Positions 1 to 64,000 of a DNA stretch of 64,000 nt are shown one piece after another. The DNA lies in the NCBI GenBank assembly GCA_001771585.1, contig MEUE01000003.1, positions 372,001 through 436,000 on the forward strand. Direction: 5' to 3'. The position numbers were made by a program, and so were the translations under genes. Under the pieces are notes generated by a model. It worked only from the letters and a program-made list of their open reading frames with translations. It was not told the origin of the DNA and did no database searches. This DNA comes from a candidate division WOR-1 bacterium RIFOXYB2_FULL_46_45 (GTDB lineage: Bacteria; Margulisbacteria; WOR-1; XYC2-FULL-46-14). How positions within the stretch are numbered: position 1 is the first letter of the stretch; every line of letters begins with the position of its first letter.

Positions 1-765
1 GTTCAGATGGGGCTTGAAGCGGAAGTTGCCAGACACACCGAGATGAAAGCTTCCGGAGAAAAAATAATCCAGGAAACCCGCTATTTTGACACCAAAACCC
101 ATGACACCAAGAGTATGCGTTCCAAAGAAGAAGCTCATGATTATAGATATTTTCCCGAACCGGACTTGGTAACGATTGAACCGGATCATAAATGGATTGA
201 AGAAATAAGGGCAACCCTAACCGAACTTCCGGAGAAGAAACGGGAACGTTACATCAATGAATACGGCCTTCCAAATCCTATCGCAGAAGTCCTAATTGCA
301 ACAAAATCCATATCAGACTATTTCGAAGAATGCCTAAAAATAGAAAACAAACCTAAAGAAATTGCAAATTGGATGCTGGTAAATGTAATGGCGTATTTAA
401 AAAACAAAAATCTGGATATTAAGGATATAGTATTTTCTCCTAGAGAGTTAATTGAACTTATTAAATTAATCGAAAAGGGAACAATCTCTGGAACTGCCGC
501 CAAAGAAGTCTTAATCAAAGCTCTGGAAACCGGAAAAAACATAAAAGATATTGTATCCGAATCGGGAGCGACCCAGATTTCGGATGAAGGCGCGCTTCAA
601 CAGATTGTCAAAGAAGTAATTAAAAACAACCCTAAGCAGGTTCTGCAATTCAAATCCGGAAAAGATCCGGTCATAATGTATCTGGTCGGCCAGGTTATGA
701 AAGAGAGCAAAGGGCGGGCCAAGCCGGACCTGGTGCAAGCACTGTTGCGCAAGGAATTGTCCTAA
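1..765 (+). CDS. gatB: Asp/Glu-tRNA amidotransferase subunit B, C-terminal part
   Basis: The frame is open from the window edge, so the start and the kinase-like N-terminal catalytic part lie upstream; about 254 residues are visible. GatB activates mis-acylated Glu-tRNA(Gln) or Asp-tRNA(Asn) for transamidation within the GatCAB complex in the cytoplasm. The visible part starts near the end of the cradle domain (family-typical TRYFD, TKSMRSKEEAHDYRYFPEPD). It continues through the GatB/YqeY helical tail, ending with the usual P-K-Q-V-LQFKSGK and MYLVGQVMK segment. The stop overlaps the start of the following lpdA-like gene by one base, so the two are co-transcribed, an unusual partnership. Confidence 0.95.
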   Translation, partial: VQMGLEAEVARHTEMKASGEKIIQETRYFDTKTHDTKSMRSKEEAHDYRYFPEPDLVTIEPDHKWIEEIRATLTELPEKKRERYINEYGLPNPIAEVLIATKSISDYFEECLKIENKPKEIANWMLVNVMAYLKNKNLDIKDIVFSPRELIELIKLIEKGTISGTAAKEVLIKALETGKNIKDIVSESGATQISDEGALQQIVKEVIKNNPKQVLQFKSGKDPVIMYLVGQVMKESKGRAKPDLVQALLRKELS

Positions 766-2051
766 TGCCTCATTATGACGTCGTTGTAATCGGCGCCGGA
801 CCCGGAGGATACGTCGCCGCAATACGAGCGGCGCAATTGGGAGGGAAAGTCCTTCTGATAGAAAAAGACCAGCTCGGCGGAACCTGCTTAAACCACGGCT
901 GTATCCCAACCAAAGCACTCATCACATCAACCAATTTTTTTGACGACTTGGGCCGCGCCGGACTTCTTGGTATAGAAATCAGTGATCCAAAAATCGATTT
1001 CCAAAAAGTTATGGCCCGCAAGGAACGGGTTGTCAATAAGCTGCGTAAAGGAATCGAGTTTCTATTGAAGAAGAACAATGTTGAGGTGATTTACGGGGAA
1101 GGAACGCTTTTGGAAGATGGCGGCGTGGAGGTCAAGAGAGTAGATAGTAGTAAGGAGAGAGTAGAGAGTAGAAAGATAATTTTGGCGACCGGATCCTACC
1201 CTATCGCTCTCCCCAATGTTCCCTTTGACGGCAAAAAGTTCATATCCAGCAACGATCTTCTTTCCTGGAAAGATGAAATTCCAAAGAAACTTAATATCGT
1301 CGGCGGAGGGGTGATCGGGGTCCACTTTGCTTCTATCTATAGTTCGCTTGGATCGGAAATCACCATCTTTGAAGCGCAACCCGACATTCTCCCCGGCTTC
1401 GATCACGACCTGGTGGACGCGGTCCGCTCTATTTTAAAACGCAAGAAAGTAACGGTCTTAACCAATACAAATTTTAAGCCGGAAGAGGCCAAAGGGACAA
1501 CTTTAATCAGCATCGGCCGCAAACCAAACGCCAAAGTAACCGTCAACGAAAAGATGGAAACGGAAACTAAAAATGTCTACGCGATCGGGGATGTGACCGG
1601 AATCTCAATGCTGGCCCATGTCGCCTCGGCCCAGGGAATCGTCGCCGCCGAAAACGCCATGGGAAAAGATTCAAAGATGGATTATAACGCTATCCCCTGC
1701 ACTATCTACACTCATCCTGAAATCGGGACGATCGGATTAACCGAAGAAGCGGCAAGAGCAAAGCATGAAATATCAATCGGAAGGTTCCCTTTTTCGGCCT
1801 TAGGCCACGCCAACGCAATTGGAGAAACCGAAGGGTTCTTTAAGATTATTGCGGAGAAAAAATCGGGAAAAATCCTGGGAGTTCACATTGTCGGAGCGCA
1901 GGCATCATCCGTTCTTGGAATCGCGTCCCTTGCAATGGCCAACAATTTAACGGTCGAACAGCTTGCCCGCACAATCTTCGCGCATCCAAGTATCCCCGAA
2001 GGGCTGTTTGAGGCCGGCTTAAACACTTTAGGAATCGGGATCCACTCTTAG
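765..2051 (+). CDS. lpdA: Dihydrolipoamide dehydrogenase-like flavoprotein, short form
   Basis: A 428-residue pyridine nucleotide-disulfide oxidoreductase. An FAD-binding GxGxxG lies at about residues 10-15. The redox disulfide motif GGTCLNHGCIPTK has Cys41 and Cys46. A second, NAD-binding GGGVIG follows near residue 182, then the YAIGD motif and a dimerisation domain with the HPS active-site region near the end. Family members re-oxidise dihydrolipoyl groups of 2-oxoacid dehydrogenase or glycine cleavage complexes. It is about 40 residues shorter than usual. The loss lies between the NAD motif and the ISIGRKPN segment, and the normal IGxE motif reads IGVH. No E1/E2 or gcv genes are nearby, so the partner is unknown and another disulfide reductase role is possible. 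Confidence 0.85.
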   Translation: MPHYDVVVIGAGPGGYVAAIRAAQLGGKVLLIEKDQLGGTCLNHGCIPTKALITSTNFFDDLGRAGLLGIEISDPKIDFQKVMARKERVVNKLRKGIEFLLKKNNVEVIYGEGTLLEDGGVEVKRVDSSKERVESRKIILATGSYPIALPNVPFDGKKFISSNDLLSWKDEIPKKLNIVGGGVIGVHFASIYSSLGSEITIFEAQPDILPGFDHDLVDAVRSILKRKKVTVLTNTNFKPEEAKGTTLISIGRKPNAKVTVNEKMETETKNVYAIGDVTGISMLAHVASAQGIVAAENAMGKDSKMDYNAIPCTIYTHPEIGTIGLTEEAARAKHEISIGRFPFSALGHANAIGETEGFFKIIAEKKSGKILGVHIVGAQASSVLGIASLAMANNLTVEQLARTIFAHPSIPEGLFEAGLNTLGIGIHS

Positions 2052-2302
2052 TTTTTGACCAAATTGTAGTTCACCCTCCCCTTCGCGATCTGCTTGCTCA
2101 AGTAGGCCTCGTCGATGTTTACGATAAATATCTCTTCGTCCGAATAGAGGTTCATTGTCTTGCATTTGGGACATTTAATCTCAACCCTTTTCGCCTCTCC
2201 CACTCTCGCCAAAAGGCGGTGGCAGAACTTGCAGCGAAAATCCCTCAAAGCATCTTTTGCGAGAATCTCTTTGGCTTCTTCTTTTACCTGTGCTTCTTCC
2301 AT
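2048..2302 (-). CDS. Com-like small zinc-ribbon protein
   Basis: An 84-residue protein with two CxxC pairs (FRCKFCHRLLAR and IKCPKCKTMN), the spacing and wording of the Mu Com / Com-like zinc-ribbon family. Mu Com is an RNA-binding translational regulator; here the role is unknown. A charged helix precedes the ribbon and a basic tail follows. It is preceded by a strong ribosome binding site (GGGGGTGAG). It converges on lpdA, with a 4-base overlap of the stops. No other phage genes are nearby, so this appears to be a free-standing cellular member. Confidence 0.7.
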   Translation of the reverse strand: MEEAQVKEEAKEILAKDALRDFRCKFCHRLLARVGEAKRVEIKCPKCKTMNLYSDEEIFIVNIDEAYLSKQIAKGRVNYNLVKN

Positions 2303-2666
2303 GTTCTCACCCCCTGTATATATATCCGCCTTATATCTGAAAAATTTCAGGTGTTTTTATAAATCTAGGAGGTATCAAGACACATGGTTTACACCAATAA
2401 TTCTCAAATTTTGATCACGAATCAACCTCTCGAATGAATTCTAATCCTCCTGCTCGAATAGTGCAGTCTCAAATGCCCGAATCCTTACTCTAATATCTCC
2501 TCCCCACCCTCAGAATAGGATGGGTCTTTCGAGCAAAGATTGGAGAATTAGAGACTTTATATTCGAGCCCTGGGGATTCGGAATTATTTGGGATATTGAT
2601 TTGAGATGAAAATTCGGGACTTTTTTCCTTGCCCCAAAATTTCACCCGATTTGCTATAATGCCCCC
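2303..2666. other. 364-bp intergenic region between divergent genes
   Basis: No open frame here is convincing. It holds the promoter regions of the Com-like gene (TATATA-rich stretch near 2318-2326 on the minus strand) and of the release-factor-like gene. A small palindrome CTGAAA-AA-TTTCAG lies at 2337-2350. A separated 9-bp inverted pair GCTCGAATA (2452-2460) / TATTCGAGC (2560-2568) is also present. I see no RNA gene. Confidence 0.5.
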
Positions 2667-2667
2667 A
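2655..2667 (+). promoter_or_regulatory. -10 element six bases before the ATG (leaderless start)
   Basis: TATAAT at 2655-2660 is followed by six bases and the ATG at 2667, with no room for a ribosome binding site. Transcription should begin at or beside the start codon. A weak TTGCCC lies upstream with a long, 20-nt spacer. Confidence 0.6.
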
Positions 2668-3020
2668 TGATACGCAGGGAAGAGGTAATTGAAAAATTCG
2701 TCCGTTCGGGCGGAAAAGGGGGACAAAACGTAAATAAAGTGGCGACCGCCGTTTATTTAAAACATCTGCCGACCGGGATCGAAGTTAAGATGCAAAGGGA
2801 ACGTTCACAGGCGGCAAACCGCATTCTCGCCTGGCGCCTGCTTGAAGAAAAGATTGAAGAAAGGATTCTGGGGGCGCAATCCAAAAGGCAGAAAGAGATC
2901 GAAAAGATCCGCCGCCAAAAACGCAAGCGCTCCAAACGGTCAAAAGAAAAAATGCTGCGGGACAAGAAACTGCAGGGCGAAAAGAAAAGGTCCCGCCGCT
3001 CCCCTACTTCTTTTTTCTGA
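2667..3020 (+). CDS. RF-1 domain peptidyl-tRNA hydrolase-like protein
   Basis: A 117-residue protein with the class I release factor GGQ motif (residues 18-20, in SGGKGGQNVNKVATAV), followed by a long basic helical tail (KRQKEIEKIRRQKRKR). It lacks the codon-recognition domain of RF1/RF2. This is the layout of ArfB/YaeJ or RF-H/C12orf65-type proteins that hydrolyse peptidyl-tRNA on stalled ribosomes, with the basic tail entering the empty mRNA channel. The start follows TATAAT by six bases, so it is probably leaderless. Its last 17 bases overlap the convergent membrane protein gene. Confidence 0.85.
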   Translation: MIRREEVIEKFVRSGGKGGQNVNKVATAVYLKHLPTGIEVKMQRERSQAANRILAWRLLEEKIEERILGAQSKRQKEIEKIRRQKRKRSKRSKEKMLRDKKLQGEKKRSRRSPTSFF

Positions 3021-3303
3021 CCGCATCCCGGATAAAAAGCGAACCCAAAATTAAAAGCGGAAGAGGAACAACCAAAAAAACAAAAAGCGGAGCTTTTCCA
3101 ATGCCGATTAAAAGATAAAACAGCCCCAAAAAGAGAAAGAGCGAACCGCCCAAAAATTCAAGCTTCCACGCGGTAAAAGTTATGGCTAAAAGGACCAGCC
3201 AGAAGATCCATTCAAAAATAGAGATGGCAGAAAAACCGTGGGAGAAAAAGATGAACAGCCCCCACCCCGCCAAAAAAGCGATTGAAATCCTTCGAATTGC
3301 CAT
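3004..3303 (-). CDS. Small multi-pass membrane protein, unknown function
   Basis: A 99-residue, very hydrophobic protein with four predicted membrane segments (about residues 8-25, 28-46, 52-70, 73-91) and a basic C-terminal RDAVRKKK. No family was recognised. It overlaps the 3' end of the convergent release-factor-like gene by 17 bases and has no operon partner. Confidence 0.6.
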   Translation of the reverse strand: MAIRRISIAFLAGWGLFIFFSHGFSAISIFEWIFWLVLLAITFTAWKLEFLGGSLFLFLGLFYLLIGIGKAPLFVFLVVPLPLLILGSLFIRDAVRKKK

Positions 3304-3401
3304 TTTTTTATTATATCAAAATATAGTGAAATTTCCCGAAAAGTTTAACGATATATATATAGGAAGGGATGAGAACCTCACTCTTATTTGGTTAAGAATA
3401 A
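3304..3401. other. Short intergenic stretch
   Basis: AT-rich spacer between the start of the small membrane protein and the terminator of the radical SAM/ktr operon. No gene seen. Confidence 0.5.
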
Positions 3402-3427
3402 AAGCCTGAGCCTGTTCAGGCTTTTTT
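3402..3427 (-). terminator. Bidirectional intrinsic terminator
   Basis: An 8-bp stem AAGCCTGA / TCAGGCTT with a 6-base loop sits on the stop codon of the radical SAM gene. Read on the minus strand it is followed by TTTTATTC; on the plus strand by TTTTTTCTTTTTT. It ends the ktrB-ktrA-SPL operon and could also block plus-strand transcription. Confidence 0.8.
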
Positions 3428-4321
3428 CTTTTTTCCTACAACCGTCCCGTCCCATACTTCCCGCTCCTCCATGCAAAGATAAAGATCAATCTCTTTCGAC
3501 AGCAACCTATAGATCGTTTCCGCGAGCCGGTTAAACAATTCGATTCTCAAAGGGACCGGATAACGCAATTTATTGTCTTTTCCCTGAATCATTCGTGCAA
3601 AATCTATCCGCGAATGCCGATGCTTCTTTTGGATAACTTCTTTTTGTTTTACCGGAAACCGCAAAGCCCCCAAACTGATCCAGGCAATCTGTTTGGGTAG
3701 CACATATTCTCCAATCTTCCCTACTATTCCCTCATATTCCCTTTCCCATCCGTCAAAAAAGATGATCGGATCAAAATGGAAACCGATCTGATACCCTGCT
3801 TCCGCGCACTTTTTGGCGGCTTCCAATCTTTCAACGGGGGACGGGGCATCCGATTCTTCCGTTTTAGCGATTGACTCCGGATTGAGCGACCAGGCGACCA
3901 CTGTCTTTTGATTGTGTTCTAAATCCAAAAGACCTTCAATATTTACACTTTTAGTTTTTAATTCCAAAAGATGCCGCTCTTGCCCGGCAAAAAGCCGGAC
4001 CAGCTTTTGGGCCAAGGCGGCCGCTTCAGTAATTGCCAAACTGTCCGAAAATTCACCGGTTCCAATCCTCAACGATTGGGGTGAATGCTCCATGTATTCT
4101 TTGGTCTGCCGTAAAATTTCCGCTTCGTCGGTAACAATCGCGATTTCCTCCTTTCCATAAAAGGTCTGAAGGTAGCAGTAACTGCAATTATAGGGACAGC
4201 CGATTATCTGACTGATAACGACATAGCCGCAAGAGATATGATTTTTGGCGCAGGGGCACGGTTTGACCAGGGGATTCTTAACTGAAGAAAGATACTTCCT
4301 AGGTTTTATGGGTAATGTCAA
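3416..4321 (-). CDS. Spore photoproduct lyase-like radical SAM protein
   Basis: A radical SAM enzyme with the cluster motif GCPYNCSYC (CxxxCxxC) and the SPL-family layout: CGY-ISQIIGCPYNCSYCYLQ, then a GTGEFSDSLA segment, a TKS..NI segment and a GFHFDPI segment. SPL-family proteins split thymine photoproducts with SAM. Non-sporulating lineages carry homologues of uncertain substrate. Family similarity starts near PRKYLSS. The TTG at 4321, inside the end of ktrA, is preferred; another TTG at 4381 would add 20 residues. It is last in the ktr operon and may not be related in function to potassium uptake. Confidence 0.8.
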   Translation of the reverse strand: MTLPIKPRKYLSSVKNPLVKPCPCAKNHISCGYVVISQIIGCPYNCSYCYLQTFYGKEEIAIVTDEAEILRQTKEYMEHSPQSLRIGTGEFSDSLAITEAAALAQKLVRLFAGQERHLLELKTKSVNIEGLLDLEHNQKTVVAWSLNPESIAKTEESDAPSPVERLEAAKKCAEAGYQIGFHFDPIIFFDGWEREYEGIVGKIGEYVLPKQIAWISLGALRFPVKQKEVIQKKHRHSRIDFARMIQGKDNKLRYPVPLRIELFNRLAETIYRLLSKEIDLYLCMEEREVWDGTVVGKKKKA

Positions 4322-4967
4322 GTTTGAGCTCTTTGAAAGAATCTTCGCGGCCAAACAGGACCAGAACGTCGCTTTTCTCAATCGTGGTGCTCCAGGCCGG
4401 AATTACCATGTTCTCTTTTTCCCTGCGGATAGCCAGCACCGTAACGTTAAAACGATTGCGTAAATCCAGCTGTTCCAATCTCTTTCCTACCCATTCCGGA
4501 AGCGCTTTGGTCCCGATAATTGTGAGGTTTTCTCCGATATCAAAATAATCCAAAACCCCCTGGCTGGTCAGTTTGTTCACCAGTTTAATGGCGGTATCCT
4601 GTTCGGGAAAGATCACATGGTCGACTCCGAGTTTTGCAAGAATATTCCCATGGATGGTATTCTGTGCCTTACAAACAACCGAACTGACCCCTGCCGATTT
4701 GCAGATCTGCGCGGCAATGATATTGCTCTCCATATTATTGCTCTCCGCGATTATAACCACATCGCAATCAAGTATCCCGGCTTCGCGCAAAGCCGCTTCT
4801 TCAATAATATCCCCGATAAAAGCGTGTGTAACCTGCTCCTTGATCCCCTGTATAACATCTTCGTCCTTATCCATCACTACCACTTCATAACCTTTAAAAA
4901 AAAGCTCCCTAGCCACTTTCGAACCGAATCTCCCCAATCCCAATACTCCATATTGTTTTTTTGCCAT
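4299..4967 (-). CDS. ktrA: Ktr/Trk potassium uptake regulatory subunit, RCK protein
   Basis: A 222-residue cytoplasmic RCK protein. The N-terminal Rossmann domain has GLGRFG (Gly10, Gly12, Gly15) and the acidic end of strand 2 in VVMDKDED; the C-terminal RCK_C domain begins near residue 135. It gates the KtrB membrane subunit in response to ATP/ADP or NAD(H). It starts 13 bases after ktrB behind AAGGAGG, so the pair is translated together. The C-terminus overlaps the start of the radical SAM gene. Confidence 0.92.
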   Translation of the reverse strand: MAKKQYGVLGLGRFGSKVARELFFKGYEVVVMDKDEDVIQGIKEQVTHAFIGDIIEEAALREAGILDCDVVIIAESNNMESNIIAAQICKSAGVSSVVCKAQNTIHGNILAKLGVDHVIFPEQDTAIKLVNKLTSQGVLDYFDIGENLTIIGTKALPEWVGKRLEQLDLRNRFNVTVLAIRREKENMVIPAWSTTIEKSDVLVLFGREDSFKELKLDITHKT

Positions 4968-4980
4968 TAAAGTCCTCCTT

Positions 4981-6300
4981 CTATCCTATTGAAACGCCCT
5001 CTTTGGGGGGCTCAATCCTGGTTTCTTTTTGCCTCAATGCCAGCGCCAAAAGCAGGGTCAACGGACCGACCCTGCCGATAAACATGGTAACGATTATTAT
5101 AACCTTACCAATCGGACTTAGAAAGGGGGTAATTCCCATACTCAAGCCGACCGTGCCAAAAGCCGAGAAAACCTCAAATGCCAGCGGCATAAGCGGCATT
5201 TTTTCGGTAACCGTCATAAAGAAAATCGGAAAAGCGATCGCCACCAATCCCAAAATTACGATCGTAAAGGATCGACGCACCGTTTCGGGCGGAATTCGCC
5301 GGTTAAAAACTATCGTGTCCCTGCAATTCCTTAAAACTCCGCGAACAGTCAAAACAACCAGCGCAAAGGTTGTTGTTTTGATACCGCCGCCAGTCCCTCC
5401 CGGGCTGGCTCCTATAAACATCAAAAACATTATAAAAATCGCCGAAGCGGGCACTATTTTACCCAAATCAAGAGTATTGAAGCCGGCGGTTCGGGGCGTG
5501 ACCGCCTGAAAATAAGAGGCCAGCACTTTGTGGCGCAAGGCCAGAGGACTAAGCGTATTGTTGTATTCCAGGATAAAGAAACCGATCGTCCCTACCATAA
5601 GCAAAAGAAGTGTTGTTGCTAAAACAACTTTGGTATGAAGAGACCATCTCTTAAACTGCAAAATATCCGCGATGACCAAAAAGCCAATGCCACCGATAAT
5701 AATCAAGGTAGTAACGGTTAAATTGACCACCCAGTCGGTGGCGTAGGGTGTTAAGCTGGCAAAGTTTGGAGGAAGTGAAAAGCCGGCATTATTAAACGCG
5801 GAAACGGCATGAAAAACACCGTATAGTACCGCCTGTGAAACTCCCTTTTCGGGAAGGAATCGCAAAAAAAGGATCAAGGCCCCTACCCCTTCAATCCAAA
5901 AGACAATCCTGAAAATACGGCGCAAAACCAGCAGGACATCCTGGGCGGAATAGATATTGAGCGCTTCCATCATCATCAGTTTTTCCGAAACAAACATTTT
6001 TCGGCGGAAGACCAGAACCAAAAAAGTCGAAAAAGTCAGATAACCCAATCCTCCTATCTGTATCAAAATCAATAATACAATCAGACCAAACAAGGAAAAA
6101 TGAACGCCGGTGTCAAGTGTTACCAGTCCGGTCACGCAGGTGGCGGAGTTTGAAGTAAAGTAGGCGTCCAGAAAATTGGTGGGGAGACCGTTGGCGGATG
6201 AAACGGGAAGCGACAATAAGATTGCTCCCGTAATAATCACGGCCAGGAAACTAACCACAATAATCAAGCTCGGCGGCAATCTTAACGGCAATCTTAACAT
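4981..6300 (-). CDS. ktrB: Ktr/Trk-type potassium transporter membrane subunit
   Basis: A 439-residue TrkH/KtrB-family channel-like transporter with four repeated M1-P-M2 units. Selectivity-filter loops are visible, for example NSATCVTGLVTLDTG near residue 51, FNNAGFS near 170 and TPRTAGFNT near 275, each with the conserved glycine. Length is typical of KtrB. A potassium uptake subunit in the inner membrane, first gene of the ktrB-ktrA operon, with GGGAGA before the ATG. Confidence 0.92.
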   Translation of the reverse strand: MLRLPLRLPPSLIIVVSFLAVIITGAILLSLPVSSANGLPTNFLDAYFTSNSATCVTGLVTLDTGVHFSLFGLIVLLILIQIGGLGYLTFSTFLVLVFRRKMFVSEKLMMMEALNIYSAQDVLLVLRRIFRIVFWIEGVGALILFLRFLPEKGVSQAVLYGVFHAVSAFNNAGFSLPPNFASLTPYATDWVVNLTVTTLIIIGGIGFLVIADILQFKRWSLHTKVVLATTLLLLMVGTIGFFILEYNNTLSPLALRHKVLASYFQAVTPRTAGFNTLDLGKIVPASAIFIMFLMFIGASPGGTGGGIKTTTFALVVLTVRGVLRNCRDTIVFNRRIPPETVRRSFTIVILGLVAIAFPIFFMTVTEKMPLMPLAFEVFSAFGTVGLSMGITPFLSPIGKVIIIVTMFIGRVGPLTLLLALALRQKETRIEPPKEGVSIG

Positions 6301-6393
6301 TTTTTCTCCCTAGTATCTTTCTACCTTTACTTGTCCTCGTACTTGTCCTTGTCCTAAAAATCCGAACAAAAAGGACGAGAACAAGGACAAGGG

Positions 6394-6420
6394 AAAAATC
6401 CAAACTTCGTTCGGATTTTT
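6394..6420 (-). terminator. Terminator of tRNA-His
   Basis: On the minus strand, directly after the tRNA, AATCCGAAC-gaa-GTTTGGATT forms a 9-bp stem with one G-U pair, followed by TTTTT. Immediately beyond (6320-6390) lies a low-complexity inverted repeat of CTTGTCCTTGTCC-like words. Confidence 0.8.
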
Positions 6421-6421
6421 C

Positions 6422-6496
6422 TGGGGCGGCCTACGGGAATCGAACCCGTAATAACAGAACCACAATCTGCTGTGTTGCCACTACACCAAGGCCGCC
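6422..6496 (-). tRNA. tRNA-His (GTG)
   Basis: Full cloverleaf with acceptor GCGGCCT/AGGCCGC and T-arm ACGGG-TTCGATT-CCCGT, anticodon GTG. The histidine identity pair is encoded: G-1 at 6496 and discriminator C73 at 6425. The 3' CCA is also encoded (6424-6422), unlike the other six tRNAs here. Confidence 0.97.
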
Positions 6497-6628
6497 ATGG
6501 AATAAGGATAAGGGTTAAGATTAAAAATTAAGGCTTAAAACCCCTATCTGCTAAAATTATAGCATTTTCTTAATGGCCATTCATACAACAAATAATATAA
6601 AATAAAAATGCAACAACAAACTTTTACA

Positions 6629-6996
6629 TTATTTATGGCTATTAATTAATCCCGATAACATTTTAGACAACTCTTCTAAAATGGAATAATACTTCAAATG
6701 ATTTTCTTCGCCAAGATTACCCTTTAAAATATCCAATATTGCAACACATTCAAACACAGATCCTCTTGCTATAATATAAAAGTTTTTTTATCCGCCCTAT
6801 GGAATCTTCCTGCCCCTTCGGCAATATTAAGAGGAATAGAAAGGGATGCCCGTATCAATTGGTCGGCAATCCTTGAATTTTTTGAAATATTAATTTCTTC
6901 CAGTAAAGAATTGATCGATTTGGTAAAAGTTAAAGCGAGATTATAAACCGGAAATTTTTCAAAATCAAATGTCATATTTCGCCAATCAAAGAACAA
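6629..6996 (-). pseudogene. Four-helix bundle (23S IVS-type) protein, frameshifted
   Basis: The first frame (6996 to 6769) reads MTFDFEKFPVYNLAL and ends after IAEGAGRFHRADKKTFIL, a perfect start of the four-helix-bundle / 23S rRNA intervening-sequence protein family. One extra A in the A7 run at about 6784-6790 would continue the frame as KKNFYIIARGSVFECVAILD and on to a stop at 6629, giving a normal length of about 120 residues. So it is a single-base frameshift in a homopolymer: a recent mutation, polymerase slippage or a sequencing error. The family's function is unknown. It lies alone between two tRNA genes and is flanked by AAGGATTAAGG-like low-complexity words. Confidence 0.8.
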
Positions 6997-7120
6997 GAAT
7001 TAAGATGAAGGATTAAGGGATAAATTTTGCCGGTTTTTCTTTGATTCATTTTTATTCTTTGTCCCGCCTTAATTCTTCTTCTTCGCCTTATCCTTAAATT
7101 TTGCGCCAGCAAAATTTATC

Positions 7121-7194
7121 TGCCCCCGGCAGGACTTGAACCCACAACCTTCTCCTTCGAAGGGAGCCGCTCTATCCAGTTGAGCTACGAGGGC
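7121..7194 (-). tRNA. tRNA-Arg (TCG)
   Basis: Cloverleaf with acceptor GCCCTCG/CGGGGGC, D-arm GCTC/GAGC, anticodon loop CTTCGAA (anticodon TCG) and T-loop TTCAAGT. The discriminator is A and no CCA is encoded. Confidence 0.95.
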
Positions 7195-7284
7195 TCAAGA
7201 AGCGGAGCATTAAACTTTCTTCCTAATTCTACCCAATACTATCGGTAACAGCAAGGACTTCTTCTCTGTTTTATCTCACGTGTA

Positions 7285-8514
7285 TTATAACTCAATAAGA
7301 TCTTTTCCCTGATTTTTGAGGGATATGAGCAGAAGCAGGTAGTTCCGAAGCTTTCTGGTTATAAGGAATTTTTCTCTGACATGTTCCCGGCCGTACTCTC
7401 CCATTTTTTTCGCGAACTGGGGATTATTAAGCAAATAACGGACTTGATAAGCCGCTCCTTCGATCGAATGCACCAGCATGCCGGTAAAATTATGGATAAC
7501 CTGCAGCGTTATCCCCCCAACCGCTCCCGCCACCACCGGCTTGCCTTTCCATAAAGCTTCGGTAACAGTCAGCCCAAAGCCCTCCCGTAAAGATTTTTGA
7601 AGTATGATGGTAGAAGCCCTTTGCAGGGCGTTTATTTCCAGATCGGCAAAAGGAGGAAGCAGTAGAATGTGAATATCCGGATCTCCTTTCGCGGCTTCCT
7701 GAACTTTATGCAGCACTTGATCTCCTTCCGGATCATCCGAAGCCCCGCCGCCGGCCATGACCAGCTGGCAATCCCTTTGCTTTTTGACCAGCTTATATGT
7801 TTCGATCACTCCCAGCGGATCTTTTAAATAATCAAACCTTGATACCTGGGTTAAAATGGGGCGTGACCGGTCGATTTTATATTTGCGCATGACCGCATCG
7901 ATCTCGCCTGACGAAAGTTCGCGGTTTTTCTCCGCCAGCGGATCTATCGCCGGATATATAAAATACTGCGGAATAGGCAATTCCTTGGCAAACCACGGCG
8001 TCGAAAAAATTGAAGCGTCGTATTTTTCAACAAAACTTTTGATAAAATTCCAGGCCTCCGGCTGGGGATGAGAGGTGTCGATATGGCATCTCCATACCCA
8101 TTTCGCCTTTGATTTTTCCTTTGCCGCGATCAGCCCGGCCGGCTGCGGGTCGTGAATAATTACCACATCCTCGTCAAAAGACATTTCGGCAAGATTCGCT
8201 TCGGAAGTTTCTTTAAAAATATTCATCATTTGTTCGGTGATTTCGGTTTTACTGCCGTGCAGAGCGTTGTGGAAGGCCTTGGTTACGCCAAAAAACTCTC
8301 CGCTGCCTTTGATCACTTCCCATTTTGTCTTAATTCCAAGCTCGTTAAAAAGAGGGACAACCCTTGTTAGTATTTCCGCAACTCCTCCGCCCACCGCGGT
8401 AGCGTTTATCATTTTTATGCTCTGGCCGCGAGCCCGCTCCGCCAGCAGCATAATCTCGTCAAAATTTTGCGGCCTGATTATTTTTGCATACCCTTCTATC
8501 TTGGTTTTAACCAT
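7285..8514 (-). CDS. treT: TreT-like trehalose glycosyltransferring synthase (GT4)
   Basis: A 409-residue glycosyltransferase. It matches archaeal-type trehalose synthase TreT: the N-terminal NATAVGGGVAEIL, then EFFGVTKAFHNALHG, the WRCHIDTSHPQP segment, and a C-terminal GT-B nucleotide-sugar domain with SLREGFGLTVTEALWKGKPVV. TreT makes trehalose from NDP-glucose and glucose (reversible in some species). Cytoplasmic, last gene of the otsA-otsB-DUF5752-treT operon. The ATG at 8514, behind GGGAGAGG, is preferred; an ATG at 8532 would add six residues. Having both OtsAB and TreT gives two routes to trehalose; some homologues make other glucosides. Confidence 0.85.
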   Translation of the reverse strand: MVKTKIEGYAKIIRPQNFDEIMLLAERARGQSIKMINATAVGGGVAEILTRVVPLFNELGIKTKWEVIKGSGEFFGVTKAFHNALHGSKTEITEQMMNIFKETSEANLAEMSFDEDVVIIHDPQPAGLIAAKEKSKAKWVWRCHIDTSHPQPEAWNFIKSFVEKYDASIFSTPWFAKELPIPQYFIYPAIDPLAEKNRELSSGEIDAVMRKYKIDRSRPILTQVSRFDYLKDPLGVIETYKLVKKQRDCQLVMAGGGASDDPEGDQVLHKVQEAAKGDPDIHILLLPPFADLEINALQRASTIILQKSLREGFGLTVTEALWKGKPVVAGAVGGITLQVIHNFTGMLVHSIEGAAYQVRYLLNNPQFAKKMGEYGREHVREKFLITRKLRNYLLLLISLKNQGKDLIEL

Positions 8515-9185
8515 TTTAACAACCTCTCCCATAAGCTATCTTTTTTGCCACGGACCAAATTGATTATTTGATCCCGTAGCTGATCCATCGTATATAAATA
8601 CGGATCCAATTCTTCGATTTGGCGCGCCAGTTTTTCTTTTTTAAAATTAAACTTGATCCAGTCGGAAAAATCATTTGTCTTGCGCCCAAGCCGCAGGCGG
8701 GCCTCAAAAAAATGAAAGAAAAGCGAACGCAGCCCCACTTTGCCCAAGATAGAACAAAACTCTTCCTGGTCCCATACTAAATATTTGGTCTTCATAACAA
8801 CCGCAACGCTCTTGCAAAAATAAAAGTTGTGCTTTGCCTCCAAATTTCCGCTTTCCGGATCTTCCTTTAAATAACTTTCAATGGTTTCAACGATTTTTTC
8901 CCGCAAGGACGCGATATCGGTATAATCTTTGATGTTAATATTCGCCAGTCTTTCGGCTAAAGCGTCTTTGCTAATCTCTTCCCCAACCCAATGGGCAAAA
9001 TCGTTGGTATACATTCCGGGCGCGAACTGGTGTTCGCGAAAAGCATGGTGAACATGATAAAAAATAGAAGAAGCTTCAATTTCTTTAATTATGTCCAGGA
9101 ATGTTTTTAGCTTGGCGGCTTTACGGCCGGTTATCTCAACCAGCTGCGATGAGGTATAAAATTGAAACGGCGTTTTAGCCCTCAT
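8496..9185 (-). CDS. DUF5752 family protein of the trehalose operon
   Basis: A 229-residue cytoplasmic, helix-rich protein starting TPFQFYTSSQLVEITGRKA. The His-rich region SSIFYHVHHAFREHQF, then NDFAHWVGEE, are the signature of the DUF5752 family. A related NDFSDWI repeat appears in the second half. No catalytic role is known to me. It overlaps otsB by 4 bases (ATGA) and treT by about 20, so it is translationally coupled to trehalose synthesis enzymes and is probably a dedicated regulator or accessory of that pathway. Confidence 0.8.
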   Translation of the reverse strand: MRAKTPFQFYTSSQLVEITGRKAAKLKTFLDIIKEIEASSIFYHVHHAFREHQFAPGMYTNDFAHWVGEEISKDALAERLANINIKDYTDIASLREKIVETIESYLKEDPESGNLEAKHNFYFCKSVAVVMKTKYLVWDQEEFCSILGKVGLRSLFFHFFEARLRLGRKTNDFSDWIKFNFKKEKLARQIEELDPYLYTMDQLRDQIINLVRGKKDSLWERLLKWLKPR

Positions 9186-9895
9186 TTTTTAATAAGCCCC
9201 CTCAAATAACGGTAAACCGCGCTGATGTCCCTGACCCGTTTTTTTGCCGCGGTCTTGCCGTCGCCGACATGAACTGTCAGCCCCTTCCGCTTCAATGCCC
9301 GAAACGCGTCTTCGTCGGTCCTATCGTCTCCTATGTACACCGGCCAATAATCACCGGGTTTCAATTTGCCAATTATCCGTTTAACCGCTTTCCCTTTGTC
9401 CCATTTTATCGGAGGCCTGATCTCAAATACTTTTTTTCCGCGAGTGATTTTTATTTTGCCCTTCCAGGGTTTGATCACCCGTTCAAATTCTTTTTTAAAC
9501 GCGGGAAAATATTTTCTCGCGAGCGAGCGATAATGCGCGCTAATGCTCAATCCTTTATTTTCAACCAGAACCCCGCGAAAAAGCAGTTTCCGGCCAAGTT
9601 CACCCGATAGTTTTTTTAGCAGGGGAGAAAACTTTTCCGCGCTCGGATGTACCCAGTAACTTTTGCCAATCAAAATTTCAAGCCCGTGGTTGCCGGCATA
9701 AATTATGCCGCCAATCCCCGCCAGTTTCCTGACAACCGAAAGTTTTCTTCCGGAAATAATGACCAATTTTATTTTGGGGTGACGGGACAGTTTATTTAGC
9801 AGTTTTCTTCGGGACGGGGAAAGCTTGGCGCACATGGGATCGGAGACAATTGGAGTTAAGGTCCCGTCATAATCCAAAAACAAAAGTAATTTCAT
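9182..9895 (-). CDS. otsB: Trehalose-6-phosphate phosphatase
   Basis: A 237-residue HAD-superfamily phosphatase. The nucleophile motif FLDYDGTLTP has Asp8 and Asp10; motif II is VIISGRK; the C2 cap carries the GNHGLEI segment; motif IV is YIGDDRTDEDAF near residue 190. It removes phosphate from trehalose-6-phosphate made by the upstream OtsA. Start and stop overlap the neighbouring genes by four bases each, showing strict coupling in the operon. Confidence 0.95.
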   Translation of the reverse strand: MKLLLFLDYDGTLTPIVSDPMCAKLSPSRRKLLNKLSRHPKIKLVIISGRKLSVVRKLAGIGGIIYAGNHGLEILIGKSYWVHPSAEKFSPLLKKLSGELGRKLLFRGVLVENKGLSISAHYRSLARKYFPAFKKEFERVIKPWKGKIKITRGKKVFEIRPPIKWDKGKAVKRIIGKLKPGDYWPVYIGDDRTDEDAFRALKRKGLTVHVGDGKTAAKKRVRDISAVYRYLRGLIKK

Positions 9896-12126
9896 GTTTT
9901 TTGCAGGCTGGTTAAACTGGTAATAATGTTTCCCGCCCAGCGGTAAACATTGTTTTCCGCGATTATCTTGCGCAGGTTCTCCATCCGGCGTTTTTTCTCT
10001 TCAAGAGGCATAGAGCAGGCCTGTTTCAGGGCATCCGCAAATTCTTCGATCGAATATGGATTGACCTGCAGGGCATCGGCAAACTCCCTGGCGGCTCCGG
10101 TAAATTTGCTCAAGACCAAAACGCCGGAAAGATCGCTCTTGGCCGCTACATATTCTTTTGCCACCAGGTTCATCCCGTCGTGCAGCGAACTGACGATACA
10201 AATACCGCCGATCCGATAATAGGGGCGGATCTCTTCCGGAGTAAAATACCGCTTCAAATAAATGATCGGTTTCCAATTTCCCTCCGCGTATTTGGCGTTT
10301 TTCTTTTCTACCAATTGGTCTATTTCGTCCTCAAGCTCGTGGTAGCGCTTGATCTTTGTCCTGCTCGGAGCGGAAAGCTGCACAAACACAAACTTGTTTT
10401 TGTATTCCGGATACTTTTCCAGAAAACGATCCACCGCCAAAATCCTTTCGACGATCCCTTTGGTATAATCGATTCGGTCAACTCCCACCGCGACAATCTT
10501 ATCTGTGAGACCGAGTTCTTCTTTTATTTTTTGAATTTGTACGGTCTCGATAGCGGAAACGGGCAAGCTAAACATCCCATCGATACTGATCGGGAACGGT
10601 CTGATCAAAGTTTCTCTTCCCATCCTCACTATGCTGTTTTTTTCGTTGTCTACCCGGCACTCGAGAAGGCGGTTGGCGGTATCGAGGAAATTATTGCAAT
10701 GATATTGCACATGAAAGCCGATCAAATCGCAACCCAGCATTCCATCCAGAATCTCCTCCTGGTAAGGGCAAATCGAAAAGACCTCGGTGTTCGGCCAGGG
10801 AATATGCCAAAAAAGGGCGACCGTCGCGTCCGGCCTTTTTTCTTTGATCATTTTTCCCAGCAGGGTAAAATGGTAGTCCTGGATAAAGACAAAGGCATTT
10901 TTTTCCGGAAGCTCCTCAATTATACTGTCCGCAAATTTATGGTTGGCGGATTTATACATCTGCCAGTCGGTTTCCCTGAAGATCGGACGGGTGTGTGTTA
11001 TATGACAGAGCGGCCAGAGCCCTTCGTTGGAAAAACCGTAATAAAAGCCCTCTTCTTCTTCCGGCGTCAACCAGACCCTTTTTAGAATGTAACGGTTATC
11101 CTCCGGCGGCACTCCCAATTTATCTTTTGAATTCACAAATTGGCGGTCGGCATCACCGCTCCCCTGCGCGACCCAAGTCCCACCGCAGGCCCGCATGATC
11201 GGATCAATTGCCGTGACCACTCCGCTGGCAGGCCGGACACATTTAATTTTTCCCGTCCCGGCCTCCGTGACGTGCATGAACGGTTCACGGTTGGAAACAA
11301 CCACCATGGAGCTGTCACCAAGCTTCGCGTGCACCAGATCCTTCAGTTTCGCTTCCGTCCAAAGCTCTTCTTTATTCAGCCGGACCGAAGCGGCGTCGGA
11401 AACGCTTTTTCTTGCCACTCTCAAGCTGAGGGCTACCTGCTCCACCTCACTCGCCAGCGCGCCCAAATCTCCCTTTTCCTTGATCCCGTGCGTTTTATTT
11501 ATCTCGCCTTTCTGGAAATGCTGGAACCAGGTGGTCAATTTCTTTACCGGAGCGGTAAACATCCGCCCGAGTAAAAGAAGAGAAATCAAAAGAAGGGAAA
11601 TAATAAGCAAGACCAGTGTTATGATTATGCTTCTCCAGAAGTTCATCGATCGCGCGAAAACATAAGAAGTATCGTAGATCATCTCGACCATTCCCAATAC
11701 TTTACCCCGATCGTCGGTCACGGGTACGATGTGACTAAAAACATAAATCTTTTTAAATTTGCTAAGTTTATTTTTGGGCAACTTATTTTTAAGAACATCT
11801 TTATAATATTCCAAATCTTCGTCTTTCCATTCTTTAAATCTTTCCGTGATCGCGATCAGTTTTCCGTCGTCGCCGTAAAGCGCGCACCCTTGTATCCTTT
11901 TTTTGTCCTGAAACTTCTTGACCATGCGTTCCGCGCCGGCAATATCTTTTTTTGCAAGCACGTATTTTGCCGACAACTCCACGCTTTCGGCGACAGTTTC
12001 GGCTTTTCTTTGCAGGTCATCCATCAATTTTTCTTCTTCAAACCTGACTTGGACGACGCCAAAGATAATTATAACGGCGGAAACCATAATTATCAGGGGC
12101 AAAACAAAAGTAATTATTTTTTTCAT
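9892..12126 (-). CDS. otsA: Membrane-sensor-fused trehalose-6-phosphate synthase
   Basis: A 744-residue fusion. Residues 4-27 are a membrane segment; about 28-163 form a periplasmic Cache-like sensing region (RIQGCALYGDDGKLIAI, FSHIVPVTDDRGKVLGMVE); 164-187 are a second membrane segment; about 188-240 form a HAMP-like linker with the start of a coiled coil. From about residue 273 comes a full GT20 OtsA domain (VVVSNREPF, the HDYHF-like FIQDYHF, GVDRIDYTKGI, SLHDGMNLVAKEY). It makes trehalose-6-phosphate from NDP-glucose and glucose-6-phosphate. The design implies synthesis gated by an external signal such as osmolarity. The ATG at 12126 behind AAAGGA is preferred over TTG at 12147. Confidence 0.92.
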   Translation of the reverse strand: MKKIITFVLPLIIMVSAVIIIFGVVQVRFEEEKLMDDLQRKAETVAESVELSAKYVLAKKDIAGAERMVKKFQDKKRIQGCALYGDDGKLIAITERFKEWKDEDLEYYKDVLKNKLPKNKLSKFKKIYVFSHIVPVTDDRGKVLGMVEMIYDTSYVFARSMNFWRSIIITLVLLIISLLLISLLLLGRMFTAPVKKLTTWFQHFQKGEINKTHGIKEKGDLGALASEVEQVALSLRVARKSVSDAASVRLNKEELWTEAKLKDLVHAKLGDSSMVVVSNREPFMHVTEAGTGKIKCVRPASGVVTAIDPIMRACGGTWVAQGSGDADRQFVNSKDKLGVPPEDNRYILKRVWLTPEEEEGFYYGFSNEGLWPLCHITHTRPIFRETDWQMYKSANHKFADSIIEELPEKNAFVFIQDYHFTLLGKMIKEKRPDATVALFWHIPWPNTEVFSICPYQEEILDGMLGCDLIGFHVQYHCNNFLDTANRLLECRVDNEKNSIVRMGRETLIRPFPISIDGMFSLPVSAIETVQIQKIKEELGLTDKIVAVGVDRIDYTKGIVERILAVDRFLEKYPEYKNKFVFVQLSAPSRTKIKRYHELEDEIDQLVEKKNAKYAEGNWKPIIYLKRYFTPEEIRPYYRIGGICIVSSLHDGMNLVAKEYVAAKSDLSGVLVLSKFTGAAREFADALQVNPYSIEEFADALKQACSMPLEEKKRRMENLRKIIAENNVYRWAGNIITSLTSLQKT

Positions 12127-12173
12127 ATTGTCCTTTACAAGCTCCAAGTTTGACTTTGACCCGGATCCGATTT

Positions 12174-12202
12174 ATTATCCTTTATTCAAATTAAGATGTC
12201 AA
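12174..12202 (-). promoter_or_regulatory. Promoter of the trehalose operon
   Basis: On the minus strand TTGACA (12202-12197), 17-bp spacer, GATAAT (12179-12174). The leader is about 40 nt and includes AAAGGA before the otsA ATG. It is divergent from the promoter of the coiled-coil outer-membrane protein. Confidence 0.75.
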
Positions 12203-12232
12203 ACTACCGCGAGCCGGAGGCCAATTAACCCG

Positions 12233-12261
12233 TTGACAGCGATTTAATTGAAGTATAAACT
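12233..12261 (+). promoter_or_regulatory. Promoter of coiled-coil outer-membrane protein
   Basis: TTGACA (12233-12238), 17-bp spacer, TAAACT (12256-12261), followed by a leader with AAGGAGGTGA before the ATG at 12301. The start is about 30 bp from the trehalose promoter's -35, so shared regulation is possible. Confidence 0.7.
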
Positions 12262-12300
12262 ATCAATAGCCAACTAGGCAAACAAGGAGGTGAAATTTTA

Positions 12301-13059
12301 ATGAAGAAATTAATTATTTTACTGTTTGCAGTAGTTTTTGTGGCCGGAATCGTCAATGTCGGTATTGCCGCAACACCAAATGAGATAAAAGCGTATATCA
12401 ATACGCTTGAATCAAAATTGAATGTTGCGATCAGGGCAAAAGACAAGAAGAGACAAGCAACTCTTAAACAAATGATTGCCGACCAAAAAGTAAGACTGCA
12501 AGCGGCGGAAATGGCTCCTCCGATCGCTGTTCCTCCTCCGCCACCACCGGCAAGGGTAGCTTCGGCTCCTTCGGCCGGGTTGTTTGGATGGGGACTGAAT
12601 ACGGATATTAATGTCGGCTATTTGATGAATAAATCCATCCTGTTTGGCCGCGCGAATATCGTATTGCCCGATCCGTTGGGATTGGGACCGATCGTCGGTT
12701 TATCGGCGGATTCCGTGAAGTATAAGCTCGGCTTGGGAGGATTCTCAGGGAATGATAATGCGGACGTTAAGTTCCAGGGTGTTCCAATTTACCTGGACGG
12801 CGTCATCAATCTTCCCGAGGACCTTTTGGGTGGAATCAAGTCATACCTGTCAGGCGGTATCAACTATCTGGTTTATCGCACGGGTAAGACCTCCGGTTCC
12901 ATCGGCGGGCAGATCGCTTTCGGGATTGCCGGCAACATCGGTCTGGGCAGTGATACCTGCCTGGAACTCGGATATTCAATCTTGAGAACAGGGGACAAAG
13001 CAGTTGCTCGTTCCTCAAAAGGGTTGACCATATCTGTAGGCCAAGCGATTACGTTATAA
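12301..13059 (+). CDS. Signal peptide / coiled-coil / beta-barrel envelope protein
   Basis: A 252-residue exported protein. The signal peptide covers residues 1-23 (cleavage after NVGIA). A charged coiled coil follows at about 24-72 (IKAYINTLESKL...KDKKRQATLKQM), then a proline linker (about 75-86), then a glycine- and aromatic-rich beta-barrel domain of about 160 residues ending in a hydrophobic strand. It shares this build with the gene at 57281-58051, including Y-x-N-x-L/V-x-x-KL-x-x-A in the coil. The coil may reach the peptidoglycan while the barrel sits in the outer membrane; this is inferred from the build. No named family recognised. Confidence 0.75.
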   Translation: MKKLIILLFAVVFVAGIVNVGIAATPNEIKAYINTLESKLNVAIRAKDKKRQATLKQMIADQKVRLQAAEMAPPIAVPPPPPPARVASAPSAGLFGWGLNTDINVGYLMNKSILFGRANIVLPDPLGLGPIVGLSADSVKYKLGLGGFSGNDNADVKFQGVPIYLDGVINLPEDLLGGIKSYLSGGINYLVYRTGKTSGSIGGQIAFGIAGNIGLGSDTCLELGYSILRTGDKAVARSSKGLTISVGQAITL

Positions 13060-13147
13060 GAACTCGGGGGCCTTTATTTTCTTGAAGGATAACAAGGATA
13101 CTTTAAGGAGATTGGGCTCCCGATTCTTTTTTAAAAGAGGGGGGGAA

Positions 13148-13220
<73 letters not shown>

Positions 13221-13240
13221 TCGCATCAATTATTCTAACA

Positions 13241-13322
13241 TGCCCAGGAGAGGAGTTGAACCTCCAAGCCTTGCGGCACACGGTCCTAAGCCGTGCGTGT
13301 CTGCCAATTCCACCACCTGGGC
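13241..13322 (-). tRNA. tRNA-Leu (TAG)
   Basis: Acceptor GCCCAGG/CCTGGGC, anticodon arm CACGG-CTTAGGA-CCGTG, and the long variable arm expected of a class II leucine tRNA. Discriminator A, no encoded CCA. Confidence 0.97.
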
Positions 13323-13328
13323 ATTTTT

Positions 13329-13401
13329 TGCGCCGCATAGGAATCGAACCTATAACCTTGACATTAAGAGTGTCCTGCTCTGCCAATTGAGCTAGCGGCG
13401 C
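13329..13401 (-). tRNA. tRNA-Lys (CTT)
   Basis: Acceptor GCGCCGC/GCGGCGC, anticodon loop CTCTTAA (anticodon CTT), T-arm ATAGG-TTCGATT-CCTAT, discriminator A, no encoded CCA. Confidence 0.95.
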
Positions 13402-13408
13402 GAAAAAA

Positions 13409-13481
13409 AGCGGGAGACGAGGCTCGAACTCGCGACCCTCACCTTGGCAAGGTGATGCTCTACCAACTGAGCTACTCCCGC
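13409..13481 (-). tRNA. tRNA-Gly (GCC)
   Basis: Acceptor GCGGGAG/CTCCCGC, anticodon arm TCACC-TTGCCAA-GGTGA. Nearly identical in body to the tRNA-Gly(TCC) 190 bp away, a likely duplication with anticodon change. No encoded CCA. Confidence 0.97.
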
Positions 13482-13533
13482 TTATACTTCAATTTTAGGT
13501 GAAATTTTCGATATAGTCAATTGATATAGAAGC

Positions 13534-14712
13534 ATGAGAGTTCGAAACAACGTATCACTCGGACTGTGGGGAAGGTTAAAGCAAATAACCTCTCCTCCCC
13601 ACACACCAAATCAGAGCATAAAAATCGATTCAAACGGTCCGATAGGTCCGCTTAGGATGACAACCGAAACACATTTTACCGTTTCGGATATCGGCTCCGA
13701 AGTATTGATAAGAAGAATTTATTCGGAAAAAAACATAAATCTTCGTTTAAGACCGATTGTCTTGGTTCATGGAGTAGCCTGCAACGGCAACATTTTTAGA
13801 ACCCCGATAGACGGGATCGGTTCGCCTTATGATCTGCAAACGCATTCAATGGCAAATTATCTGGCGGAAAACGGCTTCGACGTTTATGTGGCGCACTTGA
13901 GTACGTCAAAAAGAGTAGTAAGAAGATTTTCAAGCAAACATGAAGCAAGCCGGCATTATAAAGAAGAACAATACCAGTTCCCTCCCCTAATTGATTTTGA
14001 TAAGCTGCTTTTCAACGAACTGCCCGCCTTAATAAAAAAAGTATTGGCTATCCATAAATATTCGGAAGACCTTTTCTATCTGGGACACAGTATGGGAGGG
14101 ATGCTGGCTTATGCTTATTTGGGAACGTGCGGCAGCGACAAAATAAAAGCGGCCGTAACGATCGGAAGTCCGATCAGGTTTGACCAAATCACAATAAAAG
14201 CATTGGATGCCATCGACAAGCTGGCCCAATTGGCCGGACTGGGAGACAAAAAAAATCCGGTAGCCAGAGCCGCGGACAATCTGGTCCCTCTCGGAATCTT
14301 CCTGTCGCATACCCATCATATTCCCGTTGTAAGAAAGCTCGCCAATTACGGCTACGCGGTTCAAAATGTGGAAAAAGAAACCGCGGAAACGTATTTCAGA
14401 AAATCCGCGGAGCCCTTCCCTCCGCAATTGCGCGAACAATTTTTAAAGTGGTCCATAACAAAAGGCTTTACCAGCTTTGGCGGAAATATTAATTACGCCG
14501 ATAGTATGCGCGGGATCAAGGTTCCTTTCCTGCTTTTGGGAGGGAGAAGGGACCATTTGGCCAGAAATGTTTCTGAAGCCGCTTCAAAGATCAGGGGAGC
14601 GGAATATAGGGAAGCGGATGCCGGACACGGGGACTTGATTTTTGGCAGAAACGCGTCCTTTCAAGTATGGGGACCAATTGTCGACTGGCTATTTTTACAA
14701 AACGAACTCTAA
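13534..14712 (+). CDS. Alpha/beta-hydrolase, lipase-like
   Basis: A 392-residue alpha/beta-hydrolase. It has the oxyanion segment IVLVHGVACNGNIF near residue 76, the nucleophile elbow GHSMGG (serine near residue 185), a late acid in LGGRRDHLARN, and the catalytic His in ADAGHGDLIF near residue 370. The wording (FDVYVAHLSTS, HYKEEQYQFPPLIDFD) recalls large lipase/esterase-like proteins related to PHA synthase. No signal peptide is evident, so probably cytoplasmic or membrane-associated. The substrate cannot be inferred. It stands alone between tRNA genes. Confidence 0.8.
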   Translation: MRVRNNVSLGLWGRLKQITSPPHTPNQSIKIDSNGPIGPLRMTTETHFTVSDIGSEVLIRRIYSEKNINLRLRPIVLVHGVACNGNIFRTPIDGIGSPYDLQTHSMANYLAENGFDVYVAHLSTSKRVVRRFSSKHEASRHYKEEQYQFPPLIDFDKLLFNELPALIKKVLAIHKYSEDLFYLGHSMGGMLAYAYLGTCGSDKIKAAVTIGSPIRFDQITIKALDAIDKLAQLAGLGDKKNPVARAADNLVPLGIFLSHTHHIPVVRKLANYGYAVQNVEKETAETYFRKSAEPFPPQLREQFLKWSITKGFTSFGGNINYADSMRGIKVPFLLLGGRRDHLARNVSEAASKIRGAEYREADAGHGDLIFGRNASFQVWGPIVDWLFLQNEL

Positions 14713-14722
14713 AAATCAAAAA

Positions 14723-14796
<74 letters not shown>

Positions 14797-14820
14797 TCCG
14801 ATAAAATTATAACACAATCC

Positions 14821-14857
14821 TTGACCATCTTAACCAAATTCATATATAATACAGGCA
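14821..14857 (+). promoter_or_regulatory. Leaderless promoter of the zinc-ribbon gene
   Basis: TTGACC (14821-14826), 18-bp spacer, TATAAT (14845-14850), six bases, then the ATG at 14857. The predicted +1 is the A of the ATG, and no ribosome binding site exists. Confidence 0.75.
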
Positions 14858-15096
14858 TGGCTACATATAGATGCCCGATTTGTGAAACAAAGATAAAGCT
14901 CTCGGAAGAAACCAAGATCGGCGATCGCGTAACCTGTACCAATTGTAGCGCGCAGCTACAGCTGACTCTTGACGGCGCCCGAAAACGCCTCCGTTGCGCC
15001 TTTTGCACCAAAGACCTGGTGGAATGCGGTCCCGATTGCGAAACCCGGATACTCGAAAAACAAAAACGTGGATTTTTTGACATTACGCTAAACTAA
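14857..15096 (+). CDS. LysW-like double zinc-ribbon protein
   Basis: A 79-residue protein with three CxxC pairs: CPICETKIKLSEE, CTNCSAQLQL and CAFC, plus Cys in CGPDC. The first two form a ribbon resembling LysW/ArgW-type carrier proteins, but the acidic EDWGE tail of LysW is absent, so carrier function is not supported. A DNA, RNA or metal-binding role is likely. It heads a small run with glutaredoxin and a rubrerythrin-like protein, all plus strand with short gaps, which suggests a redox or metal context. The ATG at 14857 is set by the promoter. Confidence 0.7.
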   Translation: MATYRCPICETKIKLSEETKIGDRVTCTNCSAQLQLTLDGARKRLRCAFCTKDLVECGPDCETRILEKQKRGFFDITLN

Positions 15097-15109
15097 AAGG
15101 AGGCGCACC

Positions 15110-15343
15110 ATGCCCAATGTAAAAGTTTATTCCACCGCCACCTGCCCCTATTGCCACATGGTAAAAAAGTTCCTGGACGATAATAAGGTCACGTATGAAA
15201 ACATAGACGTGTCGGAAGATCAAAAAGCGGCCCAGGAAATGATCGACAAAAGCGGACAGATGGGTGTTCCCGTAATTATGATCGATGAAAAAGTAGTCGT
15301 CGGGTTTAACAAAGAAGAGATCAAAAAAGCGCTGGGGCTATAA
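15110..15343 (+). CDS. Glutaredoxin (CPYC)
   Basis: A 77-residue glutaredoxin/NrdH-fold protein with the redox motif TCPYC (residues 12-15 CPYC) and the cis-proline GVPVIM near residue 54. The VVVGFNKEEIKKAL ending is typical of small anaerobe glutaredoxins. It reduces disulfides or glutathione-like mixed disulfides in the cytoplasm. Preceded by AAGGAGG; the next gene starts one base after its stop, so the two are coupled. Confidence 0.92.
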   Translation: MPNVKVYSTATCPYCHMVKKFLDDNKVTYENIDVSEDQKAAQEMIDKSGQMGVPVIMIDEKVVVGFNKEEIKKALGL

Positions 15344-15344
15344 A

Positions 15345-15872
15345 ATGAACGATCTGCTTGCCGACGCGAAACTTGCTATTGAAATGGAAAAAAAGGGTTA
15401 CGCCTTCTACGCCCAAAGCGCGGAAAAGAGCAAAAATGGATTACTAAAATCAACTCTTGCCAGCCTGGCGGAGAGAGAGCTGGTCCATATCGAAAAGATT
15501 AAAGCCCTCTACCAAAGCCTGACCGGCGAAAAACCCGAAGGGGACTGGCTGAAGAGTGTTTTTGTCCCTCCCCAAAAAGCGGAATTGCTTAAAATCATCC
15601 TGAACAAATTAAAAGACCGGCTTAACCGGCAAGTCGAAACGGAGACCGATTCCGAAAAAATATACGAGACCGCCAAGGGACTGGAACGGGACGGGTTTAC
15701 CTTTTACGAAAAGATCGCAAAAGAAAACGAAGATCCAAACGTAAGGAAATTTTTTTTGGGACTGGCGGAAGAAGAAAAAGAGCATTTTTCGATACTGGAC
15801 GAAACCCTCAAATATTTAAATTCCCCGGGCGAATGGTTCAGGGAGAAAGAACGCTGGATTGTTGAAGGCTAA
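15345..15872 (+). CDS. Ferritin-like (rubrerythrin-type) diiron protein
   Basis: A 175-residue ferritin-like protein with two pairs of helices carrying E-x6-Y and ExxH-type ligands (IEMEKKGYAFY, ERELVHIEKI, LERDGFTFYEK, EEEKEHFSIL). There is no rubredoxin domain. Rubrerythrin-type proteins reduce peroxide with electrons from rubredoxin or, here perhaps, the adjacent glutaredoxin. Its end overlaps the convergent histidine kinase by four bases. Confidence 0.85.
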   Translation: MNDLLADAKLAIEMEKKGYAFYAQSAEKSKNGLLKSTLASLAERELVHIEKIKALYQSLTGEKPEGDWLKSVFVPPQKAELLKIILNKLKDRLNRQVETETDSEKIYETAKGLERDGFTFYEKIAKENEDPNVRKFFLGLAEEEKEHFSILDETLKYLNSPGEWFREKERWIVEG

Positions 15873-17191
15873 TCCGGTAGTTTCAGATCAAGCGGATGGG
15901 TAAAATAAAAAGCCGCTCCCTTTCCCTCTTCTGACTCAACCCGCATTTCCCCTCCCAAAAGTTCAACTATTGACTTAAAGAAAGCCAATCCGTATCCCGA
16001 TCCGCCGGTGCTGAACCCTGGCTCAAAAACCCTGGGAAGATCTTCTTTTTTTATTCCCCTGCCGTTATCTTTTACGGAAAACAAAATGCGGCCGTCTTTT
16101 GTTTCCGCCTTCACATCAACACGCAATTTTTTTTCTTCGTCCAATTCGGGGTTTGCCTTTTTCGCGTTCATTATTAATTCCATCACAATATCAAAAAGCT
16201 TGTTCCTGTCGGTAATAAAAACGGGAACGCTAAAAGCACTGAAAGATGCTCCGGAAATATCATTCAAGCAAGAAAAGATCTTTTTCAGATCGTCAACTGC
16301 CGCCAAATTAAGCTCTATGTCAAATTCCCCTCTTTTTACCGGTTCGGCGTATAAATCCACCACTTCGATCGTCCCGAAGAGAAAAGAGACGGCTCTTTTG
16401 ATTGCATCTTTTGCCACTTCAAGATTTCCTTCCAATCCTATCTGAAGGTGTCCGATCGGAGGGGTTAGCCGGTTCTTCATCGCATGTGCGATTCCCTGCA
16501 GTAATAGTCTCGCGCGATCAAACTTTTTTTTATTAAAAGCGGCTAATTGGGCGGTTGTCTCGTTTTTTAAAAAATCGGCCAAAGCGTTGGAAGCAAATTT
16601 CCCTACAATGGCGGCAATATTCAAAAGGTCCCCTATTTCCATCCCTTCAAGCAAAACCGATTGCCCGCAGTCAAAAGAATCGGATCGGCAAACACCAAAA
16701 GTCGTCCCGGGAACGGATAAAGCGGTAAAAAACAAGTTCATATTTTCTTGCGGATTTATGAAATTGCCGGAATATCGGCTGTGATATCCGCCGATGACAG
16801 ATCCATTCAACGGATATTTTTCTACTGGGACTTCCGATAAGCAGCCGGTATCATCTATGGCAAAATAACAATAGGGGGAAAAAACGGTCGGAACAAAAAC
16901 TACTCCCCCAATGTCCATCGCAAGTTTTAGCGGACCTTCTGGCATAGCCGCTTCTGCATAATGGCTTTCGCCAATTAATTCGGGGATGTTTGTGGCATCC
17001 ATCCTTACCCTCCCTTGGTCCAAAAGGCTATAACAGGCATGGCGGGAGACCCCAAAAATACCCTCGAAAGAATGGACCATTCGGGATACGACCACCGCCC
17101 TGCTTGGAGCGGTTCTGGCATCCCCTCCAAATTGACTCATAAACCGCAAAGCATTTGAATAAACATCTCTTCTCTGTGTTGTTACCCGCAT
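15869..17191 (-). CDS. Soluble sensor histidine kinase next to FeoB
   Basis: About 440 residues without membrane segments. The N-terminal 230 residues are an unassigned, possibly GAF-like, sensing region rich in Cys (CYSLL, CYFAIDDTGC, CRSDSFDCG). A short dimerisation helix with the phospho-acceptor His in GIAHAMKNRLTPP follows, then an HATPase with N-box ELIMNAKKA, G1 DNGRGI and G2 GSGYGLAF. The start at 17191 lies behind AGAGGAT; an upstream frame into feoB is disregarded. It is 58 bases downstream of feoB, in the same direction, so it may sense iron or redox state. No receiver gene is adjacent. Confidence 0.82.
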   Translation of the reverse strand: MRVTTQRRDVYSNALRFMSQFGGDARTAPSRAVVVSRMVHSFEGIFGVSRHACYSLLDQGRVRMDATNIPELIGESHYAEAAMPEGPLKLAMDIGGVVFVPTVFSPYCYFAIDDTGCLSEVPVEKYPLNGSVIGGYHSRYSGNFINPQENMNLFFTALSVPGTTFGVCRSDSFDCGQSVLLEGMEIGDLLNIAAIVGKFASNALADFLKNETTAQLAAFNKKKFDRARLLLQGIAHAMKNRLTPPIGHLQIGLEGNLEVAKDAIKRAVSFLFGTIEVVDLYAEPVKRGEFDIELNLAAVDDLKKIFSCLNDISGASFSAFSVPVFITDRNKLFDIVMELIMNAKKANPELDEEKKLRVDVKAETKDGRILFSVKDNGRGIKKEDLPRVFEPGFSTGGSGYGLAFFKSIVELLGGEMRVESEEGKGAAFYFTHPLDLKLPD

Positions 17192-17249
17192 ATTAATATA
17201 TCCTCTTTCTTTTAAGTAAATTTCAATGTTTTTTTGAGTGGGAGAAGAT

Positions 17250-18962
17250 TTATTGCAAAATAAAATTAAGCAGGGTTCCAACCAGTAAAGCAACCGTCAG
17301 CATAATCCCGGTCGCTTTAACCATATCTTTCCAACCCAGCTCCTTTGCCATAACGGTAAAGGTGGCAACACAAGGAAAAGACATGCAGAGGACTACGCAG
17401 GCAACCGTCAGCTGTTTTACGGAGAGATTGAGCGGAACCAACATGCCAACTGCCACATCCTTGCGCAAGAATCCGATCACCAGTGCGGTAACCGCCTGCT
17501 TGGGCAGGCCAAACAAGCCGGTAACAAGCGGGGCAAAGAAGTTGGCAATCAGTTCAAATACCCCAAGAGCCGAAAGGATTCCGACCAATAAAACTCCCAG
17601 CATCAAGACCGGAGTCGCTTCAACTAAAAACCCTTTTATCCTCCAGCGCAGCTTATTGAATAAAACTTTAAACGGCGGAAAACGGTAGGGCGGGATTTCA
17701 AGCAAAAGTTCCGGACTGAACCCGGGGATAACTTTATTTAAAATAAGGCCCAAGACAATCCAAACCAGCGCCAGGGTCAAATAAACTATTGCGACCGGAT
17801 AGACTCCGTGCCGGCCCAAAACACCAACGATCATCGCCTGTAGGGCGGCGCAGGGAACCGCGATCGAAATCAAAGTTGAAGCGATAAAACGCTCCCGTTT
17901 GCTTTCCAATATCCGGGTCGCCAAAATCCCGGGAACATTGCAGCCAAACCCGAGCAGGGTCGGTACAATCGCAAAACCGTGCAGGCCGACCCGGTGCATC
18001 AGCCCGTCCATCAGGACCGCCAGGCGCGGCAGGTAGCCCGAATCTTCCAAAAGACCGAGTATAAAATAAAAAGCGATAAGATAAGGGAGAACCATTGCGA
18101 ATTCGACGTAAAGCGCCGTGCTAAAAACCCCCATCGACTGGACAAAATCAATCTGTCCTCCGATTAATTTTCCGACCACAATGTCATGGAGCAGGGGAAC
18201 CGGCTGAAAAAGAGCGCTTAATTTCATAAGCAAAGGGAGCCAGAGTAAATTAAAAAATGGATCGGCCAGATAATTGATCAGCCCCTCTCCGATAAGACGG
18301 ACCACAAAAAAAGCGGCCAGGGCAACGACCGCCGCGATCGGCAGGCCGGTCAAAGGATGGATCGAAAGATCCTGTAAAATATCCCAGATCGTATGATGGC
18401 GGTGTTCCAGTTTTTGAACCCTGCTGACAACCTTTCCAATATCTTCCCAGCGCTCTTCCAAAGAATGACGCCTGACCAACGGGATCTTGGCGTCAAAAAT
18501 ACCGGCAATCAGTTTGCTAAACCCCTCCCCTGTCACCGCCACGGTTGGAACAACCGGAACTCCCAGCCATTCGGAAAGTTTTTCAATATCGATTGTAATG
18601 CCGCGGTGTTTGGTATCGTCCCACATGTTCAAATCAACGATCACCGGGATTTTCTTTTCCAAAAGTTCCAGTGTTAAATAAAGATTCCTCTCCAGATTGG
18701 TGGCATCGACCACATTTATGATCAAATCGGCCCCGGCCAGCATATCGCAGGCAACCTCTTCCGCTTTACAGGTCGGTTCAAGCGTATAAGTGCCGGGGAC
18801 ATCGATCACCTCGACTTTGTCCTGCCCCAAAAGCATGTACCCTCTGGTAAATTCAACCGTTGTCCCGGGATAATTGGAGGTCATCACCTGGACGCCGGTT
18901 AAGCGCGAGAAGACCGCGCTTTTGCCGACATTCGGATTTCCCATCAAGAGTATTTTTTTCAT
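17250..18962 (-). CDS. feoB: Ferrous iron transporter B
   Basis: A 570-residue FeoB. The N-terminal G domain has G1 GNPNVGKS (residues 8-15), the switch PGTTVE, G3 DVPGTY and the G4-like NMWD. Then come the helical spacer and a membrane domain with two Gate-type motifs (LLGFGCNVPGILATR and SFPCVATFTV). It is shorter than enterobacterial FeoB (about 770) but within the range of anaerobes. Imports Fe(II) across the inner membrane. Overlaps feoA by four bases. Confidence 0.95.
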   Translation of the reverse strand: MKKILLMGNPNVGKSAVFSRLTGVQVMTSNYPGTTVEFTRGYMLLGQDKVEVIDVPGTYTLEPTCKAEEVACDMLAGADLIINVVDATNLERNLYLTLELLEKKIPVIVDLNMWDDTKHRGITIDIEKLSEWLGVPVVPTVAVTGEGFSKLIAGIFDAKIPLVRRHSLEERWEDIGKVVSRVQKLEHRHHTIWDILQDLSIHPLTGLPIAAVVALAAFFVVRLIGEGLINYLADPFFNLLWLPLLMKLSALFQPVPLLHDIVVGKLIGGQIDFVQSMGVFSTALYVEFAMVLPYLIAFYFILGLLEDSGYLPRLAVLMDGLMHRVGLHGFAIVPTLLGFGCNVPGILATRILESKRERFIASTLISIAVPCAALQAMIVGVLGRHGVYPVAIVYLTLALVWIVLGLILNKVIPGFSPELLLEIPPYRFPPFKVLFNKLRWRIKGFLVEATPVLMLGVLLVGILSALGVFELIANFFAPLVTGLFGLPKQAVTALVIGFLRKDVAVGMLVPLNLSVKQLTVACVVLCMSFPCVATFTVMAKELGWKDMVKATGIMLTVALLVGTLLNFILQ

Positions 18963-19198
18963 TCGGAAACCTCAACAATGATCTTGGAAGCCATCCCGCG
19001 GCCGAGGCTAACCTGTGTTGAGCCAATTTGAACAGTGATCGGCCCCCACCTGATTCCGCTTAACCTTTTAATCTGCTTTCCGGCCTGCAAACCCAACGCG
19101 CTTAATCGCTTCTCAGAATTAAAACCGGCGGCAAAGCCGGAAACAATTCCGACCTTTCCCGCCGGTAGTTCTGTCAAAAGGATTTTTTTGCGTTCCAC
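18959..19198 (-). CDS. feoA: FeoA SH3-like iron transport protein
   Basis: A 79-residue SH3-like protein with the FeoA wording (LPAGKVGIVSGF, RLSALGLQAGKQIKRL, GRGMASKIIVE). A small cytoplasmic partner of FeoB, overlapping it by four bases. The start is a GTG six bases after TATAAT, so it is probably leaderless. Confidence 0.93.
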   Translation of the reverse strand: MERKKILLTELPAGKVGIVSGFAAGFNSEKRLSALGLQAGKQIKRLSGIRWGPITVQIGSTQVSLGRGMASKIIVEVSE

Positions 19199-19210
19199 GT
19201 TGTAATTATA
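19198..19210 (-). promoter_or_regulatory. Leaderless promoter of feoAB
   Basis: On the minus strand TATAAT (19210-19205), six bases, GTG at 19198. It lies across the stop of the upstream glycyl-radical-domain gene, so feoAB can be expressed independently of hcp. No clear -35 was seen. Confidence 0.6.
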
Positions 19211-19502
19211 TCACGCCAACTCTCTCTCTTTGATTCAATTCACCCAGCTTCCCTTTGTTCCAACCCGAAACTCTCGAAAAATAACCGGTAACCCTGGTGA
19301 TCTGGTCGACATTGCGCCCGCCAACCAGTGTCTTTTCCAGCTGTTGGGCTGAAATATTTGCCAGCGCCCGCGGTTCCACTTTTACTTTTTCATGTTTCGA
19401 ATCATAATGGGAATGCCTGAAGTAAAAATTGCCGTCGTCATCCTTCGCCCATTCAATCTGCGGATTCGCGTCTAAAAAGGAATTCAACTCCTCATGGGTC
19501 AT
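19206..19502 (-). CDS. Stand-alone NrdD-like glycyl-radical domain protein
   Basis: A 98-residue protein. Its last 35 residues (GGRNVDQITRVTGYFSRVSG, then WNKGKLGEL) match the C-terminus of anaerobic ribonucleotide reductase NrdD, including the RVxGY motif that carries the glycyl radical. The barrel domain and zinc cysteines are missing. An N-terminal 60-residue region (THEELNSFLDANPQIEWAKD) replaces them. It may act like GrcA/YfiD, the spare radical domain for oxygen-damaged pyruvate formate-lyase, but for NrdD; alternatively it is a non-radical binding protein. It follows hcp by three bases with its own AGGAGGTGA. Confidence 0.7.
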   Translation of the reverse strand: MTHEELNSFLDANPQIEWAKDDDGNFYFRHSHYDSKHEKVKVEPRALANISAQQLEKTLVGGRNVDQITRVTGYFSRVSGWNKGKLGELNQRERVGVI

Positions 19503-19504
19503 GT

Positions 19505-21055
19505 TTATTCACCTCCTTTTTTAATGCCAAATTTTTCAACCAGAACTTTCGCAACGTTCGGAGAAACAAAGGCCGGAAGGGTCGGACCAAGGGCAATCCC
19601 CTTAATTCCCAAGGCCAAAAGCGCAAGCAAAACAATTACCGCCTTCTGCTCGTACCAGGCGATATCGTACTCTACCGGAAGCTCGTTTAATCCTTTAAGC
19701 CCAAACGCTTCAACCAGTTTAAGCGCAACAACAACCAGCGAATAAGAGTCGTTGCATTGTCCCGCGTCCAGAACCCTGGGGATCCCGCCGATATCTCCCA
19801 AATCGAGCATATTGTAACGATATTTGGCGCACCCCGCAGTCAGGATCACCGAATCCTTCGAAAGATTCTGCGCCGCTTTTGTGTAATACTCCCTTTCTTT
19901 ATGCCGGCCGTCGCAACCGGCCATCACCACAAATTTCTTAATGGCTCCGGACTTGATCGCGGCAACCACTTTATCCGCCAAAGCCAAAACCTGGTTATGC
20001 GCGAAACCGACAACAATCTCTTTTCCCTCTTTTTCTTCCACTCCGCCCAAACGCAGGGCCTTTTCAATTACGGGATGAAAATCTTTCGGTTTCCCTCCTT
20101 TACGATCCGCAATATGCTTGAGCCCATGCCAGGCCACCAGTCCGGTCGTAAAAATCCGGTCTTTGTATGAATCAAGCGGACGCTGCAGGCAATTGGTCGT
20201 CATGACGATCGCGCCGTTGAACGCTTCAAATTCTTTCTGCTGGTTATACCAGGAGGTCCCATAGTTGCCGACCAGGTGCTTATATTTTTTAAGTTTTGGA
20301 TAGGCATTGGCCGGAAGCATCTCCCCGTGAGTATAAACATTGATCCCTTTCCCCTCGGTCTGCTTTAATATCTCTTCAAGATCAAGCAGGTCGTGGCCGG
20401 AAACCAAAATTGCCGGCCCCTGTTTTAAGCCGGTATAAACCATCGTAATTTCCGGATTGCCGTAGGCCTCGGTATTGGCCCGGTCAAGCAGCGCCAAAGT
20501 TTTTACTCCAAAATTTCCGGTTTCAATAACCAATGCGGTCAATTCGTCCGCGGATAAATTTTTAAGCGTCTTGGCCAGCGCGTTTTCGACAAAAGCAAAA
20601 ATCTCCTTGTCTTTTTTCCCCAAAACATAGGCGTGGTCGGCATAGGCGGCAATCCCTTTCAGCCCGTAAATTATCAGCTCCTTCAAAGAACGCAGGTCTT
20701 CGTTCTCTTCCGACAATATCCCGACCGGTGCGGCAACCGCCGGAAAATTCCCGGCAAGTATTTTGGCCCGTTCTTTGATCTTCTCTGCCCTGTCAATCAA
20801 GGAAAGCATCCTTTCTTCGTCAAAATTAACGTTGGTAACCGTTGAAAAAAGCCCTTCGATCACAAAGACATCTGTCTCCTCGTTATCTTTCCCGTTCCTT
20901 CTCGCCTCAACCGCATAATATGAAATCTCCTTTAAAAGAGAGATCAATTTATCCTGGAGGTTTGCAACCTTGTCGGTCTTCCCGCAGACCCCCTGGATTA
21001 AACACCCTTTTCTCTGCGACGCTTCCTGGCACTGATAGCAGAACATTTTATTCAT
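19505..21055 (-). CDS. hcp: Hybrid cluster protein / hydroxylamine reductase
   Basis: A 516-residue Hcp. The N-terminal cysteine set C6-x2-C9-x8-C18-x5-C24 fits the [4Fe-4S] anaerobe type. Hybrid-cluster ligands appear in [42 protein letters not shown] and TAGCAKYRY. Hcp reduces NO (and hydroxylamine in vitro) during nitrosative stress. The ATG at 21055 is chosen because AGGAGG lies nine bases upstream; an ATG at 21064 is too close. It overlaps the ferredoxin gene stop by one base. Confidence 0.96.
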
Positions 21056-21891
21056 TAAATCCATTCCTCCTTTAATATCTTTCCGGAAATCCCAACCACC
21101 ACCTTTTTTATCGGAATTTTCCGCTTGGCCTGCCCTGCCGCCAGCTCCGCAATTCTAAGCAAACCGGAACAACAAGGAACCTCCATAATCATAACCGTCA
21201 ACGTATTAATTTGGGCCTGATCGATCAGCTGTTTGATTTTTTCGATATAGATTTCCTGCTCCGAATCAAGTTTCGGGCAAGCAATTGCGAGGCTTTTTCC
21301 CTTTAAATAGTCTTTGTGGAAATCGGCCAGCGAATAAGCGACACAATCGGCGGCCAGGAGCACATCTTTCCCTTGGAAATATGGGGCGTTGGTAGGAACA
21401 AGATGCAACTGCACCGGCCACTGCCGAAGCTGCGACTGCCGCTCCCCTTCTTCATGACAGCAAACATCCTTTTCTTCCGAAAAGTCCATCATTTTTGATC
21501 CCATACATCCACAGGGGACATTCCCAATCTCTTTCTTTGTTTCCGGAACCGGAATATTTTTTGATGTTAATACTTTCAAAGCTCTCTTATAATAATCCTC
21601 TTCTCCATGGTCTTTTAAGTGTTCGAGATGAGCTTTGATGGTATTTGGTCCGGCTTTGATTATATTCTCCATTGTCTTTTCTTCATTATATGGTTCGGCT
21701 TCACGCTCTTCTATCTTAATGGCTCCAACCGGGCAGGTGCCGATACAGGCGCCCAGCCCGTCGCAGAACAAATCGGAGATCAATCGGGCCTTGCCGTCAA
21801 TCATCTGGATCGCCCCTTCGGGGCAATTGGGAATGCAATCCCCGCAACCGGTGCATTTATCTTCATCTATATGAATTATTTTTCTTTTCAT
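21055..21891 (-). CDS. Ferredoxin-domain partner protein of Hcp
   Basis: A 278-residue protein. The N-terminus is a 2x[4Fe-4S] ferredoxin ([12 protein letters not shown] and [12 protein letters not shown], residues 14-55). A Cys-rich middle follows ([17 protein letters not shown]), then a C-terminal domain with [21 protein letters not shown] and EVPCCSGL. Such proteins regularly stand beside hcp in anaerobes and probably supply its electrons. Overlaps the Rrf2 gene by four bases. Confidence 0.85.
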
Positions 21892-22280
21892 ATTGCCAAT
21901 TCCAAGATGCTCTTTTCCTCAAACATCCTATTTATTTGATTTTGGATTTTTCCCAAATAAACCCTGACCTTGCATTTTCTGGAAAACCGGCAAGAATCCT
22001 TATGGAACAGGCAGTCACTTAAAGAGACCGGCCCTTCCATCGCCCGATAAACCTCCGCCATGGAAATTGCCGAAGCCGGCTTAGCCAATTTTATCCCGCC
22101 CCCTTTTCCTTTTTTGGTAATTAAAATGCCCCCCTGCTGAAGCCGCTGGACCAGTTTGGAAAGATGGCTAAACGGGACATTTATTTTCTCCGCTATGTCG
22201 CGGCAGGAACCTTCCCCTTTTTCCGCGGCCAGGTTAACCAGAAGCCGAAACGCGTAATCGGTTGCTCTTGTAATGTTCAT
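21888..22280 (-). CDS. NsrR-like Rrf2 transcription regulator
   Basis: A 130-residue Rrf2 protein: winged helix with MNITRATDYAFRLL and the recognition helix region PFSHLSKLVQRL, then KGKGGGIKLAKP and three cysteines, C90-x6-C97-x5-C103, placed to bind an Fe-S cluster. Its linkage to ferredoxin and hcp points to an NsrR-type NO sensor that releases the operon when its cluster is nitrosylated. It is first in the operon and has a palindrome over its own promoter, so it is probably autoregulated. Confidence 0.9.
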   Translation of the reverse strand: MNITRATDYAFRLLVNLAAEKGEGSCRDIAEKINVPFSHLSKLVQRLQQGGILITKKGKGGGIKLAKPASAISMAEVYRAMEGPVSLSDCLFHKDSCRFSRKCKVRVYLGKIQNQINRMFEEKSILELAI

Positions 22281-22281
22281 A

Positions 22282-22318
22282 ATAAGTATATATTATACCT
22301 ATTAAGAATATTTGTCAA
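22282..22318 (-). promoter_or_regulatory. Promoter and Rrf2 operator of the hcp operon
   Basis: On the minus strand TTGACA lies at 22318-22313, with TATAAT (15-bp spacing) or TAATAT (17-bp) around 22297-22290. A 9-3-9 inverted repeat ATAAGTATA-TAT-TATACCTAT (22282-22302, one mismatch) covers the -10, as expected for repressor binding. The leader is at most about 10 nt. Confidence 0.7.
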
Positions 22319-22367
22319 GCATAATTTTGCGTGAAATTTCCGCCGAGGAATTAAGATAACAACATAT

Positions 22368-22847
22368 ATGGAAATACATTTTAAAACTCCGCCAAATTTT
22401 AAAAATCTCTGCCTGATGGCAGGAAACGTGCCCGATTGGCACCTGTTTGGCAACAATAGCTTCCCGCTAACCGCTTCTACCCTTCAAAGATTCATCAAGT
22501 ATCATTCTACTTATGATTTTGACGGAAAATTCGTCTTTAACAAAAAAAACAATAAGCTTATTCTGGCGCGGGGAGAAGAGACCCTTCACCTTGCCCTGGC
22601 AAGAGAAAGCGATCCCAACTATCAAAAAGAAGATATTGTAGCGGCATTTATAAATTTTAGAAATATTGACGGGGTATTAATTTTTGAGTTGGATGATAAC
22701 TCCACAGAATTCGGCAATCCCTCGGCGGCGGACTTCAGGCAAGCCGCGAGCTATATTAAAGCATTACTTGAAGGCATCCACTACAGCCCAACCATAATTG
22801 AATATCCTGATGAGCCCAAAGTAATAATTGAAGACAGATTAATTTAA
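22368..22847 (+). CDS. Hypothetical protein, 159 aa
   Basis: A soluble 159-residue protein with mixed alpha/beta composition, no signal peptide and no membrane segment; no family recognised. Notable stretches are NVPDWHLFGNNSFPLT, NKLILARGEETLHLALA and VLIFELDDNSTEFG. It is expressed divergently from the Rrf2 operon, starting 10 bases after a weak TAAGAT, and converges on rubrerythrin with a four-base overlap. Confidence 0.6.
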   Translation: MEIHFKTPPNFKNLCLMAGNVPDWHLFGNNSFPLTASTLQRFIKYHSTYDFDGKFVFNKKNNKLILARGEETLHLALARESDPNYQKEDIVAAFINFRNIDGVLIFELDDNSTEFGNPSAADFRQAASYIKALLEGIHYSPTIIEYPDEPKVIIEDRLI

Positions 22848-23422
22848 TAATTCTCGGCTAAAACCTCATAATACGCCTGCGGATGCTTGCAGGCCGGACA
22901 TTCTTTGGGAGCTTCCGCCCCTTCATGCACATAGCCGCAGTTGCGGCAGTGCCATTTAACTTTTTTGTCCCTTTTAAAAACTATTCCCGCTTTTATGTTG
23001 GCCAGCAGCTTGCGGTAGCGCTTCTCGTGCTCTTCCTCCACTTCCGCGATTTCTTTAAACTGAACCGCGATCTCTTCAAATCCTTCTTTTCGGGCAATAT
23101 TTTCCGCGTCCAAATAAAGTTTGCTCCATTCTTCTTTTTCCCCTTCGGCCGCCGCCAACAGATTTTCCTCGGTTGTCCCGATTTTCCCGGCAGGATACAT
23201 CGCGCTGATTTCAACCGCCCCGCCCTCTAAATATTTAAAAAAGCGCTTGGCGTGCTCTTTTTCGTTTTCCGCGGTCTCCAAAAATATCGCCGCAATTTGT
23301 TTGTAGCCCCCCTTGTCCGCCACCGAAGCAAAATAGGTATAACGATTGCGCGCCTGTGATTCCCCCGCGAACGAAGCCAATAGATTCTTCTCGGTCTGGG
23401 TCCCTTTTACACTTTTCATCAT
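22844..23422 (-). CDS. rbr: Rubrerythrin
   Basis: A 192-residue classical rubrerythrin: a ferritin-like diiron domain (residues 1-140, with NLLASFAGESQARNRYTYFA, ENEKEHAKRFF and VEEEHEKRY ligands) and a C-terminal rubredoxin (CRNCGYVHEG...CPACKHP). It reduces hydrogen peroxide in the cytoplasm of anaerobes, with rubredoxin as donor. Last gene of the PerR-headed operon, two bases after ferritin. Confidence 0.96.
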   Translation of the reverse strand: MMKSVKGTQTEKNLLASFAGESQARNRYTYFASVADKGGYKQIAAIFLETAENEKEHAKRFFKYLEGGAVEISAMYPAGKIGTTEENLLAAAEGEKEEWSKLYLDAENIARKEGFEEIAVQFKEIAEVEEEHEKRYRKLLANIKAGIVFKRDKKVKWHCRNCGYVHEGAEAPKECPACKHPQAYYEVLAENY

Positions 23423-23423
23423 T

Positions 23424-23966
23424 TTAATTCCCCCCTGCTACCCCTCCTACAACCGCGGACAAGGTTGCGGGATAGGTAAATATTCTGGTTAACAGCTTTT
23501 GGTCAAGCAGCAGCAAGGCGGAGCTGTTGTCGCCAACCAGTTTTAGCTGCTGCGCGATCTCGTCGGTCTGAGCCTCTTCTTCTATCTGTTCATTGGTAAA
23601 CCATTGCAAAATAGTATTTGAGGCAAAATCGGCTTCCTGCATCGCTATTTTTGCGATATTGTTTATTAACGCCGTAACTTTTTGTTCGTGTTTATTTGCT
23701 TCGACAAAGGCCTCAAGCGGGGACTTCCAGCTTGCGGGGGGAGCATCAATCTTGCCTAAAACTACTTTTCCCATCCGATCGACAATATGCTTATAGAAAA
23801 GCATGGCATGAATCTCCTCCTCCTGCGCCTGGCAGCGCATCCAGTGAGCCGCCCCTTTCAAATTGATCGATTCAAAATAGGCCGACATCGCCAGGTATAA
23901 ATACGCCGAATACAATTCATGCACGATCTGTTCATTCATTATCTTCTCAACATTTTTATTGATCAT
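23424..23966 (-). CDS. ftn: Ferritin
   Basis: A 180-residue non-haem ferritin. Ferroxidase ligands are visible in HELYSAYLYLAMSAYFE, the EEEIHAM helix (ARG/CQAQEEEIHAMLFYKHI) and EQIEEEAQTDEI. Stores iron as ferric oxide, which limits Fenton chemistry during oxygen exposure. Overlaps fprA by four bases. Confidence 0.94.
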   Translation of the reverse strand: MINKNVEKIMNEQIVHELYSAYLYLAMSAYFESINLKGAAHWMRCQAQEEEIHAMLFYKHIVDRMGKVVLGKIDAPPASWKSPLEAFVEANKHEQKVTALINNIAKIAMQEADFASNTILQWFTNEQIEEEAQTDEIAQQLKLVGDNSSALLLLDQKLLTRIFTYPATLSAVVGGVAGGN

Positions 23967-25141
23967 AACAATCCCGCCTCCTTATGTTTTTTTAAAATCT
24001 GATCCGCCAACGCATCTAGTTTTACCAATTCCTCCCTCTTTGGCAACCCTTTTATAATAACCGGCTCCAAGACCTCCACCTTCAAATTTGTAATCATCCC
24101 GGCCAGCTGTTCAACCATCTTGCCGCCCCAGCCATATGATCCGACAATCGAGACAAAACGGGTCTTGGGACGGAGAGCATTGGCTAAAGCGGCGGCATAA
24201 AGGGCCAATGGATGCGCTCCGGCTAAAACGGTCGGAGAACCGATCACAACCGTCGCCGCGTCAACCAACGCCATCGCCAATTCTCCGATATCGACACCGG
24301 ACAAATCAAACGGCTTCACTTTAATCCCGCGGTTAATCAAAGCGGCAATTAGATGATCGACCATCTCTTTGGTCGATCCGTGCATCGAAACATAGGGAAC
24401 AATAACTTCATTTTTTACTTTATCCGAAACCCACTCTTTGTAGGCATCAATTATACATTCGGGATGGTCAAAGACCGGACCGTGGCTCGGGGCGATCATT
24501 TTTACCCCCAAAGCTTCGACTTTTTTAATATTGTTTGCGATAATGCCGCGAAACGGCATCATGATTTCGGCATAATACCTCTTGTTTGAGGGCATCAACT
24601 TTTCCCAATCGGTGACAAAGAGGTCGGAGGTGGCAAAGTGCGAACCAAAAAAGTCGCAGGAAAACAAAATACGCTCTTCCTCCAAAAAGGTAACCATCGT
24701 CTCCGGCCAATGCACCCAGGGGGTATAAATAAATTTTAAAGTCTTATTTCCTAGTGAAAGCATTTCAACATCCTGGACTTCAATAAACTTATCGGGAGCA
24801 ATGTGCAGAAGATCAATCAGCATCGCTTTGCATTTTGGGTTGGTGATTACCTTCGCCATCGGGTAGGCTTCCAAAACCCGGGGGATTGCTCCGGAGTGGT
24901 CCTGTTCGGCATGATTCGCGATCACATAATCGATTCGTTTAACCTCCAACTCGGAAAGGTTTCGCAAAAGCTTGCTCTTCTTGGTCGGGTCAACCGTATC
25001 GATCAAAGCGGTCTTTTCGCTCCCCTGAATCAAATAGGAGTTATATGAAGTTCCATCGGGGAGAGGAATCAGTTCGTCGAATAACCGCCGCTCCCAATCA
25101 ATGGCTCCTACGGAATAGATATAATCATTTAATTTGTTCAA
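23963..25141 (-). CDS. fprA: Flavodiiron protein (oxygen/NO reductase)
   Basis: A 392-residue A-type flavoprotein. The N-terminal beta-lactamase-like diiron domain has HAEQDHSG (HxExDH). The C-terminal flavodoxin domain, from about residue 250, has the FMN motif SMHGSTKEM and GSYGWGG. It reduces O2 to water or NO to N2O using rubredoxin, which is encoded just upstream. No ATG fits: a TTG at 25141 behind AAAGGA gives the family N-terminus ([18 protein letters not shown]) and overlaps the rubredoxin end by 17 bases. Confidence 0.93.
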
Positions 25142-25286
25142 ATTGATCCTTTCCGACCCCGCAGATCGGGCAGACCCAAGAATCCGGGACATCGGCAAAA
25201 GAGGTGCCGGCTTTCACCCCGTTATCGGGATCCCCCGCCGCCGGATCATAAATGTAACCGCAAACCTTGCAGACGTATTTATCCAT
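25125..25286 (-). CDS. rd: Rubredoxin
   Basis: A 53-residue rubredoxin with the two iron-binding loops CKVCGYIYD and CPICGVGKD and the [11 protein letters not shown] core. Electron donor to the downstream flavodiiron protein and rubrerythrin. The ATG at 25286 is used; an upstream in-frame extension overlapping desulfoferrodoxin is not credible. Confidence 0.96.
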
Positions 25287-25288
25287 TT

Positions 25289-25672
25289 TTAGCTCCTCCA
25301 CAATCCGTGCAGGTTGCAATATTCCCTGGCGGAAACGGTTGTTGCCAAGATACAAAATTCCGCCTCCGGCTTATCCCCCGGTTTTAAAAATTCGCGGTAG
25401 GCACGGCCGTCGGCGATCAGCTCGATCCATTCGATATAATGTTTCTCTTCCATCGGATGCGGGACCGCTCCGATTTTTACCTTGTAGCCATTAGACGTCT
25501 TCTCAAGCACCGGAACATGCTTTTCTTTCGCGGCATCAACCGTATTTTCGACTTGCAATATCATCGGCTTGCCGCAGCAGACCAGCTCCCCTCCCCCGAC
25601 GTGGACCACTTCAACAATATTCCCGCAGACACTGCACTTATAAACCTGCAACCTCTCTTTTACATTAGGCAT
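25289..25672 (-). CDS. dfx: Desulfoferrodoxin (superoxide reductase, 2Fe type)
   Basis: A 127-residue desulfoferrodoxin. Centre I at the N-terminus is [20 protein letters not shown] then CC. Centre II is a superoxide reductase with His ligands in [16 protein letters not shown] and the Cys/His pair in [10 protein letters not shown]. It reduces superoxide to peroxide with electrons from rubredoxin. The ATG at 25672 is chosen because the family begins MPNV-KE-LQVYKC. It overlaps perR by 13 bases. Confidence 0.96.
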
Positions 25673-26064
25673 GATTTGCAAACCCCCTTAAAATAAAGAT
25701 GGACCTCGTCAATCTTATGCCCCCGGACCGCCCTATTATTTTCGCACGGACAATCCACTTTATCAATATCAAAAATCTTCCCGCATTTTTTGCACAAAAA
25801 ATGCGAATGGGCCTTATTTTCAAAATCGTACCTTTTTTCGGAGCCGGAAATCGTCAAATTGCCGATAATCCCCTTTTTTGAAAATAGCTCCAGCGTGTTG
25901 TAAACGGTGGTTTTTGAAAGGGAGGGAACCTCTTTGACCAGGGCCTCGTAAATTTCGTCAACGGTCGGATGGGTGCGGTGCCGGTCAAGGTATTTTAAAA
26001 TTTTTATGCGGTGAAACGAAGGGCGGATCCTCTTCTCCTTCAGCTTCTTCTGTAATAATTCCAT
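25660..26064 (-). CDS. perR: PerR/Fur-family metalloregulator
   Basis: A 134-residue Fur-family repressor: an N-terminal winged helix ([31 protein letters not shown], split here by its turns, and [14 protein letters not shown]), metal-binding HSHF and the Zn site CKKC...CKSC at the C-terminus. Its gene leads an operon made only of peroxide, superoxide, oxygen and iron-storage genes, which favours PerR over Fur. The ATG at 26064 lies inside a large palindrome, consistent with autorepression; an upstream start at 26100 would include promoter DNA. Confidence 0.92.
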
Positions 26065-26100
26065 ATTTGGAATTATTACAAACCAGAAGGCAACTGTCAA
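26051..26100 (-). promoter_or_regulatory. perR promoter with 30-bp operator palindrome
   Basis: On the minus strand TTGACA at 26100-26095 and a TAATAAT -10 region at about 26078-26072, about seven bases before the ATG. A perfect inverted repeat with 12-bp arms TGTAATAATTCC and GGAATTATTACA (26051-26062 and 26069-26080, 6-bp centre) covers both the -10 and the start codon. Confidence 0.85.
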
Positions 26101-26172
26101 GTATTTTTATGGTCGGAATCTTTAGAAAACATCCTTATTGTAAGTATTCGGAAAATATAATAATATTAAAGA

Positions 26173-26556
26173 ATGAACCTATTATATATTGGTCTCGGAG
26201 GCTTCCTCGGTTCAATCTGCCGCTACCTGTCTTTCCAGGCATTGGACCGGTACTATCACCGCTATCATTTTCCTCTCGGCACCCTGGCAGTCAATGCTCT
26301 TGGCAGTTTTTTAATCGGCGCCGCTCTGGCCCTTTCCATCAAACATAATATCTTAGGAAGGCATACTTTGGGACACTTTTTACTGGTAACCGGTTTTTTG
26401 GGAGGGTTTACGACTTTTTCCGCTTTCAGCCAGGACAACCTGATTTTGATCATGGAAAAACAGTACTGGCTCTTTGCCCTCAATACACTGCTCAATGTGG
26501 GGCTGGGACTGGCGCTTGTCGCCGCCGGTTATATGCTGGTTGAACGCTGCTTTTGA
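26173..26556 (+). CDS. crcB: Fluoride exporter CrcB/Fluc
   Basis: A 127-residue four-helix membrane protein of the Fluc family. It has GGFLGSICRYL, PLGTLAVNALGSFLIG (conserved Asn) and the TGFLGGFTTFSAFS signature. Forms a dual-topology dimeric fluoride channel in the inner membrane. Divergent from perR; TATAAT at 26156-26161 lies 11 bases before the ATG. I found no fluoride riboswitch upstream. Confidence 0.95.
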   Translation: MNLLYIGLGGFLGSICRYLSFQALDRYYHRYHFPLGTLAVNALGSFLIGAALALSIKHNILGRHTLGHFLLVTGFLGGFTTFSAFSQDNLILIMEKQYWLFALNTLLNVGLGLALVAAGYMLVERCF

Positions 26557-26576
26557 GTACGCTATAATTAATCGCA
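26540..26576 (+). promoter_or_regulatory. Leaderless promoter of the cyclophilin gene
   Basis: TTGAAC (26540-26545), 17-bp spacer, TATAAT (26563-26568), seven bases, ATG at 26576. It lies within the 3' end of crcB. Confidence 0.75.
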
Positions 26577-27133
26577 TGAAATTAAAGATTGTCGCAATGC
26601 TTCTGATAATAACCGTAGCGGCCGGAATCGCGATCGCCATGGGAGGTAAACCAAAAATGCCCGATAAATTGTACGCCGTCTTGGAGACCAGCAAAGGAAA
26701 CATAACCTGCGTCCTCTATTCCAAAGAGACCCCGAAGACCGTGGAAAATTTTACGACACTGGCAAAAAAGGATTTCTATAATGGGACGATCTTCCACCGG
26801 GTTATTCCCGACTTTATGATACAGGGCGGAGACCCGACCGGGACCGGAAGAGGCGGCCCCGGCTACCAGTTTGAAGATGAAATAGTCGAGGGGACCGGTT
26901 TTGACCGGGTCGGCAGATTGGCAATGGCCAACGCCGGACCAAACACCAACGGTTCGCAATTTTTTATCACCATAGCCCCCACCACCTGGCTAAACGGTAA
27001 ACATACTATTTTTGGGCAGGTTGTTGAAGGACAGGCTGTCGTTGACGCGATTTCAAAAGTAGAACGGGACGGACGGGACAAGCCGGTTGAAACGGTAACG
27101 ATTAATAAAGTGGTTATAAAAGAGGAACTATAA
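26576..27133 (+). CDS. ppiA: Exported cyclophilin-type peptidyl-prolyl isomerase
   Basis: A 185-residue cyclophilin with an N-terminal hydrophobic signal or anchor (residues 4-22). The catalytic-site wording is complete: FHRVIPDFMIQGGDPTGTG, GRLAMANAGPNTNGSQFFIT, and WLNGKHTIFGQVVEG. It catalyses proline isomerisation in the periplasm, probably helping fold envelope proteins such as the outer-membrane protein encoded next. The start is set by the promoter; an upstream frame runs into crcB. Confidence 0.93.
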   Translation: MKLKIVAMLLIITVAAGIAIAMGGKPKMPDKLYAVLETSKGNITCVLYSKETPKTVENFTTLAKKDFYNGTIFHRVIPDFMIQGGDPTGTGRGGPGYQFEDEIVEGTGFDRVGRLAMANAGPNTNGSQFFITIAPTTWLNGKHTIFGQVVEGQAVVDAISKVERDGRDKPVETVTINKVVIKEEL

Positions 27134-27150
27134 TAAATAGGAGGACTATC

Positions 27151-28221
27151 ATGAAAAAGCTTGTTTGTATTCTTGCGATCCTGGTTTTTTGTTCGACTGT
27201 CTCTTCGGCCCAATTGTTGATCGGTTCAAAGGCCGGAGGAATGGGGGGCGCAGGTGTTTCAAGCGTCGACGATCTCTCCGCCGCGTATTATAACCCCGCC
27301 GCTTTGATGAAAAGCAAGGTCAAGGCCGCCGAAGTAAAAATATCCCTGGGAGCGCAATACACCGACCCGACCGAACTTTCCCAGGCAATAAGCAAGATCA
27401 GCTCTCCCGCCGATTTTATCGCCGATAATTACAGCAAAACTCTAAACTTTAACGGAAACCTGGACGGGATTATCGGGTTTAACATAAGAAAAGTCGGGAT
27501 CAGCCTTATTCCCATAGCAAACGCCACCACCAGCAAACTTGCCGACAGCCTGGTCGGATCGGTTGAAGGAGCAAGCCAGCATGACGCGGTGTTGACCCTT
27601 GGCAACAGCTTTTCAATCCCATTTCTTCCCGAAGAACTTTCGGTCGGCGTAAACGCGAAGTATATTACCGCCTATTCCGGAGATATTACGACAACCGGAA
27701 CAACATTAGATGCTTCCGGAACAACGACCTACGGCGCCGGAACCGGTTTTGGTTTTGATGTTGGAGCTTTAACCTCTTTTAAGGGAATCAATGTCGGTAT
27801 TGTCGCCCGAAATTTGGCACAGAGCATAACCTATAAAAACAAGAGTCAAACTTCGTATTTAAGTTGTTCCGGAACGACCGCGACCGTCACCAACGGAGCG
27901 GAGACCACTCTTCCGGACAGCACCATCAATTTTAACCCGTCCTACGCGATCGGCGCTTCGGCAACTCTTCCTATTATCGGCCTCCAGGTTGCCGGGGATT
28001 ATGAAATGACTTCAAACGGAAGCGCGACACACCTTGGCGCCGAACTTCCGTTACACCTCTTAACCCTCCGGGCCGGATTGGCCTCCGGAGTCGGTCTTTC
28101 AAAAATAACCCTGGGGGCGAAAGTGAGCCTGCCGATACTAACCCTGGGTGCTGTTGTAATAGCCGACGCGAACGACAAAGCGGCCAATTCCTATATCGTT
28201 GATATAAATATGGGTTGGTAA
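27151..28221 (+). CDS. PorV/FadL-type outer-membrane beta-barrel protein
   Basis: A 356-residue exported protein. Signal peptide at residues 1-20 (VSSA), then the hallmark GGMGGAGVSSVDDLSAAYYNPA (split as GGMGGAGVSS / VDDLSAAYYNPAAL) of the PorV/OMPP1-FadL/TraF-like superfamily, followed by alternating amphipathic strands and a terminal aromatic (NMGW). Probably a 14-strand barrel involved in uptake of hydrophobic compounds or in secretion. It has AGGAGG and follows the cyclophilin by 17 bases. Confidence 0.82.
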   Translation: MKKLVCILAILVFCSTVSSAQLLIGSKAGGMGGAGVSSVDDLSAAYYNPAALMKSKVKAAEVKISLGAQYTDPTELSQAISKISSPADFIADNYSKTLNFNGNLDGIIGFNIRKVGISLIPIANATTSKLADSLVGSVEGASQHDAVLTLGNSFSIPFLPEELSVGVNAKYITAYSGDITTTGTTLDASGTTTYGAGTGFGFDVGALTSFKGINVGIVARNLAQSITYKNKSQTSYLSCSGTTATVTNGAETTLPDSTINFNPSYAIGASATLPIIGLQVAGDYEMTSNGSATHLGAELPLHLLTLRAGLASGVGLSKITLGAKVSLPILTLGAVVIADANDKAANSYIVDINMGW

Positions 28222-28249
28222 AAAAAATACCCTGAAATTTTCTCCGGGC

Positions 28250-28642
28250 ATGCAAGATAAAGAAGCATTGGATCTTGCCGACGGGTTAAAACTCGGCCTC
28301 ATTACTCCCGAACAAATCCCGGAATTAATTACGACAACCCTCGGAAAAACTCCGGATAAGATGATAGATGCCCTGGTAAAAGATTTAATCCGCGAAAGCA
28401 ATGGGAAAAAACATATCACCATGAGCGCAAAAGTCAGGGACGCGATGGATGCTCTGTTTGATTTTAACTATAAACATATCTACTTCAGCGAAAAGAACCG
28501 GGCATTTGTGCCGACAATAAGAAACTGCCTTGAGGGTTTATATGAACATTACACAAAAGAAGAGAACCTTTCGCCGCAGAAAGCAATTGACGCAATTATA
28601 CTTCTGACCGACCGGCAGGCACTGGAAATACTAAAAAAATAA
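28250..28642 (+). CDS. Small helical protein, possibly dGTPase-tail-like
   Basis: A 130-residue soluble helical protein of no firm family. The region DALFDFNYKHIYFSEKN and the closing IILLTDRQALEILKK faintly recall the C-terminal helical domain of dGTP triphosphohydrolases (which end in a DYIAGMTDRYAL-like motif), but there is no HD domain. It may be a remnant or an independent helical module. It ends one base before the ClpP-like fusion gene, suggesting co-expression. Confidence 0.55.
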   Translation: MQDKEALDLADGLKLGLITPEQIPELITTTLGKTPDKMIDALVKDLIRESNGKKHITMSAKVRDAMDALFDFNYKHIYFSEKNRAFVPTIRNCLEGLYEHYTKEENLSPQKAIDAIILLTDRQALEILKK

Positions 28643-28643
28643 C

Positions 28644-29867
28644 ATGGGACATATACTATTTTACCGCAACTTGCACACCATCAAGCAGAACCGCCCTCTC
28701 CATCTCCCTAACCGAGCCGGGACAACCGACGGGATGGTCGCCTGCTTTACTCCGCCGTCGGGAAAAGAAATTCGCTCCCCCTTCCCCGCCGAAATCTTCA
28801 TGCCGGAAAGGACTCTTTTTATGTCCGGGGAGATTTCAGACGAAATCGCGAAGGTAGCGATAAAATCACTCTTACGCCTGCAAAAAGAAGATCCGGTCTC
28901 ACCAATTTTTTTGTGGATTAATTCGGAAGGAGGAGACGTCGAAGCCGGTTCAAAAATAAAAGAAGCTATCGAAAAACTAACGCCAACGGTTTCAACCGTT
29001 GCCATCGGCCAGGCCTCTTCGATGGCCGCCTTCTTGGCCTCTTCTTGCTCCGGACCGAGGCTGGCATCTGAAAGTACCACCTTAATGTTCCACGGCGCAA
29101 GATATATGGAAGACATCAGAGGCCCAATTGGTGAAACATTAGCCATAGGTTTGGAACTAAGTGAATCGACCAAGAACCAACTGTTTGCTCCGCTTGCGCG
29201 AAGAAGCGGCCAAACGGTTGAGCAATTAACCGGGCTTTTTGCCGAAAAAGACCAGTATTTCGATGCTTCTTCCGCGGTGAAACATAATTTTCTGGATAAG
29301 GTTGTAACTCCCGCGCAAGGAACAGAAAAACACACCGCCGGAACTAAAGCTTCTTATAAAATAACGATCGAGGGAGAGCTTCAGAAAACACAAATTAACC
29401 GAATCATCACCCAAATCATCGCCGGCCTGCTCCTTAAACCGCAAAAAGATATTTCACTAATATTTAACCGGACCTGGGGAGGAGAGCTTACCGACGGGCT
29501 TGCACTCTTCGACCTGATCCGGCTGGTCAATTCTCTTCCCGCTTGCGGCCGAATACTGACTATCGCGAAAGGAAGCTCTCTTAATGGGGTTTCTGTGCTG
29601 ATATTCGCGGCGGGAGCAGAGAGAAAAATTGGCAGTAAAACAAAACTGGTGACAGATCCAATCGAAACACTTATCCCCGCTTATACTCCGGGACCGGCCT
29701 ATCCCCTGTTAATGGCGGAAGCCAGAGTTCAACAAGTTACGCTTATACAGCGCTTCTCCCAATGTTCCAATCAAAGTCCGGAAGCCCTCTCCTTTTTGGC
29801 GCAAAGACAACTGCGTCTATCCGCCAAAAAAGCGCTGCAAAGCGGCTTTGCCGACCAAATCGTTTAA
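28644..29867 (+). CDS. Tandem ClpP-like protein: active plus degenerate domain
   Basis: A 407-residue protein with two ClpP-fold domains. Domain 1 (about 50-225) keeps the triad: Ser126 in GQASSMAA, His150 in LMFHGAR, Asp203 in EKDQYFDASSAV, aligned with Ser102, His127, Asp176 of the clpP gene 1.3 kb downstream. Domain 2 (about 237-407) has the ClpP layout (LIFNRTWGGELTDGLALFD, GSSLNGVSVLIFAAG) but Asn314 replaces Ser and Asp338 replaces His. So it is a covalent ClpP-ClpR-like pair. It may build a ring of seven double subunits or join ordinary ClpP. There is no signal peptide, hence cytoplasmic. Confidence 0.85.
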   Translation: MGHILFYRNLHTIKQNRPLHLPNRAGTTDGMVACFTPPSGKEIRSPFPAEIFMPERTLFMSGEISDEIAKVAIKSLLRLQKEDPVSPIFLWINSEGGDVEAGSKIKEAIEKLTPTVSTVAIGQASSMAAFLASSCSGPRLASESTTLMFHGARYMEDIRGPIGETLAIGLELSESTKNQLFAPLARRSGQTVEQLTGLFAEKDQYFDASSAVKHNFLDKVVTPAQGTEKHTAGTKASYKITIEGELQKTQINRIITQIIAGLLLKPQKDISLIFNRTWGGELTDGLALFDLIRLVNSLPACGRILTIAKGSSLNGVSVLIFAAGAERKIGSKTKLVTDPIETLIPAYTPGPAYPLLMAEARVQQVTLIQRFSQCSNQSPEALSFLAQRQLRLSAKKALQSGFADQIV

Positions 29868-29886
29868 TGATATAATAGTATCATTA
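29848..29886 (+). promoter_or_regulatory. Promoter of tig with minimal leader
   Basis: TTGCCG (29848-29853), 17-bp spacer, TATAAT (29871-29876), nine bases, ATG at 29886. The leader would be 2-3 nt. The promoter overlaps the end of the ClpP-like gene. Confidence 0.7.
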
Positions 29887-31142
29887 TGAAAATATTAAAA
29901 AATGAGCGCGACGGGAACAAGGTTACCCTGGAAATCGAAGAATCGGCGGAAGAATTTACCAAGGCAATCAATGACACCTTGAATGAAACTGTCCAGGATA
30001 TGAAAATCCCCGGTTTCCGCAAGGGAAAAGCCCCCAGATCAATTGTTGAAAAAAATATCAACCAGGAGGCGGTCGACAACCACTCCGCTCAAAATCTAAT
30101 CGGAGACCTCTACCCCCAAATTATCCGCGACCTGAAAATCAGTCCGGTCGATTATCCCAAAATCGAGTTAAAACAGCTTGAACGGGGAAAACCGCTCATT
30201 TTTTCAATTGAGATAGAAGTTTATCCGGAAATTAAGCTTGGAAACTACAAAGGGCTAAAGGCCGAAAAGAAATCGACCGAAGTAAAAGAAGAAGATGTCT
30301 TAAACGTCATGGGCGACTTGCAAAACCGGCTTGCTAAATGGGTTGAGGTGAAAGACCGCGCGGTGAAAGAGGGGGATGTTGTTGATTTGACCCTTCAAGC
30401 GGAGGCGGGAACCCCCTGGCCGCGTGATTTGCAATTTTATCCGGTCGGCAGTAAATATATTTCGGCCGAGTTCGACTCCGAATTGGTCGGACTTACACTT
30501 GAGCAGGAAAAAGAATTCAAAATCCAATTCAAAGAAGATTATCCGGTAAAAGAAGTGGCCGGAAAAGAAATTTCCTTCAAGGTGAAACTTTTAAAAATTT
30601 CGGAGAAGGAACTTCTGCCGCTCGATGACGAATTCGCCAAAAAGATCAGCAAACACGGCACCCTGGCCGAATTCAAGGCCGAGCTGACCAAAAATCTTGA
30701 GGAAGAAAAAAGGGAAGAGGCGGAAGCGGATTTAAAAAACCAGCTGTTGGACGAAGTTTCCAAGAATACCGATATCGAAGTCCCCCGCCCCCTAGTCGAC
30801 AACGAGATCCAGATCATGCTCGACGAGCTGAAGGCCTCCCTCTCCCATTCCAATCTGACTATGGAAAACTATTTGAAAAGCGTTGAAAAATCGGAAGAGG
30901 ATGTTATCTCCGAATTTGTAAAACCGGCAACCGCCAGAGTTAAGGGAAAAATGATTCTGAAGGCGGTGGCGGAGGCGGAAAAACTTGAGGTCGCCGAAAA
31001 AGAACTCAAGGAAGAACTGGCCCGCTATTCCGGCGGCGAAAAACTTACCGAAGGCCAGCTCGATTACGTAAAGGATTATCTCCTCCGCCGAAAAGCGCTT
31101 GATTTTTTGATAAACAATGCCACAATAAGTAGAGGCGGATAA
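29886..31142 (+). CDS. tig: Trigger factor
   Basis: A 418-residue trigger factor: an N-terminal ribosome-binding domain with the signature GFRKGKAPRSIVEK near residue 42, a middle FKBP-like domain (about 150-230, GLTLEQEKEFKIQFKEDYP), and the C-terminal arm domain. A ribosome-bound chaperone and prolyl isomerase. Head of the tig-clpP-lon protein quality-control cluster. Confidence 0.96.
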   Translation: MKILKNERDGNKVTLEIEESAEEFTKAINDTLNETVQDMKIPGFRKGKAPRSIVEKNINQEAVDNHSAQNLIGDLYPQIIRDLKISPVDYPKIELKQLERGKPLIFSIEIEVYPEIKLGNYKGLKAEKKSTEVKEEDVLNVMGDLQNRLAKWVEVKDRAVKEGDVVDLTLQAEAGTPWPRDLQFYPVGSKYISAEFDSELVGLTLEQEKEFKIQFKEDYPVKEVAGKEISFKVKLLKISEKELLPLDDEFAKKISKHGTLAEFKAELTKNLEEEKREEAEADLKNQLLDEVSKNTDIEVPRPLVDNEIQIMLDELKASLSHSNLTMENYLKSVEKSEEDVISEFVKPATARVKGKMILKAVAEAEKLEVAEKELKEELARYSGGEKLTEGQLDYVKDYLLRRKALDFLINNATISRGG

Positions 31143-31152
31143 TTATCCGCCT
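31133..31152 (+). repeat. Perfect 20-nt palindrome between tig and clpP
   Basis: AGGCGGATAA/TTATCCGCCT spans the tig stop codon and sits just before the clpP ribosome binding site. There is no T-run, so it is more likely an mRNA hairpin for processing, stability or attenuation than a terminator. Confidence 0.8.
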
Positions 31153-31169
31153 GAATAGGAGGAATCGAA

Positions 31170-31790
31170 ATGAAAGAAATTAACCAGTTAATCCCCATGG
31201 TGGTTGAACAGAGCCCGCGCGGAGAACGCGCCTACGACATCTACTCCCGCCTGCTGAAAGAGAGGATCATGTTTATCGGGACCCCGATTGATGATAATGT
31301 GGCGAATGTCATCATCGCCCAGCTCCTGTTCCTGGCCGCCGAAGACGCGACCCGCGACATCTCAATCTATATCAATTCACCGGGGGGAGTCGTAACCGCC
31401 GGATTGGCGGTTTACGATACCATGCAATATTTAAAATGCCCAATCTCCACAATTTGTATCGGCCAGGCCGCCAGTTTCGGCGCGGTCCTTTTGGCCGCCG
31501 GAACCAAGGGAAAACGCTACGCCCTTCCCAACGCCAGGATCATGATCCACCAGCCGCTCGGCGGAGCTCAGGGGCAGGCGACCGATATTGAAATCCAGAC
31601 CAAAGAGATCTTGAAGATGAAAAAGCTCTTGAATGAGGTTTTGGTTAAACACACCGGCCAGGATATTTCAAAGATTGAAAAAGACACCGACCGTGATTTT
31701 TATTTAAGCGCGGAAGAAGCGGTAAAATACGGACTGATCGATGAGGTTATTCAACAAGTTAAAGCAGATCCATCTGCCAAGAAAAAATAA
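31170..31790 (+). CDS. clpP: ATP-dependent Clp protease proteolytic subunit
   Basis: A 206-residue ClpP with complete triad Ser102 (GQAASFG), His127 (IMIHQP) and Asp176 (DTDRDF), the [18 protein letters not shown]-terminal loop and the GGAQGQA handle. Typical length. Forms the tetradecameric chamber served by Clp ATPases. AGGAGG precedes the ATG. The usual clpX does not follow; lon does. Confidence 0.97.
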
Positions 31791-31798
31791 GGACAATA

Positions 31799-34225
31799 GT
31801 GCCTCAAGAAAGCAAAGAGAGTAAAATAGCCTCTTTCAAGGATGTCCTCCCTTTGATCCCCCTGCGCAATATGGTCGTCTTCCCGCATATGATCGTCCCC
31901 CTCTTTATCGGAAGGAGCAAATCGATCAAGGCGCTGGAGGAGACCCTGCAAAAAGACAAACTGATCGTCTTTGCCAGCCAAAAAAGCGAAGAAGTGGAAG
32001 ATCCCGGCCCGGAAGACATCTCAAGAATCGGAACTCTGGCGGAGGTGGTGCAGTTTATTCAACTTCCCGACCAGACCACCAAAATCCTGGCGGAGGGGAT
32101 CTGCAGGGTAAAGCTTGAAGAGTTTTTGGGGGGCGGCGTTTATTTGCGGGTTAAGGCCTCCAAAATAATCGAAGAAGAAGGGATGAGTGTTGAGGCGGAG
32201 GGGATGATCCGGACGGTGGTCAAGCAGTTTGAAAAATACGTCAAGCTGAACAAGAAGATCCCCCCCGAAACGGTGATGTCAATCATCAACGTCGATAAGC
32301 CGGGACACTTAGCCGACCTTATCACATCTTACCTGACGCTGAAGATGGAAGACAAGCAGGCCATCCTTGAAACCTTAAACGTTGAAAAACGGCTGGCCAA
32401 GCTCTCCGAAACGATCGAAAAGGAGATTGAGGCGCTCAATGTCGAAAAAGAACTGCAGGGAAAAGTGCGCAACCAGATTGATAAGATGCAAAGGGAATAT
32501 TATCTCAAAGAGAAACTGAAAGTAATTCAGGAAGAGCTGGGGGAAGAAGAGGATGAGCTACAGCCGGAGATCTCCGAATACCGGAAAAAGATCAAAGCGG
32601 CCAAGTTGCCGGAGGAGGTCAGGGAAAAGGCGGAAAAGGAGCTTGAGCGGCTTTCGAAGATGCCCTCAATGCTCTCCGAAGCGAGCGTCATCCGCACCTA
32701 TCTTGACTGGCTGGTGGAGATGCCGTGGAAGACCAAGACCAAAAGTAAAATTGATATCGAAGAGGTAGAAAAAGCGTTGAATGAAGACCACCACGGCTTA
32801 AAAAAGGTAAAAGAGCGGATTCTTGAATATTTCGCGGTACTGGAATTGACCGGAAAGATCGGAGGATCGATTTTATGCCTGGTGGGCCCGCCCGGAGTCG
32901 GTAAGACCTCGATCGCCTCTTCAATCGCCCGCGCGATGGGGCGGAAATTTACCCGCATGTCCCTTGGCGGGGTGCGGGATGAAGCGGAGATCCGCGGCCA
33001 CCGCCGAACCTATGTCGGATCATTGCCGGGAAGGATTATACAATCGATCCATAAGGTAAAAGTCAATAATCCGGTCTTCCTGCTTGATGAAGTCGACAAG
33101 ATCGGGAACGATTTTAGGGGAGATCCCGCTTCGGCCCTTCTTGAAGTTCTTGATCCGGAACAAAATTGCGCCTTCACCGACCATTACATGGAAGTCCCTT
33201 TTGATCTTTCCGAAGTTTTCTTTATAACGACCGCCAATACGATGGAGACGGTCCCCCGCCCGCTCCGCGACCGGATGGAAATTATCCCAATGGCCGGCTA
33301 CACAGAGGAAGAGAAGATCGCGATCGCCGAAGATTATCTAATCGTAAAAGAGCTGAAGGTCCACGGACTTGAAAAATCAAAGATAGAATTTGAGAAAGAA
33401 GGGCTCCGTAAAATTGTTCAGGAGTTTACCAGAGAAGCGGGAGTTCGTGAACTTGAACGGGTAATCGCGAAGATCCTGCGCAAGATCGCCATGAAGATCG
33501 TAAGAAATAAAAAGGAGAACAAAGAAAGCATCATTATCGGCAAAAAGAATATTGAAGAATACCTTGGCGCCCCCAAATACCATTACGGGATCAAAGAAGA
33601 GAAGGACCTGGTCGGGACTGCAACGGGAATGGCCTGGACCGAGGTCGGCGGGGATACCCTGCCAATCGAAGTGACGATTATGCCCGGAAAAGGGAATTTA
33701 ACGATCACCGGACAACTGGGGGATGTGATGCAGGAATCGGCCAAAGCGGCACTAAGCTATGTCCGTTCGAAGGCCAAACAATTTTCACTGCATGAAAATT
33801 TTTACCGCAAGTACGATTTTCATATCCATGTTCCGGAGGGAGCGGTCCCAAAAGACGGTCCATCGGCCGGGATAACCATCGCGACCGCCCTGATCTCGGC
33901 TTTGACCCTGCGGCCGGTGAGAAGGGACATTGCGATGACCGGCGAGATCACGCTAAGAGGAAAGGTTCTGCCGATCGGCGGGTTAAAAGAGAAGGTTTTA
34001 GCCGCCCGCCGCGCGGGGATTACCAATATTATTTTCCCGGCGGATAATTTGAAAGATTATAACGAGATGAAATCGGGGATCCCAAAAGATATCAAAGTTA
34101 ACCCGGTCAAGACGATGGACGAAGTAGTCAAGTTGGCATTGCACCCGCTACATGGGACAACCAAGAAATCTTCCGCCAGGAAACGAATTCATAAGCATCT
34201 CCCCGATAACCGGCTGTACGCTTAA
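31799..34225 (+). CDS. lon: Lon protease (LonA)
   Basis: An 808-residue LonA: N-terminal substrate domain ([20 protein letters not shown]), coiled coil, AAA+ with Walker A GPPGVGKT and Walker [11 protein letters not shown], and a C-terminal peptidase with the Ser in PKDGPSAGI and Lys in [15 protein letters not shown]. Degrades misfolded and regulatory proteins with ATP. GTG start behind AAGGA, eight bases after clpP, so the same operon. Confidence 0.97.
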
Positions 34226-34237
34226 CGCCTCATAAGT

Positions 34238-34250
34238 TATAATAATAGTA
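34238..34250 (+). promoter_or_regulatory. Leaderless -10 of ileS
   Basis: TATAAT (34238-34243), six bases, ATG at 34250; no ribosome binding site. The -35 (TGTACG at 34215-34220 with 17-bp spacing) is weak. Confidence 0.65.
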
Positions 34251-36919
34251 TGGAATACAAGCAAACCCTTAATCTCCCTAAAACCGACCTGCCGATACGA
34301 GCTAATTTGCAGGTTGTAGAGGAAGAGTGCCTGAAGAAGTGGGAAGAGGAGAATACCTATCGGAAGCTTGAGGACAAGAACAAGGACAAGGGTCATGCAA
34401 AATATATTTTGCATGACGGCCCACCCTATCCGAATGGCGACATCCACCTTGGCCACGCGTTAAATAAAGTTTTAAAAGATATCATTATCAAATATAAACT
34501 GATGCGGGGATTCCATGCCCCTTTTGTCCCCGGCTGGGACTGCCACGGACTGCCGATTGAAACACAATTGATCAAAAAACTGGGAGATAAAAGAAAAGAG
34601 CTGGGAATTCTTGAATTTAGAAAACAATGCCGCGAATATGCCCTAGGTTACGTTGAACTGCAAAAGAAGGAATTTGTCCGGCTCGGCTGTTTCGGGGAAT
34701 GGGATAATCCCTACCTGACCCTAAACCACGATTATGAGGAAAAAATCGCCGAGGTCTTTGGCACTCTATCCGAAAAAGGCTATATTTACCGCGGACTAAA
34801 GCCGATCCACTGGTGCCCCTCGTGCGAAACGGCCTTAGCGGAAGCGGAATTGGAATATGAGGACGATAAATCACCAAGCATCTATGTGAAGTTCAAAGTG
34901 ACTAACCCTCTGGAGAGGAGAAGCTTCGTTATATGGACCACAACTCCGTGGACGCTGCCGGCCAATGTGGCGGTGGCGGTGCATCCCGATTTTGAGTACG
35001 TCTTTTTGAAAGTAAAAGATGAAACGTACGTGATCGCCGAGGGGCTGCTTGAGAATTTTGTCGCCAAAGCCGGGATTCCGGAATATGAAATCGTCGGGAA
35101 GACTCGCGGAAAAAACCTGGAAGGAACGATCTTAAAACATCCTTTTCTTGACCGGGAGGTCCCGGTAATACTTGGCGAAATCGTAACGCTTGAACAGGGG
35201 ACCGGCTGTGTCCATATCGCCCCCGGACACGGACAGGAAGATTACCTGCTCGGATTAAAATATAAGCTCCCAATAATCATGCCGGTTAATGAAAAGGGCG
35301 TTTTGGACGACACTACCGGTCCCGGCGCCGGACTGTATTACGATAAGGCCAATAAGGCGATCACCGAATACATGCAACAAAACGGGTCGCTTTTACATCT
35401 TGAATTTTTCAAGCACTCCTACCCTCACTGCTGGAGATGCAAGAAACCGGTCATCTTCCGCGCCACCGAACAGTGGTTTGTCGCGGTTGACCATAATGAT
35501 TTGAGAAAAAAAGCGCTGCAGGCGATAAAAGAGACCAAGTGGTACCCTTCATGGGGAGAAAACCGGATCACCGGAATGGTTGAAGGGCGCCCCGACTGGT
35601 GCATCTCGCGCCAAAGGTCGTGGGGAGTCCCGATCCCCGCTTTTTATTGCGAAAACTGCGGCGAGGTCAACACTACCGGTGAATTCAATAAGGCGGCTCA
35701 AGAATTATTTAAGAAAGAAGGTTCCGACGCCTGGTTCAAATACGACGCTTCTGATATCCTACCCAAAGGGACCAAGTGCCAAAAATGTAACGGGACAAAT
35801 TTTAAGAAAGAGACCGACATTTTAGACGTCTGGTTTGAATCGGGCTCTTCCCATGCCGCCGTTTTGGATGGGATTGCTAATTTATATCTTGAGGGCTCCG
35901 ACCAGCATCGCGGCTGGTTCCAAACTTCACTCTTAACTGCAGTCGGCACTAAGGGCCGCGCGCCATTCAATGCGGTCCTAACCCACGGGTTTACAATCGA
36001 CGACAAGGGAAAAAAGATGAGCAAGTCGCTCGGCAATGTCGTTAATCCACAAGAAGTGGTCAAAAAATACGGAGCGGATGTTTTGCGCCTCTGGGTCGCC
36101 TCTACCGATTTTAGGAACGATATGGCGGCATCGGACAATATCTTAAAACAGGTACAGGACGCTTATTTAAAAATCAGGAACACCTGCCGCTTCTTGGTCA
36201 GCAATTTATATGATTTTGATAAGCCGGTTGAATATCGAGATCTTTTGGAAATCGACAAATGGATACTCTTACGCTTGAATAAACTGATCGAAAAAGTGAC
36301 CAAAGCCTATGACGAATTTGAATTTCATCTGGTTTATCATTCGGTTTATGAATTCTGCGTCAAGGACCTCTCCGCTCTTTATCTGGACATTTTGAAAGAC
36401 CGGCTCTATTGCGAAAAAGCGGATTCTCCCGCCCGGAGGTCCGGACAGACCGCGCTGGCCGAAATTCTGGCGGCATTGATCAAAATGCTGGCGCCGGTCC
36501 TCTCCTTCACCAGCGAAAATATTGCTAAATACTGCGGCGGCCAGGGCTCTATTTTTGAATCGGGCTTTCCGCATACCAACCCAAAATATTATGACCAAAA
36601 ACTGGAAGAAAAATGGGAGATAGTCCTCACCGCGCGGGAAAATGTTTATAAGAAGATTGAGGAACTGCGCGATAAAAAAGAGATTAAGTCCTCTTCGCAG
36701 GCTACGGCAACTATTTATGCCAAAGGGGAAGAGCTGGCGGCGTTAAAATCGCAGGAATTCGAGCTTTCAACCATTTTCATGGTCTCCGAAGTCTTCCTCA
36801 AAGAAGGGGAAAACCATCTTGAAGTTGTTCCGTCTACCCAACCAAAGTGCGAACGCTGCTGGAGATTACTGCCGATTACTGCCGCCGGGATCTGCAAACG
36901 CTGTTCAGAAGCGATTTAG
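34250..36919 (+). CDS. ileS: Isoleucyl-tRNA synthetase
   Basis: An 889-residue class I synthetase: HLGH (in YPNGDIHLGHALNK), the CP1 editing domain (TTPWTLPANVAVAVHPDFEY split by its loops; GTGCVHIAPGHGQEDY), the signature KMSKSLGNVV near residue 589, an anticodon-binding helical domain and a C-terminal zinc knuckle CERCWR...CKRC. Bacterial type, slightly short at the C-terminus. Probably leaderless. Converges on the next gene with a four-base overlap. Confidence 0.97.
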   Translation: MEYKQTLNLPKTDLPIRANLQVVEEECLKKWEEENTYRKLEDKNKDKGHAKYILHDGPPYPNGDIHLGHALNKVLKDIIIKYKLMRGFHAPFVPGWDCHGLPIETQLIKKLGDKRKELGILEFRKQCREYALGYVELQKKEFVRLGCFGEWDNPYLTLNHDYEEKIAEVFGTLSEKGYIYRGLKPIHWCPSCETALAEAELEYEDDKSPSIYVKFKVTNPLERRSFVIWTTTPWTLPANVAVAVHPDFEYVFLKVKDETYVIAEGLLENFVAKAGIPEYEIVGKTRGKNLEGTILKHPFLDREVPVILGEIVTLEQGTGCVHIAPGHGQEDYLLGLKYKLPIIMPVNEKGVLDDTTGPGAGLYYDKANKAITEYMQQNGSLLHLEFFKHSYPHCWRCKKPVIFRATEQWFVAVDHNDLRKKALQAIKETKWYPSWGENRITGMVEGRPDWCISRQRSWGVPIPAFYCENCGEVNTTGEFNKAAQELFKKEGSDAWFKYDASDILPKGTKCQKCNGTNFKKETDILDVWFESGSSHAAVLDGIANLYLEGSDQHRGWFQTSLLTAVGTKGRAPFNAVLTHGFTIDDKGKKMSKSLGNVVNPQEVVKKYGADVLRLWVASTDFRNDMAASDNILKQVQDAYLKIRNTCRFLVSNLYDFDKPVEYRDLLEIDKWILLRLNKLIEKVTKAYDEFEFHLVYHSVYEFCVKDLSALYLDILKDRLYCEKADSPARRSGQTALAEILAALIKMLAPVLSFTSENIAKYCGGQGSIFESGFPHTNPKYYDQKLEEKWEIVLTARENVYKKIEELRDKKEIKSSSQATATIYAKGEELAALKSQEFELSTIFMVSEVFLKEGENHLEVVPSTQPKCERCWRLLPITAAGICKRCSEAI

Positions 36920-37500
36920 TCGTTAGTTAAAGGTACAACCCTCAAAACCGGCTCATTCTGATCGGAATAGTTGTCCGGATCAAACCCCACCAGGTCATTG
37001 ATTGTCTTTGGAGAACTAACCGTCGGTTTTTGATAGGTCTTAAATGCCAAAGAAGTTCTCTTTTTTGGTTTATTAACTTGCTTCTTTAAAGCTTTGGGAG
37101 CAACCGGTGCCGCCTGTTTTATTTCAACCGCTTCGCTTTCCGGAGTGGCCGCCTTAACGGTTAAAATGCTGCTTAGGGCCTGCTGGCGCAGGGCGGTATT
37201 TAAATTGATCAGGCACTCCTCCAGCGCCTCATCTTTCTGGGTGCCGCTTTCCAAACTGGCAAACCAGGTCTTTAAGGGGCCCATCCCCACCTCAAACGGC
37301 CGTTCACCCGCGAAAAGAGTGCGGGAAAAGAGGTAGCCGGTGAGATAAAGGGTCAAGACCGAAGCAAAAAAGATGATAAAGACAGAGATAAACATCCCCA
37401 CCCTTTTTGAAGAGAGGTGAATCTCACGATTGGCATGCGAAAAAAGATAGAAACCAAACCCAAGCAGGAATAAAAGAATGACGATAGCTAATATGACCAT
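36916..37500 (-). CDS. Two-helix membrane protein with cytoplasmic tail, unknown
   Basis: A 194-residue protein: membrane segments at about residues 2-20 and 35-60, then a soluble, Ala/Lys/Pro-rich tail with basic stretches (KALKKQVNKPKKRTS). No family recognised. It has GGGGGA before the ATG and stands alone, convergent with ileS. Confidence 0.6.
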   Translation of the reverse strand: MVILAIVILLFLLGFGFYLFSHANREIHLSSKRVGMFISVFIIFFASVLTLYLTGYLFSRTLFAGERPFEVGMGPLKTWFASLESGTQKDEALEECLINLNTALRQQALSSILTVKAATPESEAVEIKQAAPVAPKALKKQVNKPKKRTSLAFKTYQKPTVSSPKTINDLVGFDPDNYSDQNEPVLRVVPLTND

Positions 37501-37553
37501 AAAATTGTTTCCCCCTTAATCTTTTATCGCACCTATTTGGAAAAAATTTCAGG

Positions 37554-38072
37554 TTATTTTAAGAGCTGGTCGATTTTGCCGATAACGTCCCCGGAACTCC
37601 AATCCCGCCCGCCGGTCTCCCTGAAAACCACTTTGCCGCTTTTGTCGATCAAAAGAGTGGTCGGGATCCCCGCTACGCGATAAACTTCGGAAACTTCGTT
37701 TTCCGGATCCAAAAGGATCGGAAAAGTATACTTGTTGCTGTTAATAAAGCTCTCTACTGCCTGCTTCCTCTCTCCAACCGCGACTGCCAGGATGACAAAA
37801 TCTTTTCCCTGCATCTTTTCGTGAAGCTTTTGAATCGAGGGCATCTCCCCGCGGCAAGGAGGGCACCAGGTGGCCCAGAAGTTCAGAAAAACCACCTTCC
37901 CTTTATATGAAGAAAGCGTTTCACTGCTTCCCGACAAACTCTCCAACGTGAAATCATCGGCCATTTTACCTGTTTCCGTCATAATATCTCCTCCTTTACG
38001 ATTAGCCATGGAATAAGCCACCGCGCCTAAAATTAATACCCCGATAATCAACCAAATAATCTTTTTGTTCAT
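37554..38072 (-). CDS. TlpA/ResA-type thiol-disulfide oxidoreductase
   Basis: A 172-residue thioredoxin-fold protein anchored by an N-terminal segment (residues 4-21). It has the active site WCPPC in FWATWCPPCRGEMP and the cis-proline GIPTTLLID. TlpA/ResA proteins act in the periplasm on cytochrome or other exported cysteines. Overlaps bioC by four bases, so it is in the bioH-bioC operon although functionally unrelated. Confidence 0.9.
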   Translation of the reverse strand: MNKKIIWLIIGVLILGAVAYSMANRKGGDIMTETGKMADDFTLESLSGSSETLSSYKGKVVFLNFWATWCPPCRGEMPSIQKLHEKMQGKDFVILAVAVGERKQAVESFINSNKYTFPILLDPENEVSEVYRVAGIPTTLLIDKSGKVVFRETGGRDWSSGDVIGKIDQLLK

Positions 38073-38746
38073 TTGCTCCCTCCTCCAAATATTACCTCAA
38101 AAACGGCCGAAACGGAAGAGGATTTGTCAAAAAGTTTCTCGCGCGGCAGGAACCCCGGCTTTCTCCGCGATGCCTGCGCTCCCAGCCCCTTCAAAAATTT
38201 CAGCAAACCCATTAAATCGTCAAAACGCTTCTCTTTTATTTCCGATTTTAAACCGATCTCCTTAAACCCGGCCATTTTCATCTCTTTACGAATCATTGCC
38301 TCGCCCTCCCTCAAAAAAAGAGCAAAGTGGAATTCTCCTCGAGGCTTAAGAACTCTTTTCACTTCGGCAAAACATTTTTTAATATCCATCCACTGCAGAG
38401 AAGAAGAAGAAACGACCAGATCAAAATAATCATCAGGAAAATCAAGCCTTTCTCCATCTCCGACCTCTACCTTTATCCTTACCTCCGCCTTTGCCTTCGC
38501 CTGCGCCTTGCCCACCATTCCCAAAGCAAGGTCTATTGCATTAATTTCGGCATCCTTAAACCTTTCGGCCAGCGGAAAGGTCAAAAGCCCGGTCCCACAG
38601 CCGATTTCCAGTATTTTCTTATATTCCCCCGCCGGGATTTGATTGAGGAGCTTGCCGGCAATCTCCCGATGCAACTCCGCGTAACGCTCGTAGTCCTCCG
38701 CGCTTTTTGAAAAGTTGCGTCTTATTTTTTCCTTAAAACTTAGCAT
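38069..38746 (-). CDS. bioC: Malonyl-ACP O-methyltransferase
   Basis: A 225-residue SAM methyltransferase. The BioC N-terminus (KIRRNFSKSAEDYERYAELH) is followed by motif I ILEIGCGTGLLTFPLA and SSSLQWMD. It methylates malonyl-ACP to start biotin precursor synthesis; the methyl is removed later by BioH, encoded just upstream with a seven-base overlap. The other bio genes are not in this window. Confidence 0.9.
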   Translation of the reverse strand: MLSFKEKIRRNFSKSAEDYERYAELHREIAGKLLNQIPAGEYKKILEIGCGTGLLTFPLAERFKDAEINAIDLALGMVGKAQAKAKAEVRIKVEVGDGERLDFPDDYFDLVVSSSSLQWMDIKKCFAEVKRVLKPRGEFHFALFLREGEAMIRKEMKMAGFKEIGLKSEIKEKRFDDLMGLLKFLKGLGAQASRRKPGFLPREKLFDKSSSVSAVFEVIFGGGSK

Positions 38747-39297
38747 GCCAAAAATTCTTCCACAATTTTTTTAAACTTTTCCGGCTGTTCGATAAACGGG
38801 GCGTGCCCCACCCCCTTGAAAACGACCAATCTGGCATCCGGGATAACCTCTGCCATATATTTTGAGGCCTCAACCGAACAAATCCGGTCTTTATCGCCAT
38901 GGATCAAAAGGACCGGAACATCAATTTTTGGTAAAAGCGGCCGAAGGTCTTCTTTTTTCAATCTGTCCAGGGATTCTAAAATTTCATCTTTTTTGAAACG
39001 CGCCGAAAAATTGATCCCGACCAAATCGTAGAAAAAACGCAGTCCGGAATCGAGATCCGCCTGGATTTTCCTCTCCAAATTGCGAAAGAGCGCTTTTGAC
39101 AGGCCATGGGGAAAAGTCTCGTCTTTGATAAATTTAGGGGTGCCGGAAACAAGGACCAGCTTATCGGTTTTTTCTCTAACCGCGTCAAAACAGCCCATTG
39201 ACCAGCCTATCACCGAGTCAACGTTAGTTTTTAGTGCTAGCCCATCCCAAATCGCGTTGGTGGTTGCAAAACCGGGGAAGAATTTGATTGAGTTCAC
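38740..39297 (-). CDS. bioH: BioH-like pimeloyl-ACP methyl esterase
   Basis: A 185-residue alpha/beta-hydrolase. It has the nucleophile GWSMG, a PVLLIHGDKDRICSVE acid region and the catalytic His in GVGHAPFIEQPEKF. Small size and pairing with bioC support BioH function (demethylation of pimeloyl-ACP methyl ester). The start is a GTG at 39297, six bases after TATAAT; a longer frame to 39318 would include the promoter. Confidence 0.88.
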   Translation of the reverse strand: MNSIKFFPGFATTNAIWDGLALKTNVDSVIGWSMGCFDAVREKTDKLVLVSGTPKFIKDETFPHGLSKALFRNLERKIQADLDSGLRFFYDLVGINFSARFKKDEILESLDRLKKEDLRPLLPKIDVPVLLIHGDKDRICSVEASKYMAEVIPDARLVVFKGVGHAPFIEQPEKFKKIVEEFLAC

Positions 39298-39309
39298 AAG
39301 GTAATTATA
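39297..39309 (-). promoter_or_regulatory. Leaderless promoter of bioHC
   Basis: On the minus strand TATAAT (39309-39304), six bases, GTG at 39297. The expected -35 position falls in the centre of the 30-nt palindrome next door, so a protein bound there would control this promoter. Confidence 0.65.
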
Positions 39310-39315
39310 ACAGAG

Positions 39316-39345
39316 CAATACCCCATATTTAAATATGGGGTATTG
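39316..39345. repeat. Perfect 30-nt palindrome, likely operator
   Basis: Arms CAATACCCCATATTT and AAATATGGGGTATTG, with no spacer and no T-run. It lies between the last gene of the copper island and the bioH promoter, covering the -35. The ATACCCC...GGGGTAT ends resemble the CsoR-type operator upstream of csoR, with a longer centre. Confidence 0.85.
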
Positions 39346-39356
39346 AATTGTTCGAC

Positions 39357-39680
39357 CTATTTCTTCATCATCCCTTTATTCATCATATCTTTCTGCATCT
39401 GCATCATCTTATTCATCTGATCCTGGTCCATCATCATTCCTTTATTCATCATCCCCTGTCCCATCATTCCACTACCGCGCATCGCTGATCCCCCATAAAG
39501 ACCGCCGATAAATAAGACCAATGCAAAAATCACAATAGCTCCCGCGATTATCTTGCCGGCCAGCTTAACATTTCCCGATTCCTTCATCGCCATAACACCG
39601 ATAATATAAGCAAAACCGAGCACAACCGAAAACCACAAAAGACCGATTAGCCAAAATCCTCCGCACATACCTCCCATCAT
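39357..39680 (-). CDS. Met-rich small membrane protein of copper island
   Basis: A 107-residue protein with two membrane segments (about 8-30 and 42-62) and a C-terminal tail very rich in methionine (MMGQGMMNKGMMMDQDQM and more). Met clusters bind Cu(I)/Ag(I) in proteins such as CusF, CopK and the Ctr transporters. Its place at the end of a CsoR-headed efflux operon supports a copper-handling role; this is inference. AAGGAGGTGA precedes the ATG. Confidence 0.7.
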   Translation of the reverse strand: MMGGMCGGFWLIGLLWFSVVLGFAYIIGVMAMKESGNVKLAGKIIAGAIVIFALVLFIGGLYGGSAMRGSGMMGQGMMNKGMMMDQDQMNKMMQMQKDMMNKGMMKK

Positions 39681-39726
39681 ATTATTTTCACCTCCTTGTC
39701 CCGAGCGAACGTAGAGAGTCGAGGGA

Positions 39727-40896
39727 CTAAAAAATCAGGTTAAAAATCCAGCCCAATAATACCACTTGCGGCACAGCAATGACAGGCAACCAGACAGCAG
39801 TGCGAGGTCCGACATTGGTCCACAAAAGACCTATCTCTGTATAATCGGTCACAACCCCTGCCATTAAGAAGACAAAAGAATTTCCGAGCGCACCGGTCTG
39901 GCGAAAAATCTCAAAAGCCAACGGAGCGGTCCCTTCCGAACAGATTTCCATAACCGTAGCCAGAGCTAAAGTTGCCAGTAATCCCAAAATAGTCGGCCCC
40001 ATATATTCACTCATAAAACCGGCGGGGAGATAAGCCGCCACCAGGCTAGATAAAAACATCCCGAGCATAATCCACCACAAGACCATGTTGGCTAAAGACA
40101 AAGACCCGTTCCAAATGCCTTTTATGGCAGCAAATAAATTAAATTCTGATTCTCTGATTCTCTTTCCCGCATCGGCAATAACGGAAAAATTTTCCGGAAC
40201 CGCGGCCGTATTCGGATTGCGCTCGATTAGCCCCTTGCTTTCAAGCAATAAAAATACATAGCCGGAGATAAGAGCGATAACAACCGCTGAAAAGACAATA
40301 ACAAAAGCCTTGAAACCAAAAAAACCAAACATTAATATGGTAAGCGGAAGATTGGCCCAGGGACTGGCCAAAAGAAAAGCAACAACTGCTGGAGGAGAAG
40401 CTCCTTTCTTATATAATTGTATGGCTATCGCCAGTATCCCGTGGCTGCAGGCTGACATTAGAAATCCGGTAACAACCGAATAGATAATTGTTCTCTTTCT
40501 TTTCTGGGCCAGGATGAGAGAAATATATTCCGACGGAACCACCCAGTCGATGACTCCGCCAAGAAAGAGTCCAAATAAAACCGGGATCGTTATTTTTTGG
40601 ATATACATCCACAGCGCCATGCTAAGCGGGGCAAAGAACTTTAAAAAATATCCCAGAACAAATGATAATGTATAAACGGTAAACATGATGAGGACTTTGT
40701 TCTTCCATAACGGCTGACCCGTCTGCGGAACACAATGATTGCAAATTTCGCCCAAACCAGAGGCTTCAATCTTATTCTGCTTTTTAAACTTTTCCAGACA
40801 GTGGTTCGAACAAAAATAATAGTCTTTTCCCCCGAGGTTAAATTTAATTCCGGTCTTCTCATCAACATTCATTCCGCAAATTGGATCCACTGCCAT
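39727..40896 (-). CDS. YHS-domain-fused SO_0444-type metal permease
   Basis: A 389-residue protein. Residues 1-45 are a YHS domain (DPICGMNVDEKT, YYFCSNHCLEKF), then a CNHC pair, then a permease of about 8-9 membrane segments of the DUF318/SO_0444 Cu/Zn efflux family. It has the paired GFLMSACSHGILA and EICSEGTAPLA segments, in which Cys and Ser sit in the membrane. Exports metal ions across the inner membrane; the YHS domain may sense or deliver metal. Confidence 0.85.
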   Translation of the reverse strand: MAVDPICGMNVDEKTGIKFNLGGKDYYFCSNHCLEKFKKQNKIEASGLGEICNHCVPQTGQPLWKNKVLIMFTVYTLSFVLGYFLKFFAPLSMALWMYIQKITIPVLFGLFLGGVIDWVVPSEYISLILAQKRKRTIIYSVVTGFLMSACSHGILAIAIQLYKKGASPPAVVAFLLASPWANLPLTILMFGFFGFKAFVIVFSAVVIALISGYVFLLLESKGLIERNPNTAAVPENFSVIADAGKRIRESEFNLFAAIKGIWNGSLSLANMVLWWIMLGMFLSSLVAAYLPAGFMSEYMGPTILGLLATLALATVMEICSEGTAPLAFEIFRQTGALGNSFVFLMAGVVTDYTEIGLLWTNVGPRTAVWLPVIAVPQVVLLGWIFNLIF

Positions 40897-40905
40897 ACTA
40901 TTCTC

Positions 40906-41505
40906 CTATTTGACTTTTTTCTTGTTCTCTTTTATAAGCTTGGCTCTGCCTGAAAGTATTTTATATGTATTATACGCTTCCGGATTCTTTTTGTAATAGT
41001 CCTGATGGTATTGTTCTGCGGGAAAAAAACTCTTAAAGGGAAGTATCTTTGTGGCTATCGGCTTGTCAAAACGGCCGGATTTGGAAAGTTCTTCTTTTGA
41101 CTTTTCTGCCAATTCTTTCTGTTTCTCGTCCAGATAAAAAATAGCTGTTTTATACTGCGATCCTTTATCGGCAAACTGCCCTTCTGAATCGGTCGGATCA
41201 ATCTGCCCCCAAAAGACCTCCAAAAGTTTCCAATAACTTATTTTTGATGGATCATAAACAATCTCAACCGCCTCGAAATGTCCGGTTTTGCCGGACGAAA
41301 CTTCTTCATAACTTGGCAAGCTCTTTTCTCCTCCGGTGTAGCCGGAATTTACCTCAAGTACTCCATCCAACACCTCAAAAGGGGGTTCCATGCACCAGAA
41401 ACATCCACCGGCAAAGATTGCGGTCTTGGTATTGTCTCCGGCAGAAGCAGGCTGACTAATCATTGCACCAAATAAAAATAATATAATAAATATTAATCCC
41501 TTCAT
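40906..41505 (-). CDS. msrA: Exported methionine sulfoxide reductase A
   Basis: A 199-residue MsrA with signal peptide (residues 1-22, ending SAG). It has the catalytic motif GCFWCMEPPFE, GYTGG, and QYKTAIFY, followed by the EQYHQDYYKKNPEAY helix. Repairs oxidised methionines in the periplasm, useful beside Met-rich, copper-exposed proteins in this operon. Confidence 0.95.
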   Translation of the reverse strand: MKGLIFIILFLFGAMISQPASAGDNTKTAIFAGGCFWCMEPPFEVLDGVLEVNSGYTGGEKSLPSYEEVSSGKTGHFEAVEIVYDPSKISYWKLLEVFWGQIDPTDSEGQFADKGSQYKTAIFYLDEKQKELAEKSKEELSKSGRFDKPIATKILPFKSFFPAEQYHQDYYKKNPEAYNTYKILSGRAKLIKENKKKVK

Positions 41506-41534
41506 TCCCGCAAGGCCCTATTTTCCCTCTATAC

Positions 41535-41846
41535 CTACTTTATCATCGTCAAAAGCATTTTAAATTTTGTAACCGCCTTAACTGCATGGGGATCGTTTGC
41601 CGGCATTATAATAAATTCACCGGCCTTAAGATTATGCTTTTCTCCGGAAATAGTTATTGTGGCCTCTCCTTCAATTATTTGAACCAGCGCATCAAACGGC
41701 GTTGTATGCTCGCTTATCCCTTGGTCTTGATCAATAGCAAACAGGGTAACACTGCCGCGTTCCTTGTCCATAAGCATATTGCTTACAATTGAATCTTTCT
41801 GATATTTTACTATATCATCAGAGATTTTTTTTACTGGATTTTCCAT
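41535..41846 (-). CDS. Small cupin-domain protein
   Basis: A 103-residue single cupin with motif 1 around EHTTPFDALVQIIEG and motif 2 GEFIIMPANDPHAV. Metal-binding His/Glu residues are present. Function unknown; within a metal-response operon it may be a metal-dependent small-molecule enzyme or sensor. GAAGGGA precedes the ATG. Confidence 0.85.
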   Translation of the reverse strand: MENPVKKISDDIVKYQKDSIVSNMLMDKERGSVTLFAIDQDQGISEHTTPFDALVQIIEGEATITISGEKHNLKAGEFIIMPANDPHAVKAVTKFKMLLTMIK

Positions 41847-41861
41847 AAAAATCTATCCCTT

Positions 41862-42110
41862 CTACTGTTTATTAATATATTTTTCCGGATTCTGCCTAAA
41901 CGCTCCGGGACAAGCGGCGCAACAGAAATAGTAGGTCTTCCCCTTATATTCCGTACTGGAGTAAGCCTCTGATTTATTCATCTTTGTCCCCATCACCGGA
42001 CATTCTACCACATCGTCTCCCATCATTTGCCGGCTCGGGCGCACACCAAAATACCACCAAGCGGCTAAAATCACCAAAACAACCACTAAACCAATTATTA
42101 TATTTTTCAT
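41862..42110 (-). CDS. Membrane-anchored YHS domain protein
   Basis: An 82-residue protein: one N-terminal membrane anchor (residues 3-20), then a YHS domain with [14 protein letters not shown] and [14 protein letters not shown] domains bind heavy metals through these cysteines. Located one base after cusA in the same operon, probably a periplasmic metal chaperone for the efflux pump. Confidence 0.88.
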
Positions 42111-42111
42111 C

Positions 42112-45100
42112 TTATTTTCCTCCCTCTTTCATCCGTGCATATAATACGGGAACCACAAACAAATTCAAGAAAGTGGCGCTGACCAGACCTCCGATCAGAG
42201 GAGTCGCCATCGGTTTCATGATCTCGGATCCGGCGCCGGAAGAGAACATGAGCGGAATAAGCGCCAATATAGTAGTAGCAACGGTCATCATAACCGGCCT
42301 AACTCTTAAAGCCGCCCCCTCTATCACCAGCTCTTTAACTTCTACACTATTTCCGGCCTCCTTTCTTCCAAACAGATCATTTAAGACCGAGATCATGATA
42401 ATACCGCCGTCGGTCGCGATCCCGGCTAAGGCGATATAGCCGACCCAGACCGCGACTGAAAAATTAAACCCGAGCACAAACTGCAGCATCAAGCCTCCGG
42501 CGATCGAAACAGGAATTCCTAAAATAATGATCCCCAGTTGTTTTAACGAGTTTAGGGAGATATATAAAATCATCAGAATTATAAAAAAGGCCATCGGCAC
42601 TACCAGCAAGAGCTGCTGCCTGGCCCGGACCTGGTTCTCAAATTCTCCCGACCATTGAATAAAATAACCAGACGGCAATTTAACCTTTTGCGCCACTACT
42701 TTACGTGCTTCTTCGACAAACCCGACCATGTCGCGGCCGCGCACGTTCATCAAAACAAAGGCGCGCAATAATCCGTTCTCTGAATTAATCATGGAGGGGC
42801 CGATGGTTGTTTCAATCTCCGCCAGTTGCGCCAATGGAATATTTTTTACTAAAACTCGCTTTAGATCCGGTAAGTTATTTCTCAGTTCTCTGTAATAGCG
42901 AACCCTAACCGGATAACGCTCTCTCCCCTCAACTGTCCAGGTAAGCGGAGCTCCGCCCAAAGCCATTTCAATTACCGCCTGGACATCTGAAACGGCAATT
43001 CCATAGCGGGCAATCGCTTCACGATTAATCTTTATTTCTATATACGGCTTGCCGGCCACTTTTTCGGAATAAATATCAACCGCCCCCCTGACCCCTTTGA
43101 CCTCTTTTTCCACCTCCTGCGCGATCCGGCCTAAAACATTAAGGTCGGGACCAAAAATCTTAACGCCGACATTGGTGCGGATACCGGTAGAAAGCATGGC
43201 AATGCGGTTCACGATCGGCTGGGTCCAGATATTGGAAACCCCCGGGATCTGCAAAGCCTGGTCCAGATCCATAACCAATTTATCCTTGGTCATGCCGGGA
43301 CGCCATTTTGATTTTGGCTTAAGATTAATAACCGTTTCAAACATTTCAACCGGCGCCGGATCGGTCGAAGTCTCGGCCCGGCCGAGCTTGCCGACCACCT
43401 GTTCTACTTCCGGAAATGATTTGATAATTTCATCCTGTTTCCGCATAACCCTAAACGCTTCGGTCAAAGAGACCGCCGGCGACATAACCGGCATAAAAAG
43501 GATTGAACCTTCGTCCAACGGCGGCATAAATTCCCGTCCGATAAGGTTTGCCGCGCCAAAACCGAGCAGTAAAACAGCAAGCATCGAGTAAATAATTATT
43601 TTTTTATGATTAAGCGACCAGGAGAGCATCGGACGATAGATTGAACCCAGTTTATGGGCAAGCGGATTCTCTTCCGGAGATTTTAGTTTGCCTTTAAGAA
43701 AAAAGGTGGCCAGAACCGGGACCAGGGTCAGGCTCAAAAGTACGGCGCCTGCCATCGCGAAAGTTTTGGTATACGCGAGCGGTCGAAATAACCTTCCCTC
43801 TTCACCCTGCAAAACAAAGACCGGGATAAAGCCGATCACGGTTGTCATTGTGGCGGTAAGCAGCGGAGCGGAAATTTCTTTTACCGCGGCAAGAGTAGTT
43901 TCTACTACGCTTACTTTTTCGCCGCGCTCGGCCAGATGACGAAAAATATTTTCAGTGACAATAATTCCGTAATCAACCATGGCTCCGATCGCGATCGCCA
44001 GCCCTCCCAGAGACATGACATTGGCATCGATGCCCAAATAATACATGCCGATAAATGAGACCAGCACGCCAAGGGGAAGGATGACAGAAACGATCAGGGT
44101 GGCAGGAAGGCTTAACAGAAAAATATAAATAACAACTACCGTAATCAGCACTTCAAGCCAAAGCGCGGAGGTTAAGGTCGCGATAGTCCGGTTAATCAGT
44201 CCAGTCCGGTCATAAAATGGTTTGATCTTTACTCCGGAGGGCAGACCCGGTTCGATCTCTTTGATCTTTTGCTTAACGCCCTCAATAACTTTTAGCGGAT
44301 TCTGTCCATAGCGCATAACGACAACACCGCCGACCGCCTCCTTCCCCTCTTTATCCAAAGCCCCCCGCCTGAAAGCGGGTCCAAGGGAAACATTGCCTAA
44401 ATCTTTAATATAAATCGGGGTGCCGCCAGCCTCCCCTACGCTGATATTTTCAACATCTTTAACCGATTTTATAAAACCGAGTCCGCGCACGATAAATTCG
44501 CGGGAGCCATCCTCAATCACCTTTGCTCCGACATCGAGGTTTGCTTTCTTAACCGCCATAAAAAGATGGCTGGCCGGGATATTATAGGAAAGCAGGCGAT
44601 TGGGATCGATATCGATCTGATACTCTTTGATAAATCCGCCGACTGACGCGACCTCCGCTACCCCGGGAACCGAATTAAGCTGATAGCGTACATACCAGTC
44701 CTGAATAGAACGAAGTTCGGCTAAATTCTTCCCCCCTCCCTCTACCGTGTACCAAAAAATCTGCCCCAGGCCGGTCGCGTCCGGACCCAAGGCGGGAATA
44801 ACCCCGTTGGGCATATCTTTTTGCACGACATTCAAGCGTTCCAAAACCCGCGACCTGGCAAAATAATAGTCGACATTATCGTTAAAGATCATGTAGATCA
44901 TGGAAAAACCGAAAGCGGACGATGAACGGATAACCTTCACTCCCGGGACTCCCTGGAGCGCGTTAGTTAAGGGATAAGTTACCTGGTCTTCCACGTCCTT
45001 GGGAGAGCGCCCCATCCAGTCGGCGTAAACAATTACCTGCTTTTCTCCGATATCCGGTATCGCGTCGATCGGGGTGTTTTGAGCCGCGTAAATCCCCCAC

Positions 45101-45174
45101 AATATTAAAAAAGCAAAAAATATAATAGAAACAATTCTGCGTTTTAAGACCAGCTCAATGACTTTGTTGATCAT
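42112..45174 (-). CDS. cusA: Heavy-metal RND efflux pump, CusA/CzcA type
   Basis: A 1020-residue RND transporter with twelve membrane segments and two large periplasmic loops. It has the HME-RND wording ([65 protein letters not shown]). Met residues such as those in the [14 protein letters not shown] region cannot be assigned by eye. Drives metal export with proton influx, in complex with CusB and TolC encoded upstream. Overlaps cusB by 20 bases. Confidence 0.95.
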
Positions 45175-46414
45175 GTTTTTTCACTTCTTTAGCCGAGGAT
45201 CCGTATAGGCCTGACATACCGCCAGATAATTCGCTCTGTGAATCAAGCAAAAAATTCGCTTCTCCCACAACCAATTCACCTTCTTTTATTCCCGAAATAA
45301 CCGGATAGACCGGCAGGTTGGTTTGAGTATAGGCCAATGACCCCAGCTTTGGACTTCTTCTCTCATAATAGCCCGATCCATGATCAACATAAACCAGCTG
45401 TTCTTTTCCGGTAATAAGAGCCGCCGCTTTGGGAATGGCCGGTTTTGATCCGAGCGGGATATTAAATATCGCATCGACATACATATTTGGGTTTAATTTG
45501 CCGGAAGCATTTAAAACCTCAATCCGAACCCGGTTGCTTCTGGTTTTGGAATCAAGCACCGGGACAATTGATCTTACAATCCCGTAAAATTCTGTCTCCG
45601 GATAGGCAACCGAACTTATTTGAACCCCCTGTCCGGCTTTAACCTCCTGTATTTCGTATTCATAAACATCGGCATAAATCCAGGCCCGATCCGAAGGAAG
45701 GATCAGGGCTTCATCCGGTTTTTGAGTTTTATCGAGTACGGCTAATTCATGCTTGCTGATTCCAAGCAATTTCAATTTATTAAGAACCAGTTCTCTGTTT
45801 TCTTCCTCCAAAAGATATTCCTGTTCGGCAATGTTTAAATCCGGGTCATAAGCGACTACTCCGGCCGCTCTTATTGATCTATAAATAGCAAGTTTTTTAA
45901 GTGGAGCAGAGCTAACCTCCGCCAGTTTTATCTGCTTTGATGTCAATTTAATCGTTTGAACATCAGAGGACATAGAAATCGGCGCCGGTTCTTCATCCGG
46001 ATAATAACTTAACCCTTTTTGTCCGGTTGAAAATTTAAAATTAGCCTTTTTGCTTTTTCCGTCCTTTGTCTTAATATCCAAAGTTAAATCCCAGGTTCCT
46101 AACATTGAAACAGATAATAACGCTTCATAGCTGTCCCCTGACTTCTGTCCACTGACCTCTGAACGCATAGCAGGCATATTCCCCATCGCCGGCATGCCGT
46201 AGCCGATATCAATCGCTTCGACATTTTGATTGTCAATCGGAATTATTTTTAGTTTTACGTCCCCAACCCGCGGCGGATTGGGAGAGAGCGATACCTGGAG
46301 CATTAAATCGCCAACCCGATAGATCTTGGCAGGTTCGGTTTTTACAAATTTGAAATAACCGAATACTAAAATTATTAAAACCGCAGCCGCTATTAAAATA
46401 TTTCTGTTTTTCAT
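45155..46414 (-). CDS. cusB: CusB-like adaptor with YtkA-like metal domain
   Basis: A 419-residue membrane fusion protein: membrane anchor (residues 5-23), then a YtkA/FixH-like domain (about 30-135) with the Met-rich loop GYGMPAMGNMPAMRSE, then lipoyl, hairpin and beta-barrel parts (EQEYLLEEENRELVLNKL, IYADVYEYEIQEVKAGQGV). Links CusA to the TolC-like channel. The Met loop resembles copper-binding sites and may load the pump. Confidence 0.92.
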   Translation of the reverse strand: MKNRNILIAAAVLIILVFGYFKFVKTEPAKIYRVGDLMLQVSLSPNPPRVGDVKLKIIPIDNQNVEAIDIGYGMPAMGNMPAMRSEVSGQKSGDSYEALLSVSMLGTWDLTLDIKTKDGKSKKANFKFSTGQKGLSYYPDEEPAPISMSSDVQTIKLTSKQIKLAEVSSAPLKKLAIYRSIRAAGVVAYDPDLNIAEQEYLLEEENRELVLNKLKLLGISKHELAVLDKTQKPDEALILPSDRAWIYADVYEYEIQEVKAGQGVQISSVAYPETEFYGIVRSIVPVLDSKTRSNRVRIEVLNASGKLNPNMYVDAIFNIPLGSKPAIPKAAALITGKEQLVYVDHGSGYYERRSPKLGSLAYTQTNLPVYPVISGIKEGELVVGEANFLLDSQSELSGGMSGLYGSSAKEVKKHDQQSH

Positions 46415-47649
46415 TTTATTTCTCCTCCTATTAGGGCCTCAAGCCTCGCTTTATGTATTTCGATCTCAACCAAATTCTTATAATACGCCAGTTCGGCGTC
46501 AAAATTCATCTTCTGGGCATTTGACAACGTTAAAAAATCGATCCTATCCGCCCGATAAGCGGTCTCGGCGGAAGAGAGGGCCTGTTTGGTTTTTTTTAAG
46601 ATTGAATCTTTATAGATTTTATCGGTCCGGACCGTTGTTTCAAGCTTGATATAAACAGTTTCAACCTTTTGGTTTAATTCATTTTTAAAATCAAGATACG
46701 CCTGTTCAACAATATCCTGCGTATATCCGGCTTCATTTATGGCGGCCGCTTTTGACCAGAACCAGAGCGGGATTTCGGCCGACAACTTAAAATCCCAGCC
46801 GTTCAGGCCGGCATTGGGGATTTCTCTCTGCAAAACGGTTGTTTTTATGTCGGGGATAATATCGAATTTTGACAAAGCGTGCGCGTCACTAAGAGAGTTC
46901 TTTTGCGACTTTAAGGCCAAAAGCATCGGATTTAATTTTTGCGCCAGTTCTTTCACCTTTTCAAGATCAAGCTTAAAATCAAATGCCTTTGGCGCACTCT
47001 CTGTCGTGCCCCCGGTGTTTTTATTCAACAGCCGCTCGAGCGCGGTTTGGGCAAGGCTTATCTCCCTTTTAAAGGTTTCGTCGTCATTTTTAATTAATTC
47101 GTATTGTATCTGCGCAGTTAATAGATCCGATTGCGCCGCTTTTCCAACCACATATTTTGATTCAGAGACCCGCTTAAATCTCTTTAAGATTTCAAGGTTT
47201 GACTTGTTAATCTCATATTTTCTATTCGCGAAAAATAATTTATAGTAGGCCTCAACCACATCAGCGCGGGTATCCCAGGCTTGCTGTTCATAAAGATATT
47301 TATATCTGTTCTCCATGTTCCAGGCGGATGAATGACTAAGCCATAACTTATATGGAAACGGTAATTTTTGGGAAAAACCGTACATATACATGCCCGCGTT
47401 CACTGGATTGCGTGCCTCCTGCGGAATCTGCTTATATTCAAGCATTAGGTCCGGCTGGGGAAGCCAGTTTTTTTGTACCACCTTTGTTTTTGCTTCCTCA
47501 TACATAGCATAAGAAGACAAAGTTTTTGGATTGTTTTTGTTTGCCGTCTCAAGCGCCTGGTCAAGCGTCAGGGCCGAAACAGCTATATTGGTAATCAGAA
47601 AAAATATCGTGGATATAGTTAATATCCTAAAATTTCTGAAAAACATCAA
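46411..47649 (-). CDS. cusC: TolC-like outer-membrane efflux channel
   Basis: A 412-residue outer-membrane factor with signal peptide (about 1-27) and TolC repeats: LTLDQALETANKNNP near the start, two long helical hairpins and strand pairs (SQKLPFPYKLWLSHSS). A trimeric channel completing the metal efflux complex. Overlaps cusB by four bases and csoR by about 23. Confidence 0.9.
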   Translation of the reverse strand: MMFFRNFRILTISTIFFLITNIAVSALTLDQALETANKNNPKTLSSYAMYEEAKTKVVQKNWLPQPDLMLEYKQIPQEARNPVNAGMYMYGFSQKLPFPYKLWLSHSSAWNMENRYKYLYEQQAWDTRADVVEAYYKLFFANRKYEINKSNLEILKRFKRVSESKYVVGKAAQSDLLTAQIQYELIKNDDETFKREISLAQTALERLLNKNTGGTTESAPKAFDFKLDLEKVKELAQKLNPMLLALKSQKNSLSDAHALSKFDIIPDIKTTVLQREIPNAGLNGWDFKLSAEIPLWFWSKAAAINEAGYTQDIVEQAYLDFKNELNQKVETVYIKLETTVRTDKIYKDSILKKTKQALSSAETAYRADRIDFLTLSNAQKMNFDAELAYYKNLVEIEIHKARLEALIGGEIK

Positions 47650-47890
47650 CTAACTCCTTGATCTGCCGATCCCCCTCCCCCTTTTTCATCGCGGCCTTAA
47701 CACAGGTCTTCATATGATCCTCAAGAATAAAACTGCCGACGGAAGAGAGCGCCGCCCGCACCGCCACAATCTGAGTTAATATATCAACGCAATATCTGGG
47801 CTCCTCAACCATCCGCTTGATCCCATCCACCTGCCCGGATATTCTATTTAATCTTCTAAAAACTTCTTTCTTTTCTTTATCTGCCAACAT
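47627..47890 (-). CDS. csoR: CsoR-family copper-sensing repressor
   Basis: An 87-residue all-helical repressor of the CsoR/RcnR (DUF156) family with the Cu(I) set: Cys in RYCVDILTQ, and His and Cys in EDHMKTCVK (C-H-C). Binds DNA without copper and releases with Cu(I). First gene of the efflux operon. The ATG at 47890 is used because it lies eight bases after the -10; an ATG at 47908 would fall inside the promoter. Confidence 0.93.
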   Translation of the reverse strand: MLADKEKKEVFRRLNRISGQVDGIKRMVEEPRYCVDILTQIVAVRAALSSVGSFILEDHMKTCVKAAMKKGEGDRQIKELVDVFQKF

Positions 47891-47927
47891 ACCCCTATAG
47901 GGTATCATGATTTTGACCGCCTGTCAA
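47889..47927 (-). promoter_or_regulatory. csoR promoter with CsoR operator
   Basis: On the minus strand TTGACA (47927-47922), 17-bp spacer, TACCCT (47904-47899), then eight bases to the ATG at 47890. The palindrome ATACCC-CTATA-GGGTAT (47889-47905) covers the -10 and the start codon; it is close to known CsoR sites with G/C tracts flanked by AT. Confidence 0.85.
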
Positions 47928-47943
47928 GCCGGGCTCCACGGAG

Positions 47944-48804
47944 CTATCGGACGATAAAGCTGTCAAAAACCTCGCCTATCGAGATGTCTTCAATCTTATC
48001 CAAAAAAAGCGGAGGTTTCCCGTCCAGTCCGCTTGCCTCCCCGTAAGACGGTTTCTGTTTCTCAAAAAAGACCCCGATCGGAATTTTTTCTCCCCATTCA
48101 AAAGTCTTTTTCCAGGCCTCAAACAAATCGGAGGGATTATGGCTTTTATCCTCTTCCAACTTATAAACCCGTTCTTGGTACCACTTATGGGTATTCTTTT
48201 TGTTAAAAGTAACGCAGGGCTGAAGAACTTCGATCAAAGCAAAACCCTTATGCTGAGCCCCTCTTACTATCAAATCCGTCAGATGTTCGATTTGGTCGGA
48301 AAATCCTCTCGCGACAAAAGGAGCTCCAAGCGAAAGAGCCATTCCCAGTGCATTCATCGGCTCCAAAATTACCCCGTTAATCTGGACCTTGGTTTTGTAG
48401 CCGCGGTCGGTGGTCGGCGAGGCCTGGCCTTTGGTTAATCCGTAAATCTGGTTGTTGTGCACAATCACCGTTAGATCAATGTTGCGCCTAATATTATGTA
48501 GAAAGTGGTTTCCCCCCTCCCCGTAGCAGTCCCCGTCCCCGGTATGGACCAAAACGGTCAGTTCCCGGTTTACCATTTTGGCCGCCGCGGCAGCCGGCAG
48601 AGCGCGGCCATGCAGGCCGTTAAAACAATTGGCATTGATATAATGAGGAAGTTTGGATGACTGCCCGATCCCCGAAACCAGCAAATAATCCTTCGGTTCG
48701 CCTCCCAGTTTTGAAAGCGCCTTTTGGATCGAATTCAAAATCCCAAAATTACCGCAGCCCGGGCACCAGGCGATCGGATCGGCGGTCCCAAATTTTTTAG
48801 GCAT
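47944..48804 (-). CDS. korB: 2-oxoacid:ferredoxin oxidoreductase beta subunit
   Basis: A 286-residue TPP-binding subunit: WCPGCGNFGIL near residue 13, the TPP motif GDGDCYGEGGNHFLHNIRRN, and NNQIYGLTKGQASPT. With the alpha/gamma subunit it oxidises 2-oxoacids (2-oxoglutarate or pyruvate type) to acyl-CoA, reducing ferredoxin. Overlaps korA by eight bases. No separate ferredoxin subunit is encoded. Confidence 0.94.
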   Translation of the reverse strand: MPKKFGTADPIAWCPGCGNFGILNSIQKALSKLGGEPKDYLLVSGIGQSSKLPHYINANCFNGLHGRALPAAAAAKMVNRELTVLVHTGDGDCYGEGGNHFLHNIRRNIDLTVIVHNNQIYGLTKGQASPTTDRGYKTKVQINGVILEPMNALGMALSLGAPFVARGFSDQIEHLTDLIVRGAQHKGFALIEVLQPCVTFNKKNTHKWYQERVYKLEEDKSHNPSDLFEAWKKTFEWGEKIPIGVFFEKQKPSYGEASGLDGKPPLFLDKIEDISIGEVFDSFIVR

Positions 48805-50446
48805 GCTTCACCTTTTCCTTTAACTCCCTTAAGACAAAATCAAGGCTGAAGGGCCTGCCATCAAATCTCAAGATTGAAGAAAAAACCGTAATCCCGCACT
48901 CTCTTCGGATTAATCCGGCCAGCTGGGCCGAAGCATTATTTTCTACCGTTATAAGTTTTACCCCCTCGAAAAGCATTTTTTTAAACTTTTCGGCGGGAAA
49001 AGGCCAGACTTGCGGAAAATGAATGTGCCCCGCTTTTAAATCCGCGGCATAATCGCAAACCTCGTGAAGTGTTTCATGGGTTGAGCCAAAACCGAGCAAA
49101 AGGATTTTCGCTCCGGGCAGTTTATATGGGACCGGATCAAGAACTTCTTCTTTGAGGCCCGCCATTTTTTTATAAAATCTTTTTTTAACCATCTCAATCC
49201 TTGTCGCGGCCTCTTCGGTAATGTGCCCCGCTTCGTCGTGTTCGTCGCTGTCGGCGTAAATTGCCGTTTTTATCGCGCCGGGTATGGCGCGCGGAGATAT
49301 TCCCGAGCCGGTCAGACGGTATCTTTTATAATCGGGAACCTCTTCCGACAAAAGATGCCGTTCTATTTTAACCCGGTTTAAATCGAACGGGATTTGGCTC
49401 CGCACGGATTCCGCCAAATGCTGGTCCGACAGTATAATTACCGGGATTTGATATTTATCGGCCAGATTAAAGGCTTTTTGGGTCAAATAATAGGCCTCGG
49501 AAACGCTCCCCGGAGCAAAAACCACCCTCGCAAATTCCCCGTGGCCGGCATGGATAACATAATCAAGGTCGCCCTGTTCGGTTCTGGTTGGAAACCCGGT
49601 CGCCGGAGCCGGACGCTGCGCTTCCACAATAACAACCGGAGTTTCGGTCATTGCCGCCAGGCTCAATCCTTCGTTCATCAGTGCGAAGCCCCCGCCCGAA
49701 GTTCCGGTCATCGCCCTAACCCCGGCAAAAGAAGCTCCAATCGCCATGTTTATGGCGGCAATCTCATCTTCCGCCTGCTCCACCAAAATATTAAATTGGC
49801 GTGCGTAATGGGCAAGATTGTTTAATATCCCGGTAGACGGAGTCATCGGATACGCGGAATAAAACCTTACTCCCGCCTTAATCGCCCCAAGGGCGATCGC
49901 CTCGCTGCCTTCCAGCAGGATCTTTTTTTCTCCGGGAGAAGCATTGAGCTTGAATTTTATCGTTCGGTCAAGCTCGTATCCTGACCGCGCGGCCTTAATA
50001 TTCTTTCCAATTATTTCTTTATCCTTGTTCGCAAAAATACCGGCCAATACTTTTTCCAAATGTTCAAAATTAATCCCCAGAGCGGCGGCAACCGCTCCGG
50101 CGGCGGCAGAATTGATATAGATATCCCCTCCCGTTTCTTGGGCAATTTTGGAAAGCGGCTCAAGCGGCAAAAAAATCCCGTCCGGAGATAAGAATCTTTT
50201 ATGGATTGAGGCGCTTTCGGGGTTTAACGAAACCAGAATATTAATTTCTTCCCTGGGAGAAAAGACTTCCGTTTCGCTTGCCCTGATCTGGACAAAATTA
50301 TCGCCGCCCCTAACCCGCGACATATAATCAAGGTTGGTAAAAATATTAAGCCCGGCCAGAACCAGCGTCCGGTTTAGGATATCTCCGATCGTCTTGGTCC
50401 CCTGTCCGGCCTCGCCCGCTATTCTGATATTTACTTCACTGGCCAT
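48797..50446 (-). CDS. korA: 2-oxoacid:ferredoxin oxidoreductase alpha (gamma-alpha fusion)
   Basis: A 549-residue fusion of the gamma domain (residues 1-175, IRIAGEAGQGTKTIGDILN) with the alpha pyrimidine-binding domain (GSEAIALGAIKAGVRFYSAY, PMTPSTGILN, AMTGTSGGGFALMNEG) and a transketolase C-like end. Substrate class is uncertain between 2-oxoglutarate and others. It starts four bases after the AraC-type response regulator, an unusual operon partner. Confidence 0.94.
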   Translation of the reverse strand: MASEVNIRIAGEAGQGTKTIGDILNRTLVLAGLNIFTNLDYMSRVRGGDNFVQIRASETEVFSPREEINILVSLNPESASIHKRFLSPDGIFLPLEPLSKIAQETGGDIYINSAAAGAVAAALGINFEHLEKVLAGIFANKDKEIIGKNIKAARSGYELDRTIKFKLNASPGEKKILLEGSEAIALGAIKAGVRFYSAYPMTPSTGILNNLAHYARQFNILVEQAEDEIAAINMAIGASFAGVRAMTGTSGGGFALMNEGLSLAAMTETPVVIVEAQRPAPATGFPTRTEQGDLDYVIHAGHGEFARVVFAPGSVSEAYYLTQKAFNLADKYQIPVIILSDQHLAESVRSQIPFDLNRVKIERHLLSEEVPDYKRYRLTGSGISPRAIPGAIKTAIYADSDEHDEAGHITEEAATRIEMVKKRFYKKMAGLKEEVLDPVPYKLPGAKILLLGFGSTHETLHEVCDYAADLKAGHIHFPQVWPFPAEKFKKMLFEGVKLITVENNASAQLAGLIRRECGITVFSSILRFDGRPFSLDFVLRELKEKVKHA

Positions 50447-50450
50447 ATGC

Positions 50451-51170
50451 TTAAATCTTTTTCTTCTTCTTTTTACGGAACACCGCCGGAGTCATTTTAA
50501 CATTTTTTTTAAATATCCGGATAAATGATTCACTGTTTAAGTAGCCGAGCTTTTCCGAAACCTGTTCAACCGAATAACCGGTATTAAGGAGCAGTTCTTT
50601 GGATTTTTCTATCTTCGCCGCCAGCTTAAAATCGTTAAAGCCCTTTCCGACAATCTCGCTAAACGCGCGGCTTAAATATTTTGGGCTAAAAAAAATAATT
50701 TTGGCGGCATCTTCAAGTGTCACCTTTTTATCCGAATTTTTTAGGATATATTCTTTGACCTTTTCAACCTTTCCTTTTAGGTCCGACGCGTCAATGTCAA
50801 AGCCCCCTTTTTTTTCAATCAAAAACTTTTTGAGCAGGCTTTTTGTTTTTTCTATATTGAAGGGCTTTTCAAGATAATCGTCGGCATTCCCTTTCAACGC
50901 TTCAATCGCGACATCTTTGGTGCTAAAACCGGTCAGCATAATTACGGGAAGACGGGGAAATTCTTTTTTTATTCGTTTTAGGGTTTGGGTACCTCGCTCC
51001 CCCGGCATCATCACGTCCAAAACGACCAAGTCAACCTGGTTTGGGAGCCGTAAGGCCTTAATGGCTTCCTCGCCACTTGCGGCTTCGACAAAAGAGTATT
51101 CGTCAAAACTTTCAACAAACTCTTTTCTAAAGCGGCTGTCATCGTCTACCAGTAAAATACCGTATGACAT
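50451..51170 (-). CDS. Response regulator with AraC-type DNA-binding domain
   Basis: A 239-residue protein: receiver domain (residues 1-120) with VDDD, phospho-acceptor Asp in LVVLDVMMPG, Thr in MLTGFS, Lys in EKPF; then an AraC double helix-turn-helix (about 140-232, KVTLEDAAKIIFFSPKYLSR and SVEQVSEKLGYLNSESFIRIF). An activator candidate for korAB, its operon partners, and for genes with the upstream AAAAAAGTCAAT element, including its own. Confidence 0.93.
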   Translation of the reverse strand: MSYGILLVDDDSRFRKEFVESFDEYSFVEAASGEEAIKALRLPNQVDLVVLDVMMPGERGTQTLKRIKKEFPRLPVIMLTGFSTKDVAIEALKGNADDYLEKPFNIEKTKSLLKKFLIEKKGGFDIDASDLKGKVEKVKEYILKNSDKKVTLEDAAKIIFFSPKYLSRAFSEIVGKGFNDFKLAAKIEKSKELLLNTGYSVEQVSEKLGYLNSESFIRIFKKNVKMTPAVFRKKKKKKI

Positions 51171-51220
51171 TTGTAATTAATAATAATACAACATAAACCG
51201 GCAAACAAGAAGAGAAATCC

Positions 51221-51242
51221 CCTATAAATTGACTTTTTTCCA
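51221..51242 (-). promoter_or_regulatory. Upstream element, copy A
   Basis: On the minus strand GGAAAAAAGTCAATTTATAG lies 39 nt upstream of TATTAT, a likely -10 nine bases before the response-regulator ATG. No good -35 is present. One of five related sites (see findings). Confidence 0.5.
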
Positions 51243-51258
51243 CAGGGGCCGGAATCCT

Positions 51259-52416
51259 TTAAAGTCCCAGAGTGTCGGACAGGTCGTTGAGTACTTCTTC
51301 CTGCGTCAATTTTTTCAGCCCGATCCTTTTCATTATCAATTCGACCGCGAACCTCCGGTAAAGAACCGGATCCAGTATCGACAGGCTCTTCATGTCGGAG
51401 GCAATAATGCGGCGCAGCTCCGAGAGGTCGTCCCAATTTTCCCTCAATACGGCGCTAAGATTGGCATATTTTTTGATCAGTACAACGTTTAAGTAGGCGT
51501 CAAACTGCAGGCCGTAGATCTTTTTCATGTCCACAACAACTCTCCCGCCGCTTCTTTTCGCGAGGCCTTCACGGACCAAAACCTCTTCCTCTCTTCCGCT
51601 CAGCGCCCCCTGTTTTTTTACGATCTTGTTGGCTATGACCGCGTCTTCCGGAAGATGAACCGCCTCTTCAGTCGAAAGGGGGAGATCAAAATACAGTTTG
51701 TAATATGCCGACTGTTCCGAATTGATGCTTCCGGAAGCGGGATCCCGGTCAAAATCAAAATACCCTTTAATATCGCTGATGCTGTCGGCCGATTCCACGC
51801 ACTGGTCAAAAGAACGATAGGGCTGGGATAGCAAATCAACCATAACGGAGAGCATCGAATACTGATCGATCATAAGTTCGCCGGTGGTATGGATCAATTC
51901 CGGCGCCTGACGCCTCATATCGCGTGAAAGGAGGATCGGATAGGAGCCAAAAGTATTACTGGCCCATCTGGCCTGTATGACCTTTCCATCAATATCTTTC
52001 AAAATCTCAAAATACGCGTATTGCCGGCCCAGGTCGGACTCTTCCAGGTCTTGCGCGACTCCTGCCGGCGCCGATTTCCATTCGCCTTCCGATGCTTCAA
52101 ACCTCCATTTGCCGCCGATTTTTCTTATGATTGCCCCCATCGGAATGGTGGTCTGTTCCCTATATATGTTTGACACATAATTGGCAACTTTCTTGAATAC
52201 ATAAAGTTTTCCGGCGGGGGTCGGGCCGGCCAGGCTGGAATCAAACATCGGATAGCCCCGCTCATCACGATATTGAAGCATATACATTCTCTCTTTCGTC
52301 CCTCCGTTCACCTTGAGCGCCGCGTAGGGCTCTCCATGCAAATATAGGACATAGGCCCCCTTCCCCGGATAAATTACCGTTTTTACTTCGGTTTTTGAAG
52401 AAAGCTCCGACTTCAC
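51259..52416 (-). CDS. Permuted L,D-transpeptidase, C-terminal part after in-frame TAG
   Basis: This reads in the same frame as the upstream fragment (52902-52480), separated only by a TAG codon and 21 sense codons; a GTG at 52416 is the first possible restart. It holds the N-terminal half of a YkuD fold (VKTVIYPGKGAYVLYLHGEP, GPTPAGKLYVFKK, the TPxG motif), then SNTFGSYPILL and a candidate catalytic His in PELIHTTGEL, then about 200 mostly helical residues. The paralogue at 52871-54229 carries all of this in one chain. Either readthrough, restart or a pseudogene. Confidence 0.75.
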   Translation of the reverse strand: MKSELSSKTEVKTVIYPGKGAYVLYLHGEPYAALKVNGGTKERMYMLQYRDERGYPMFDSSLAGPTPAGKLYVFKKVANYVSNIYREQTTIPMGAIIRKIGGKWRFEASEGEWKSAPAGVAQDLEESDLGRQYAYFEILKDIDGKVIQARWASNTFGSYPILLSRDMRRQAPELIHTTGELMIDQYSMLSVMVDLLSQPYRSFDQCVESADSISDIKGYFDFDRDPASGSINSEQSAYYKLYFDLPLSTEEAVHLPEDAVIANKIVKKQGALSGREEEVLVREGLAKRSGGRVVVDMKKIYGLQFDAYLNVVLIKKYANLSAVLRENWDDLSELRRIIASDMKSLSILDPVLYRRFAVELIMKRIGLKKLTQEEVLNDLSDTLGL

Positions 52417-52479
52417 ATTTTTGAGGTCGGTCTTAAAGTCGATCAGGCTTATGAGAGAAGGGACACTTTTGGCTTTTTC

Positions 52480-52902
52480 CTAGTCGTAATCGGCAGTATA
52501 GGGTTTGATCTCAACCACTGAACCAATCGGAAGGATCTCGTTTAAGATCCGGACATTCACCGGCGAAACATGCAGACAGCCGTGGCTCTTGTAGAGGTCT
52601 CCGAGGATTTTGTTGGACAGCTCACAGAAATTATAGTCGTTGAACGCGTCGACACATTCAAAGTTTAATCTTCCGGCTTTTACCTCTTCTATAAGGCCTC
52701 TGATCCGAACCTTTACCTCTTCCGGAAGGACAACCGCGTCGGCGGTGTTGGTCCTGGTCATCAGATTGACCAGAGAGCCGACCATCTTTTCATAAGAAGT
52801 AGAAGTATCGGCTGACACCACCGCGAAAAAGCCGGTTAAGAAAAACAATATTAGCGCGACTAGCGCCTTCCTATTTAATGGTCCGAAATTCCAGCCGGTC
52901 AT
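52480..52902 (-). CDS. Permuted L,D-transpeptidase, N-terminal part with SHGC
   Basis: A 140-residue product: signal or membrane segment at residues 11-31, a helical region, then the L,D-transpeptidase active-site motif SHGC (Ser106-Cys109, in YKSHGCLHVSP) and the closing strand IGSVVEIKPYT. In ordinary YkuD proteins this motif ends the domain; here it begins it. The frame stops at TAG (52482-52480) and continues open to 51259. The ATG at 52902 behind GAGGGGTGGATC is preferred over 52968, which lies inside the upstream gene. Overlaps that gene by 32 bases. Confidence 0.75.
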   Translation of the reverse strand: MTGWNFGPLNRKALVALILFFLTGFFAVVSADTSTSYEKMVGSLVNLMTRTNTADAVVLPEEVKVRIRGLIEEVKAGRLNFECVDAFNDYNFCELSNKILGDLYKSHGCLHVSPVNVRILNEILPIGSVVEIKPYTADYD

Positions 52903-54229
52903 TGATCCACCCCTCAACAATCTTTTTCCTTTCTCCCTCCGCGATCCCTTCCCTGTTAAAGTCGTCAATAATGTTTTCTCTTAAGGCTCCCCAAAAGCTC
53001 CAGTCGTCTTTCAACTTTTTATACCACTTGGACTGTTTGTTTAAGGCCTCGTTATAGACCCTAAGATAATTATATAAACTTAGCGTATCCCTCTTGTCTT
53101 TCGGCAAAGAACCGGAAGTATAATCTTCAAAAGCTCTCTTCATCCTGGGATCAAGGACCGCTTTGTCCCGGGAAGTTAACGGAATCTTGTTATACAAGCG
53201 ATAAAAGGCCTCTTCTTCGGGAACCAGGCGCCCCTCCCTCCCCGCGGTTGAAACAAAATCATAGGTATTTTTATATTCCGAAAAGACCCGGCTTTTTTTA
53301 ACCAGTTTATCAAAGTCCGAAGGTCCGGGCATGGTCAAAATCTCCGCGATCTGGCCGACCACCGAATATTGCTCGAACAAAAGCGGTCCGGCACAATAAC
53401 CGAGCTCCGGATACTTGCTCCTGCCGTCTTTGGTCCAGGTTACCGCGTATTTACCAAAATCGTTCCCCACCCATTTGATTGAAATAAGCTTTCCGTCCTT
53501 GTCATAAGCGGGATCAAAATAATCGTAATATCTCTCCCCCTCCTCTTGCGCAAGATCATCCTGTATGAACTGCGGGACCGGCACCAGCCTCATCTGCTCC
53601 CTGTATTTCCAGATGCCGTTGATCTTTTGCATAACAGCCCCGAAAGGGACCTGCGTTATCCCCGAATAGGTCGGGCTGATATAATGGTCCGTTTTTTTTA
53701 AAATATGATAGGTTCCCGGATCGGTCGGCGTCGCCGTCACAAAATCTTTTTTAAGGGGCATCCCCTTTTTTACATCTTCAAGCATCAGGTAGGCCTGCCG
53801 GGGACCGGGATGCACATACATCTTTACATAGGGCCGATCGTCAACAAAAATATATAAGCGCGAGAGCGTCGGATAGACGACCATGTAAGTATTCCTCTCT
53901 TTAAACAAGGCAGTATATTTTTTTATATCTTCCTCGTTCATCACCACGCTGTCAAAAAAGCTCAGGCTGTTGTCGATAAAACCGGGCGAAGTATCCGAAT
54001 ATGACTTGATGACAAGCTTTGTCCCGGTCGGGATGGTCTTATAAAAAAGATAGATGTCTGAGGGTGAAAAATGCAGACAGCCGTGGCTGTCGTACGGGAA
54101 GCCGAGATAATCGCGGAAATAAGAGGCAAAGTTGGTTTTGTTTAAAATTTCTTTGCTTTTTAAGGCGTAACCAAAAGAGCCGCCTGCCAAAAATAAGGCG
54201 ATCAATATTAAACACAATAGTTTCTTCAT
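52871..54229 (-). CDS. Circularly permuted L,D-transpeptidase-like protein
   Basis: A 452-residue exported protein (signal peptide 1-20). The active-site block SHGCLHFSP (Ser48, His49, Gly50, Cys51) with IPTGTKLVIKSY comes first. The usual N-terminal half follows: strands TYMVVYPTLSRLYIFVDDRP, then the TPTDPGTYHIL block (167-177), QVPFGAV, and NDFGKYAV. Canonical YkuD order is the reverse. The position of the catalytic His (IHTTG in the paralogue) reads GYCAG (277-281) here, so activity is doubtful. Probably acts on peptidoglycan or is a binding protein derived from it. Followed by the paralogue. Confidence 0.8.
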   Translation of the reverse strand: MKKLLCLILIALFLAGGSFGYALKSKEILNKTNFASYFRDYLGFPYDSHGCLHFSPSDIYLFYKTIPTGTKLVIKSYSDTSPGFIDNSLSFFDSVVMNEEDIKKYTALFKERNTYMVVYPTLSRLYIFVDDRPYVKMYVHPGPRQAYLMLEDVKKGMPLKKDFVTATPTDPGTYHILKKTDHYISPTYSGITQVPFGAVMQKINGIWKYREQMRLVPVPQFIQDDLAQEEGERYYDYFDPAYDKDGKLISIKWVGNDFGKYAVTWTKDGRSKYPELGYCAGPLLFEQYSVVGQIAEILTMPGPSDFDKLVKKSRVFSEYKNTYDFVSTAGREGRLVPEEEAFYRLYNKIPLTSRDKAVLDPRMKRAFEDYTSGSLPKDKRDTLSLYNYLRVYNEALNKQSKWYKKLKDDWSFWGALRENIIDDFNREGIAEGERKKIVEGWINDRLEFRTIK

Positions 54230-54243
54230 TAGTTAGCATTATA
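54229..54243 (-). promoter_or_regulatory. -10 element close to start of permuted transpeptidase
   Basis: On the minus strand TATAAT (54243-54238), eight bases, ATG at 54229; no ribosome binding site, so near-leaderless. Confidence 0.55.
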
Positions 54244-54284
54244 CATTATCAATCGGTAAAAAGACGGGAAAAGCGTGTAAAGAA

Positions 54285-54300
54285 GGAAAAAAGTCATAAG
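54285..54300 (+). promoter_or_regulatory. Upstream element, copy E
   Basis: GGAAAAAAGTCATAAG lies 40 nt before GATAAC, a possible -10 of the small outer-membrane gene at 54385. Plus-strand member of the repeated element; fit is weaker after GTCA. Confidence 0.4.
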
Positions 54301-54384
54301 AATCACGAATCTTGTTCTTCTTCAACACTTGAATAAAGGATAACATGCGTTAAGGTCGATCAAATAACAAAGGAGGTGAGAAAA

Positions 54385-54897
54385 ATGAACACCAAAACTT
54401 TTATAAGCATGATCGTGCTCTCAATTATGCTGGTTTCCCTTTCGTTTGCGGCGGACATAGATAGGATGGGAGGGAGATGGGGATTGGGCCTTTTTGGCAC
54501 AACTCCGACTGTCAGAATAAATTTCACGGATAGCGTCAGCACGCAATTAGGAGTGGGGTATCAAGCTCCGAACAGTAACGCGGTCGGATCTCCTCCCGGA
54601 GTGTTTAATGGTCTGCTCTTATTGTCGTTTAAAGGACCGACATTGGGAGAAGGAGGCAAAAACGCCATGACCTGGGGAATTCTGGGAAGAACCTCGTCAA
54701 ATGTCGGGAATGTTTCGGGGAACACTTCAACGGATGTTGGTTTAACAATTGGATTTGAAACATTGATTAATCCCAACTTTGTCGTCGGCGTAACCCTGAT
54801 TCCCGTACAGAACAGAAGCAGTGTGACCGGAGGAGTTTCCAGCAACAGCTGGGACTTCTTAAATGAAGCTCAAATAACCGGCCACATACTTTTATAA
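54385..54897 (+). CDS. Small exported beta-rich outer-membrane protein
   Basis: A 170-residue protein with signal peptide (to SLSFA). A compact barrel-like body of alternating strands follows (RWGLGLFGTTPTVRINF, TQLGVGYQAP, FNGLLLLSF, VGLTIGFETL, FVVGVTLIPV), ending in a strand with terminal leucines. No family recognised. The ATG at 54385 follows AGGAGGTGAG; a GTG at 54376 lies in the ribosome binding site. A strong terminator follows. Confidence 0.7.
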   Translation: MNTKTFISMIVLSIMLVSLSFAADIDRMGGRWGLGLFGTTPTVRINFTDSVSTQLGVGYQAPNSNAVGSPPGVFNGLLLLSFKGPTLGEGGKNAMTWGILGRTSSNVGNVSGNTSTDVGLTIGFETLINPNFVVGVTLIPVQNRSSVTGGVSSNSWDFLNEAQITGHILL

Positions 54898-54924
54898 ACA
54901 GCTTATTGACTGTTAAGCTTTTTA

Positions 54925-54954
54925 AGCCTCTATTTAAAAATAGGGGCTTTTTTT
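54925..54954 (+). terminator. Intrinsic terminator
   Basis: Stem AGCCTCTATTT / AAATAGGGGCT with a two-base apex (one C/G to U/G wobble) followed by TTTTTTT. Ends transcription of the small outer-membrane gene. Confidence 0.88.
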
Positions 54955-54980
54955 GTTTTTGTGGGAATAAGGAGCATAAA

Positions 54981-55781
54981 ATGAAAAAATATATCCTTTT
55001 TATCGCACTTTTACTTTTTTTGACCGGCTGCGGAAAGGTTCTCCTAACCCAAAGGCAGCAGCTTTTGCTCGTCTCCGACTACGACATGCGGGCTCTGGGA
55101 TCACAACAGTATCAGGAAATATTATCCAAATCAAAGGTTGTCCGCGATACAAATGATTACCAAAGGGTCTTGCGGGTTGGGAACCGGATTGCCGGGGCGG
55201 TTGACGATTTTGCCCGCTCCCAAGGAATCGAAGAATATACCATGGGATATAAATGGGAATTCAATTTAATAGATGACAACAAGGCAATGAATGCTTTTTG
55301 CCTGCCCGGAGGAAAGATCGCCGTCTACACCGGGTTACTTCCAGTCACAAAGGATGACACCGGACTGGCGGTGGTGCTGGCCCATGAGATCGCTCACGCC
55401 CTGGCAAAACACGGCGAAGAACGGATGAGCCATATCCTGCTTTTAGAATTCGGCGGCGCAACCCTATCAAACGCCATAAAAGAACAACCCGAAGAAACCA
55501 AAAAGAATCTGCTCTTGGCTTTTGGCATAGGAGCCAATGTTGGGGTACTGCTTCCATACAACCGGCTTCAGGAGAGCGAAGCCGACCGGATTGGGCTGTC
55601 GATGATGGCCTATGCCGGCTATGATCCCCATGTAGCGTTAGCCCTATGGAGCAGGATGGAAAAACTTGAAACCTCCCGCCCGCCGGAGTTTCTATCCACC
55701 CATCCCCTTTCTTCCGAAAGGATAAAAGCTATTAAGGAGGAAATACCCGAAGCGATGAAGTATTATCGTTTGTATAAATAA
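54981..55781 (+). CDS. M48-family metalloprotease lipoprotein
   Basis: A 266-residue lipoprotein (lipobox LTGC at residues 14-17). Peptidase M48 domain with HEIAHA (HExxH), the third ligand Glu in NRLQESEADRIGLSMM, and THPLSSERI near the end, as in the BepA/LoiP group. Outer-membrane or periplasmic quality-control protease. The ATG at 54981 behind AAGGAG is used. Confidence 0.92.
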   Translation: MKKYILFIALLLFLTGCGKVLLTQRQQLLLVSDYDMRALGSQQYQEILSKSKVVRDTNDYQRVLRVGNRIAGAVDDFARSQGIEEYTMGYKWEFNLIDDNKAMNAFCLPGGKIAVYTGLLPVTKDDTGLAVVLAHEIAHALAKHGEERMSHILLLEFGGATLSNAIKEQPEETKKNLLLAFGIGANVGVLLPYNRLQESEADRIGLSMMAYAGYDPHVALALWSRMEKLETSRPPEFLSTHPLSSERIKAIKEEIPEAMKYYRLYK

Positions 55782-55788
55782 TTTAGGA

Positions 55789-56547
55789 TTACTTGTGCCT
55801 TCCGGCCGCCAGCACCAGCGCGCTTCGAAAAATTAGTTTTACATCCAGAAAGGGAGACCAATTCGCGATATACCAGGTTTCAAGTTCCGCATGTTCCTGG
55901 TCGGACGCGTAATCGCCTTTTAAGGCCAAAACGATCGGAATTAGTCCGGGAGCCAATAATTGTCTTATCTTCCTCCAGTTTGCCGGCAGCGAAAGAGAAG
56001 GTAAATTTAATTCCGCTTCCGGCTTGGGCCGGGGACCGACCATGGTCATTTGGCCAAAAAGAATCTGCCCAAATTGCGGCCATTCGTCCAATCCGGACTT
56101 TCTTATCGGCCTTCCGGTAGGAATAACTCTGGGGTCGTAGTCCGGTTTAAACGACAAAAGATGTTCCAGCTGCGTTTTAAGATCGATCGGCTTTACATCT
56201 TTATACATAGTTCTAAACTTTAACAGTCCGAATGAATTGCCGTCTTTCCCTTCGCGTTGTTGAGAAAAGAAAACCGGCCCCCAGGACATTGCTTGAATCA
56301 ACGGAATTATTGTAAGCGCTATGGGAATCAAACAAGCTGTGCCGGAGATCCCGAAGGATATATCCATCATTCTCTTAATTATCTTGTAACGCGTTTTTGA
56401 TAAATTACACCAGGACAAATTGTCTAAAGGGAAATCGCGGCCCTTAACATAAGATGCGGCCTTTTTTAAATAAGGCCCGGCGGTAGCATCCAAATAGTTC
56501 CTTGCCCCCCTTTGGAGCATCGCCGAGGTTCCGGTTAGCGCGAACAT
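55789..56547 (-). CDS. Sugar transferase (WcaJ/RfbP type)
   Basis: A 252-residue polyprenyl-phosphate sugar phosphotransferase. One membrane segment lies at about 68-92 (FGISGTACLIPIALTIIPLI); then GPVFFSQQREGKDGNSFGLLKFRTM, the RKSGLDEWPQ motif (usually DELPQ) and GPRPKPE. It loads the first sugar on a lipid carrier for exopolysaccharide. It lacks the multi-helix N-terminus of WcaJ. The nearby export gene supports a small exopolysaccharide cluster. Confidence 0.88.
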   Translation of the reverse strand: MFALTGTSAMLQRGARNYLDATAGPYLKKAASYVKGRDFPLDNLSWCNLSKTRYKIIKRMMDISFGISGTACLIPIALTIIPLIQAMSWGPVFFSQQREGKDGNSFGLLKFRTMYKDVKPIDLKTQLEHLLSFKPDYDPRVIPTGRPIRKSGLDEWPQFGQILFGQMTMVGPRPKPEAELNLPSLSLPANWRKIRQLLAPGLIPIVLALKGDYASDQEHAELETWYIANWSPFLDVKLIFRSALVLAAGRHK

Positions 56548-56564
56548 TTTTATCTTTACTCCTC

Positions 56565-57155
56565 TTATTTATGGAACGTCGCGTAGAGGCCGGCAGCTAC
56601 CGCCAGCCCGGCGGTTATTTTATACCAATTCGCTTCCCAACCTTCGCTTTTTTCGCCGACTTCTACCGAAACAATATCGCCGTCCCTGATCTCGCCAATA
56701 TAATTTCCTCCGGTATACGCCCTTGCCTCCGCTATTGAATCGGCCTCCTTTACCTCCCAGGTCTTGGTTTTAAAATTGTGTTGGACAACATAGGTCTGGC
56801 GGGGAGTAAGATAAACAAGCACTTGAGGGTCTTTAATATATTTGGCAAATTCGGCGGAAAGGTAGTCGTTAAAGGCGTTGAGCGTTTGCCCCTGGGCATA
56901 AACCCTTCCAAGCAAGGGGAGAGAGATCGTCCCATCGGGAGCGATGGCCTGTTTTGTGTCCAGTTCTTTTTGGCCGATTATTTTAACTTCCAGCCGGTCG
57001 TTTTGGGAGAGAAAATAATCCAGAGCAAAGACCCTTCCGCATAAAATCGGCGAGATAAAACATATTAATAAAAATACGCTTGCCGCCCTGGCTCGACGCT
57101 TTGATTCCCACAAAAGCATCAATAGGGCGACCACAACGGATATTTTTCTTGTCAT
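56565..57155 (-). CDS. Polysaccharide export protein (Wza-like)
   Basis: A 196-residue exported protein with the Poly_export/SLBB start DYFLSQNDRLEVKIIG, APDGTISLPLLGRVYAQGQT, and the YIKDPQVLVYL strand, then a short SLBB-like end and a C-terminal hydrophobic segment. The N-terminal signal region is long, with a basic stretch (ESKRRARAASV) between hydrophobic parts; a later ATG (57107) may be the true start. Shorter than Wza; probably a minimal periplasmic export subunit. Upstream is a GAAAAAAGTCCAT element (57211-57222). Confidence 0.82.
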   Translation of the reverse strand: MTRKISVVVALLMLLWESKRRARAASVFLLICFISPILCGRVFALDYFLSQNDRLEVKIIGQKELDTKQAIAPDGTISLPLLGRVYAQGQTLNAFNDYLSAEFAKYIKDPQVLVYLTPRQTYVVQHNFKTKTWEVKEADSIAEARAYTGGNYIGEIRDGDIVSVEVGEKSEGWEANWYKITAGLAVAAGLYATFHK

Positions 57156-57280
57156 CCTATAAGCTTAAAAGATTTCATTCGGATAGAAAAGGCGGCTATT
57201 CTGCGGAAAATGGACTTTTTTCTTGGCAAAAGAAAAGGGCTCCGGTTAAAGAGCCCCATTCTTAATTAAAAATTCAGATT

Positions 57281-58051
57281 CTAGAATATGATTCCGTATC
57301 CAAGCTTAAGATCCATCCCTTTCAAAGCCGGCTGGTCGACGGCATATTTAAGTCCGGCGTAACCGATCTCAACATTAACTATCCCCATTTCCGGGACATT
57401 ATAGTTTAGACCCAAATACGCTTCTACCCCCCATCTGCCGGTTCTTCCCTCGTTAACTTTTACGGGAAGAAGATACGCGCCACCCACATACCAGGTAAGA
57501 GGCAGACCCATATCGGGCAGGAATGGAGTGATATAGTAAACGGCTCCGAGCTTCGCGGAAACGGCTTTCACCTCGTCATTTCCGTTCGGATTCGTGCCGT
57601 AGACATAATTAACTCCGATCCTTGCCGACAGGCCCCGGGTAACTATTCCCGAAAGATCGTAATCAAAGTTACCCGAAAAACCGACCAAGCCCGCGTCAAG
57701 CCCTCCGTTAATATAAAGCCCCACCCCTCTCCCCGCTTCCGGAGTAGGATTGACAATTATAACCGGAGTAGGATTGACGATAATGCTGGTTGGAGCCGGC
57801 ACAACCGGTACCGCGTTTTCCATCTCGTCTTTCAGCTTGTACCAGCGGGCCAGCGTTGCCGCTTTTTCCTCATGCAGCAATTTGATCCTGGCCTTATTAT
57901 TGGCTTGCTTGGCCGTGGCCAGCTTGGCGTCCACCACATTCAGGTAATCCCTGACCGCCTGCTTCTCCTCTTCCATGGTCCGGCCAAAAGTCATCCCGGC
58001 AGCGGCCACCACAAAAGTAAAAGCAAATAGACAAATAACAAATTTCTTCAT
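57281..58051 (-). CDS. Signal peptide / coiled-coil / beta-barrel envelope protein, second copy
   Basis: A 256-residue exported protein with signal peptide (1-23), coiled coil (about 26-82, QAVRDYLNVVDAKLATAKQA), a Pro/Val linker with a repeated IIVNPTP unit, and a barrel-like region of about 150 residues ending GYGIIF. Same architecture as the gene at 12301-13059, with low identity in the barrel. AAGGAGGTGA precedes the ATG. A possible small family of peptidoglycan-reaching outer-membrane barrels. Confidence 0.75.
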   Translation of the reverse strand: MKKFVICLFAFTFVVAAAGMTFGRTMEEEKQAVRDYLNVVDAKLATAKQANNKARIKLLHEEKAATLARWYKLKDEMENAVPVVPAPTSIIVNPTPVIIVNPTPEAGRGVGLYINGGLDAGLVGFSGNFDYDLSGIVTRGLSARIGVNYVYGTNPNGNDEVKAVSAKLGAVYYITPFLPDMGLPLTWYVGGAYLLPVKVNEGRTGRWGVEAYLGLNYNVPEMGIVNVEIGYAGLKYAVDQPALKGMDLKLGYGIIF

Positions 58052-58070
58052 TCTTTTTCACCTCCTTTTT

Positions 58071-58451
58071 TTAGTGATGTTTTTTCCATTGCCCGTAACT
58101 GATAAATTTTTCTTTCTTATAAACAACGCGGTAGTTTTTCGGGACTTTAAACAAATGCGCCGGAACATAGGCGCGTTCTACGGCGCCCCACGGGCCTTTA
58201 TATTGGCTTGATCGGTACCAACGGTCTCCTCTGGGCGACCACCAGAAGCCGTTATAAAAAAAGACGTCATAACTGACATTCGGGACATAATAAATACCGG
58301 TCCGCGGGATCATGACTACGTGCGGGGGCTCCGACACTACAATTGGCGGCGGACCCAGGTTAATATTGACATTAAGCTCCGCTTTGGCTATGCCGGCAGA
58401 TGCCGCAAAGATTAAAACAAATCCAAAGAGACAGCAAAAAAACTTTTTCAT
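58071..58451 (-). CDS. Exported aromatic-rich small protein
   Basis: A 126-residue protein with signal peptide (1-24). The mature part is rich in Pro, Tyr and Trp (VSEPPHVVMIPRTGIYYVP, FFYNGFWWSPRGDRWYRSS). This wording is common in uncharacterised periplasmic proteins of soil and sediment bacteria. Function unknown. GGGGGGA precedes the ATG; it is followed by the coiled-coil barrel gene 19 bases on. Confidence 0.75.
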   Translation of the reverse strand: MKKFFCCLFGFVLIFAASAGIAKAELNVNINLGPPPIVVSEPPHVVMIPRTGIYYVPNVSYDVFFYNGFWWSPRGDRWYRSSQYKGPWGAVERAYVPAHLFKVPKNYRVVYKKEKFISYGQWKKHH

Positions 58452-58465
58452 TTTATCCCCCTTTT

Positions 58466-58615
58466 TTATACTACCGGTTTACCTTGAATAAGCCGAACCA
58501 AAATCATCACAATTGCTACCACCAGCAGAATGTGAATAAGCCCGCCAATAGTGGTCGCCGTCACCAAGCCTAAAACCCAGAAAATAAGCAGAATTATTGC
58601 GATAGTTTCAAGCAT
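58466..58615 (-). CDS. lmo0937-like 49-aa membrane protein
   Basis: A 49-residue protein: MLETIAIILLIFWVLGL, a short TATTIGG turn, IHILLVVAIVMILVRLIQG and a KPVV end. Two membrane helices in the layout of the widespread lmo0937/DUF5670 family, whose role is unknown but which is often linked to stress. GGGGAGGTG precedes the ATG at 58615. Confidence 0.82.
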   Translation of the reverse strand: MLETIAIILLIFWVLGLVTATTIGGLIHILLVVAIVMILVRLIQGKPVV

Positions 58616-58632
58616 GTTACACCTCCCCTTAT

Positions 58633-58995
58633 TTAATCTTCCGTCTCCGTTAATTCTTTTATCTTGGCAATCAAATGTTTGGGATCAAAGGGCTTGACCA
58701 GCACCAGGTCGGGAATGCCAATTTTTTCTTTGTCCGGATTTCCGGTGATCACGATGATTTTTATTTTGATCCCCTTTTGCCGGATAATGCTCAAAACATC
58801 GGAACCGCTTAGGTGCGGAGTTTTAAGGTCAAGCAAAAGCAGGTCGTAAACATTGTTGGACAAGCTGTCCAAGCCCCTCAAAGAATCGGAAAAGGCCGAA
58901 ATTTGATACCCTTCGGATCTGATGATTTTTGTCAATTCCTCGCAGAAGACCTCGTCGTCATCGATTAAAATAATCTTCCCTTTATTTTTTTTCAT
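58633..58995 (-). CDS. Stand-alone receiver protein
   Basis: A 120-residue CheY-like receiver without an output domain: IDDDE, phospho-acceptor Asp in LLLLDLKTPH, Thr in IVITGNP, Lys in LVKPFDPK. The ATG at 58995 is eight bases after TATAAT; a TTG at 59004 overlaps the -10. Paralogue of the receiver at 59084-59476. Downstream of an upstream-element copy. Confidence 0.9.
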   Translation of the reverse strand: MKKNKGKIILIDDDEVFCEELTKIIRSEGYQISAFSDSLRGLDSLSNNVYDLLLLDLKTPHLSGSDVLSIIRQKGIKIKIIVITGNPDKEKIGIPDLVLVKPFDPKHLIAKIKELTETED

Positions 58996-59003
58996 TATGA
59001 GCA

Positions 59004-59009
59004 ATTATA
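59004..59009 (-). promoter_or_regulatory. -10 element of stand-alone receiver
   Basis: TATAAT on the minus strand eight bases before the ATG at 58995. The upstream element (copy B) ends exactly 42 nt before it and no -35 consensus lies between. Confidence 0.6.
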
Positions 59010-59043
59010 AGCGGACGCGGCCTAAGACAGCAGTGGGGAACTC

Positions 59044-59064
59044 CCTATTAAATTGACTTTTTTC
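59044..59064 (-). promoter_or_regulatory. Upstream element, copy B
   Basis: On the minus strand GAAAAAAGTCAATTTAATAG lies 42 nt upstream of the TATAAT of the receiver gene. It matches copy A in 16 or more consecutive bases. Confidence 0.55.
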
Positions 59065-59083
59065 TGTTTTTCAAAAGAGCGGG

Positions 59084-59476
59084 TTAGCCGGCCAGCAGTT
59101 CATTGATCTTGGCCAAAAGCAGTTCCGGATCAAAGGGCTTATTAAATATAAAATCGGCAAACCCAAGTTCGTCCGAATCGGTTGAATCGTTTAAAGCTTG
59201 CTTCCCCAAAAAGGAACTAAAAATAGGATTGCCGGTAATAATAATTATCTTTGTTTTTAGACCCCGTTCTTTGGCGGCTTTTAAAATCTCCCTTCCGCCT
59301 ATTTTGGGCATCTTAAGGTCGAGCAGGAGAAGTCCATAATTATTTTTGAGCAACTTGTTGAGCCCCAGTTCCGAATTAGAATAAGCCTCCGCCTCAAAAC
59401 CTTCCTCCTTCAAAAGCTGAGACAACTCCCGGCAGAGCAATTCGTCGTCATCGATTAATATTATTTTTTTATTCAC
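59084..59476 (-). CDS. Receiver protein coupled to PAS histidine kinase
   Basis: A 130-residue CheY-like receiver: IDDDE, Asp in LLLLDLKMPK, Thr in IIITGNP, Lys in NKPFDPE. Compared with its neighbour it has about 10 extra residues between beta-4 and beta-5 (NDSTDSDELG). No output domain. Overlaps the kinase stop by four bases, so it is the kinase's cognate receiver. Confidence 0.92.
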   Translation of the reverse strand: MNKKIILIDDDELLCRELSQLLKEEGFEAEAYSNSELGLNKLLKNNYGLLLLDLKMPKIGGREILKAAKERGLKTKIIIITGNPIFSSFLGKQALNDSTDSDELGFADFIFNKPFDPELLLAKINELLAG

Positions 59477-60930
59477 TTGCCCGGCTCCGACAAAGGAAGA
59501 CGGATAACAAAAGCGGCTCCTTCCCCTTTTTGGCTGAATGCTTCAATTCTCCCCCCATGCAAAGCGGCAATCTGGGAACAGACCGCCAGCCCCAGCCCCG
59601 TCCCCCTGGTCTTTCGGGTAAAGAAGGGGCGAAAAATTTCCGTTAAATCGGCAGGGTCAATCCCCGCCCCGTCGTCTTTGATCTTTATTGCGACCTCCGA
59701 ATTTTCTTTCTCTAATTCGCACTCGATTTCAATTCTTCCTTTTTTATTCGGAAGCGCCTCAAAGGCATTGTTTAAGATATTGGCAAAGACCTCCCGCAAT
59801 TGGGTCGGATCGGCCGCAATAAAAACCGGTTGAAATTCATTAAAATTATTTTTGGTCTCGGCCTTCCATTCCTTGAATTTGTTGCGGGACTGGGTGATCG
59901 ATTCTTTTAAAACCGCCATGAGATCGACTTTTTTCAATGAGGGTGGTTTTATCTTGGAATAATACAAAAGATTGTTTATGATCTGCTCCGAGTCGCCGAT
60001 CGTCTTTTCAATATTGGCGATATTATCGGAGAAGAGTTTTTGCGGGTCTTTTCTCTTAATATTGTAGGCCGCCAATCTCATAACCCCCAGCGGGTTTCTC
60101 AACTCATGGGCAACGGTGGCGGCCAACGCCCCGATATCGGAAAGCCGCTTCAAAACCAGCTCGGCATGCTTACGCTCTGTGATGTCGCGGGCGACATGGA
60201 CACTGCCGATAAATTTTCCGTCCCTATTACAGATCGGCGTCGTGCTGACCATAAAATCGCCCCCCAATTTGGGCTCATGAACCTCAACCATGTGTTCTTT
60301 GGCGTCGCGGCAGGTTTGAGCGTGCGGACAAAAACTTGCCTCCTTCTCCATTCCATGCACTATTTTATAACAATATTGGCCTATGGCCTGTTCCTTTTCT
60401 ATCCCTAAACGTTGCGCCATCGGCTTGTTAATTTTAATGATTTTATGTTCTTGGTTCATAATGGCGATCAAATCAGGGACGGTATCAAAGGTCTGCTCCC
60501 ACTCGTCTTTGGCTTGTTTTAGCGACTCCTCGTACCGCTTGCGTTCGGTGATATCGCTAAAAACAACGGCAAATCGGCGGGATGCGGGGCGGTAAGCATG
60601 CACCTGATACCAGCGCTTAAGCACCTTAGAAAAATTTTCAAAAGTCGCCGGCTTGCCGGTCAGCGCGACATTGCCGTAGGTCTCAATCCAAAAGGGTTCC
60701 AGTCCGGGCATAATTTTTTTCGCGCGGCGGCCAACCACCTTTGATCTCTTAAGGCCGGTCAGCCGCTCAAAGGCCGGATTTATTTCTATAAATCTATAAT
60801 CGACCGGCCGGCCGCTTTTATCGCAGATGATCTCATGCAGGGCGAACCCTTCGTTCATATTGTCGAACAACTGCTTATATTGCCCTTTTTTATTTTTTGT
60901 TTTTATGTTTTTTTTGATCTTATCGGTCAT
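59473..60930 (-). CDS. PAS-PAS soluble sensor histidine kinase
   Basis: A 485-residue kinase without membrane segments: PAS 1 (about 15-125), PAS 2 (about 145-255, with Cys pair CPHAQTC), dimerisation domain with His in VAHELRNPLGV, and HATPase with N-box FANILNNAFEALP, DDGAGI and GTGLGLAV. A cytoplasmic sensor of redox or ligand state. Leads an operon with the receiver at 59084. TAAAAT lies exactly six bases before the ATG. Confidence 0.93.
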   Translation of the reverse strand: MTDKIKKNIKTKNKKGQYKQLFDNMNEGFALHEIICDKSGRPVDYRFIEINPAFERLTGLKRSKVVGRRAKKIMPGLEPFWIETYGNVALTGKPATFENFSKVLKRWYQVHAYRPASRRFAVVFSDITERKRYEESLKQAKDEWEQTFDTVPDLIAIMNQEHKIIKINKPMAQRLGIEKEQAIGQYCYKIVHGMEKEASFCPHAQTCRDAKEHMVEVHEPKLGGDFMVSTTPICNRDGKFIGSVHVARDITERKHAELVLKRLSDIGALAATVAHELRNPLGVMRLAAYNIKRKDPQKLFSDNIANIEKTIGDSEQIINNLLYYSKIKPPSLKKVDLMAVLKESITQSRNKFKEWKAETKNNFNEFQPVFIAADPTQLREVFANILNNAFEALPNKKGRIEIECELEKENSEVAIKIKDDGAGIDPADLTEIFRPFFTRKTRGTGLGLAVCSQIAALHGGRIEAFSQKGEGAAFVIRLPLSEPGK

Positions 60931-60965
60931 ATGATAATTTTAACATATTCATTGGTCGTTCCCAA
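60930..60965 (-). promoter_or_regulatory. Leaderless promoter of the PAS kinase
   Basis: On the minus strand TTGGGA (60965-60960), 17-bp spacer, TAAAAT (60942-60937), six bases, ATG at 60930. Confidence 0.65.
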
Positions 60966-60977
60966 AAATTTAACGGA

Positions 60978-61109
60978 TCAAAACAAAAGCGTTATATTTT
61001 TTAAAATCATCTGCATGAGTTCTTGAAAATATTTCTCAATCGTTTTTTTGGGACGTAAATTCGCGATTATCTCTGTTTTTTTTCCGGCATATGTGTTTGT
61101 AATTCTCAT
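60978..61109 (-). CDS. Possible 43-aa small protein
   Basis: A short frame MRITNTYAGKKTEIIANLRP, then KKTIEKYFQELMQMILKNI, with a strong AAGGGGGTGA seven bases before the ATG and a GATAAT -10 candidate upstream, itself 42 nt after upstream-element copy C. Basic and helical, no family recognised. It fills an otherwise geneless stretch before the PAS kinase and ends 48 bases from it. Confidence 0.5.
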   Translation of the reverse strand: MRITNTYAGKKTEIIANLRPKKTIEKYFQELMQMILKNITLLF

Positions 61110-61173
61110 TTTTATCACCCCCTTGCTCTTGCCCATTATCGCTCCTATCGGCGGGTGAAAAAATGGATTAATT

Positions 61174-61195
61174 CGCTATATTATTGACTTTTTTT
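61174..61195 (-). promoter_or_regulatory. Upstream element, copy C
   Basis: On the minus strand AAAAAAAGTCAATAATATAG, 42 nt upstream of GATAAT, which would start the small-protein mRNA. Same spacing as copy B. Confidence 0.5.
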
Positions 61196-61215
61196 ACGTA
61201 ACTATTCAGGTAGCG

Positions 61216-61235
61216 CCCCACACTAAAGTGTGGGG
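61216..61235. repeat. Palindromic hairpin after the SLC13 gene
   Basis: CCCCACACT-aa-AGTGTGGGG, 27 bases past the permease stop. It lacks a T-run on the minus strand, so it is either an unusual terminator or a protein-binding site. Confidence 0.7.
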
Positions 61236-61262
61236 AATATTATTACTTTTAAGGAAACGATC

Positions 61263-62504
61263 TCATTTCCAAACAAACCAGATAAAGGCGGAGGCGGCGG
61301 TAACCGCCGCGAGGGTAAAAGGGAGTCCAATTTTCATGAAATCCAAAAAATTGACCTCATATCCCTCTTTTTTTAAAATCCCGCAGGCGACGATATTGGC
61401 CGAAGCGCCGATCGGCGTGATATTTCCCCCGATGCTTGCCCCGATCAAAAGACCGAACAAAAAGAGCGCCGGATGAATCTGCAGTTTGTCCGACATCAAA
61501 ATCATCACCGGCAGCATCGCCGCCAGGTATGGGACGTTATCGATAAACGCGGACAAAATAACCGAAGAAACAATTACCAAAAGATACCCCAACAGAACAT
61601 TTTGTCCGATTAAAGCCGAAAAGAAAGCGGCTAAAACCGCGATCCAGCCGGTCGCGGTGATCCCTCCAACCAAAATAAAGACCGCCGCCAGAAAAAAAGC
61701 GGTATTCCAGTCCATCGATTTTAGGCAGCCGCGGTTCCATAAAATAGCCGCCAAACCAAAGAACATGCAAATTAAGCCTGACAATCCGGAAAAGCCGGTG
61801 TCAAAAAAAGAGGAGAGCGCCAAGGATAAAATTAAGAGGAGCAATAAAACAGTCGGCAGCCACGATTTTACCTTCTCAACCGAAATCGTCACAACCTTTT
61901 CCCGGTGTTCCTTGAAAAAATAATACAGGACCGCGAAAGAGGCAATGGCTCCCAGCTGAATGGCAAAAAAGATCCCGGGACGCCCGCAATAAAAGAAAAA
62001 ATCCATGAAATTCATTTTGGCAAAGCCCCCCAGGAGCATACTGGGGGGATCCCCAACCAAAGTCGCGGCCCCCTGAAGATTGCTCGAGATCGCGATCGCG
62101 ATCATCATGTTCACCGGACTTATTTTTAATCTTTTGGAGATAGAAAGCGCGATCGGGGCCACGATCAAGACCGTGGCGACATTCTCGACAAAGGCGGAGA
62201 TGAAACTGGTCAAAATACAGACAAAAAAGATCGCCCAAACTACCCGGCCGGAGCGGTTGACAATCTTCTCCGCGATAAAAGCGGGAGCTTTGCTCTCCAT
62301 AAAAATATCGGCGACAAAAAGCATCCCGACAAAGATCCCCATCACGTTCCAATTGACCTGGTTAAAGGCCTCCCGGGGAGAAAGGACTCCCAACAAAACC
62401 AAAAGGCCTGCTCCGGCTATCGCAAAAAAAGTCCTTTTGGAGGGAAAAAAGACAAAAAGCAGGTAACAGGCGATAAAGATTGTTAAGGCGACAGAAGCGG
62501 CCAT
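61263..62504 (-). CDS. SLC13/ArsB-type anion permease
   Basis: A 413-residue transporter of the ion transporter superfamily with about 11 membrane segments. It has SAFVENVATVLIVAP, the NLQGAATLVGDPPSMLLG signature, SAFIDNVPYLAAMLP, and the mirrored GASIGGNITPIGASANIVA. Similar proteins carry citrate, arsenite or other anions; the substrate cannot be assigned. Directly abuts the zinc-ribbon gene (stop next to ATG). Confidence 0.88.
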   Translation of the reverse strand: MAASVALTIFIACYLLFVFFPSKRTFFAIAGAGLLVLLGVLSPREAFNQVNWNVMGIFVGMLFVADIFMESKAPAFIAEKIVNRSGRVVWAIFFVCILTSFISAFVENVATVLIVAPIALSISKRLKISPVNMMIAIAISSNLQGAATLVGDPPSMLLGGFAKMNFMDFFFYCGRPGIFFAIQLGAIASFAVLYYFFKEHREKVVTISVEKVKSWLPTVLLLLLILSLALSSFFDTGFSGLSGLICMFFGLAAILWNRGCLKSMDWNTAFFLAAVFILVGGITATGWIAVLAAFFSALIGQNVLLGYLLVIVSSVILSAFIDNVPYLAAMLPVMILMSDKLQIHPALFLFGLLIGASIGGNITPIGASANIVACGILKKEGYEVNFLDFMKIGLPFTLAAVTAASAFIWFVWK

Positions 62505-62759
62505 TTATTTTTTCCAGCGTTTCAATTTCGGAATGGTCATCTGAGCCAGATCGCGGGCTCTTGCCTCATCGATCCCCATTTTTTTGGCTATTTCAATATT
62601 TTTTTCAATCTTCTGTTCAAGGGTTATCCCTTCGTCTTTAAACTTTCCGTTCTCAAAACAGAATTTGCAGTATTCGCTACTCTTTGATCCGTCGGCATTG
62701 GTCCCTTTGTCGTAATCGGACCGAAGGGGCATACTGCATGATTGGCAAACCTGGTTCAT
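62505..62759 (-). CDS. Putative zinc-ribbon protein (CxxC / YCxxC)
   Basis: An 84-residue protein with CQSCSMPLRSDYDKGTNADG and SEYCKFCFENGKF, the layout of the small zinc-ribbon family with a helical tail (EQKIEKNIEIAKKMGIDEA). Function unknown. Preceded by GAGGAG; first of a two-gene operon with the SLC13 permease. Confidence 0.85.
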   Translation of the reverse strand: MNQVCQSCSMPLRSDYDKGTNADGSKSSEYCKFCFENGKFKDEGITLEQKIEKNIEIAKKMGIDEARARDLAQMTIPKLKRWKK

Positions 62760-62794
62760 AGCTGACTCCTCTTGGGGTTATTGTAGCACAAATG

Positions 62795-62850
62795 GAATAT
62801 CAGTATACCAGAATATCGGTTGGCAGAATATCAGAGAATCAGAATATCAG
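62795..62850. repeat. Short tandem repeat GAATATCAG, four units
   Basis: GAATATCAG at 62795-62803, 62826-62834 and 62842-62850, and GAATATCGG at 62811-62819, with a period of 15-16 nt. Similar words (AGAGAATCAGAA) recur at the right end of the window near 63971. Confidence 0.8.
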
Positions 62851-62973
62851 AAATCAAAAAAAGACCGTTTCTGCCCCCCCCCAAAAAAAATATGGGGATT
62901 TTAAATAATATGAAATTTTTTACAACATCTATCGATAAAATAGTACGAGGGCTCCAAAAAAGGAAGCTAAAAA

Positions 62974-63573
62974 ATGATTTATCGGGTACAAAATTTATTT
63001 TTAAGGACTGCACAAAATCTAATGGACAGCCAAACGGTGCGGCGGATATCAAAAAGAAATTTAAGAAGAGACTTAAATGATCTGTCTCTCGCCCTTTCAA
63101 AATATTTGCGCCTTCCCCGCCTGGAAAGGTTTCTCCTGCTCTCTTCCGATTCAACAATTTTTCGCCTCGATCCGATGCTGGCTTACGTGCTTATAATAAG
63201 GAACGAAATAGCCAAAAAAATGGCGAAAGAAGTGACCGCCGAACCAAACGCAGATCTCTTTAGAGGATTTGGCCCAAGACTAGCTGAAGGGCTGGCAAAG
63301 CTTCGCGTGACCAGCCAAAAATTTCTACTTAGAAAGGAAGCGCACACCTGGCTTAGGATTCTCATTTCCGATGCCCCGCTGCATACAATCATGGATGTTT
63401 TAATCGAAGAAGAAATCACAGGATCGGGATACGACTCTGTCGATCAGAAAGCACTCAATAATTCACAAAATTACAGCCGGACAAAATGTCTCGAGCTGAT
63501 TATAGAATCAAAAAATTCGCTTACCGCTTATCAATTATTTTTGAATTATTTGAAAAGGTTCCATAATGGATAG
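62974..63573 (+). CDS. Hypothetical helical protein, 199 aa
   Basis: A 199-residue soluble, helix-rich, basic N-terminal protein (RRISKRNLRRDLNDL, FLLLSSDSTIFRLDPMLAYV, IVRNE-like IIRNEIAKKMAKE). No family recognised. AAGGAAG precedes the ATG. The next, decayed frame begins eight bases before its stop, as in an operon. Confidence 0.55.
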   Translation: MIYRVQNLFLRTAQNLMDSQTVRRISKRNLRRDLNDLSLALSKYLRLPRLERFLLLSSDSTIFRLDPMLAYVLIIRNEIAKKMAKEVTAEPNADLFRGFGPRLAEGLAKLRVTSQKFLLRKEAHTWLRILISDAPLHTIMDVLIEEEITGSGYDSVDQKALNNSQNYSRTKCLELIIESKNSLTAYQLFLNYLKRFHNG

Positions 63574-63970
63574 TGCGGTTTTTGAAATCCGCCAACATAA
63601 AGATATAAATTCATGAGAACAGTCCTATTTAAAACAAACAGGCCCGTGTCAATTCCTTAACACCAAAAAACCGACTACCAAAATCTTTTTGCTCCGGCCC
63701 TAACAGCCGCAAACAGGCTGGAAAAATCCCTGGCGCAATCCACCGGGCTAACCGGGGAGCAGAAAAAAATGGTTGCCGATATTATATTTATCGGAGCAAA
63801 AATTGGAGTGTTTTCTTACCTCATAAAAACAGATGTTTGCCCCGCCAGCATTACGTCTTATCGCAAACAAATTAGAAGGAACGGACTATACACGAGAACA
63901 AGATTATTGTTTACAACAAGCGGAACAATCCGAGGTTTTGTCTGAAAAGATATTTGGACAAAATAGCTAG
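63566..63970 (+). pseudogene. Decayed small gene with frameshifts
   Basis: An ATG at 63566 overlaps the previous stop and reads 16 codons to TGA at 63614. Coding-looking sequence continues in another frame (YQNLFAPALTAANRLEKSLA, then KKMVADIIFIGAKIGVFSYL), then shifts back near the A5 run at 63824-63828 to PPALRLIANKLEGTDYTREQ and a stop at 63968-63970. Small-helix composition; no family recognised. Mutated gene or sequence errors. Confidence 0.45.
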
Positions 63971-64000
63971 AAGAGAATCAGAAAAACAGATAATCGGAAC

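Follow-up and report, generated by a model that had tools for sequence, protein, structure and literature searches.

A tandem ClpP-fold protein with one intact and one triad-less domain in a single genome of Ca. Margulisiibacteriota

The stretch of DNA analyzed here (the window, 64,000 nucleotides) carries on one strand a TraF_2-like gene, a dGTPase fragment, an open reading frame with two ClpP domains (the fusion), tig, clpP, lon and valS, in that order (Table 1). The fusion is a single unbroken frame, and the dGTPase fragment ends one base upstream of it. A profile search of the whole genome with the Pfam CLP_protease model (PF00574) matched exactly three places, namely the canonical ClpP (31170) and both halves of the fusion. 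The preliminary description of this locus had proposed two ClpP-fold halves, and both passed the Pfam cut-off of 20.2 bits when they were scanned separately: half 1 alone scored 104.8 bits and half 2 alone scored 44.0 bits (E 2.8e-11). The whole fusion protein remained under the NCBIfam cut-off for the ClpP equivalog (TIGR00493; 114.3 vs 308.6 bits). In local alignments with the genome's own ClpP, half 1 was identical at 55 of 172 positions (~32%, z 36) and half 2 at 39 of 159 (~25%, z 7.4); aligned with each other, the halves were identical at 42 of 176 positions (z 3.9). No domain was detectable in the first 51 residues, and Met30 or Met53 are possible alternative starts. An antisense ORF (28661-29335) showed no codon signal of its own, and PADLOC returned no defence-system match for the fusion.

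Table 1. Positions in the window of the fusion, its parts and the adjoining features.
Feature	Position	Strand	Basis
Tandem ClpP-fold gene, 407 aa	28644..29867	+	ORF, Pfam scans
Half 1, residues 52-222, ClpP domain, intact Ser126/His150/Asp203 and NSxGG motif	28797..29309	+	Pfam, alignment
Linker, ~15 residues (about 222-236)	29310..29354	+	Alignments; low pLDDT at 226-239
Half 2, residues about 238-407, ClpP domain, Asn314/Thr337/Gln389 replacing the triad	29355..29867	+	Pfam, alignment, predicted fold
Genome's canonical single-domain ClpP	31170..31790	+	PF00574 match, 293 bits
dGTP triphosphohydrolase C-terminal fragment, 130 aa, without the HD catalytic part	28250..28642	+	NF002327 positions 198-306/345
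Probable tig promoter TTGCCG-17-TATAAT, overlapping the fusion 3' end	29848..29876	+	TATAAT part common to relatives

The catalytic residues were compared in an alignment of the fusion halves with E. coli ClpP and 24 bacterial ClpPs, using mature E. coli numbering. S126, H150 and D203 of half 1 align with E. coli S97, H122 and D171, exactly the triad that had been claimed for this half; the NSxGG motif is kept as NSEGG, and the glycines of the oxyanion region are present. In half 2 the same positions are N314, T337 and Q389, so that 0 of 3 triad residues are left, and the glycine pair survives in NRTWGG. The earlier placement of Asn314 at the serine position was correct, but Asp338 does not stand at the histidine position; it is the residue next to T337, which does. 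As judged from this alignment, half 2 is dead at all three triad positions.

Structure prediction of the monomer had been suggested as a check, and the predicted folds resemble solved structures of ClpP over the whole of half 1 and, in half 2, over its first 110 residues. The full-length AlphaFold model was made from a 25-row alignment of the fusion with single ClpPs, these aligning to half 1. Residues 53-150 and 171-220 were mostly at pLDDT 71-93, pLDDT was below 50 for the N-terminal 51 residues and for the handle (151-170), and every match of this model in the PDB (Foldseek) was a ClpP, with E about 1e-14. Half 2 had no supporting rows in this model, and ClpP's initial strand-helix-strand-helix-strand order was visible at low confidence. 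Modelled alone, half 2 reached a mean pLDDT of 64.5 from an input alignment that held ClpP rows and so favoured a ClpP fold; the top match of its first 110 residues was ClpP (Z 10-12, 2.0-2.5 Å over ~96 residues). The Pfam sequence match of half 2 is independent of the ClpP rows used for its fold prediction.

A better match to SppA- or NfeD-type proteases had been named as the result that would speak against the ClpP assignment. None was found, and ClpP models score best. SppA carries two ClpP-superfamily domains on a single polypeptide, and in this the fusion resembles it; SppA (S49), however, uses a Lys-Ser dyad, and the fusion does not fit SppA sequence models, scoring 26.5-27.2 bits with SppA_dom against a cut-off of 155.45 and giving no S49 Pfam match at E up to 1. 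NfeD1b (PF25145) gave 13-14 bits, where the cut-off is 40, and the phage ClpP-related head maturation protease model NF045542 gave 63.8 bits against a cut-off of 120. For half 2, Pfam searched at E up to 1 gave no match to SppA, NfeD, hydratase or any further model of the superfamily, and NCBIfam returned only ClpP-type and ClpP-related head-protease models. It is therefore highly improbable that the fusion is a phage-derived protease of the head-maturation type, or an SppA-like tandem protease, instead of a ClpP proper: although half 1 reaches 78.6 bits with PHROG head-maturation families and SppA offers a known tandem with the same superfamily fold, half 1 scores 102 bits with the NCBIfam ClpP model PRK00277 against 52 with the head-maturation model, the top PDB matches are all ClpP, and no phage structural genes lie beside the fusion.

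We further analyzed how far the tandem arrangement extends among relatives. A ClpP-family match is present in 71 of 74 genomes of Ca. Margulisiibacteriota, and the tandem form in one of the 74, that of the window, a bacterium related to Saganbacteria. The preliminary description had asked for the same fusion in related genomes; it was absent from the 73 others of the phylum, including the nearest relative and family member (G001). Across the relatives compared, canonical ClpP is 76-83% similar. Searches with half 2 in three other phyla (384, 398 and 395 genomes; ~1,180) found no fusion, and gave 0, 2 and 5 weak matches, all of them frames of 202-217 aa that are ordinary ClpPs; at the sensitivity used, distant tandem relatives could escape such searches. 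A maximum-likelihood tree that included no cyanobacterial ClpR placed neither half, their end branches (6.8 and 8.9) being saturated, so that the halves may stem from the genome's own ClpP, from another bacterium or from a phage.

The relatives conserve tig-clpP-lon without the fusion. Directly upstream of tig there is a TraF_2-like gene in G010 and a tRNA cluster in G002, G005 and G007. In the window, much of the relatives' tRNA set is found at 13147-14796 and 6422-7194, and this displacement of the cluster from tig indicates that the region has been rearranged. The cluster at 6422-14796 (His, Arg, Gly, Leu, Lys, Gly, Pro) lies ~15 kb from tig, and an oxygen-defence cluster of rubrerythrin, ferritin, flavodiiron protein, desulfoferrodoxin and Fur occupies 22844-26100. 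Full-length copies of the dGTPase (~335 aa) exist in relatives and elsewhere in the window's own genome (G000:C1:1017307). In comparison with the relatives, the fusion and the broken dGTPase gene are inserted upstream of tig.

The position of the fusion had also been read as an operon link to tig-clpP-lon. A TATAAT box ~10 bases upstream of the tig start is found in the window and in G001, G002, G004, G006, G007 and G008, and because it is common to relatives that have no fusion, the argument from neighbourhood, and with it this link, is weakened. A promoter scan of the single genome alone was at chance level (8 found vs 9.3 expected). The box is probably the ancestral tig promoter, in which case tig-clpP-lon would have a promoter of its own. 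Conserved across the order ~10 bases before the tig ATG (window 29871-29886; L160-L165), it suggests by its placement a tig transcript that may be leaderless or nearly so.

These features of the region bear on whether the gene still has a function. It might be a decaying passenger, a foreign ClpP-like gene that was inserted before tig together with the broken dGTPase gene and is now functionless. Consistent with this, the neighbouring dGTPase fragment lacks its catalytic domain, the segment separates tig from a TraF_2-like gene, the two being direct neighbours in G010, and the segment is absent from G001; the fusion is moreover a singleton with no orthologue in the genomes searched, and its codon adaptation is weaker than that of neighbouring genes, which may reflect low expression or recent arrival. 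A 407-codon frame and a catalytic triad that are both intact after very large divergence are nonetheless hard to square with neutral drift. None of 2,000 shuffles of the fusion gene was free of stops, and 144 of 3,663 point changes create one; since drift to ~30% identity from ClpP should have brought stops, selection is the likely reason that the frame was kept. The frame thus appears to have been under selection for most of its history, and we regard a functionless passenger as rather unlikely.

Parts of the ClpP barrel have been lost from both halves. An N-terminal axial-loop segment of 12 to 13 residues and the handle motif QPxGGxxGQATD, each near-invariant in the 24 ClpPs, are unrecognisable in either half. 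The YDIYSRLL segment and the axial loop are missing from both; the handle region aligns poorly in both, with a 5-residue insert after H150 and GGxxGQATD gone. At ten positions of E. coli ClpP that we took to represent the docking cleft, half 1 is still hydrophobic in seven; Y60 -> F and Y62 -> W are conservative replacements, and F49 -> R, F82 -> K and L114 -> S are non-conservative. Two docking positions of half 1 thus keep aromatics, and docking of an ATPase to this half may remain possible. In half 2, which begins directly at the first core strand, the docking-cleft aromatics are absent. The genome encodes two ClpC-type ATPases and no ClpX above the cut-off, so that an ATPase partner is available in principle. 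We also observed that one ClpC (L166:1024-3909, G000:C3) has an N-terminal CxxC zinc-finger segment resembling McsA, and that a 1,841-aa protein (L171:529-6054, G000:C3, near 30000-35500) has a pair of Clp-type ATPase domains ahead of a long unassigned region.

The linker, which spans the equivalents of L189 and E26, constrains how the two halves might be arranged. Fifteen residues would reach at most ~50 Å, which would suffice to place the two halves side by side within one ring but probably not to span the ~90 Å barrel. Because doubles within one ring fill an even number of places and seven is odd, a ClpP-like barrel would have to take in single ClpP subunits to complete its rings, or else have an unusual number of positions per ring. 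The seven-fold rings of double subunits put forward in the preliminary description could not, then, be tiled without single ClpP subunits. Its other proposal, entry into mixed rings with ClpP, is weakened by the absence of the N-terminal segment and handle motif from both halves and by the partial loss of the docking cleft. Since the axial loop, the handle motif and docking-cleft residues have been lost, we favour, at about even odds, a fusion that forms no ClpP-like rings over one that relies on ClpP fillers or an unusual ring number.

In ClpP chambers the building block is the single subunit. Relative to bacterial ClpP (PF00574, peptidase family S14), the fusion shares the fold in both halves and, in half 1, the triad and NSxGG motif, but it has two domains per chain, a dead second domain and no recognisable axial loop or handle motif. 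Like heteromeric ClpP1/ClpP2 (Mycobacterium, Listeria, Pseudomonas), it would bring two different ClpP domains into cooperation; those are separate chains in stacked or mixed rings, whereas the fusion is one chain with a ~15-residue linker. ClpR is a separate inactive subunit (review PMC7966870). The likeness to the ClpR of cyanobacteria, plastids and apicoplasts (PMC7966870) lies in a triad-less ClpP-fold domain that coexists with an active ClpP of the same genome; ClpR, however, is the product of its own gene, a polypeptide that joins ClpP rings, and in the fusion the dead domain shares a chain with a diverged active domain.

An active and a dead ClpP-fold domain do stand in one chain, and to that extent the earlier description of the fusion as a covalent ClpP-ClpR equivalent is accurate; the lost barrel parts weaken the remainder of it. 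For kinship with cyanobacterial or plastid ClpR we found no evidence, as the trees place neither half and half 2 has no match to NF009204, which we take to be the ClpR model. A covalent ClpP-ClpR subunit would join rings of ordinary ClpP (for example three fusions and one ClpP per heptamer), leave them with fewer active sites and work with the genome's ClpC ATPases. In favour of this, the domain order supplies one active and one dead site, and the product of the separate clpP gene could take the odd seventh place. The genome has two ClpC-type ATPases while no ClpX passes the cut-off, the Y60/Y62 equivalents of half 1 are still aromatic, and plastids provide a known case of mixed rings that contain inactive subunits (PMC7966870). 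Nevertheless, both halves have lost the handle and the axial loop together with much of the docking cleft, half 1 would have to pack against a ClpP with which it shares only ~32% identity, tig-clpP-lon appears to own a conserved promoter so that co-expression with the fusion is not implied, and ClpP has no such partner in the 73 other genomes of the phylum. We therefore consider this assembly possible but improbable. That the fusion is a natural covalent active-dead double, forming rings with free ClpP at a fixed active-site count or rings with an even number of positions, is likewise doubtful. The mechanism of the preliminary description is thus possible, but it is not the best supported.

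What lies at this locus is a real, unusual variant, in a single genome, of a known fold. The reading we prefer, with a probability of roughly one half, is that the fusion is a lineage-specific, selected and strongly diverged ClpP paralogue that works outside the canonical ClpC-ClpP barrel. Half 1, with its triad and oxyanion glycines kept, would be a working serine peptidase, and half 2 would be a structural pseudo-enzyme, giving within the chain the neighbour contact that normally comes from another subunit. Neither half retains intact the elements that serve axial gating, the stacking of rings and the docking of ATPases, which are either missing or eroded, and for this reason we infer that the fusion acts as a small assembly, or one of its own kind, outside the barrel and not as a standard subunit. 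For plastids, apicoplasts and bacteria that have two ClpPs, the mixing of active and inactive ClpP subunits is a question of current interest, and a chain in which an active domain is tied to a dead one would serve as a natural experiment on the contacts and the number of active sites that a protease of the ClpP type requires, although the value of this tandem is limited by its occurrence in one genome only.

In the open-access literature we found no report of a natural tandem ClpP, and absence there is not proof. Searches of phage and plasmid collections gave single ClpPs, and a profile scan of 6,532 frames from the collected loci found two ClpP domains per frame only in the window's own gene. 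A structural comparison with a viral library matched single ClpP domains or gave long alignments that superposed badly. Patterns of 8 residues from the fusion, which miss diverged relatives, were not found in viral and genome contigs. Three candidates were rejected on inspection: a match in Bacillus phage FADO with an 87% query span was an over-extended alignment of a single 200-aa ClpP beside an HD hydrolase gene, a second phage match with the same 87% span was really 552 bases with one ClpP domain, and viral contig L244, matching residues 52-407, has two separate clpP genes and not a fusion. In this contig (L244:2932-4115, IMGVR_UViG_3300032093_000032) the two clpP genes overlap by 4 bases, one being canonical and the other strongly diverged, with triads apparently intact in both. 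Elsewhere, a 196-aa ClpP-like gene (L169:4089-6460, G013:C38) adjoins a gene that combines an AAA ATPase with a TOPRIM-like motif; the latter gene appears by eye to be OLD-nuclease-like, and the pair is a possible defence candidate.

Follow-up and report, generated by a model that had tools for sequence, protein, structure and literature searches.

Can a YkuD-type L,D-transpeptidase be encoded with its Cys block at the start of the chain and its His block at the end? In ordinary YkuD domains, the TPxG strand, the catalytic His and the SHGC motif follow one another in that order in one chain, with the pattern H(S/G/D)x16–19C (PMC3605043). The question is raised by a locus in the window, a 64-kb stretch of DNA from a 1.7-Mb, 99.5% complete genome whose relatives are Candidatus Saganbacteria/WOR-1 of the phylum Margulisiibacteriota. 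Here, two adjoining minus-strand coding regions, gene 1 and copy 2, carry these motifs with SHGC first. The pair probably represents a secreted tandem protein of the YkuD (L,D-transpeptidase) type with circular permutation, whose two units are here encoded apart and in part disrupted. Each of these two units would consist of a segment S (Cys strand, helix and last strand), a crossover linker, a segment T (the first three strands, the strand with TPxG, an enlarged lid and the His strand) and a helical domain. The features of the locus are as follows.

52871..54229, minus strand: gene 1 (ORF of 452 aa), the putative unit 1 of the pair of permuted L,D-transpeptidase-like proteins
53990..54130, minus strand: S1 block, corresponding to the C-terminus of YkuD, with Cys strand, helix and last strand (profile match and model)
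54077–54088, minus strand: S1 SHGC codons (followed in the model by helix 56–65 and strand 71–74)
53375..53908, minus strand: T1 block, corresponding to the N-terminal half of YkuD, with TPTDPGTY strand and lid region (model strands 114–278)
53396–53398, minus strand: Tyr in place of the catalytic His, in the GYCAG motif at the end of T1 (motif comparison)
52874..53374, minus strand: helical C-terminal domain of unit 1 (predicted helices 281–446)
52480..52902, minus strand: copy 2, first ORF, with signal peptide and S2 block (probable ATG start at 52902)
52576–52587, minus strand: S2 SHGC codons (ORF translation)
52480..52482, minus strand: in-frame TAG between S2 and T2 (frame reading)
51259..52416, minus strand: copy 2, second ORF (385 aa), with T2 block and then helical domain
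52210–52221, minus strand: T2 TPAG codons, within the second ORF of copy 2
51880–51894, minus strand: T2 IHTTG codons, with a catalytic-type His at 51889–51891
54376..54897, plus strand: divergent neighbour ORF, coding for a small protein that has a signal peptide and resembles a barrel in sequence

Gene 1 looks intact, unlike copy 2. It begins with a signal peptide (approximately residues 1–20), followed by SHGC (residues 48–51), a helix and a strand (PTGTKLVI), and then by YMVVYP..RLYIFVDD... Further along the chain are TPTDPGTYHIL (167–177, of which TPTDPGTY is 167–174), NDFG and finally GYCAG, in which Tyr278 is found. Copy 2 does not form a continuous gene, as a single in-frame TAG parts its SHGC half, located in an open frame that spans 52480–52968 (minus strand) in full, from its TPxG/His half. 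The latter, in the same frame as the SHGC ORF, contains GPTPAGKLYVF, SNTFG and ELIHTTGE. TAG ends 11 of the 38 long ORFs in the window and is thus an ordinary stop there, and on this ground its reading as a recoded codon was rejected. No stop was reported at the corresponding place in the relatives. Moreover, of 38 T2 positions that do not vary among 13 intact fused relatives, the window copy keeps only 28, whereas 34–35 are kept in loci L049, L052 and L053 and in the paralogue L056. Copy 2 is thus likely a pseudogene or bears a sequence error. The window genome has a second locus (C3:234173–236335) with a fused 720-aa copy, in which unit 1 is eroded and unit 2 is complete. Unless the TAG is a sequence error, copy 2 is probably decaying, with its role assumed by this second locus; copy 2 itself may be inactive.

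An initial annotation, made from the sequence alone, had claimed that SHGC is N-terminal and the TPxG strands come after it in both copies, and that only one copy has the His block. Both claims hold: all motifs are present on the minus strand as it described them, with IHTTGE in copy 2 and GYCAG in gene 1. Its treatment of copy 2 as an intact gene fails because of the TAG at 52480–52482. Three points were missing from it, namely this TAG, the usual fusion of the units into a tandem and the barrel-gene neighbour.

The arrangement is not peculiar to the window. Among 74 genomes of the phylum, the permuted family is found in 19 of the 31 genomes of the same class and in one genome of another class (G034). 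A scan of genome collections gave matches confined to Margulisiibacteriota, save for one contig labelled archaeal (L073). L073 was treated as probably mis-binned, as this 3.9-kb contig comes from the Sandtown_F1 sample shared with L057. Within the collections searched, the family is therefore restricted to this phylum, although the scan used strict peptide patterns that distant relatives could escape. The viral contigs searched held no relatives. In most carriers, both units are fused in a single ORF of ~910–1010 aa (typically ~970 aa) with the layout S1-T1-helical-S2-T2-helical. Separate genes are found in the window and in G034, both with unit 1 first, and in G030, where unit 2 comes first. 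In a phylogenetic tree, unit 1 and unit 2 each form one clade (support 99/97), the G034 pair included; thus, a single ancient duplication gave rise to the two units, and it predates the split of the two classes.

Every member of the family shows the order SHGC-TPxG-His, in contrast to the TPxG-His-SHGC order of ordinary YkuD domains. The survey of homologues proposed in the initial annotation thus found the order recurring in about 19 other genomes; since gene 1 also passes the Pfam YkuD cut-off (see below), the motif layout is not due to chance. An assembly or sequencing artefact could in principle account for the unusual order as well as for the interruption of copy 2, and the TAG of copy 2 is indeed unique to the window genome. 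However, the order recurs in numerous metagenome assemblies, independent of one another and produced by different projects, and at the second intact locus of the window genome. An artefact as the cause of the order is therefore all but excluded; it could explain the TAG at most.

Profile searches place the two segments on opposite ends of the YkuD domain. The Pfam YkuD profile (PF03734, cut-off 23.4 bits) matches gene 1 at 28.7 bits, aligning residues 44–74, i.e., the N-terminal SHGC block, with profile positions 116–146; the protein L050 also exceeds the cut-off (29.0 bits). Single units score 16.0–23.8 bits, mostly at or just under the cut-off, and the best stretch covers only positions 115–146. 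In their native order, the proteins give only this short C-terminal match. When T was placed before S, one collinear match was obtained that covers profile positions 10–146 (L039) or 19–146 (L056). The gain is a few bits: 24.9 bits for the rearranged chain (positions 10–146) vs 17.9 bits for S alone.

The same picture emerged when the family was compared, profile to profile (hhalign), with a diverse set of 85 YkuD domains drawn from several phyla. The S block alone aligns with YkuD columns 124–154 (E 2.7e-10), and the T block alone aligns with columns 41–87 (E 8.6e-4, score 27.3). As controls, reversed T scored 12.6 (E 0.25), and none of 60 T profiles with shuffled columns exceeded 18.3. When the profile was kept in native order, S (query 16–46) aligned with columns 124–154 (E 3.9e-8) and T (query 43–126) with columns 28–87 (E 8e-4), so the two matches are crossed. 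When the YkuD set was small (14 to 29 sequences; hhalign, hmmsearch), T did not reach significance, though S did. The homology of T to YkuD is thus real but distant, and it is detected only with the broad 85-sequence set. A search of the PDB with the native-order profile matched 28 sequences, all of the L,D-transpeptidase type, and the alignment with 5bmq places the T block (query 158–183) ahead of the S block (query 41–67). These results show the homology and the order of both segments. They also bear out the separate search of the two halves that had been suggested, since S matches the YkuD C-terminus and T the N-terminal half. A second, ordinary YkuD domain, which could have been an alternative source of the motifs, was not found in the window genes by Pfam search.

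Structure prediction agrees with this order. AlphaFold2 confidently models gene 1 as a single domain (31-sequence alignment; pLDDT 92.9, pTM 0.89), and in the model of a 985-aa fused protein the same succession of elements is present in duplicate (pLDDT 83.7, pTM 0.58). In the L,D-transpeptidase LdtMt2, the two sheets are β16-15-14-11 and β11-17-8-9-10, with the catalytic His on β15 and the Cys on β16, and β17 lies parallel to and beside β8 (PMC3605043). The equivalents in the gene 1 model, assigned from our reading of motif positions, begin with those of S: β16 (52–53), αB (56–65) and β17 (71–74). A linker with a helix (99–111) comes after S. T then starts with β8 (114–119), β9 (124–129), β10 (132–138) and an extra hairpin, and continues with the TPxG strand β11 (172–180), the enlarged lid (199–253), β14 (262–266) and β15 (275–278). 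Helices follow to the end of the chain, so the long helical tails foreseen in the initial annotation are borne out in the model. The predicted order thus reproduces the β16-αB-β17 and β8-β15 portions of LdtMt2 in permuted sequence. Strand 71–74 has no partner inside S and would therefore pair with T in this single-chain model, although strand pairing was not measured. Because β17 and β8 are adjacent and parallel, joining them needs a crossover, and the helical linker supplies one. The predicted element order fits a YkuD-like sandwich that would bring Cys and His together in a single site; the Cys–His distance was not measured. Foldseek searches of both models against the PDB returned no YkuD-like structure, and gene 1 had no meaningful match among viral models. 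This absence counts against the proposed fold, but the search depends on chain order, and we consider its result not informative for a permutant that carries a helical tail. The crossed profile matches, together with the predicted secondary-structure order, make it likely that both units have a circularly permuted YkuD fold, as had been proposed for the pair.

The catalytic residues distinguish the two units. Unit 2 has both SHGC in S2 and the catalytic His in T2 (IHSSGD and variants) in 20 of 20 cases. Unit 1 lacks the catalytic His in all 20, with Tyr at this position in 19 and Ile in one. SHGC is present in most S1 segments, but it is SQGC in L050 and is lost in four proteins (L052, L053, L055 and L056). 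Since these four retain an intact S2 and T2, we regard S2 and T2 as the catalytic pair. Thus, unit 2 is probably the enzyme, with its Cys and His in the S-T order, although its activity is inferred by homology. Unit 1 would be a pseudo-enzyme, probably for substrate positioning. The earlier suggestion that the first copy is a partner or binding protein is consistent with the universal His loss in unit 1, but this function is also inferred. In 11 of the 19 carriers of the class, no convincing separate YkuD protein was found. VanW proteins, encoded separately in 29 of the 31 genomes of the class, may supply other L,D-transpeptidase activity.

These data also bear on an explanation without permutation, in which T1 and S2 of the fused chain form a canonical YkuD domain and S1 and T2 either close around it or are vestigial. 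In its favor, T1 does come ahead of S2 in the fused chain. However, T1 has no His, so that the site would be dead, while the S2 Cys and the T2 His are kept throughout; four proteins have given up the S1 SHGC, yet the T2 His is not lost. Moreover, the units are separate genes in the window, G034 and G030, and gene 1 alone is predicted to be a closed domain. We therefore reject the canonical T1-S2 domain as very unlikely.

A permuted YkuD protein need not be a transpeptidase; it could bind peptidoglycan, serve as a structural protein of the envelope or act as a hydrolase such as an L,D-carboxypeptidase or amidase. The large lid insertions, the helical domains and the degenerate state of unit 1 speak for this possibility, and YkuD relatives do include hydrolases, e.g., DpaA (PMC12729407). 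On the other hand, SHGC and IHSSGD of unit 2 are strictly conserved in some 19 genomes, which favors catalysis but does not discriminate a transpeptidase from a hydrolase. This alternative remains possible.

The gene next to the permuted enzyme offers a candidate substrate for the preferred transpeptidase reading. In 13 loci of the class, the gene directly upstream belongs to the same protein family; it is divergent in 12 and co-directional in L049. G034, counted as a 14th locus, has a weakly similar protein (E 2.7e-4, small set) with a basic segment and Pro-rich linker 3 bp upstream of both unit genes. Adjacency to this family is thus shown. Its members consist of a signal peptide, a short basic segment, a Pro-rich linker and an outer-membrane-barrel-like domain. 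They have no significant Pfam match and one weak match to OmpW, so the barrel nature is inferred from sequence alone. Close homologues are present in 14 of 19 carriers vs 1 of 12 non-carriers (Fisher p 6e-4); this value ignores shared ancestry, and the cut between close and distant homologues (~E 1e-60) was set after viewing the list.

The mature N-terminus of the neighbour bears a tail of the form K-[ILV]-[IV]-[KR]-K in nine fused-gene loci with intact S1, and non-adjacent barrel copies in G008 and G018 carry it as well. The tail is lost in all three loci where S1 is degenerate and the gene is still adjacent (L052, L053 and L055). These cluster in the unit 1 tree, and the joint loss may represent one or two events; the parallel is a lead and carries no statistical weight. 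Other barrel paralogues can have Lys-rich tails too, including one in G004, where the permuted enzyme is absent; this makes the inferred substrate less certain. In the window, the barrel-gene position of the relatives is occupied by a different small protein (54376–54897) without a Lys-rich tail, which has no Pfam match and is not significantly similar to the neighbour family.

Collectively, these observations suggest the following model. The permutation would have opened the YkuD chain in the loop that leads from the catalytic His to the LGxxxSHGC stretch and joined the old C-terminus to the old N-terminus via the helical linker. The active site would be formed by the S2 Cys and the T2 His, and the Cys would attack the meso-DAP3-D-Ala4 bond of the peptidoglycan stem, become acylated by the meso-DAP residue and hand the acyl group to an amine. 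Known acceptors of L,D-transpeptidases are another meso-DAP, the Lys of a lipoprotein and the N-terminus of outer-membrane barrels (PMC12729407). Based on gene linkage, the barrel protein is inferred to be the best acceptor candidate: unit 1 would hold its Lys-rich N-terminal tail for attachment, which would tether the outer membrane to peptidoglycan. Transpeptidase activity, the barrel tail as acceptor and the tethering role are all inferred, without biochemical or adduct data.

L,D-transpeptidases have a part in shaping peptidoglycan and in fastening outer membranes to it. A natural permutant means that their active site tolerates a cut between the catalytic His and Cys. Order-dependent tools recover only a fragment of such a protein; Pfam and NCBIfam pick up no more than a piece of the permuted sequences. 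The tandem provides a naturally occurring pair of enzyme and pseudo-enzyme. It is also a candidate, open to testing, for outer-membrane tethering in Margulisiibacteriota, a diderm lineage that branches deeply and close to Cyanobacteria. The literature searched, including a 2025 family review, does not describe a permuted YkuD domain. A bolder reading, which we hold only as a possibility, is that this is the first known natural YkuD permutant and that its pseudo-enzyme unit co-evolved with the barrel Lys tail and positions it to be linked covalently to peptidoglycan, which would make the whole an outer-membrane anchoring system of this lineage.

Several known systems can be compared with the permuted family. 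VanW-family L,D-transpeptidases (PF04294) share the proposed chemistry, and the permuted proteins gave no match to the VanW profile. As in LdtD/YcbB and Tlde1a, which have capping subdomains, the insertion between the TPxG and His strands could cap the site. Those caps are described as fold alterations without mention of permutation (PMC9638812), and no relationship between them and the insertion was detected. L,D-transpeptidases that tether outer-membrane proteins are known from Coxiella, Brucella and Agrobacterium (PMC12729407). The linkage of the permuted family to small barrel-like proteins with an inferred periplasmic N-terminal extension hints at the same task. However, attachment in the latter occurs at N-terminal Gly-Gly or Ala-Asp motifs and the enzymes are not reported to be permuted (PMC12729407), whereas the permuted family has a Lys-rich tail, a permuted tandem enzyme and a tethering function that is only inferred. 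The closest comparison is with the YkuD L,D-transpeptidases themselves (PF03734; e.g., Bacillus subtilis YkuD, PDB 1Y7M, and Mycobacterium tuberculosis LdtMt2). Common to both are the SHGC Cys strand with its helix and last strand, the three N-terminal strands, the TPxG strand, the His strand, secretion and profile homology. Yet, the permuted family has the Cys block first and the His block last, a new helical linker, an enlarged lid and a long helical C-terminal domain, and it is duplicated, with a first unit that lacks the catalytic His. All of its members fail the TPxG-His-SHGC order test; the permuted family is thus YkuD by descent while departing from the order that defines YkuD.

In copy 2 of the permuted pair, a lone in-frame TAG (window 52480–52482) falls precisely within the linker between the SHGC (S) and TPxG/His (T) blocks. 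Past it, 385 codons, counted from the next start, run without a stop. The window's genome also carries a second permuted enzyme, with both units fused. This copy and the other features considered here are as follows.

L056:8173–10335 (= G000:C3:234173–236335), same genome as the window: second permuted enzyme, fused
L049:2781–5838, genome G030: separate unit genes in swapped order, unit 2 then unit 1
Window ~12460–13056, plus strand: relative of the barrel-like family
Window 57281–58051, minus strand: relative of the barrel-like family
Window 50451–51170, same strand as the permuted pair and directly downstream: response regulator whose output domain is a helix-turn-helix of the AraC type

Unit 1 of the fused L056 copy is eroded, with SHGC absent and ~100 residues of T1 gone; unit 2 is complete. 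Upstream lies an RRM-type RNA-binding protein instead of the usual barrel-like protein, a presumed outer-membrane barrel. At three other loci (L052, L053, and L055), loss of the unit 1 SHGC coincides with a missing Lys-rich tail in the adjoining barrel-like protein. This family has several paralogues in each genome, and both relatives in the window bear N-terminal extensions that look coiled-coil and are not Lys-rich. In G030, the barrel-protein gene precedes both unit genes and is co-directional with them. At locus L039, a regulator similar to that of the window, together with an adjacent histidine kinase, is found upstream of the fused gene.

A Saganbacteria-type unit 1 also occurs on contig L073, labelled Candidatus ainarchaeum. 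L073 and L057 come from one common sample, and L073 is likely to be mis-binned.

In most ordinary-order YkuD proteins of the class Saganbacteria/WOR-1 (L001, L075–L087), T[RL]GC replaces SHGC, and the His-to-Cys stretch is longer. A second L,D-transpeptidase family, VanW, is described as mainly Gram-positive (PMC12729407), whereas its members are present in 29 of the 31 genomes of this class.
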